Origin: Polyrhizophydium stewartii
Taxonomy: Eukaryota > Chytridiomycota > Chytridiomycetes > Rhizophydiales
Reading direction: 5' to 3'
NCBI GenBank assembly: GCA_027604665.1
Contig: JADGIZ010000049.1
Location: forward strand, 1-34,369
DNA: 34,369 nt
Part shown: in pieces, positions 1 through 34,369 of the stretch
Layout of the letters: each line of letters starts with the position of its first letter
Position numbering within the stretch: position 1 is the first letter of the stretch
Notes under the pieces: model-generated
Databases searched by the model: none
What the model was told of the DNA's origin: nothing
Seen by the model: the letters and a program-made list of their open reading frames with translations, nothing else
Program-made: the position numbers and the translations under genes

Positions 1-77
1 TGGTGCTGCTGGTGCTGCTGGTGCTGCTGGTGCTGCTGGTGCTGCTGGTGCTGCTGGTGCTGCTGGTGCTGCTGGTG
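1..77. repeat. 9-mer tandem repeat TGGTGCTGC
   Basis: About eight copies of the nonamer TGGTGCTGC begin at the first base and decay into TGGTGATGG near position 77. Read on the minus strand in the frame of the neighbouring Q/H-rich gene it encodes repeated His-Gln-Gln. The plus-strand reading (Leu-Leu-Val) is also open but is compositionally implausible. The repeat may continue beyond the left edge. Confidence 0.95.
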
Positions 78-120
78 ATGGTGGTTCTGTTGAAGCAGCA
101 CTGGATTCATGACTTGCAGG

Positions 121-167
<47 letters not shown>

Positions 168-443
168 ATGCGGCAACAACTTTTGCTGGGCCTGCTGGTG
201 CTGGTGCTGCTGCTGCTGGTGCTGCTGGAGTTGCTGCTGCCGCACCAGGCCCAGCTGGAGCCGCTGCATGGTCTCGGAGAACACCCGCGGTCTGTTCAGC
301 AACGCCCTGAAATTGTGAAATGCGCGATCAGTCTCGCACGGCCTTGCTGTGATGTGCCAACAGAGAAGAGGGTGTGCGTGTCGCCCTCCCGATACGTCTT
401 TCCAGCAGCTGTTCTGCAAAAACACGAAATCGCTGCTTTCCAT
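1..443 (-). CDS. Q/H-rich protein, 5' part, truncated at left edge
   Basis: On the minus strand one frame is open from an ATG at 443 through position 1 with no stop. It encodes about 147 residues and leaves the window. From an internal ATG at 269 it reads MQRLQLGLVRQQQ, then Q/H-rich sequence, a 15-Gln tract, a short non-repetitive segment (PLQVMNPVLLQQN) and His-Gln-Gln repeats. Such glutamine-rich segments are common in transcription cofactors and RNA-binding proteins, but no domain identifies this one. The start is uncertain: the ATG at 443 is only 22 nt from the divergent start of the CUE protein, and an acceptor-like sequence (AATTTCAG at about 307-314, minus strand) could mean that the region upstream of 307 is an intron or 5' leader. 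The frame itself is well supported because the alternative plus-strand frame is only Leu/Val repeat. Confidence 0.6.
123..167 (-). repeat. CAG trinucleotide run (15 units, polyGln)
   Basis: Fifteen uninterrupted CTG units on the plus strand, i.e. CAG on the minus strand, encode a 15-residue glutamine tract within the minus-strand Q/H-rich reading frame. Pure CAG tracts of this size are prone to length variation. Confidence 0.95.
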
Positions 444-465
444 CTGACTCGGCCACGCACACGAA

Positions 466-1345
466 ATGGATGCAAGCATTATGGTCTTGACGACCATCTT
501 CCCAGACGCCGACGAGTCACTGGTACAGTCTGTTCTCGACGCACACGATGGCGACCTGATTATGGTGAGACGCATCGCGAATGCTGAAACCCGCAGAGAT
601 GCGCGCAGAAAGCTCACGGCCTTCGCTACCTGGTGCCATCATGGGCAATTATCAGGCACAGGGCTACCTCGAGAGATACTTTGAAGCCAACAAAGCTGCG
701 GCATCTGTGCTACAACCGCGCGATGTCTCACTGACCGAGGCCTCCATGATCCAGTCGGCGAAACTCAACGCGCTCTCGGGCCAGTTTAACGGCATGGAAG
801 TTAGCGTGCTGCGCTCTGTGCTGGAAGCTTTTGACGGCGACATCGACCAGGCGCGCGTCTACCTCGAGCGAAATGGACATTCGATGCAGTACCGAAAGAC
901 TGCACAAAGTGGCGACGGCGCGGACACGCCGTGTCTCAACAGCTCGCAGGCAATCCAAACCGATCAGCCTGCAGGAGCTCTCCCGGTGGATGTTCCTCTG
1001 ACCAAACGCAACTTGACCGCCGTCCAAGCCCCGCAACACGGGACTCCACATTCATCGGCTCCAATCAGACCGCCGCGTCCGCTCCCACAGCCACCTCTGC
1101 GACGGCCCGAGCCACAAATTAGCGAAGTCACTTGCCTACCAAAATCCCCGCGGTCCATTACTGACCGCATGGACGCTGGCTCGGTACACAGAATCTGGTG
1201 CGACCCCCCGCCGATCTCATCGTCGCCCGTCTCTCAAGCACTACCGCGCGAAGATGACGCCTTTTGCGCCGAGGAAAGCGCTTCGGCCCCAAAGCCAGCC
1301 TTCTCGCCGTCGCGCATCGACGCCTGGGACTCACCGGCGTGGTGA
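466..1345 (+). CDS. Protein with two CUE/UBA-like ubiquitin-binding domains
   Basis: Two exons, 466-564 and 656-1345, give a 262-aa protein. The ATG at 466 is in good context (GAAATGG). Residues about 5-43 (LTTIFPDADESLVQSVLDAH, then GDLIM, and across the junction AQGYLERY) match a CUE/UBA three-helix pattern. A second copy at about 62-101 has NALSGQFNGMEVSVLRSVLE followed by FDGDIDQARVYLERNG. The first intron (565-655) joins GDLIM to AQGYLERY, mirroring GDIDQARVYLERN in the second copy, which strongly supports the splice. The C-terminal 160 residues are low complexity with a proline-rich RPPRPLPQPPLRRP stretch that could bind SH3 or WW domains. CUE domains bind mono-ubiquitin, so an adaptor role in ubiquitin signalling or trafficking is a reasonable inference; the precise family is not recognised. 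It is divergent from the Q/H-rich gene and its stop is only 76 nt from the dynein start. Confidence 0.8.
565..655 (+). other. Intron 1 of the CUE-domain gene (91 nt)
   Basis: GTGAGA donor, ATCAG acceptor, phase 0. It joins two frames so that the first CUE domain is completed in the same pattern as the second. Confidence 0.8.
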
Positions 1346-1360
1346 GCACGTCGGCGATAC

Positions 1361-1366
1361 AATAAA
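1361..1366 (+). terminator. AATAAA polyadenylation signal
   Basis: Canonical AATAAA 16 nt after the stop codon of the CUE-domain gene and 55 nt before the dynein ATG, so the two transcripts must nearly abut. Confidence 0.5.
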
Positions 1367-1421
1367 TGAGCAACGTCATGGCTGAGTCGCCATCCAGGTT
1401 CGCAGAGGCCAACTCCGCACT

Positions 1422-4400
1422 TTGACCGTGTCGATGCAAGACGCGAAGCAGACGCATCTGCCGTCGCTCGCGCCAGGCGCGGGACTCTCGCCAAGAGCCG
1501 CGACCTCCGAGGACGACGCCCGCGCGCTTGCACGCACGTCATCTGCAGGCACTCGCCGAAGCCTCCTGACTCCGGAGCGCCCGCCGAGCGGCAGAGCGGG
1601 CTCGCAGCGCTCGCGGTCAAGGTCAATCTCATCGGGACGCCAAGAGCCCGCCGAAGTCGGAGGAGGCGAGCTGCAGTCCAGGCTTCTGACCGTCGCAACC
1701 AGAAAAGCTGGCCCGCACTTTGAGCTCGGCAGCAAGCGCAAGCTCTCAGGGGCTTCACAAGGCCCAGCCGGCATCGCGGCTCTTGCTGATGCCTCTGCTG
1801 CCGCCAAGTCCGCGGCTCGGGCTGCGTCTCCTGCCGACTTTGGGCCCAGGCCGCCAAAGCGGCTCTCCCCGCTTGCAACCAGCGCCGAGGATGGGTTTCC
1901 ATCAACCGTCCCACTTATCCTCCAGAAGGTGCGTCGTTGCCATGCGGTTGCCGTCCATCCTGCGAGTCGCGCCGCGAGCAGCTCTTGCGCGAGCGATTCC
2001 CAGACAACAAACATTCCGCGCTTCATAGTTGTCGCGACTGACGCGGAGCTTGTCTTCCGCAACGCCGCCGCACAGCACATTCCGGACAGCATATTCTCGG
2101 CATACACATACTCCAAGAAAGAGAGCGTGCCCCTGAAGCCCGTCATTCTGCGAGCTAAGCGCTCTACAGTCAATCCAGCGAGGCCCAAATCATCCGTGCC
2201 CACAAGCCGCAGCGCCACATTGGAGCACGGCGGCGAAGACGATGGCGGCATCATGCGCGCGGCGGCCCCAGACGACTTCACCGACATCCTCGTCGGCTTT
2301 GTCCCAAATGTCGTACCGCCAATAGGCTCGTCCAGCGGCCTCGACTCAACAAGTTCTCTGCGCGACCCAAAGCGATCCCGCGCTAATCTCGGAGGCGGCG
2401 CTTCCAATGATGACGATATGGACGTTGACGCTCGGCCGCATATTTCGGAGCTGCCACGCGCATTTGCCGACATCAGCAACGGCGGCCATCGCGGCCGCCC
2501 AGGTACTGGCCAAGCATACGCCGATGTACCCACGCGCGGTGTTGGGAGCAACGATGACGACCTGGACGACGAAGACGACGACTGCGACAGCAACGGCGGC
2601 GAGGCTGGCGGCGGCGATATGCAAGCCGGCGGTGGTCGGAATGGCGCCGACTACGAAATAGTGTCTGGAGCGGCTGCCGGCCACGGGGATGGATCAAAAA
2701 AGACATTGACCAACAGCGGCAATAACTCGGTTCACGTGACGGCGGCAGCTCGGGGTCAAAAGTCGTCGTCCATCTCGGGCCAGGCTGGCCGATCCGGAAG
2801 CAAATCCGACTCCGGCAAGCCCCTCAACGACCGCATTCAGGCCGGCGCGGCTGCTGGCCAGGTCGCCATGCAAGGCACGGCCCGCACGATCGGGTCTGCA
2901 ACACATGCAAACCACCTGCCAGACACGGACCCGCGAAGCCCCTTTGCATTCATTCGATTCATCGAGCAGAACCCAAAGACGCGCGACTTCATCTACATGA
3001 TCCCAATCAAGGCATCCGTCAAACGCGGCCATCCAACGTTCAATCCATACAACCTCCAGACGGTCGAGTTCTCCCAGATTGACACCAAGTCGCCCGAGGG
3101 CTTCTACACAATGTCTTCGGAAGGTGTGACCCATTTTAACAACCTCGGTCATGGCGAATTTACGCCGCTGCGCCAATGGGTCCGCGAGCACAGGCTCTTT
3201 CACTCGCTTCTCAGAATCCACTTCTTCTCGCGGTACCGCATGTGGAAGTGCTTCACGCTCTGGAAGCGCACGGTATTGCACACCAAAATCCTGCTCGCAA
3301 AGAAGCAGCTCGGCAAGAACCTGTTCCTCGCTCATCCGGTTCTTCGCTCTGCACTGCTCAAAATCCAAGCGCTCAACGCCGAAATTGTCTTCAACAAGCG
3401 GCTTGTGTCCGTCGAGGACCAGCAAAACTACGAGCTCAGCGAGTTTGTCCGCCAGCAGAAGCTTTGGGTTGATCAGGTATCGTCCGTCGTCCTGCGGTCA
3501 TGGGGCGAGCAAGTCCGTGTCATTGTGGAGCAAGCCAGCCTCTCGTGTCTCAAGGAAAAGGGCTTTGACGTCCAGGCTTCGCTGATCTCCAACGGCAGCA
3601 CCAAGGACGAAGAGGTCGCGGGCGGGAGCGGCGCTGGGGCACCACGCAAGAGCGTCGAGAGCATTTCGGGGGCTCCCAAAAAACTGACCTTCACCGAGCA
3701 AGCCGCCCGCCGCACCGAGTGCCGGCGCTTGCAGCGATTCGTCAAGCTCGTCGATTACGGGATCATCTCCACACTCGAGTCGTTGGCGATCCAAAGCGTC
3801 CAAGAATTGCTGAAGCTCGCTTTTCGAGGCTGCTCCGACTCGGACGTCGCCATCGATAGTACGGGCACGGGCACCGTCATTGTCGGCGAGAACGGCGTTG
3901 TGCAGAGTGCAGACCCCAATGCAATCGCTGGAGATAAGTTCGGCATTGAGCAAGATGCGGCGCAGCAGGGGCAGCCCAGCGCCGGCGCTGCAACAGGCGT
4001 GCAGGTCGGCGGCCTCGTGGTTGGCGCCGAGGTCACGACGTCGCGGCTTTGCGAGTGCGGCTTTGATGGCTTCTCAGATATCCTGAGCCGAATCATCATG
4101 GCGACGGTACCACAGCTCCAGCTCGCCGAGACCGTCGAGGAAGAGGGCCTACTTCTTGGCACCGACGAAACGGCGATGGAAGGCGTTGTGATCGAGCCGC
4201 GAAGCAAAGCGGCGGCCGATGCTCACGCGACTTCCAGCCACGGACATCCAGGATCTGGTTCAGGTGTGGCCATCGTCGCTGCGTCTGCTGCCGTACCCAA
4301 AGCGGACGACAAGTGGAAGGCGCCGTCGGATAGAGAGCGCGCGCGCCAGTTTGTCGCTCTCTTTCGCACTGAGCTACTCGTCAACCAAAGCGATGCTTCG

Positions 4401-7400
4401 AAACGCTTCTTTTTTGCACCGTCGCTGCAGGACTACCTCTCGGCGATCGACACTATTCTCAAGATATACATGACGACGATCGAGCGCTTCCCGCCTTTGA
4501 CCAACTCGATTCTTTTTCTCGATCCAGCAAATCTGGCTGGGGGAGCCTACTCTGCTGTCCGAGGACTCGAGGATCCCGAGTTCGGCGAAGGCCCGCAGAT
4601 CGGTGCGATTGTCATGGATTGCGGCTACTTTCGTGAGCTCTGCGGCCGAATTCGCGGCGTTCTCGTGGGCATGTTTTCCAACGCAGCGCGCTGGGTCAAG
4701 ACCCTCGAGAATGTTCGCTCGATGTGGATCGAAAACGAGCAGTTTCACGGGCTCGAGGATCTCCGCAGGTCGGCGGGTGAGGTGGCGTATCTGCTTGCCA
4801 CGGCACCAGAGGGCGTCGAAGGAGGTGTGTCGGCGCTGCTGCTCAAAGCAAAGGCCGACCAGGATGCAAAGGAGGCAGAGCGCATGGCGCTTGAAGGAGT
4901 ACCAGAGGGACCATCTGCGCCGCTGGCCACGCCAAAGCCTGTCAACATTCTCGAGCTGGGCTGCCACGTCGCCTTCCGGCCCGATGGCAGCAAGTACTCA
5001 CCGCTTGTGGAGTTCTTTGAAGGAGCTCTTTCCAAGTTTGCCTTCCAGCGACAGACAATGACCGCTATTCCTGTGCGCTCAACAATCAACAACCTCTTGA
5101 TCGACACCAACAAGCTCAAGAGCGTGCTTGTCCCCAGTCCAGAGCGCTGCTTTGACGAGGTTGCCAAAATCCTGCCCAACCTTGCTCGCGACAAGAATGA
5201 GCTTCTCCTCACCGAGGTTCAGACCTGGGTCCGCGTGCTCAACACCCAGCCCACCAACGTAGAGGGTTTTGTTGAGTACCTTGGGTGGCTCGAAAAAGGT
5301 ATGGGTTTGACAGAGTGGAGACTGCAGTCTGGAGCGACAGGGCATATGGCGGCACGAGGAGCTGACAGTCATTCAGTCCGGGACAGCATGCCGATTGTTG
5401 ACCAGCTCGAGGAAGAAGTCACAAGCATGTATGCGCTGCTCGAGCTGCACAAGATTCAGATCCAACCGACCGACCTTGCGATGTTCCAGACCCTCGGGCC
5501 AACGCTGCGGACGCTCAAGGACTCGGTTGACGTCGCCATGGACACCAAGGAGGAATCAATCACGCGCTTCACGATTGACCTCGAGAAAAGCATGTCGGAG
5601 CTAATGAGCGAGGTCTCGGACATCCGAAACCGCGCGCAAGACCCCATGGTACTCAACTCTGGCTCGAAAAGCGATGTGGTCATCAAGTTTCTGGAGGATC
5701 TTCGCCAGCAGCTCGAAAAGGTCGAAATCCTGAAGAAGCGCTACGAGCAGTGGGGCGAGCTCTTCAAGCATGGCGGCACGTCGCCGAGTGCAAGCTCAGG
5801 CGGCGACCAAGCTGCGGGTGGCGACGCGAGGGCCGCACCGCAGGCGCAAGGGAGCTCGGCGCCATCGGCGGTGCTGGCCAAGGGATCTGAGCTTGACGAA
5901 ACGAAAGCAGAGATCGAGATGAAGCGCACGTTGTGGACCAGCCTCAAGGAATGGGACACCCTGACCGAGTAAGCCATCGCTGCAGCCAGCTGCGACACAA
6001 GCAATGCGGGGCTTTGGATGCTAACAAAGTAGCCGTGCTCTGTTTACATAGAGCCTGGCGTGCGCAGGCATTTGACTCGCTCGTCACGGACGAGATCAAC
6101 ACAAAGATTACGCTCTTCCTCAAGGTCGTCTACAATCTCGACAAAGGTCTTCCACCAAACGAAGTCGTTCCGAGGCTCAAGGGTATGGTGGACGAGTACC
6201 GTGCCATGTACCCGACAATTGTCGATCTGCGTAATCCGTCTCTCAAGCAGCGCCACTGGGAAAAGATTCAGGATGCCATCGGCAAGGCGCTTGTCAAGGA
6301 CGAGACTTTCACGCTTGCAAAGCTCATGGACATGCGCGTCTTCGACTTCAAGGAAGAGATTGGCAGCATCTCGAGCCAGGCTGGCTCCGAGGCTGCCCTC
6401 GAGGAGATGCTCGGCCGCGTCGTCAAAAACTGGAGCGAGGCCGAGTTTATTGTCACACCGTACCGCGACAACAAGGACGTTTTTATCCTCGGCACCGTGG
6501 AGGATATACAGACTCTGCTAGAAGACTCGCAGGTCACGATCGCAACAATCAAGGGCTCACGCTTCATCGGGCCGATCAAGGCAGAAGTCGAGCGCTGGGA
6601 CAAGCAGCTGACGCTCTTCTCTGAGACGCTCGATGCCTGGCTGACCTGCCAGCGCAACTGGCTTTATCTCGAGAGTATCTTTTCCGCGCCAGACATCCAA
6701 AGACAGCTCCCGGACGAGGCGCGCATGTTCTCGCAGGTCGACCGAAGCTGGAAGGATGTCATGCGAAAGGTGTCACGTAACCCCAACGCTATCAAGTCGG
6801 GAACGCTTCCAGGTCTGCTCGAGACAATGCAGCAGAACAACGTGCTGCTCGAGCAAATTCAGAAGTGCCTCGAGGACTATCTCGAAAGCAAGCGCCTGCT
6901 GTTTCCGCGCTTCTACTTTTTGTCAAACGACGAGCTTCTGGAGATTCTATCGCAGACAAAGAACCCGCAGGCCGTACAGCCTCACCTCAGCAAGTGCTTC
7001 GATGCCATCAAAAGCCTCGAGTTTTCGTCAAACGATCCAAAAAGCATCGATATTGTTGCCATGATCAGCCCAGAAGGCGAGCGTGTACCGTTCCTCAAGA
7101 CCATCAAGGCGCGCGGCAACGTCGAGGGCTGGCTCGGCAACGTTGAGGAAGCAATGGTGGCCGTGCTGCGCCGCCTGATCAAATCCTCAATTGCGGACTT
7201 TGAGGACTTGAAGCGCTCCGAGTGGGTGCGCGAGCATGTCGGCCAAGTGGTCGTCACGGGCAATCAGGTCATCTGGTCGCGAGATGTGACAGAAGCTCTC
7301 AAATCAAGCGACCCATCAAAAGCACTCGTTTCTCTCAAGCAAAAGTGCATCAGCGTGCGTGGTTTTGGCATGCTTTGCAGTGAAGTATCGAGGCGCCCGA

Positions 7401-10400
7401 CTTACAAAAATTTGCGCAGAACCTCTCTGGCGTCGCGATGCTTGTGCGCGGCGAGCTCACCAAGATTCAGCGCGCGATTCTTGGCGCTCTCATCACTATT
7501 GACGTCCACAACCGAGATATTGTGCAAGGGCTGATAGCAGCCAAAGTGACGGCAGCAGGCGACTTTGAGTGGACAAAGCAACAGCGGTACTACTGGGACG
7601 TTGATTCAGATACATGCCACGTAAAAATGTCAACCTCGGTCTTTTCGTACGGCTACGAGTATCTCGGATGCTCGCCACGCCTCGTCATCACGCCGCTCAC
7701 GGATCGCTGCTATCTCACTTTGACTGGCGCGATGCAGCTAAACCTAGGCGGCTCGCCTGTCGGTCCCGCCGGTGAGCTGATGCGTCGGCTGGGTGCTTGT
7801 CAACGCATTTGAGCTTACCACCGATCCAGGAACGGGCAAATGCTGGGGCCGCGGCACGCGGCTGGTCATGCTCGACGGCACGGCCAAGGCGGTCGAGGAG
7901 ATCTGCGAAGGCGACGTGCTCATGGGACCGGACTCGCAGCCGCGCACCGTGCGGCCCGGCTCCATCACGCGCGGCACCGAGGCCATGTACCGCGTCACGG
8001 CGACCGACGATGCCCGCATCTCGTGGACCTGCAACGGCTCGCACATCCTCGTGCTGCAGCTCAACGCCAAGCCCACCGTTGTTGCTGCCGGCGGCCGGTT
8101 CTTCATCAAGACGTGGACGACACGGCCCGGAACGAGCGCAGTCTCGCAGATCCCGTGTGCGGATCTCGTTGGCGGTGCATTCTCGACCCGCAACGACGCC
8201 GAGGCGTTCATCGAAGAGCTTGTGCGCACCGAGTGGCAGCCACTCGTGTTCGAGTGCACCGTCGTCGATTACCTTGCCATCAAGGACGAGTCGCTGCGGC
8301 GGTCGCTGGCCATGTTCCAGCCGTCGCTGATCGAGTGGCCGTCGCCGACCGTCTCGCTCGCTGCAAGGATCAGCGAGATGCGCGGCGCAGAGACGTCGCT
8401 CGCCATTGTCGCCCAGGTCGCATGGGCCATCGGCGCATGCCTGGCACTGAGTGCAGATTCAGGCTGCGTCGAGACTTGCGAGCAAGTTCACTCGGAGTTT
8501 GACCGCATCGCGGCGATGCTCGGCGAGGGTGTGCCGGGGAAGCGCGGATTGGCATTCTCGGCATTGCTTGGGTCGTGCGGGTTGGCCCAGGCCACGCACA
8601 TCCCGAGCGAGCTGATGACCGAGTGTGCGATGGTACGCCGCGCGCTGCTGGCTGGACTTGTCGACTGCAGCGGGCGCATTGGCGAGGACGGCGGCTGCAC
8701 GATTACATCTGCATCGGCAGGCATCCTGGCCGACGCAGCAAGCCTGGCTCGCGGCCTCGGTCTCGTCGTCGGAAAGTCGAACGAGCATGCATCCATCGCA
8801 GTCCGCGGTACAAGTCTCACGACTGTTGCCGAGCACATTGTGACCGACGAGAAGCGCCGTGCCGTCGCTGAGCTGGCATCGAGCGCACAGAGCACCGACT
8901 CGCGCTTTGGCTTCACGATCGAGTGCGTTGGAGTCGACGACTACTTTGGCTTCTCGCTCGACGGCCGCGACGGCCGCTGCCTGCTCGAGGACTACACCGT
9001 GACGCACAACACAGAGACGGTCAAGGATCTCGCCAAGGCGCTCGCCAAGCAGTGCGTGATTTTCAACTGCAGCGACGGCATGGATTACAAGATGATGGGC
9101 AAGATGTTTGCGGGCTTAGCGCAGTCTGGGGCCTGGTGTTGCTTCGACGAATTCAACCGCATCGATATTGAAGTGCTCTCAGTGATTGCGCAACAGCTTT
9201 TGACGATCAAGAACGCCAAGGATATGAAGGCGACCAAGTTTATGTTCGAAGGGCGTGAAATCCGGCTGATCGAAACCTGCGCTGCGTTCATCACGATGAA
9301 CCCCGGATACGCCGGCCGCACGGAGCTGCCCGACAACCTGAAGGCGCTATTCCGCCCGATCGCGATGATGATCCCGGACTACGGCCTGATTGCCGAAATT
9401 ATGCTGTTTTCGGAGGGCTTTGAGAATGCCAAGCCTCTGTCGGGCAAGGTGGTGAACCTGTACAAGCTGTGCTCTGAGCAGCTTTCACAGCAGGACCACT
9501 ATGACTTTGGCATGCGCGCAGTCAAATCCGTTCTAATCATGGCCGGCGCGCTCAAGCGCAGCAACCCCGAGCTGACGGAGGAGGTGGTTCTCATTCGATC
9601 GCTGAGAGACTCGAATCTGCCAAAGTTTCTCTCCGAGGACATTGGGCTCTTCCGAGGCATTCTGTCCGACCTATTCCCGGGCGTCCTCGTTCCCGAGCGC
9701 GACTTTGGCGCCTTGGTCGCGGCTGTCAAGGAGGTCATGATCGAGCGCGAGCTTGAAGTCGTCGATGGGTTTATTAGCCGGGTTTGCCAGCTGTCCGAGA
9801 CAATGCGCATCCGTCATGGCGTGATGCTCGTTGGACCTACTGGCGGCGGCAAAACAACGTGCTACGAAGTGCTACAGGACGCCTCGGGCCGTCTTCGCGA
9901 CCGCGGCGCAGGCTCCGAGTTCCAACACGTCAAAACATGGGTTCTCAATCCAAAGGTGCGTGTCTGTGCTGTGCAGCGTGATGCGCAAATTGCATTTGGT
10001 TTGCCGTTATGAAGGCTGACACGTAATTCACGCAAAGTGCGTGGCAATGACAGAGCTCTATGGCGAGTTCAATCTTGCGACCATGGAGTGGAAGGATGGC
10101 CTTATCGGCAATGTGTTTCGGGCGCAAGTCAGCGAGAACACGCCCGATGAAAAGTGGACGGTGTGCGACGGACCTGTGGATGCCCTATGGATCGAGAACA
10201 TGAACACGGTCCTTGACGACAACAAGCTACTGACGCTCATCAACGGCGAGCGCATCAAGATGAACTCGACGATGCATATGCTTTTTGAGGTCGCCGACCT
10301 GGCCGTTGCCTCGCCGGCGACCGTGAGTCGCTGCGGCATGGTTTACATGGACCCGGCGATTCTGGGCTGGCGAGCGTACGTGAAAATGTGGATGCGCAAG

Positions 10401-13400
10401 CTACCGCCATACGTCTCCGATGATCTTAGAGCGCACATTACACTGCTGTGCGAGACGTTTGTTGACGCAGGCTTGCGCTTTGTTCGCCGCAACTGCAAAG
10501 AGTACATCCGCTCCGTCGACCTGAACCTGGTCGTGAGTCTTTGCAAGCTCATGCGCACGTACATCAACCGCCAAAAGGAGATCGACTTCAAAATGGCGCC
10601 GGCTGATCTCAAAAACCTCTTCTCGAATCTCTTCTTGTTTTGCTACGTCTGGTCCATTGGCGGCAACCTCGCCGACGGCTTCCAAGACGCGTTTGACACA
10701 TTCCTGCGCGAGCTTCTCGACGCGGCCGCGCTTGCCGAGGTTCAAATCCCTTCAGCCAACAACGTATTCGGGTACTTTGTCGACCTCAAGTCACGCAGCT
10801 TTGTGCAGTGGGACGACATTGTGCCGAGCTTCAAATACTCTGCCGAAGTGCCGTATTTCGACATGATGGTCCCGACAGCAGATACAGTCAAGTACGCGTT
10901 CCTACTCGAGGCCCTGCTCACGAACAGCTTTCCGACGCTGTTTACGGGCAACACAGGCGTCGGAAAGTCGGTGATAGTGCAGGACCTGCTCAACCGCGTT
11001 GGAAAGGCAAACAAGTACGTCAACGTTGTCCTCAACTTCTCCGCGCAAACAAATAGCGCGCAAACCCAGCAGGTGATGGAGCTCAAGCTCGAGAAGAAGA
11101 GAAAGAACATAAGCGGCGCGCCAGCCGGGTTTTCCAAGATCGTGCTGTTTGTTGACGACCTCAACATGCCCAAGCTCGACACGTACGGATCGCAGCCTCC
11201 TATCGAGCTTCTTCGGCAATACATCGACTTTGGCGGCTTTTACGATCGCGAGAAGCTGACGTGGAAGGTCATACAAGACGTTGACATTGTCGCCGCTTGT
11301 GCGCCTCCAGGCGGCGGTCGAAACAACGTCACGGCGCGCTTTCTGCGCCACTTCAACCTGCTCAACATCCCCGCGCCGAGCGAGGTGTGCTTGTTCAAGA
11401 TTTTCAAGTCGATTGTCGAGGGCTTCCTCAAACCGTTTTCCGCCGAGATCAAGTCGGCCTGTGAAGCTATCGTCAACTCGGCCATCGAGATCTATCACCG
11501 CATGTGCACGGAACTGCTTCCAACACCTGCAAAGTCGCACTACACATTCAATCTGCGCGACCTGTCCAAGGTCGTCCAAGGCGTCTTGCAGGTACGGCCG
11601 GGCGTCATCTCGACCAAGGCGGAGCTTGCACGTCTTTTTTGTCACGAGGCGTCCCGCGTGTTCCACGACCGCCTCATCGACGATCCAGATCGCCAATACT
11701 TCAACAAGCTGCTGTCTGAGCTCGCGGAGAAGAACTTTGGGACGCAGATGTCCAAGGAGAGCTTTTCCGAGACGCCGATTATGTTTGGTGACTTCTCCAA
11801 GCGTGGAGTCGCGCCCGAGGACCGTATCTACTGCGAAATGGCGGACATGAAGCTCATGACGACGCTTCTCGAGGAGTATCTCGAAGAGTACAACGTGACC
11901 ATGAACAAGGACGTGCGCTTGATCTTCTTCATGGACGCCAAGCAGCACATCACGCGCATTTCGCGGATCATTCGACAGCCACGCGGCAACGCACTGCTCG
12001 TGGGAGTCGGCGGCACGGGCAAGCAGTCGCTCACTCGACTTGCGTGCCATATTTCCGACTACCAATGCATCCAGATTGAGCTCACGCGGACGTATGGTAA
12101 AGAGGAATGGCGCGAGGACCTCAAGAAGCTATACCGCTTGGCGGGCGTCGAGGCCAAGAACACCGTCTTCCTCCTCTCGGACACGCAGATCAAACAAGAG
12201 GCCTTTTTGGAGGACATCAACAACATCCTCAACTCTGGCGAGGTGCCCAATCTGTTTGAGTTTGACGAGCGCGAAAAGATCCTCGGCGATCTGCGACCGA
12301 TTGCGCGCGAAAAGGGCCTTGGCGAGGACCGTGACTCGGTCTCGCAGCTGTTCATTAATCGCGTGCGCGACAACCTTCACATTGTCTTTGGCACCAGCCC
12401 CGTCGGTACCACGTTCCGTACCCGCTGCCGCATGTTCCCCTCGTTGGTCAACTGCTGCACAATCGACTGGTTCGACGAATGGCCCAAAGAAGCACTCTTG
12501 TCTGTCTCGCGGCGCTTCTTTGAGTTTGTGGACCTTGGCAATGACGAGATGAAGGAGAAGATCTCGGCCATGTGTGTCGAGATTCACGCGTCGGTCGGCG
12601 AGATCGCCAAGCGCTTTTACGCGGAGCTCCGGCGTAGATACTATACCACGCCAACATCGTACCTGGAGCTCATTAACCTGTACATCTCGATGCTGCAGGA
12701 GAAGCGCAAGGAGCTCGGCTCGTCGCGCGACCGTCTTCGAAATGGACTCAACAAGCTTGCCGAGACAAACGACCTCGTTTCCAACATGCAGATCGAGCTT
12801 GAGAACCTTGGCCCCGAGCTCAAGATCCGTGCTCAGGACACCGAGGCGCTGATGATCAAAATTGCCAAGGATCAGGAGACGGCCGACGGCGTGCGGCGCG
12901 TTGTTTCAGAGGAGGAAGCCGTGGTGCGCGAGAAGGCGCTGCAGACCGAGGCCATCGCGGCCGAGGCGCAAAAGGATCTCGACGAGGCATTGCCTGCACT
13001 TGATGCCGCGTACAAGGCGCTCGACGCGCTCGAGAAAAAAGACATTGCCGAGCTCAAGGTCTTCTCGAAGCCGCCAGACCTCGTGCTCATGGTGCTCGAG
13101 GCCATCTGCATTCTGTTCAAGGTCAAGCCCGACTGGGAGAACTCAAAAAAACTTTTGTCGGACCCGCAGCTCATGAAGAAGATGGCCGAGTATGACAAGG
13201 ACAACATCCCCGAGAGCCTGTCCAAGAAGCTCAAAAAGTACATCGAGAGCCCAAACTTCAACCCAGAGGCCGTCGAGAAGGTGTCGCGCGCGTGCCGCAG
13301 CATGTGTATGTGGGTCATTGCCATGGACCTCTACTCGCGCGTCTTCAAGGAAGTGCTCCCAAAGCGCAAGCGGCTCGAGGAGGCGCAACAAACACTCGAG

Positions 13401-16400
13401 ACAACCCGCGCCAAGTTGGCCGAGAAGACGGCTGCGCTTGCCGAGGTCGAGAACCAGCTCGAGAAGCTCAAGGCAAAGTATGAGAGCTCGGTGGCGTCCA
13501 AGAAGCAGCTTGTCGAAAAGATGGAGGAGACCACACGCCGGCTTTCGCGCGCAAGCAAGCTCACGCTGGCTCTGGCTGACGAGCAGATCCGCTGGACCGA
13601 CTCGGTGGAGCGCCTCAATCTTCAGATCGACCTTCTTGTCGGCAACATGTTCCTGAGCGCCGCATGCGTCGCTTACTTTGGTGCATTCACGTCCAACTAC
13701 CGTGCCGAGCTTGTGCAGCGCTGGATCGTCAGCTGTCAGGCGGCCGACATACCCGTGTCCGAGAACTTCCACTTGCTCGAGCATCTCGCAGACCCAGCCG
13801 TTGTGCGGGACTGGAACATCCAGGGGCTTCCCGCCGATGCGCTCTCGGTCGAAAACGGCATCCTTGTGACCCGCGGCCGGCGCTGGCCGCTGATGATTGA
13901 CCCGCAAGGCCAAGCCAACCACTGGATCCGCAACATGGAAGGCGCCGAGCTCAAGACGGTCAAGCTCTCGGAGCCCAAGTTCCTGCGCTCGCTTGAGAAT
14001 GCCATCCGCACCGGCCAACCCGTGCTGATGGAAGACGTCGGGGAGCAGCTTGATCCGGCCCTCGAGCCTCTGCTGCTTAAGCAGACCATCCGGCAGGGCG
14101 GCCGCGTGCTGATGAAGCTCGGCGACTCATTTGTCGAGTACGATCGCAACTTTAAGCTCTACATCACGACAAAGATGCCCAACCCACACTACCTGCCCGA
14201 GGTCTGCATCAAAGTTACCATTATCAACTTCACCGTCACCAAAGTTGGTCTCGAGGGCCAGCTTCTGGCCGACGTTGTCAAGCTAGAGCGCCCAGAGCTT
14301 GAGGAGCAGCGCAACTCGCTGATTGTCAACATCGCGGCCGACAAGAAGCAGCTCAAGGACATCGAGGAAAAGATCCTCAAGCTGCTATTCAACTCCCAGG
14401 GCAACATTCTCGACGACGAGGAGCTCATCAACACCCTCAACCAGTCCAAGGTGACGTCGGCGGCCATCAATGAGCGAGTGCTGCAGGCCGAGCAGACCGA
14501 GCAGGATATCAACATGGCGCGCGAAAAGTATCGTCCGGTCGCGATCCGCGGCTCCGTACTGTACTTTGTGATTGCGGATCTCGCCGAAATCGATTCGATG
14601 TACCAGTTCTCGCTCAAGTACTTCAAAAATCTCTTCAACAACTGCATCGTGCAGTCGGAAAAGTCGGACGATCTCAACAAGCGCATCCAGACGCTTTGCA
14701 AGAACTCGACTTACGACACGTTCTCGAACGTATCGCGCGGTCTGTTTGAGGCGCACAAGATGATCTACGCCTTCATGATCTGCATCGAGACCATGCGCGA
14801 ACGCGGCCAGATTGACGAGGTTGAGTGGAACTTTTTCCTGCGCGGCAGTGGCATGATTCGCTCGGACATCCCCACGCGGCCCAACGCCCGGTGGCTGTCA
14901 AACTACATGTGGACGAACCTTGTTGATCTGGCGAGCACCGTGCCGCAATTTGCATACGCCATCGACCACATTGCCATGTACCCTGCAGACTGGGAGGTAC
15001 TTGTCGAGTCGGACACGCCGTTTATGCTGCCGGTGCCAGGCGACATGACCTCGCAGCTCACGGACATGCAGAAGCTGCTTCTTATCAAGGTGCTCTGCGA
15101 GGAGAAGCTCGTGCCGTCTGCAGTCGAGTTTATCAAGTGCAATCTAGGTGCCGAGTTCATTGACATCCCGCCGCTTGACCTCGCCAAGGCATACAAGGAC
15201 ACGGCACCCGAGTCGCCACTGATCTTTATTCTCTCGACGGGGTCCGACCCGGTTGCATCGCTCATGAAGTTTGCCGGCTCATCAAAAATCAATATGCAAG
15301 ACAAGCTTCACATGATCTCGCTCGGCCAGGGCCAAGGTCCGATCGCCGAGGAGCTCGTCAAGCGCGCGACAACAAACGGCGAGTGGGTGTTTCTGCAGAA
15401 CTGCCACTTGGCGGCGTCGTGGATGGCCCGGCTTGAGGCCATGGTCAAAGAGTTTGGCCAGCCAGAGTCCGCCATCGACCCCAACTTCCGCCTCTTTCTG
15501 TCGTCCATGCCGTCCAAGGTCTTTCCTGTCGCGGTCCTTCAAGAAGGCGTCAAGGTAACCAACGAGCCGCCAAAGGGTCTCAGAGCCAACCTCGCGCGCA
15601 GCTTTGCCGACATATCCAAGGATCTGTTCGACGATCACCCGCCGCAGGGCGTCAAGTTTCGCAAGCTGATTTTTGGCGTGTGCTTCTTCAACGCCATCAT
15701 TCACGAGCGTAAAAAGTTTGGCCCTCTCGGCTGGAACATCATGTACGACTGGAGCAATTCGGACCTTGAGGTCTCGATCACCATCCTGCGCAACATGCTG
15801 CAAGAGTACAAGAGCATTCCGTGGGAGGCACTTCTTTATCTGACTGGCGAGATTACCTTTGGAGGCCGCGTAACCGATGACTGGGACCGCCGCACGCTCA
15901 AGTCGATTCTGTCGCGCTTCTACACTCCGCAGATCCTCGAGGATGCGTACAAGTTCTCGCCATCAGGCATCTACTACGCGCCGGCCGACGGCGAGATCTC
16001 GTACTTCCGCGCCTACATCGAAAGCCTGCCCTTCAGCGAGGAGCCATCCGTTTTTGGCATGCACGAAAACGCAAACATCAGCTTCCAGATGCAAGAGACT
16101 CGGCGGCTCATACGCACTGTCCTCGACGTGCAGCCACACATGTCCACCTCGAGCGGTGGCAAGTCAAGCGAGGAGCTTGTGACGGCAATCGCGACCGTAA
16201 TTCTGGACGAGTGGCCAAGCTTGCTGGCAATCGAGGTGCCTAGCAACAGGCCCGGCTCCGCGAAAACAGCGGGCGATGCCGCGCCGAGTCCGGTCACCCA
16301 AGAGCTCTTCAAACGCGACGACGCCGGACGCATGATCAACTCCCTAAGCACAGTCCTGCTTCAAGAGGCGGCGCGATTCAACAAGCTCAATGCCATCGTC

Positions 16401-17346
16401 AAAACGTCGCTGGAGAGTCTCATCAAGGCGGTCAAAGGCTTGATTGTCATGAGCTCCGAGCTCGAGCTGGTCTTCAAAAGCCTGCTGAACAATGAGGTTC
16501 CCGGCGCGTGGTCAAACCACGCCTATCCCTCGCTCAAGCCACTCGCATCGTGGGTCAAGGACTTCCACAAGCGCGTCGATATGATGCGCGGCTGGGCGGA
16601 CGAAGGACAACCCACGTACTTTTGGCTTCCCGGCTTTTTCTTCCCGCAAGGTACGGCAGTCTCCAAGCTCGGCGCGACCAGCACAGGCTAACAAAGTACA
16701 TGCAGGATTCCTCACGGGTGTTATGCAGAACCACGCGCGCAAGTACAACATTCCAATCGACACGCTTCTGTTCACCTACAAAGTCAAAGATTTCGATGAA
16801 GCCGAGCTGCGGGCCAGGGCATCCGACGCCAACACTTTGGCTGACGACGAGGATGGCGTGCTTGTAAGCGGCCTGTTCATGGAAGGCGCGCGGTGGGACA
16901 AGGAAAAGCGGCTTTTGCAGGATTCGTTCCCGATGGAGATGTATTCGGTGTGGCACTGTGCTGCAGTGATGTGCAAACCTGCGAATTCAGTCAGGCACTA
17001 ATCTGCTTCACCCGTGCAGGTAATGCCGCTGATAAGGTTCATACCAACACAAACCAGCCCGTCCAAGGACAGGCTGTACGTATGCCCGCTCTACAAGACC
17101 TCGGCACGCGCTGGTACACTGTCAACCACTGGTCACTCCACCAACTTTGTTGTTGCGATTTTCCTCCCAACCGAGCGGCCTTCAGACTACTGGATTGCCA
17201 AAGGCGTCGCCTTACTTGTAAGTTTACTTAATCGGGGCACACAGCCTTGCTTCATGCGCTGACTCGTTCATTTTGTTTAAACTGCTGCTTCGCGCGGATC
17301 TGATTTACGATTCAAATTCGCGCGGCAGTGCCAGCTCAACGAGTAA
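1422..17346 (+). CDS. Axonemal inner-arm dynein heavy chain (one-headed DNAH3/7/12-like group), intein-bearing
   Basis: A microtubule motor of the flagellar axoneme, acting as an ATPase in the inner arm. Eight exons: 1422-5968, 6052-7354, 7420-7771, 7830-9955, 10038-16650, 16706-16947, 17020-17217, 17329-17346. They total 15,399 nt, a 5132-aa precursor and 4742 aa after intein removal. Every junction restores conserved dynein sequence, ending in GVALLCQLNE, typical of the one-headed axonemal group. Seen in order (precursor numbering): about 500 residues of low-complexity N-terminus; the conserved block [12 protein letters not shown]; the tail and linker; AAA1 Walker A GPAGTGK/T (2065-2071 and 2462, split by the intein) with FDEFNRI as Walker B; AAA2 GPTGGGKT (2736-2743); AAA3 GNTGVGKS (about 3080); AAA4 GVGGTGKQ (about 3432); the stalk coiled coils and microtubule-binding region; AAA5 ([14 protein letters not shown]), AAA6 and the C-terminal domain. 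The first ATG (1422) is taken as start. The N-terminal extension is longer than in relatives I recall, so the true start could be further downstream. An in-frame cryptic intron at 1929-2003 is possible. The 3' end converges on the next gene, 37 nt away. Confidence 0.95.
5969..6051 (+). other. Dynein intron 1 (83 nt)
   Basis: GTAAGC donor, CATAG acceptor, internal GCTAAC branch-like motif, phase 2. It joins KEWDTLTE to [10 protein letters not shown], the expected linker sequence. Confidence 0.9.
7355..7419 (+). other. Dynein intron 2 (65 nt)
   Basis: GTGCGT donor, GCGCAG acceptor, phase 0. It restores the spacing of the conserved Cys-x3-Leu-x5-LVRG segment just before AAA1. Confidence 0.88.
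7772..7829 (+). other. Dynein intron 3 (58 nt), inside the AAA1 P-loop
   Basis: GTGAGC donor, ATCCAG acceptor, phase 1. It splits the second-from-last Gly codon of the Walker A motif: the upstream exon supplies GPA plus one base, the downstream exon completes Gly and continues TGK. The frames before and after differ, so splicing is required. The acceptor lies 11 nt upstream of the first intein codon. Confidence 0.93.
7841..9010 (+). mobile_element. Intein in dynein heavy chain AAA1 Walker A motif (390 aa)
   Basis: A self-splicing protein insertion, continuous in frame with both exteins. It starts with Cys1 directly after GPAGTGK and ends in His389-Asn390 directly before Thr of the native GKT motif. 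Block [14 protein letters not shown], followed by [14 protein letters not shown]. Block B: residues 63-72, [10 protein letters not shown], with His68 and Asn65 where Thr is usual. Blocks F and G: residues 360-390, [14 protein letters not shown], then [10 protein letters not shown]. These patterns resemble fungal nuclear PRP8-type inteins. Predicted chemistry is Cys1 acyl shift, transesterification to Thr+1, Asn390 cyclisation, and ligation of the exteins to restore GPAGTGKT. Removing it gives the uninterrupted dynein consensus ([21 protein letters not shown] follows). No stop or intron lies inside. All key splicing residues except the block B Thr are canonical, so it is probably splicing-competent. 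P-loops are favoured intein sites in other ATPases. Confidence 0.93.
8408..8875 (+). other. LAGLIDADG homing endonuclease region of the intein, probably degenerate
   Basis: Intein residues about 190-345. The block D/E part is recognisable: HIPSEL (253-258), then [16 protein letters not shown] (265-280), a LAGLIDADG helix retaining its acidic residue (Asp275). The expected first LAGLIDADG helix appears only as [11 protein letters not shown] (194-204), with Leu/Ser at the positions of the Asp-Gly pair; an Asp two residues later (206) is out of register. Family knowledge says both acidic residues are needed for cleavage. I infer a nuclease that has lost activity, while the splicing blocks remain intact. 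Confidence 0.65.
9956..10037 (+). other. Dynein intron 4 (82 nt)
   Basis: GTGCGT donor, GCAAAG acceptor, phase 0. It joins VLNPK to [11 protein letters not shown], matching the conserved NPK-x-MGQLYGEF segment of AAA2. Confidence 0.9.
16651..16705 (+). other. Dynein intron 5 (55 nt)
   Basis: GTACGG donor, CATGCAG acceptor, GCTAAC branch-like motif, phase 1. It joins GFFFPQ to [14 protein letters not shown] in the C-terminal domain. Confidence 0.92.
16948..17019 (+). other. Dynein intron 6 (72 nt)
   Basis: GTGTGG donor, GTGCAG acceptor, CACTAAT branch-like motif, phase 0. It joins PMEMYS to VMPLIRFIP. Confidence 0.9.
17218..17328 (+). other. Dynein intron 7 (111 nt)
   Basis: GTAAGT donor, CGGCAG acceptor, phase 0. 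It joins GVALL to a final 18-nt exon encoding CQLNE and a stop, the expected dynein C-terminus. Confidence 0.92.
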
Positions 17347-17383
17347 CGCGACTACTACTTGCATTGTGGCCCGCACAAAACCG

Positions 17384-20300
17384 TCAACTCCACGGCGTCG
17401 GAGTCACGGAAACGAGTTTTCGATCCCGCACGGCTTGATCAAATACAGGATTCTGTTCGCACTCTTGCCTTTGCGATGCGCAGTGCTGGTTCCTGGATGG
17501 CAATGCTGCTGAGCTCTCGCACGAGGCGAAAATCGGCTGTTGTGTCAAATGGATTTTGCTTTGCGCGCTCGAGAGTGACTTGGGGATGGCGATTTTAGTC
17601 GCCCGATCGGCAGGCGCGCGTCGAGCTTGCCATGGAGTGGGCTCCGTGGGCTCTGCGATGCCCGAGGGACGGACCTGATGCTCAAAGTTGCGATCAACGT
17701 CCGGGCGCAAAGCATCAGCTGGCAGCCTCTCAGCGACGTGGTCTCCTTGAATGCGACCTCGAGCCGATTCTGTTCGTATACTATCGCTCGTGTGACCGCA
17801 TGCCCCCATGATACAACTGGCCGGTGCGCAGCTATTGGCAAATCCGATGACGCTCGGTTTTGCGTTGCGCGAAGAATCATTTGCCGCCGATGCGAGCACG
17901 GCAGACCTGCATGTGCGGTCTACCTTGATGGGCTTGACTTCCAAGGCCGCCGACGCCGATTTGAGTCTTCTCGTGGTCCAAGCGCCTTGCGTGTTCGCAT
18001 TGCGTGCAACTCTTGTAGTTGCGCTTGCAGATACGCCCGATCCAGTTGTAGCGCGGATCGGCGCAGGATTCTGAGCATGCGCGAACTGCCCAGATCGACG
18101 CATGGGCAGAACCCCCGGAAGTCTGCAAGTAGGAGCCGACGCCATCAAACCGACTGCAGCTGCCTGTGTCATCGGAGTGTGACCGGAGCGTCTGCCTTTG
18201 CGGCAGTAGATCCGCTTTTCCTGCGTTGCTGATTTTTCTGCGTGAACTATGGCCCACATGCCACGCCTCAATCTCGGTTCTAGTATCGTCGCGATCACGC
18301 AACGGCTGCGTGGCTTATCTGCCTGGCCCTTGACAGATTTAGATCCGCTACAGATGCCGGGAGGTGGCTCGAGCGGCCCACCAAGGGCGGTAGAGTCCAA
18401 ATCGCGCGCGTTGGCGGTGATTCCAGCTTGCGCAGTCGGCTGAGAGCCAGTGGCTAACTTGCATTGATGTGTTAGACGACTCAAACTCGCCGAGAAAGAC
18501 GGCACTGCAAGGAGCTGTGGGGCGGCTGAATTTGCTGCTTGCCCGTGAATTAGGGGCTTATTTTCCATCTCTTTGTGCGAGAGTGGCTCGGGCTGCGCCA
18601 GCAGCTCTTTTGCAGCGCGTGAGCCCTGAGTAGCTAGCCTGAGGCGCCAGATGTGCTCCGGAACCCGCGCTGTCGGTTCGCAAAACGATGCATCAAGAAG
18701 TTTACGAGGTACAACTGATCGGCCATCAGCAACAGGCTTGATATTCGACCAATCTTGGTGCTGTGTCGCTTGCTTCGACGAAGCAACCTGCATATGAAGA
18801 ATGGTTGACGAACGCGACGAGTCCCTTGCGCGCTCTGCAAGACGCTCAAATGTAACCTTGGCCAATGAGGGACGTGGCTGAGGCTGCTCGACCTGAAGAA
18901 GCAGATGATGAAAGTGCAGTGATCCGCATGCGGTTTCAAGATGAGGCTCCCCCGCAAGCCGCTGATCAGGGCTCCTCGAGCATGCTTTTGAAGGCGCAGT
19001 CTCTTTGCTCTCGGACACCCGCTCAAGCAAACTCGGGCTGGGACCGGCGTGCTTGCTGTTGGTTACGATGCTTGCGCGCATCGGCAAGCTTGCGATACCG
19101 ACGCTTCCGATCGCCAAGGCACTCCAACCCATGGATGCATGCTAGTGAATGTCAGCTAACCCTGAAATAAACACCGCTCAAAAGTCACATTGAAACGAGT
19201 CGCCCTAAATCCTACTTTTGTTGCAGTGTGCCCCATGCTGTTGACTATCGGTGATAAAGGCTCGCATTCTGATAGAGAGTCGTGTGCAGTGTACCTCGCC
19301 TCTTTGGTGCTACAAACATCGTCTGGAATATCCAATAGTTTGACTCGAACTGGACAGATGGATTGTTCCGACTCACTGTCAGCTGATAGACGTTTTCGCA
19401 ATAGCAAACCTAATGTGCGTGAGTCACACCTGCCGCTCTGTTGTAATTACCACATGAGCAAGCTTCATCCAAGCATTTGTCATTCTTGCTACTTGGAGCT
19501 CTATGCAGCAAACATGCGTTCAGGTTGTCGACGCCAAAGTCCTCGGCCAAATTGACTACTGCCGGGCTGGCGGCCTCGACGGACTCGTGGTTCTTGGAAG
19601 AGCTTGTTGTGAGAGAATGCTGCTCAAACGCTCGAGATGTAGCAGCTCCGGCGACGTCAGGAGCAGCAGCAGTGGCGGAAACACTAGCAGTGGAAGCTGT
19701 CAGGGCGACTGCTCTTGGGATACGAGCAAGCGCAGACAAGGCTCGAATGCGCACAGACGTGCGCGTCAGATTATTCTGGCTCTGCTGCACAACTGAACGC
19801 GCGTTTTGCACAGAGCCGTCGCTCGTCGGGTCGCAGATCACTCGATCCAAGCCACTTTCGTCACAGCTGATCAGTCCTTTCTGCGGAGAAGATAGCCGGG
19901 CATACTGATTGCGGTCATGGCAGTGGGCATTCGGCGATCCTGATCCCAGCAGCTCGTCTACAACTGAACTCGTTTGAGCGTCAGGAGCCGCTGTAGCCTG
20001 GATTCCAGATACAATTTGCGAGCCAGGGCAGCACCGACCGTCTGATTCAGGTGTCAAATCTGCCTTGTTCGCGCTGCGCCACCGATTTCGGATACAGCTC
20101 TTTGACGATGCGGTGAGAAGCGTGCCGTCAAGCACCTCGACTCCGACATTGAGGTGCGCTTCAGCTTGATCGATCGCACGCCTGGATTTGTGCAAAGTGT
20201 CACTGCGCGGTAGTCGATCTCTGACCGAGATTTGGCCCGGTTGCACATCGACACAAGGACGCACAAGATTCTCTCGTGGTGTCGCAGAACGCTCGGCTGA

Positions 20301-21101
20301 TCCAATAGGCTTGGGATGCGTTGCGTATAAAGCAGGATCTGCGCTTGAGTTGCCATTCGAGCCGAAATGAGTGAGATGCCGGGCGCCAGCGCCTTCAGAC
20401 TCGCGCGCGGGAACTCTGTCGATATCCGAGCGAAACGGCTGATCACTGATGGATGCGGCGACCTCCGCACGCGAAACAAATGATTCTTGCATACTGCTTG
20501 TATAATCATGTGCAGAAGCATCGCGTCCTGCTTCTGCCGCTGCCGAGCCGCATTCAGATGGCTCGCCGAATGGATCGAGCTGCCCCTCACCGCCGGCATA
20601 GAACGGGCCAAGTTCGTTGGCCCAAGAGACCGATTGCGATGTGAGGCGAGCCGTTTGGCGCCGGTTTTTGTGCGCGGACGACGATTCGTGGGTGAGAAGC
20701 AGGGTCGACTTGACGAGCACAATGTTGGGCATGTCGGCGTCTGCCTCTATGCTGCCGCCATCGGGTGCAGAGGGCAGAGACTCGCAGGCAGGAACAGCAA
20801 CGCTATCCGCGCGCAGACTCGGCGGCAGGCTGCCTCGCTTGCGCAAGTCTCCGGTCGAACAAGAAACATTGCCAAGGCCGGTTGAGACGCATGCGCGGCC
20901 GGTGGGTTTTGCGGCCAGCCCTTTGGCCCGAGAAAGAGTGCTGCGTGACCCCACGCGCGTTGGCGGCGGCTCGCGAGCATGGCTGGACCTGTGTGTCTGG
21001 GTATTGATCAAGCCGTGTCCACAACTCGTGCGTGCCTCTTTGTGTACAGCGTCCGGGTCGGCTGGGCTGTTCAGATTCGGCGCGGATGCGTAAGTTGCCA
21101 T
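17384..21101 (-). CDS. Unrecognised Ser/Ala-rich, probably disordered protein (about 1198 aa)
   Basis: I do not recognise this protein. Three minus-strand exons are proposed: 21101-19430, 19382-19216 and 19141-17384. They stay in frame across both introns and total 3597 nt. The first exon starts with ATGGCAACTTACGC, a good start context, and encodes MATYASAPNLNSPADPD. Composition is rich in Ser, Ala, Arg and Thr with scattered Cys and no visible domain, signal peptide, membrane segment or coiled coil, which suggests intrinsic disorder. The middle exon includes a more ordered-looking VRVKLLDIPDDV. Evidence for coding is the length of the two open frames (about 560 and 580 codons) on the same strand and the phase-compatible splice signals between them. 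The first intron's acceptor is ambiguous among three AGs, all in the same phase. The start codon overlaps the ATG of the divergent IQ-motif gene at 21099-21102. The two large exons could instead be separate genes. Confidence 0.55.
19142..19215 (-). other. Second intron of the Ser/Ala-rich gene (74 nt)
   Basis: Minus strand: GTAGGA donor, CACTAG acceptor, GCTGAC branch-like motif about 13 nt upstream of the acceptor, phase 0. It joins HTATK to HASMGWSALAIG. Confidence 0.55.
19383..19429 (-). other. First intron of the Ser/Ala-rich gene (47 nt or longer)
   Basis: Minus strand: GTGTGA donor, phase 1. ATCAG at 19383 is the nearest acceptor; two later ones (TGTCCAG and TTCCAG) keep the same frame and would make a more typical intron length. 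A CTGAC motif precedes the TGTCCAG option. Confidence 0.45.
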
Positions 21102-24100
21102 GTGCAGGCGTCAAGCAAACTTTTCCCAAATGTCCGCCGACAATGTCGGTCGCAACCACCAGCGCAGGCACGATCTGGCGCGCGTGCGCCTGACCATGAC
21201 GCCGGCGACGACATCGCTTGTATTCCAACAGCCGCGGATCGCCGCCAGGCACGCATCGTCGCCTCGCACGTCCAAAGCCGTGATATTGCCTGCAGCCCGA
21301 TTTCTCGACAATGCGAGCCCCGCCCCATGGGTGCAGCACGGCCGCGATGCACAAGGCGGTCGGAAGACTCGTGGCAGCTTTACGCAAGGACGCAGAGCAG
21401 CTGCAGCCCACGCAGCATTAGCTCTGTCGGAGTACGGTTCTGAGAGGAAGCAATCTCCCGCGAGCACGCTCAGGTCAATATCTCCCGACCAGAACAGCTT
21501 GCTCGAGCCCTCCGTCGCGAGTGCTTCGGGCGTATCTCTGCAAGAAGGCACGAAATTGGCGCACAGAGTTGGCAAGCCCACGCTCACAACTGACGGCAAT
21601 CCGCATGCCGACTTCCGGGCAGCCTGCGATGCCGGGGGCCTTGCCCGAACAGACTCGCGACGCAACGATGGCGACTCCGTCACTCGAATGGCTTTCATCA
21701 AGAAAATCGGGACCACCGCCAATGCCGCCAACCTGCGGTGCTTAGCGAGCGAGTCTCCAGCGTCATCACCAGATCCCAAAGTTACGTCCCCGTTGCCGAG
21801 CTGTGACCCAGCATACGTTGAGGAGTTCGCCGAATCAGGCGCCTTCCAAGGCCCTCTGTGTGCGCCGGTGATCGAGTTTGGCCGCGATACATCTCACTCG
21901 TTTGGTATGCGAGCGTCGCGGCCGTCGTCATGCGCAACTTCCGTTGTGCTCAAGAGCCGCGGCAGGATTATCGTTAGAAGCAAGTCGCGAATCAAACTGC
22001 GCTTTATCACCAAAGATCCAGTGATCGGTGAGTAGCGCACCCATGTTTACACTTACAGGCTCGGCCTGCTGCTCTCTCTGACAAATGTCCGCAATGCGAG
22101 CCAGAAAAGCGAAGTAAGGATGAGCGAAACACGATTTCGTCATCCCATTCCGCACCGTGCACAGCAGCCACTGCTGCTTCCTTTGAGACGTCAGGCAAAC
22201 CTTTGAATCATCGCGAGGACGGCTTGTGCGAAAAGAGCCTGCTGTCCCGCATTTTGGGGTCCGAAAACAGACACGTCGAAATCACCGCAGACGGTAGTGC
22301 TGAGGATTGGGCTGCTGGCAACAGCAGTGCGGAGGCGCCTCTCGAGAATGGCAAAGATGCGTATGGAGCGAAGAAGTCGCCAGCTCGTCGACCAATGACA
22401 GATCTCGGCGAAGGCTCAGTGCTTGTAGACGCCGAACATGTCTCGAGACAGCCCACAATCGAGAATCACCGGAAGTATGTTTGGCCGCCAAAGACTGCTG
22501 CAAGGCGGCGGCTTCTGGCAAAGAATGCAGGCAGCTTTGCGGGGCTGTTTGCCGTGCCCGACGTGGTGCTTGCCAAGAAGGTTTTCACCAGCAACCGGCT
22601 CGTGCATGAAGGCCGTGCTATGGAGCAGATTGCCATTCACCTCCGGGAGGCGTTTGGCTTTGGGCAGCAAGATGCGAAGACGGTGCCTACCCATGCTCCC
22701 GAAATCTCTGCAAGTGGCGCCGCCGATTCGCTGGGGGATGTATTGGCGATACGCCTGCGAAAAGGCGCTGGCACTCTGGCGCAAGCAAAGGAGTATAGGT
22801 GCAGCACGCAGCGACAGCAGTCAAAGATGCGCAGGATGACTGCACGACCCGTCAATGTCGCGAGGTTGCACGACCCTTGCAACCTTTTTCAAGAGATTTG
22901 CGATAATGGCGTGCAGAAGAAGGTGCAGCAGCAGCTCTTGAACCCGTTTGTAATCCATCGACTGCATCAGCTGCGTGCGCATCCCGAGCCAAAACGAGCG
23001 GTGAAGCGATCGCAGGCAGAGATCAACAGAAACATTGAGTCGGCGATCAATGCCATGCGCCTCTGCGGAGCTGGATCCGGCTGGCCGACTCTTCGGTTTG
23101 GAACAAAGCCTCAAAGAAGGCTTCCGCGTATTGCCGAAAGCTGTGCTGTTGCTGAGATCAGCGATGCGCATGCCATCTGCCAGCACGAAGCGATACAGGC
23201 AACTGTCAGCTATGCGTCCCGCCAAGATGCGGCCGATACAGATGCAGTTGACAAATTGGTCAAGCAGCAGCCAAGGCATGATGAGATGCACCAAAGACGA
23301 GCGGAGTCTTTTGTAAAGAGACGGGTATGATTCATTGCTGTTGAGCTGCAACTTGTATGCGTTCGCGACACTGCTAACCATACCCGCCGTTGATTTAGCC
23401 TCGCGCGCTTCTTCCTATACCACGAGCAGTTGTCAGCGAGGTTCACTCGCCCGACCCGACAAAGCTTGCAACCATGCAGGGTGTTGAGCTCGAGCGCCGC
23501 CCGAGCATCGAGCAGCAGACTCACATTTTAGAGACGCTACTGTGCAAACCGGAGGCGCATTTCTCAGTAGCATTCCATCCGGTGGACAGCAATTTGGAGC
23601 CGCCAACCACGTTTCGCACACGTCCTCGCGCGCGCAAGCCAGACAGCATGAAGCTTCCGGAAAACGTCGAAGGCGTCATATCTCAGCCGCTTTATCTGGT
23701 TGGCGCGCCGGTCGGAAAGGCTGTCGCTGAGGATAAGGCAACCGAAGAGACTGCCCAATCTCCTGAACACTCATCTCAGCAGGGCGTGGCTTGCAGATCA
23801 AAACTGGACTCGGTGAGGTCCTCCGAATCTGATCTGCCGCCGCCTAAGATGCCGAATTTTCAGCAGTTTCCAAAGCGCCGAGAGTCTACCATTATCGAAC
23901 TTCAGTTGCCGTCGGACTTTCTTGCGCATCGTCCGAGTGCTGCTATTGCCCACGAAGGGATGCATCCTCTGGCCACTGCGGCAAAACGTGCAGCTGGTCG
24001 TTATGCTCATTTAGGATTCGAGCAGTTTTCCCCGCTCTCGTTTTCAGAGCGCAGCAGCTTTGAGTCGCAGGCGAAAGCACCAAGCCTCGCAATCGGGCGT

Positions 24101-25636
24101 CATTTAGATTCAGCGAGCAGCAGCCAGTACGACGAGGACCATGGTCTGCTAAGCGTGCAGAGCACAAACTGCGACGCACATGAGCATGGTCACCAACCAC
24201 GAGTCTCTGTCGGTGGACGCGCACTGCCACCAATCGTTCGCAGGCCCACCTTACAAGGGAACCACTTGCTCAATCCAGAAAGACACGGGGAATATGGCAG
24301 AGATCATGCAAGCGATCAAGATGGCGCAAACGGCAGAGCTTCGGAGCTGGAATATCCCAGCGCGGAGGACGGAATTGTGCAGAATCTTCCCGATTACATG
24401 CATACGATCATGGAAGGCATTCAGTATGTCGACAGCTGTATACTGCGCATCCAAAGGTTGTATATATACCTGAATTGCCACTATTGATGTACCAAAGAGC
24501 TGACAGTTGTCAAAGATATTGGCGCCTGCATCTGTTTTGCAGACGGTTTCACCTGCGCACACTTGCTGCGATAACAGTTCAGAGATGCTTCCGCTTGTGG
24601 AAGATCCGGCAGACGTACATTGATACATTGCAGCTGGTATGTCGGCGACTCGGAAGTCTAAAAGTATTTTTGGAGATCGTGGTTGCACTGACAGGCACAT
24701 TGCGCACTGCTCGCGTAGCATCGCATCAATCCGATCTTAGATATTTCACCATACGTGCTGCACATGCACGACCTAAACCGTCGCATTGTTGCTTCGCAGG
24801 CGAACATCAACAATCGGTATTACATCCCAACGTTTCAGATGGGAACGCTCTGGAATCCGACAAAGAGTCTGCTGTTTCTGATGACCCAGCGCATCTTCCG
24901 TCACTACGTGCGCATCCGAACGCGGCGGCTGAACGTAGAGTTGTACCTTGCGATCCCCTCGACACGAAAGGATGTGTGGGACTTGTACACATTGCTGCGC
25001 TCGAAGCTCTTTTCCAAGTACCACATCCCACCCAACTTCAAGCCCAACGCGAAGCTCTATGACTTTGAAGCGGCAGCGCGTCAAGCCCGTGACTCGCGGC
25101 GCCAGTCGACGATTCGCCCGGCCTATGGCGCGGGAATGCCTTCTGAGAGGCTAGAGCGCCGAATCAGCATGGCGATTGGGATGCTGCCTTTTTTACACGC
25201 TCAAAATGGCGGAAACGCAACCGAACGGCGGCTAAGCAACGCGGCGAATGTCCGTGGCGATCCACCACTGATGCCGCCTCAGATCAGCGCGGCGGTCGCA
25301 CGGCGGCTGTCCAACGCCTCGAATCTGGGCTCGCTCTTAGACTCGAACGAGTCGATTGCAATTGGCAGCAGCAGTCTGCCGTCATCTACAGAGTCGTCCA
25401 TGCAAAACGTGCGAGGGCCACGAAGCCGGCTGAACTCGCTGGCGTTGCAGATGGAATCAGAACTCATTATTGCTGCTGTGGTGCGCATGGCCAAGCGGCG
25501 CTTCACACCAGAAGAGGTCATTGAAATGGTGCGTGAGCGCAAGCCAGCGCTTATTCCGACTCACTATCGCCAAGCGCGGCGGAACTCGATGCACCTCGTC
25601 CCGTTCGCCGACCTTCGGCATTCTGTCGCTGCGTGA
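21100..25636 (+). CDS. Large IQ-motif protein, otherwise unrecognised
   Basis: Five exons: 21100-22027, 22105-23324, 23399-24456, 24543-24636, 24719-25636. They total 4218 nt (1405 aa from the first ATG). Later starts at 21130 or 21196 would give 1395 or 1373 aa and leave room for a promoter. The only recognisable element spans a splice junction near residues 1063-1100: ILRIQRRFHLR followed by ITVQRCFRLWKIRQTY, two adjacent IQ-type motifs that typically bind calmodulin or a related light chain. The reconstruction is convincing because joining exons 3 and 4 creates the first IQ motif. The N-terminal 1000 residues are mostly low complexity with basic patches. The C-terminus holds an ordered-looking segment (NRRIVASQANINNRYYIPTF through KLFSKYHIPPNF, about 1112-1200), then repeats of RRxSxA and a final helical region. 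A calmodulin-binding, possibly cytoskeletal role is inferred only from the IQ motifs. AATAAA follows the stop by 3 nt. Confidence 0.7.
22028..22104 (+). other. IQ-gene intron 1 (77 nt)
   Basis: GTGAGT donor, GCCAG acceptor, CTGAC branch-like motif, phase 1; joins KDPVI to EKRSKDERN. A nearer acceptor at 22058 gives a 31-nt intron but runs into a stop. Confidence 0.7.
23325..23398 (+). other. IQ-gene intron 2 (74 nt)
   Basis: GTATGA donor, ATTTAG acceptor, GCTAACC branch-like motif, phase 0; joins ESFVKRR to PRALLPIPRAVV. Confidence 0.75.
24457..24542 (+). other. IQ-gene intron 3 (86 nt)
   Basis: GTTGTA donor (weak), TTTTGCAG acceptor, GCTGAC branch-like motif, phase 2; joins ILRIQ to RRFHLR, creating an IQ motif. 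Confidence 0.75.
24637..24718 (+). other. IQ-gene intron 4 (82 nt)
   Basis: GTATGT donor, GCGTAG acceptor, CTGAC branch-like motif, phase 0; joins IDTLQL to HRINPILDISPYV. Confidence 0.75.
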
Positions 25637-25638
25637 CC

Positions 25639-25644
25639 AATAAA
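25639..25644 (+). terminator. AATAAA polyadenylation signal
   Basis: Canonical AATAAA 3 nt after the stop of the IQ-motif gene and 18 nt before the ATG of the next gene on the same strand. Confidence 0.5.
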
Positions 25645-25661
25645 AGCGACCCTGCCTCGAG

Positions 25662-27639
25662 ATGAGCCAACTCGACTCTGTCGCCGAGATTTCTGAGGCC
25701 GGGCCAGCCAGCTGCGATGTCTCAACCGGCGATGCGAGCTGCCCAGCGAGCAACCGCGACGATGCGGGTGGCCGTAATCAATCAAGCGAGGACAAGGACG
25801 ATGGGGACGAGCTGATTTTGGGCAGCCAGGTCGACGAGAGTGGCGACATTGAGGAGCAGTTTCTCAACTTCTCGCGAAGCATCCAGCGCCACGGCCTGCT
25901 ATCTGCGGTGGCAACGGATGACACCGATCAGCGGCGGCTCTCTGTCAGCGTCTCTCTCCGGCAGACATCGCATTATGGCACGACCGAGGCGGCGCGGCTC
26001 TACAGGCAGCTCTTTTTCAACTCGGTCGACTACGTGGGTCTCTTCCGCGTTAACAGACCCGCGCAGACAGAGGAAACAAGCGTTGGGTCAGTAAAGGAAG
26101 TCCGCAGAATGTTCGAGGACCTTATTCTTGTGCGTTTTACAAAATCAATTGCCGAACGAGCGATCTGTGCTTACGCGGCATGCGCAGGACATTGAGGAAG
26201 CCAAGGATCAGCTTGGCGCCGCGCTCGAGGACGACGTGCATGCTGTCGTGACATCTCTTTCCGAGCACATGCGCGTCCGACTCGAGTCGCTGAAGAGATC
26301 CCACGACATGGACGTGTCACGTGTGCGCCGCGCGTACCGCGCTCGCCTTGCGGACTGCATTGCGCAGATCACGTTCGATGCCGAGGTCAGTGATTGCGCG
26401 CGCGTCTCAACTGCACATTTTCGAATTGGTAAAGCTGATACAAGCAGCAGAAAAACAGGCAGAGCCAGCTAAAGAACCTCAAACAGGGACACGAAGATCA
26501 GATTCGCAACCTTGAAGCCGAGATCTACGAAACAAAGAAACAGTCGAGACATTGCGAAGACGAAATCGTGAAGCTGCGCTCGAGTATGATGAGGCTCCAA
26601 ACGACCATGAAGCGCAACGGCATCTCAGACACTGAGGTGCGCTCTCTGGCCCGATAGAATCTTTTTCAAACTCGACTGCATGTCTATGTTGGCGGAACGC
26701 TGACTCTATAAATGGTCGGGGTCGGCGCGGCGCCAATCCTCACATGCGTAGGCTGGCGCCACAATCTACCAGACCATCGACGACCAACGCGTCAAGCAGA
26801 GCGAGCTTCTCGAGCACTATCAGCGCGCTCTGCAGCTGCGCGACGACAAGATCAGGCACCTTCACGAGCAGCTTTCCAAGCTCGAGGGCCTATTGAGATA
26901 CAAGGGTGATATGAGATCTATCCGCGAGGCAAGAACCCAAGGCGAGGTTTCTGGTGTTCTGGCTCGCTCGATCACGGCGGATGAGTTTGCAAGTCGCAGG
27001 CTGTCATCTAGCCAGCGAGCTTCGAGGTTCAGCGGCCGCGGGAAGACAATGTCAAGTCTGGCAGTCGGCGACGGCTCGCACTTCTTTGGAGAAAGCTCCC
27101 ATCAGTTGATCGGGGCCTTTGGACGTTCGGTAGCCTCGTCGTCTGCGCTCGGGATTGCGTCTGCTTCAATGGCCGCCACGGGTGTTCTTTCCGGCGGAAG
27201 TGCAGCAACCGGTAGCTCGGGCATATTGGGGCAGCCGCGCAGCCTAAACGCCGGCGGCGAGCGAGACCAGCAAGGTGCTCAACACCGCAGCTTGGCCGCT
27301 TCAGGGACGCAAACGAACGTCGTCGACTCCGTGGATATCCAAGTAGCACAGAGCAAGCCGGAGATGCTTCGCGCAGCTTATGAAAGCCGCATCGCGCAGA
27401 TCAAGGCGATGCACCGCACGACAGCCAACGCGTTGATTGAGGAAACGCGTGGGTTGGACGATCAATTCAAAGCCCAGTTCGCGGCCATCTGCCAAGAGGC
27501 ACGCGACGCGAGCGTCCTCAAACGTATCGGGCAAACCAAGTTTGTTATTCTCGAGACGGCAAAGCTCCTGTTTCCGAGCAAGCCCTTAATGGGCATCCCG
27601 TGCGAGACTCAGTGCGACCTCGACAAGGGCAAATTCTGA
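25662..27639 (+). CDS. Coiled-coil protein (580 aa), unrecognised
   Basis: Four exons: 25662-26129, 26188-26385, 26448-26636, 26752-27639. They total 1743 nt and encode 580 aa. The N-terminal 55 residues are acidic and low complexity; a short ordered segment follows (LYRQLFFNSVDYVGLFRV). Coiled coil then runs through the spliced middle: DIEEAKDQLGAAL, VRLESLKRSHDMDVSRV, QLKNLKQGHEDQIRNLEAEI and QSELLEHYQRALQLRDDKIR. A Gly/Ser/Ala-rich linker of about 100 residues separates this from a C-terminal helical segment (EMLRAAYESRIAQIKAMHRT to VILETAKLLF). Exon 3, about 63 codons, has no ATG-initiated frame of its own and emerges only from splice reconstruction. I do not recognise the family; a structural or cytoskeletal role is inferred from composition. 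Its start is only 25 nt after the upstream gene's stop, and its 3' end converges on the LysM gene with a 48-nt gap. Confidence 0.7.
26130..26187 (+). other. Coiled-coil gene intron 1 (58 nt)
   Basis: GTGCGT donor, GCGCAG acceptor, phase 0; joins MFEDLIL to DIEEAKDQL. Confidence 0.78.
26386..26447 (+). other. Coiled-coil gene intron 2 (about 62 nt)
   Basis: GTCAGT donor, AGCAG acceptor, GCTGAT branch-like motif, phase 0. The acceptor may be 3 nt either side (CAAG/CAG/CAG); all options keep frame and lead into QLKNLKQGHEDQIR. Confidence 0.65.
26637..26751 (+). other. Coiled-coil gene intron 3 (115 nt)
   Basis: GTGCGC donor, GCGTAG acceptor, GCTGAC branch-like motif, phase 0; joins GISDTE to AGATIYQTIDDQ. 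A TATAAAT inside it is probably coincidental. Confidence 0.7.
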
Positions 27640-27687
27640 GCCACGCCGTGCGTTGCCGTGTGCTGGCTTCGATGCATGGCTGCTTGC

Positions 27688-28583
27688 TCAACCGACACAC
27701 AATATCTGCGCAGGGTAGATGTACTGCGTGTAGCAGGAGAGCCAGTTGTTGAGTCGCTGGATATCGAGCACAGATATCCCAAACTTTTGTGCGATCAGCC
27801 AGCAAGAATCGCCTTCCTGGACCGTGTAGGTCTTTTGGCATGACCCTGCGGGGGCCGGCGGCTTGGCGTTAGGCGGAAGAACAACAGAGCTCCTGCATAT
27901 GGGGAATCGCGTGCTGCAATAGATACAGACAAATGTTCCTGAAGCCAAGTCAGCAACTCTGGTCAAGCTCTGTCCAATACCAGCCGCGCTCGGTTGCGCG
28001 CACAGCACGAGCCGCAGCGTAAGTGCACTGAGGACGGCGGTGTATCGTCCCGTGTGCCGCTTTGGCCGCGGCAGAGTCTCATCGGACGATGCGGAGAAGG
28101 GGGGCGGAGGCGGAGGCGGAGGCAGAGTCGGAGGCGGAGGCAGAGGCAGAGTCGGAGGCGGAGGCGGAGGCGACAGAAGCGACGATGCCCGCGCAGCCCC
28201 GACGACAACGCACCCGGAACAAGACGGTTGCAGTCGAGCACCGGGTAATTGAGCTCCAGCAGCGAGTCTGTCGAGAAGTTGAAGCGCCGAGCGACGCTTG
28301 CGCATGAGTCGCCTTGCACCGTCACGTAGATGTTTGGGCACGCCGGCAGGTCGACGCTTGGCTCACTTCCAATGACGCCGGGTGGGAGGTTGGCAGCTCG
28401 AGAGACGGCACCAAGACCGCTGGTGCCAGGGTCGCTCCCTGCAGCTGGCCGAGCTCCTGCATGCGCGGGAGCGTCCGAACTGATGCGCGCGCCGAGCAGC
28501 TGTCTGATGCGCGCTCCTGTGCTCTGCGCGGACGCGGCACCGATGATGGCCAAGGCCGCTGCTGCCGCGACAGAGATCCGCAT
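27688..28583 (-). CDS. Secreted protein with two fungal-type LysM domains (206 aa)
   Basis: Two minus-strand exons, 28583-28214 and 27938-27688, total 621 nt and 206 aa. Residues 1-19 are a clear signal peptide (MRISVAAAAALAIIGAASA). LysM 1, about residues 82-130: CPNIYVTV, GDSCASVARRFNFSTDSLLE and DCNRLVPG, completed across the intron by TFVCIY. LysM 2, about 159-206: CQKTYTV, GDSCWLIAQKFGISVLDIQR and YIYPAQILCVG at the very C-terminus. Both carry the GDSC motif and paired cysteines typical of fungal extracellular LysM domains, which bind chitin or related N-acetylglucosamine glycans. A role in cell-wall or chitin binding, either self-protective or effector-like in a host interaction, is inferred from the family. 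There is no catalytic domain or membrane anchor. Joining the exons at GTGCGT/CTTCAG is supported by completion of LysM 1. The gene lies 75 nt downstream of the long coiled-coil gene on the same strand. Confidence 0.85.
27939..28213 (-). other. Intron of the LysM gene (275 nt), longest in the window
   Basis: Minus strand: GTGCGT donor, GGCTTCAG acceptor with GCTGAC about 14 nt upstream, phase 1. It joins NRLVPG to TFVCIY. It contains a purine/pyrimidine repeat and is open in a frame reading polyproline, but its length is not a multiple of three and reading through destroys LysM 1. Confidence 0.78.
28098..28173. repeat. GGAGGC/AGAGTC purine-rich imperfect tandem repeat
   Basis: About 75 nt of imperfect GGAGGC hexamers interspersed with CAGAG(T/G)C on the plus strand (pyrimidine-rich on the minus strand), wholly inside the LysM intron. 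On the transcribed strand it resembles an extended pyrimidine tract. Confidence 0.85.
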
Positions 28584-28658
28584 GTGCTTTTGTGGGGCGA
28601 GACGGCAAGATTGGGAACCGGCGGCGGTCGAAAAGACAGTGCTCTTTAGTGTTCATGT

Positions 28659-31600
28659 TCACAGGCCGTCAAGGCGCGATTTCTTGGGGCTCGGGCCGCG
28701 CCGGCCCTGCAGGTTGACCGAGGTCTGCTGAGCGGCGACAGCATTCTCGTCGGCGGCATCGTGGGTGCTGCGATGGCGCTTGAGCGCCGCCGCGCCGGCA
28801 CTGCTCGGTGAAGGTCTTGGCGCAGCTCCAGTAGTCGAGCCCGTCGTCGTCGGTCCGCGCGCCAGTTGATCATGCTTGCGGATGAACGCCTTGAGTCGCT
28901 CGCAGCGAAGCTCCAGCGACTCTATTGTCTTGAGGTACTTGATGTGCTTTGACTGCAGCAAGTCATTCTCGGCAGCAAAGCGCTGCAGCATCCGCTCGAG
29001 CTCGTGGCCGTTCTGGGACAGGTCCTCGCCGCCGCCAAGGGTGTTTCCAAGAGATGCGGCCGCCGCCTCGGCGCGAGCTGCGTTGGCACGTGCGAGATCC
29101 GCTTGAGCGTGTGCTTCACCAAGAGTCGCCTGGGTCTGCACAAGCTTTGATTGCGAGGCAGCAAGCTGCTCTGTCAGCTGCTTTGCGTGCTCACGGATAT
29201 CATGCAGCTGCCGCTCCGTAAATATCAGACGGTCCTCGAGTTCGTCGCGCTGGGTTGCAAGCAACTTGCTTTCGAGAGAAGCCTTGGCCGCAAGCTTGTC
29301 GAGCTCGGCTGCCTGGCGGTTGAAGACTTCGAGGTCGGCGTCGTGTTGCTGCTTTGAGAGCTCCGACTCCTTGACGAGCGCGTCGATGCGGTCTTGGAGC
29401 GCACGTGTCTGAGAGCTGAGTTGCTCGACGCGCAACTCAAGATCAGCCTTTTGTGCCTCGACCGTGGTTTTCTCTGCTGTAAGCTGCTCGACAGTCTTGA
29501 CGAGCGAGTTGGCTTGACCGCGCGAGGTATCTGCGGCTGAGCGTGCTTCTTTGAGCTTCGCCTCGAGCTCGTTGATAGCAGCAGCACGCTCGGCCGCCTC
29601 TTCACGCCGAACTTGGTCAACGAGCTTGCTCCTGGCGGCCTGATGGTCTCGAAGCATCTGTTCGAGCTGGCTGCGCGCATCGGCCAAGTCCGCCTTGGTG
29701 CGGCCAAGCTCGTCGACGAGCGTGTTGATCTTCTCGGCCGCTTGCGCTGCCGCGTCGCGCTCTCGCGTCTTCTGGCGGTCGAGTTCATCAGAGAGCTGGT
29801 TCACCACTGCCGTGGCGGCTTCAGCCTCACGCTTGAGTTGTGCAACCGTGAGAGCCGATTTTTCAAGCGACGCCTTGTCGAGGATCTCGCACTGCACGTC
29901 CACACTCGCACGCTCCACGTTAAGCCGACGCTCAGACGCCTCGTGCTGCTCAAGCAAGTCGTCGTAGCGCCGCCGAGCGTCGTCCAGTCGGGTCTGCAAT
30001 CCGGAGGCCTCGAGCATGGCCTTCTCGAGCGCAGTCTGAGAGTTCTGCAGAGCCTGGCACAAGTAGACCCAGTCGTCAAGTCAGCGCTTCATGCCAGCAC
30101 TTTGCAACATTTAAGTTCCAGCCTACATGTGCCAATTCTAGCTGCTTTTGTCTCTCGGCGTGAATCAGTTCTTGATGCTCGCGCTGAACTTGCAGGAGTC
30201 TCTGATCCAGCTGCTCGAGACGAGCATGCTCCTCGTTGGCGCGGCGCCGCTCAGATTCAGCCGCTGCTGCTGCTGCCTCCTTGTCGGCGGTGACCTCGTC
30301 GATTGTCGACTTTGCAAGCAGCAGCATCTCTTCGTACTTTTCGAGCGTCGCCCTTGTGGTTGTCATGTCGCTCTCGTAGTTCTTTATCTGCTGGGCAAAC
30401 TCGCTCCGGTCGCGCTCGGTCGCCTCGCGCAGGTCTTCAAGCGCCAGTTCTGCATATGCCGCACGATGGAGATACTCCTCTTGGCTCTGCTCAAACTGCC
30501 GCAGGCTTGATTCCGCCTGGTCAAGCTGCGTCTCGAGCTCTTGCACGCGCGCTTGCGCTGCTTGGTGCTCCGCCTGCAGGTGGGAGATGAACGCCTCGCG
30601 CTCTGCAAGCAGCGCGTCGCGTCGCCCAAGGTCCTCGACGGCCTGGTTCAACAAAGCAATCTTCTCCTCGGCCTTGGCTCGCATGTCGGGAATCAAATCG
30701 CGAGCCTCTTGCAGGGCGAGGCGGGACGCTGCTTCGGCCGCACGCGCCTCGTCGCGCTCCTGCTCGGCAGTCATGCGAAAATGCTCGAGCTGCGACATTA
30801 CAAGCAGTCAGGATGTGCGAGCCAGCGACGATGTAGCAGGACTAGAGGCGAGGCGCTCACCTGCTGCACTTTCTCAGCATATTCCTCTGCTTGAGCACTT
30901 CGCTCGGCCCGCCTCGCGAGGTCGGCTAGAAGATCACCTGCGGCTGCTGCCCATGCAGCCGCGTCGGTCTGGACAAGTGCGCGAGTTAGAAAAGAGCAAT
31001 GTCCAAGCCCACAGGTGCACACGAGGCATAACAACGCACCGACTCTGGGACAGACTCGCGCCCTGAGGCACGGAGTTGCGCCGCAAAGTGCTCGAGAAGC
31101 CCCTGCAGTCTCGCCTCCGAGGTCTCGTAGGCTTTGGAAAGCTGCCCAAGGCGCGAGCGTGCCATGGAAAGCTCGCTTTCGAGACCAGTGCGCGCATCGT
31201 GGGCATGCTCCAAGGAACGGCTGTGCTCACGAGCAATCTCAGCGACTTGAGCAGCTGCCGCAGCAACGGCATTCTTTGCCTCTGCTTCGGTATTTGCGAG
31301 CTGACCGCGAAGAGCGGCAAGCGCCGTATTCTGCGACTCGCGCTCGGCTGCTTGTTCGTCGGAGCGGGCCAAGAGATCCTGCCTTGCGAGGGCCAAATCC
31401 TGCTGCAATTGCTCGACATCGGCGCGCGCGATGCAAGCCTCGGCTGCACTCTCGGCGGCCTCTCGACTCAGGCGCTCGATCGACGATGCTCCTGTAGCGA
31501 GCTTTGCTTCGAGCTGGTCGACAACGCCTTCGAGATATGTAAGCCGCTTGTTTCTGGCGGAAAGCTCGGCTTCAAGATCGCGTGTTTTCTCGAATGCAGT

Positions 31601-34260
31601 CTCGAGGCGTGCCTCGGACTCAAGCTGGGCGTCGCGGCGCAACTCGTCGGCAGCTCTGACTTGGGCGATGGCGTGCTCGCGCTCGAGCAACAGAACCTTT
31701 GCCTTGACCTCGGCTTGCGCCAACTGCTCCTCGAATGAGCGGATCTTGGACGACAGCTCGTGAGCGGTTTGGGCATACTTGGATTGCTCGTCCGTGTCGG
31801 TAAGGCGCTGCTGCTGGATCAGGGCGAGCTGTTGCGCTAGGTGCTCGCACTCTCTCACGGCGTCGTCGCGCGAGGCTGATAAACTGGCGACTTGGTCGGC
31901 GGCAAGTGCACGCTCTGCCGTGAGCGTTTCGGCTTCGCGTTTAGCCTGTGCCAATTGCTCCTCGAGTAAGCGAATTTTGGACGAAAGCTCGCCGGCGAGC
32001 TGGGCCGACTTTTCAGACACAATGCGAGACGATTCTTGCACCGATTCGAGGGACGCCGTCGACGACTTGAGCTCGGAGAGCGCGGACAAATAGCGCGCAT
32101 CCATCTCTGTGATCGTGGCCTGTGCGGTCGCAAACTCTCGGGTGATCCTGGCGAGCTCGGCATCCTTCTCAGCCAACGCGGCATCGTGATTGCATGAGCG
32201 GGCAGATGCCGCCGACTCGGACACCCGAGCGAGCTCGGCACCAAGTGCTTCGTTTGCAGCAAGTGCCTCGACCAATTCAAAGTCCAATATGCCGACCCGG
32301 CGCTTCGCAGCGCCTTCGGCGAGACGGGCCTCGTGGACTAGCTGGTCGGCCATGAGACATTGTGCTTCAAGCCGCCGGTTTTGCTGCTCGAGCTCGGTAA
32401 TACGGCCTTGGATGTGGTTGTTTTCCAACGCGAGGGTATCGACGTGGGAGGCGAGCTCTGCCATCTGCTCTGCCGAGCGTGTGCTGTAGGCAGAAGGCCT
32501 CTCGAGACGCGTCGACTTGATCTGGCGGTACTTTTCGGCAAGATCTTCTGCTTCCTCTTGCGCGAGCTCGAGCTGTGCAGCCAGAACTTGGATTCGCGCG
32601 TCGCGTGCAGCGAGATCGGCAACCAATGGCCGCGTCTCGAGCTGACGAGTAAGATCTTCGCGTTCGGAAAGCCAGCTCTTGCGGGCATTGTCGGAGATCG
32701 ACTCTGCATCAGAAAGCTGCGCCTTAAGCGTCTCGACCTGGGAGTGTAGCGCCTCGAGCTCGTTCTTGGCTTGCGAGAGCTCGAGCGCAAAGTCGTTGCG
32801 GATTGCGTCGGACGTGAGCGAGCGCTGGAGGGCTTTTTCGAGGTCTTCATGGGTCCGCGACAGCTGTGTATCTTTGGCGGCGAGCTCCGCGCGCAGGGCC
32901 GCGGCTTCGCGTGCTGCGTTCTGGACATCGTGATGTGCGCGCTCGGTCAAGGCGGAAATGGCTGCGGCGTGCTCCTCTGATTTGCGCTGTGCTGCCGCGA
33001 CGGCTTCCGCAAGTGCTGCTTCAGCACGGGTTACGTCCTCTTGGTATGCCTGGGTCAGACGAGCATTCTCGGCGGCGGCCTCGGCAAGCGCCTTCTGGAG
33101 ATGCGCGACCCGTGCGTCTGCTGCTTCGAGCTCTGGCCCTCGAAAATGGTTCTTGCTCGGCAGTGTCGAGGCGCTGTCGTGCACATCGCGATCCCGAAAG
33201 CCAAGAGACGAAACAGGCCGGCTGAAAGCAAGCGAGGACGGGGGACGCAGAGATCCGGCGGCACGAGGGCGATCGAAGCTCGAGCTCTCTCGCGTCCGCT
33301 GGTCGCGCGGATTGTCGTCCGACTCGGCAAGCGAGTCTGCGGCCAATCGGACTCTTTGCGATGCAGATCCCAGCGGGATGCCCGAAGTCGATCTAAACCG
33401 TTCGAGTCTTGATGCCGGCCGTGACGTGCCTGGCGCGGGAAGCCCTGAGACCAAGCCAAGGGACGAGGACGGTCTGGGAAGGTCAGATTGTGAGGTTGAG
33501 ACTGCGCGCGCCGTTGCGCCGCGCTCGTTGGGTATCGGGGCGGTCTGACGCCGGGCTTTGTCGGGCGCCGCGCTCAGGCCGTCTGTCTGGGCCTCGCGCT
33601 GCTCGAGATGACGATGCGAAAAGACGCCAGCGCGGTCAGCACAGGCTCGGCGCTGCTCATCAGCGGGCGGCGCGAGAGCCGTGCTTGCAACCAGGGCCTG
33701 CTGCTGAGCTCACCTCCCTAAGGCGCTGCTCCTCGCCTTCGCTCTGTGTAGAACGCGCCGACTCGACACCGGGCCTGCGCTGGGCCTCGGCGTGGTCGAC
33801 CCTCTGCAACTCGAGCTCCGCGGCGAGCCTTTGGCTGGCGGTCAAGAGGCCTTCGAGCCTCGCGCCTGTGTTGCGGCACCGTTTGGGAGGGCATGCGAGC
33901 GTTAGCGACGGCCTTATTGGGCGAGTAGTGAAGGTGGGAAAGCCCCCAGCAAGGTGCGTCGGGCATGAGTGCCGCACCTTGCTGGCCTTGTGTGTCCGAA
34001 CTGGCCGATGGCGCGCGCAGGCGCGAGACGCCTGTGGGCGCGGCGGCGCCGGTGCGGGTGCCCGGCAGCGAGGGCGGCGAGTTTTCGTCGGCGGGCGAGC
34101 GGCTGTTGTGTGGCCAGGACATATCTGGCCGGGCGGGCGAGGTGAGCAGGGGGGGTGCCTGCCGGTGTGCTGTGTTTGGCTGTTGAGGGAAGTGCTTCAT
34201 TTGCCTGCCGGTTCTGGTCCGACGCCGTCCAGCTTGCGAACGCACAGACACGGGCCTCAT
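28659..34260 (-). CDS. Very long Ala-rich coiled-coil protein (about 1719 aa)
   Basis: Six minus-strand exons: 34260-33978, 33865-33714, 33598-31040, 30968-30861, 30789-30127, 30053-28659. They total 5160 nt in frame. The first 145 residues (exons 1-2) are low complexity, ending in a helical LEGLLTASQRLAAELELQR. A basic Ser/Pro/Arg-rich stretch follows, then heptad-repeat coiled coil runs almost unbroken from exon 3 to near the end (e.g. ELEALHSQVETLKAQL, ITELEQQNRRLEAQ, LEKAMLEASGLQTRLDD). The C-terminus is a disordered basic tail, GRRGPSPKKSRLDGL, with a possible nuclear localisation signal (KKSR). Architecture fits a long tethering or scaffold protein (centrosome/basal body, Golgi, or nuclear-pore basket types), but nothing identifies the family. 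The exon 3 acceptor is ambiguous (33598, 33601 or about 33652, all in frame). The start at 34260 is the first ATG in frame; ATGs at 34200 and 34119 are alternatives. The 109 nt upstream to the window end show nothing I can name. Confidence 0.75.
30054..30126 (-). other. Long coiled-coil gene intron 5 (73 nt)
   Basis: Minus strand: GTAGGC donor, GTGCCAG acceptor, GCTGAC upstream, phase 0; joins KQLELAH to ALQNSQTALEK. Confidence 0.78.
30790..30860 (-). other. Long coiled-coil gene intron 4 (71 nt)
   Basis: Minus strand: GTGAGC donor, GTCGCAG acceptor, phase 0; joins AEKVQQ to LEHFRMTAEQ. Confidence 0.78.
30969..31039 (-). other. Long coiled-coil gene intron 3 (71 nt)
   Basis: Minus strand: GTGCGT donor, TGTCCAG acceptor, CTAAC branch-like motif, phase 0; joins RESVPES to TDAAAWAAAAG. 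Confidence 0.78.
31711..31775 (-). repeat. Copy 2 of an internal coding duplication
   Basis: Encodes AHELSSKIRSFEEQLAQAEV. It is closely related to 31942-32006 (AGELSSKIRLLEEQLAQAKR), exactly 231 nt (77 codons, 11 heptads) away within the long coiled-coil gene. Confidence 0.85.
31942..32006 (-). repeat. Copy 1 of an internal coding duplication
   Basis: Encodes AGELSSKIRLLEEQLAQAKR; partner copy at 31711-31775. The nucleotide identity is visible across most of the 65 nt, while the intervening sequence has diverged. Confidence 0.85.
33599..33713 (-). other. Long coiled-coil gene intron 2 (61-115 nt)
   Basis: Minus strand: GTGAGC donor after QRLRE, phase 0. An in-frame TGA near the donor shows that an intron is needed. 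Acceptors CTCGAGCAG (exon from 33598) and GATGAGCAG (61-nt intron) are both in frame; CTGAC lies upstream of the first. Confidence 0.6.
33866..33977 (-). other. Long coiled-coil gene intron 1 (112 nt)
   Basis: Minus strand: GTGCGG donor, CAACACAG acceptor, GCTAACG branch-like motif, phase 1; joins DTQGQQ to GARLEGLLTASQ. Confidence 0.65.
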
Positions 34261-34369
34261 CGCTTCGTCAGTCGCTGCGTGGTTTGCATCGATCTTGTCA
34301 GGTCATACGGTTGACGCAGGTGGTTCCTTTGCGTTTCTCTGGCATGTGGATGTGGGTGCTCTGCTGCGG

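Follow-up and report, generated by a model that had tools for sequence, protein, structure and literature searches.

In Polyrhizophydium stewartii, a chytrid of the Rhizophydiales, the catalytic P-loop of an axonemal dynein heavy chain carries an intein. The insertion lies between the Lys and Thr of the AAA1 Walker A motif, and it very probably belongs to a unit of intron plus protein-spliced intein that has been copied into seven AAA1 P-loops and one AAA2 P-loop of this genome. The window we analyzed is the whole of contig C49 (34,369 nucleotides), part of a 12.86-Mb assembly in 690 contigs whose completeness is unstated. Its intein is 100% identical to the deposited P. stewartii protein "Dynein heavy chain 6, axonemal" (P0244) over 98% of the intein, the coverage being 98% because the P0244 gene model starts inside it, and the original prediction of a zoosporic-fungus host is thereby borne out. 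In excerpts of two genome papers, P. stewartii is described as saprobic (strain JEL0888; PMC11797018) and as a saprophytic relative closer to Batrachochytrium dendrobatidis than Homolaphlyctis is (PMC12204190). The RPB1 of the same genome has its nearest match by identity in Batrachochytrium (85%, with 44% of the query aligned). A "Rhizopus" RPB1 record (P0123) scored more bits at 67% identity, and was set aside as containing an internal tandem duplication, not an intein.

The features of the window dynein gene are as follows.

2928..3815, forward strand: stretch encoding part of the N-terminal tail, within a long ORF (1386-5969) whose residues 515-810 match DNAH6 chains (best E 9e-59).
6050..7186, forward strand: dynein linker (DHC_N2; PF08393, E=4e-138), residues 52-430 of ORF 5897-7534.
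7648..7771, forward strand: N-terminal part of AAA1, ending in GPA plus base 1 of the following Gly codon (GPAG); AAA_6 profile positions 1-42 match at 7648-7773.
7772..7829, forward strand: predicted spliceosomal intron of 58 nt, GTGAGC...GATCCAG, interrupting the Gly codon in phase 1 (GPAG^TGK, the caret marking the intron), from the sequence and the alignment of copies.
7830..7840, forward strand: 11-nt exon piece (GA ACG GGC AAA), the rest of the Gly codon and Thr-Gly-Lys of Walker A; end of the N-extein, read from the sequence.
7841..9010, forward strand: intein of 390 aa, Cys1 to Asn390.
7841..7879, forward strand: N-terminal splicing block, invariant in all eight copies.
8033..8044, forward strand: splicing block B; the window copy has NGSH, the remaining six AAA1 copies NGPH, and the AAA2 copy NEDH, all with the same His.
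8597..8890, forward strand: second half of a LAGLIDADG homing endonuclease remnant (PF05204), with LVDCSG and the catalytic Asp replaced.
8912..9010, forward strand: C-terminal splicing blocks F and G, ending DYTVTHN, from the eight-copy alignment.
9011..9856, forward strand: C-extein, Thr+1 (the Walker A Thr) and the remainder of AAA1; AAA_6 profile positions 43-327 match at 9002-9856.
10020..16691, forward strand: ORF with the rest of the motor, from the AAA2 lid to the C-terminal domain, DNAH6 class by Pfam and PDB matches.

The last ORF (2223 aa) was used for the class assignment. Its top three PDB chains, spanning AAA2 to the C terminus, are all DNAH6 (2742-2764 bits), whereas the best DNAH1 chain reaches only 1985 bits. 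Downstream of the gene, at 17384-33709, eight long ORFs (295-907 aa) gave no Pfam match at 1e-4.

The prediction had placed a 390-residue insertion between Lys and Thr, and the letters agree: the Lys codon AAA at 7838-7840 is followed by TGC (7841-7843), and AAC (9008-9010) by ACA at 9011. Cys1, the NGSH of block B, the C-terminal block, and Thr+1 are all read in the open frame as claimed. The family check that it called for gave PF05203 at E=4e-19, over profile positions 1-228 of 228 and residues 1-389 of the insertion, and PF05204 at E=4e-9. The insertion also matches PI-SceI by sequence (E=1e-14), and in structure alignments its fold matches PI-SceI and the PRP8 inteins. An NCBIfam search with the window intein gave no family match; the NCBIfam intein N-terminal model has a sole match in the genome, the RPB1 intein. 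The insertion is in frame and has a Hint splicing domain at each end, and we assign 7841-9010 to the class-1-type Hom_end_hint (PI-SceI/VMA-like) inteins; protein splicing is predicted, and could be slow or partial. Family, motif, fold, and selection evidence thus support the prediction that the catalytic P-loop of this axonemal dynein houses an intein. Judged from its sequence, it is a true intein and probably a functional one.

GPAG and TGK had been taken as contiguous, which in the DNA they are not, as the 58-nt intron lies between them. The Walker A octet GPAG^TGK/T (the slash marking the intein) is interrupted twice, by the intron and, three codons on, by the intein. Since 58 is one more than a multiple of three, intron retention would shift the frame and removal is needed. 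The further claim that excising the insertion restores the dynein consensus holds once the intron is also removed; excision of the insertion alone is insufficient. After both removals the host reads GPAG-TGK-TE[TS], as do the intein-free dyneins on C19, C27, C123, and C267.

An insertion beside an intron might itself be an exitron or long intron that is lost at the mRNA stage, and RNA splicing probably does act at the GT-AG intron just 11 nt upstream. We regard this route as extremely unlikely for the insertion: it begins TGC and finishes AAC, without GT-AG ends, and removal from the donor at 7772 would lose TGK, whose codons are not repeated before 9011. The frame is moreover open in all eight copies, dN/dS is below one in the seven AAA1 copies (values below), and deposited proteins retain the insertion.

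A search of the assembly with the window intein gave eight places, all open, among 11 scored candidates. Seven of them (C49, C169, C106, C59 in AAA1, C74, C15, and C246) are 88-100% identical to the window copy, and C59 has a further one, in AAA2, at 43% identity. The same eight were recovered by the PF05203 profile and by the divergent AAA2 copy as query, which is 40-44% identical to the other seven. The eight inteins lie on seven contigs, each in a different dynein P-loop and all at GK/T: seven are in AAA1 (TGK/TE[TS]), and the C59 gene carries the eighth in its AAA2 as well (GPTG^TGK/TK). The seven AAA1 copies share a length of exactly 390 aa and differ from one another at 4-9% of bases. 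Eight different P-loops on seven contigs, diverged to this degree, argue against a single intein duplicated by misassembly, and at least four proteins deposited under P. stewartii that carry these inteins argue against bacterial or viral contamination. Either origin is scarcely credible, even for a draft assembly of 690 contigs and with similar inteins in bacteria and viral contigs, whose listed whole-length relatives are 25-30% identical and whose best-scoring viral match is 30% identical.

The intron goes with the intein in every case. A 58-nt intron precedes all eight inteins in the same phase, 11 nt upstream, with ends GTGAG[CT] or GTAAGC...CAG and a branch-point-like CTGAC or CTTAC near its 3' end, and its removal restores GP[AT]GTGK in all eight. 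Deposited paralog proteins P0245 and P0247 read as predicted after loss of their intron. Intron identity among the seven AAA1 copies is 78-93%, and a 60-base intron probe found six of the eight copies and nothing elsewhere in the genome. The AAA2 P-loops of C49, C27, C123, C267, and C19 have no such intron. Gene models are disturbed around these units; beside the truncated P0244, the model of P0246 has a misplaced intron donor (RTLFG-TGK).

To place the copies within the dynein set, we used the AAA_6 profile (PF12774), which gave 24 matches in the assembly, grouped into 13 genes. Seven genes carry the intein and six (on C27, C19, C123, C267, C7, and C45) do not. By PDB match, C49 is of DNAH6 class, C74 of DNAH3/7/12, C59 of DNAH5 (outer arm), and C169 of DNAH9/17 (outer arm); for C74 and C59 the class comes from the next rows, the very top row being a non-dynein molecule name from a multi-protein entry. 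C106 and C15 (DNAH7) and C246 (DNAH1) are classed by deposited name only. Among the intein-free genes, PDB matches give DNAH10 for C27, DNAH2 for C19, and DYNC2H1 for C123, and C267 is cytoplasmic dynein 1 by sequence only. The intein is therefore found in seven of nine axonemal-class heavy chains, including both outer-arm classes found, and five of the seven belong to classes that we take to be single-headed inner-arm dyneins. The two axonemal-class chains without it are of the DNAH2 and DNAH10 classes, whose dyneins form a two-headed inner arm. The remaining two genes, on C7 (L030) and C45 (L032), have degenerate AAA1 P-loops (GPVSVGKTE and GQGGSGKTA); the DEFNR motif was looked for in these dynein-like genes and not found.

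The residues expected to carry out splicing are conserved throughout. Cys1, block-B His68, His389, and Asn390 are invariant in all eight copies, as is Thr at +1; the letters of block F vary (DDY, DDH, DNY, EDY, DFY). The endonuclease is another matter, and looks dead. Its catalytic Asp residues are D218 and D326 in PI-SceI, and both positions are lost in all eight copies, so that no copy keeps the one Asp per LAGLIDADG motif of active homing. At the first motif the seven AAA1 copies have LALS and the AAA2 copy has IARG, against LG[DN]G in most relatives shown; the second reads LVD[CRY]SG, LVDC[RC]G, or WIDGAA, against L[IVLM]D[ST]DG in most relatives shown. Leaving aside the genome's own copies, 125 relatives were located; 100 of these keep the second Asp by pattern, and the pattern is missing from P0248, P0252, P0003, and P0251. 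A free active endonuclease copy was sought with PF05204 and rejected; the nine places found are the eight inteins and the PRP8 intein on C180.

Loss of both Asp residues in every copy is also what a late stage of the intein life cycle looks like, and the inteins could be dying, with splicing lost and the dyneins non-functional or pseudogenes. We consider this very unlikely. There are no stops in the eight copies, whereas about 16 are expected in the seven AAA1 copies under neutrality (a simulation of neutral, star-like divergence, set to the synonymous rate seen here, gave 15.7, and 0 of 1000 runs were stop-free). The AAA1 copies have also kept one common length, and the key splicing residues do not vary. 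Pairwise comparison of the AAA1 copies (21 pairs) gives mean dN 0.049, mean dS 0.171, and dN/dS 0.29. When pairs are pooled, dN/dS is lowest in residues 1-110 (0.14), followed by 111-180 (0.22), 351-390 (0.33), and the endonuclease region (0.38 and 0.35), which makes the N-terminal splicing half the most constrained part of the intein. From these codon comparisons, we conclude that the intron-intein units are kept under purifying selection.

The divergence of the copies also bears on how they arose. Intron divergence (0.164 whole, 0.183 interior; rough values, as the intron has only 58 nt) is close to intein synonymous divergence (0.170), as expected if the two were copied together. The 80 extein residues that follow have a mean identity of 67% among AAA1 copies, and inteins and hosts do not diverge in step: the Mantel r is -0.36, a value reached in 4221 of 5040 permutations. 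Low intein divergence relative to the hosts, with no host tracking, implies that the units are younger than the paralogs or have been homogenized among them. The AAA2 copy and the C169 copy share 56 of 58 intron bases and 98% of bases in the first 20 intein codons; identity then falls to 80% over the next 20 codons and 25-63% over most of the rest, rises to 74-83% at the very end, and in the exons outside is only 24/60 and 25/60. We read this pattern as a partial conversion tract, in which the intron would have moved between unrelated P-loops. Long co-conversion tracts were not seen in the exon flanks of the copies, where only the first eight codons of the 3' flank are slightly low (0.17, versus 0.26 and 0.32), so that active homing between paralogs is at most a possibility.

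Homogenization leaves room for an older origin, in which the inteins were ancestral to the axonemal dynein paralogs and merely kept alike by gene conversion, with no recent spread. We think this improbable while giving it real weight. Conversion is visible in the AAA2 copy, covering the intron and at least the first 20 codons, and an Entrophospora cytoplasmic dynein has an intein at the same site. In the intein-free DNAH10-class gene on C27, exactly this position is occupied by a 77-nt intron (L043, 30079-30155, minus strand), part of which resembles the linked intron, a weak similarity equaled in 16 of 1000 shuffles. Against an ancestral origin, the P-loops of C19, C123, and C267 are uninterrupted, and in a non-exhaustive search of 5.8 billion proteins (2735 candidates scored) the dynein inteins listed all came from P. 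stewartii or a single Entrophospora; of the seven P. stewartii chains the listing had only four, and further dynein inteins may have escaped it. The Entrophospora intein is also not joined to those of P. stewartii before helicase inteins in our tree, on weak forks. Copying of the unit after the paralogs diverged remains our preferred reading.

Relatives of the window intein at E<=0.001 number 149 proteins, 120 of them listed. We surveyed insertion sites in these 120 and nine from the larger protein search, and located the intein in 128 of 129. The site is GK/T or GK/S in 118 of the 128, or 115 of 125 without this genome's own copies. The hosts are mostly DnaB-type and other helicases (precomputed Pfam, among the matches listed). 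Among the matches listed, those that align over 97-100% of the query show 25-30% identity, and higher values are confined to short stretches. Viral contigs gave at least 600 pattern matches, at least 439 of which encode a relative, and 80 were kept; the best-scoring match is 30% identical, and matches of lower score reach 49% within a segment. A bacterial or viral donor was rejected, as the matches listed hold no close relative (25-30% for whole-length matches, 30% for the best-scoring viral one).

The tree had 126 rows, with seven relatives shorter than 240 aa and the genome's own deposited copies dropped. It contains a 12-row group on long branches (SH-aLRT 99) of the eight dynein inteins, the Entrophospora dynein intein, P0003, P0248, and P0251. 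The last three are metagenomic inteins at GK/T of XPB-like (P0003), DHX37-like (P0248), and FANCM-like (P0251) helicases by Pfam, the names XPB and FANCM being partly our presumption; the three possibly represent a eukaryotic lineage of P-loop inteins. The Entrophospora intein falls outside the other eleven. With weak forks and no single dynein-intein group, the tree neither supports nor refutes one origin of dynein inteins. The Entrophospora sp. SA101 protein (P0252) reads LGGS-TGK/CWGKG...TVTHN/TESVKALG, the same AAA1 site, with 26% identity over the whole intein. It comes from another phylum and another dynein class. Its gene model lacks PFGPAG before TGK, which suggests an intron there too.

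Other inteins of this genome are of different kinds, and it holds at least 10 inteins of three kinds. An RPB1 intein on C356 (L001, minus strand) reads GEPATQMTLN/SVDYLEF...GLCMRD/TFHYAG; its first residue is Ser and its last is Asp. Inteins occupy the same site in two environmental RPB1 proteins, P0211 and P0231. The PRP8 intein on C180 (L136, minus strand) reads GMLDPLEVH/CLEAGTQV...TTVHN/CLDFPNIVIKG, and its second motif, LVDSDG, keeps the Asp. Dynein-intein searches found neither, and fungal PRP8 and RNA polymerase inteins differ from the dynein inteins in host and site.

One of the nearest well-known systems is PI-SceI of fungal VMA1, with 20-23% identity to the dynein intein in structure alignments. 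The dynein intein sits three residues later in the P-loop (GK/T), has 390 aa where PI-SceI has 454, and differs in its lost endonuclease Asp residues, eight copies, and linked intron. The VMA1 intein is followed by Cys, that of dynein by Thr. The GK/T or GK/S site is instead common among prokaryotic and viral P-loop inteins such as those of DnaB, which differ in their helicase hosts, their low identity, and their usual retention of the second Asp. According to excerpts of one paper, the +1 Ser of the mycobacterial DnaB intein is the Mg-binding P-loop residue, and a P-loop intein blocks ATPase function in Pyrococcus RadA (PMC6195587). The GLT1/CHS2 pair resembles the dynein set in placing related inteins in different genes of one nucleus; as given in excerpts of Green et al. 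2018 (PMC5784728), that intragenomic pair has 48-57% similarity in two hosts, compared with seven hosts at 87-94% identity here.

Class 1 inteins splice by an N-S shift, transesterification to the +1 residue, Asn cyclization aided by His, and an acyl shift. For the dynein intein, the pre-mRNA would first lose the 58-nt intron at 7772-7829. The translated precursor would then splice itself through an N-S acyl shift at Cys1, attack by Thr+1, and cyclization of Asn390 beside His389. GPAGTGK would be joined to TETVK as a complete AAA1 Walker A motif, releasing an intein of about 42 kDa, and the junction would read GPAGTGKTETVK, with TE[TS] variants. The Thr that completes splicing would be the Walker A Thr of the mature motor; by analogy, unspliced AAA1 should be inactive. 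We infer that intron and intein were copied as DNA among P-loops after the paralogs diverged, likely by homing while the endonuclease was active and/or by ectopic gene conversion. The copies would persist because splicing failure would disable the motor.

The original prediction knew of no dynein intein, and the matches listed from open-licence PubMed Central papers include none. Papers with both "intein" and "dynein" include no title about a dynein intein among those listed, and "Entrophospora" with "intein" gave no match in open-licence PubMed Central papers. Green et al. 2018 (PMC5784728) describe eukaryotic inteins as scarce, with a short host list that lacks dynein, and the word is absent from the main text. 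RNA polymerase inteins are the subject of a 2006 paper (PMC1635734), reportedly by Goodwin et al. Excerpts of a 2009 paper on intron and intein sites (PMC2814812) contain neither "dynein" nor "P-loop," those of the main text of a 2026 fungal flagellar protein atlas (PMC13358043) neither "intein" nor Polyrhizophydium, and those of two Batrachochytrium genome papers that use P. stewartii (PMC12204190, PMC11797018) neither "intein" nor "dynein." Inteins as such are known; as far as these searches show, what is new is their presence in dynein, on this scale, and with a linked intron.

The linked intron offers a direct view of intron transfer alongside another mobile element, and copies without the endonuclease Asp raise the question of how an intein spreads lacking its own nuclease. 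A bolder and doubtful proposal is that intron and endonuclease-dead intein form a composite mobile cassette, of a kind common to Chytridiomycota and Glomeromycota dyneins, that gates zoospore motor activation. If so, RNA splicing would make one of the two joins in Walker A (GPAG^TGK) and protein splicing the other (TGK/T), and nearly the whole axonemal dynein set would share a post-translational gate. One intein type occupies the catalytic site of seven of nine axonemal-class heavy chains, and AAA2 of one of these adds a further copy. The flagellum of P. stewartii thus appears to depend on both RNA and protein splicing; if the predicted splicing takes place, a eukaryotic motility organelle would rely on eight protein-splicing events in one motor family.
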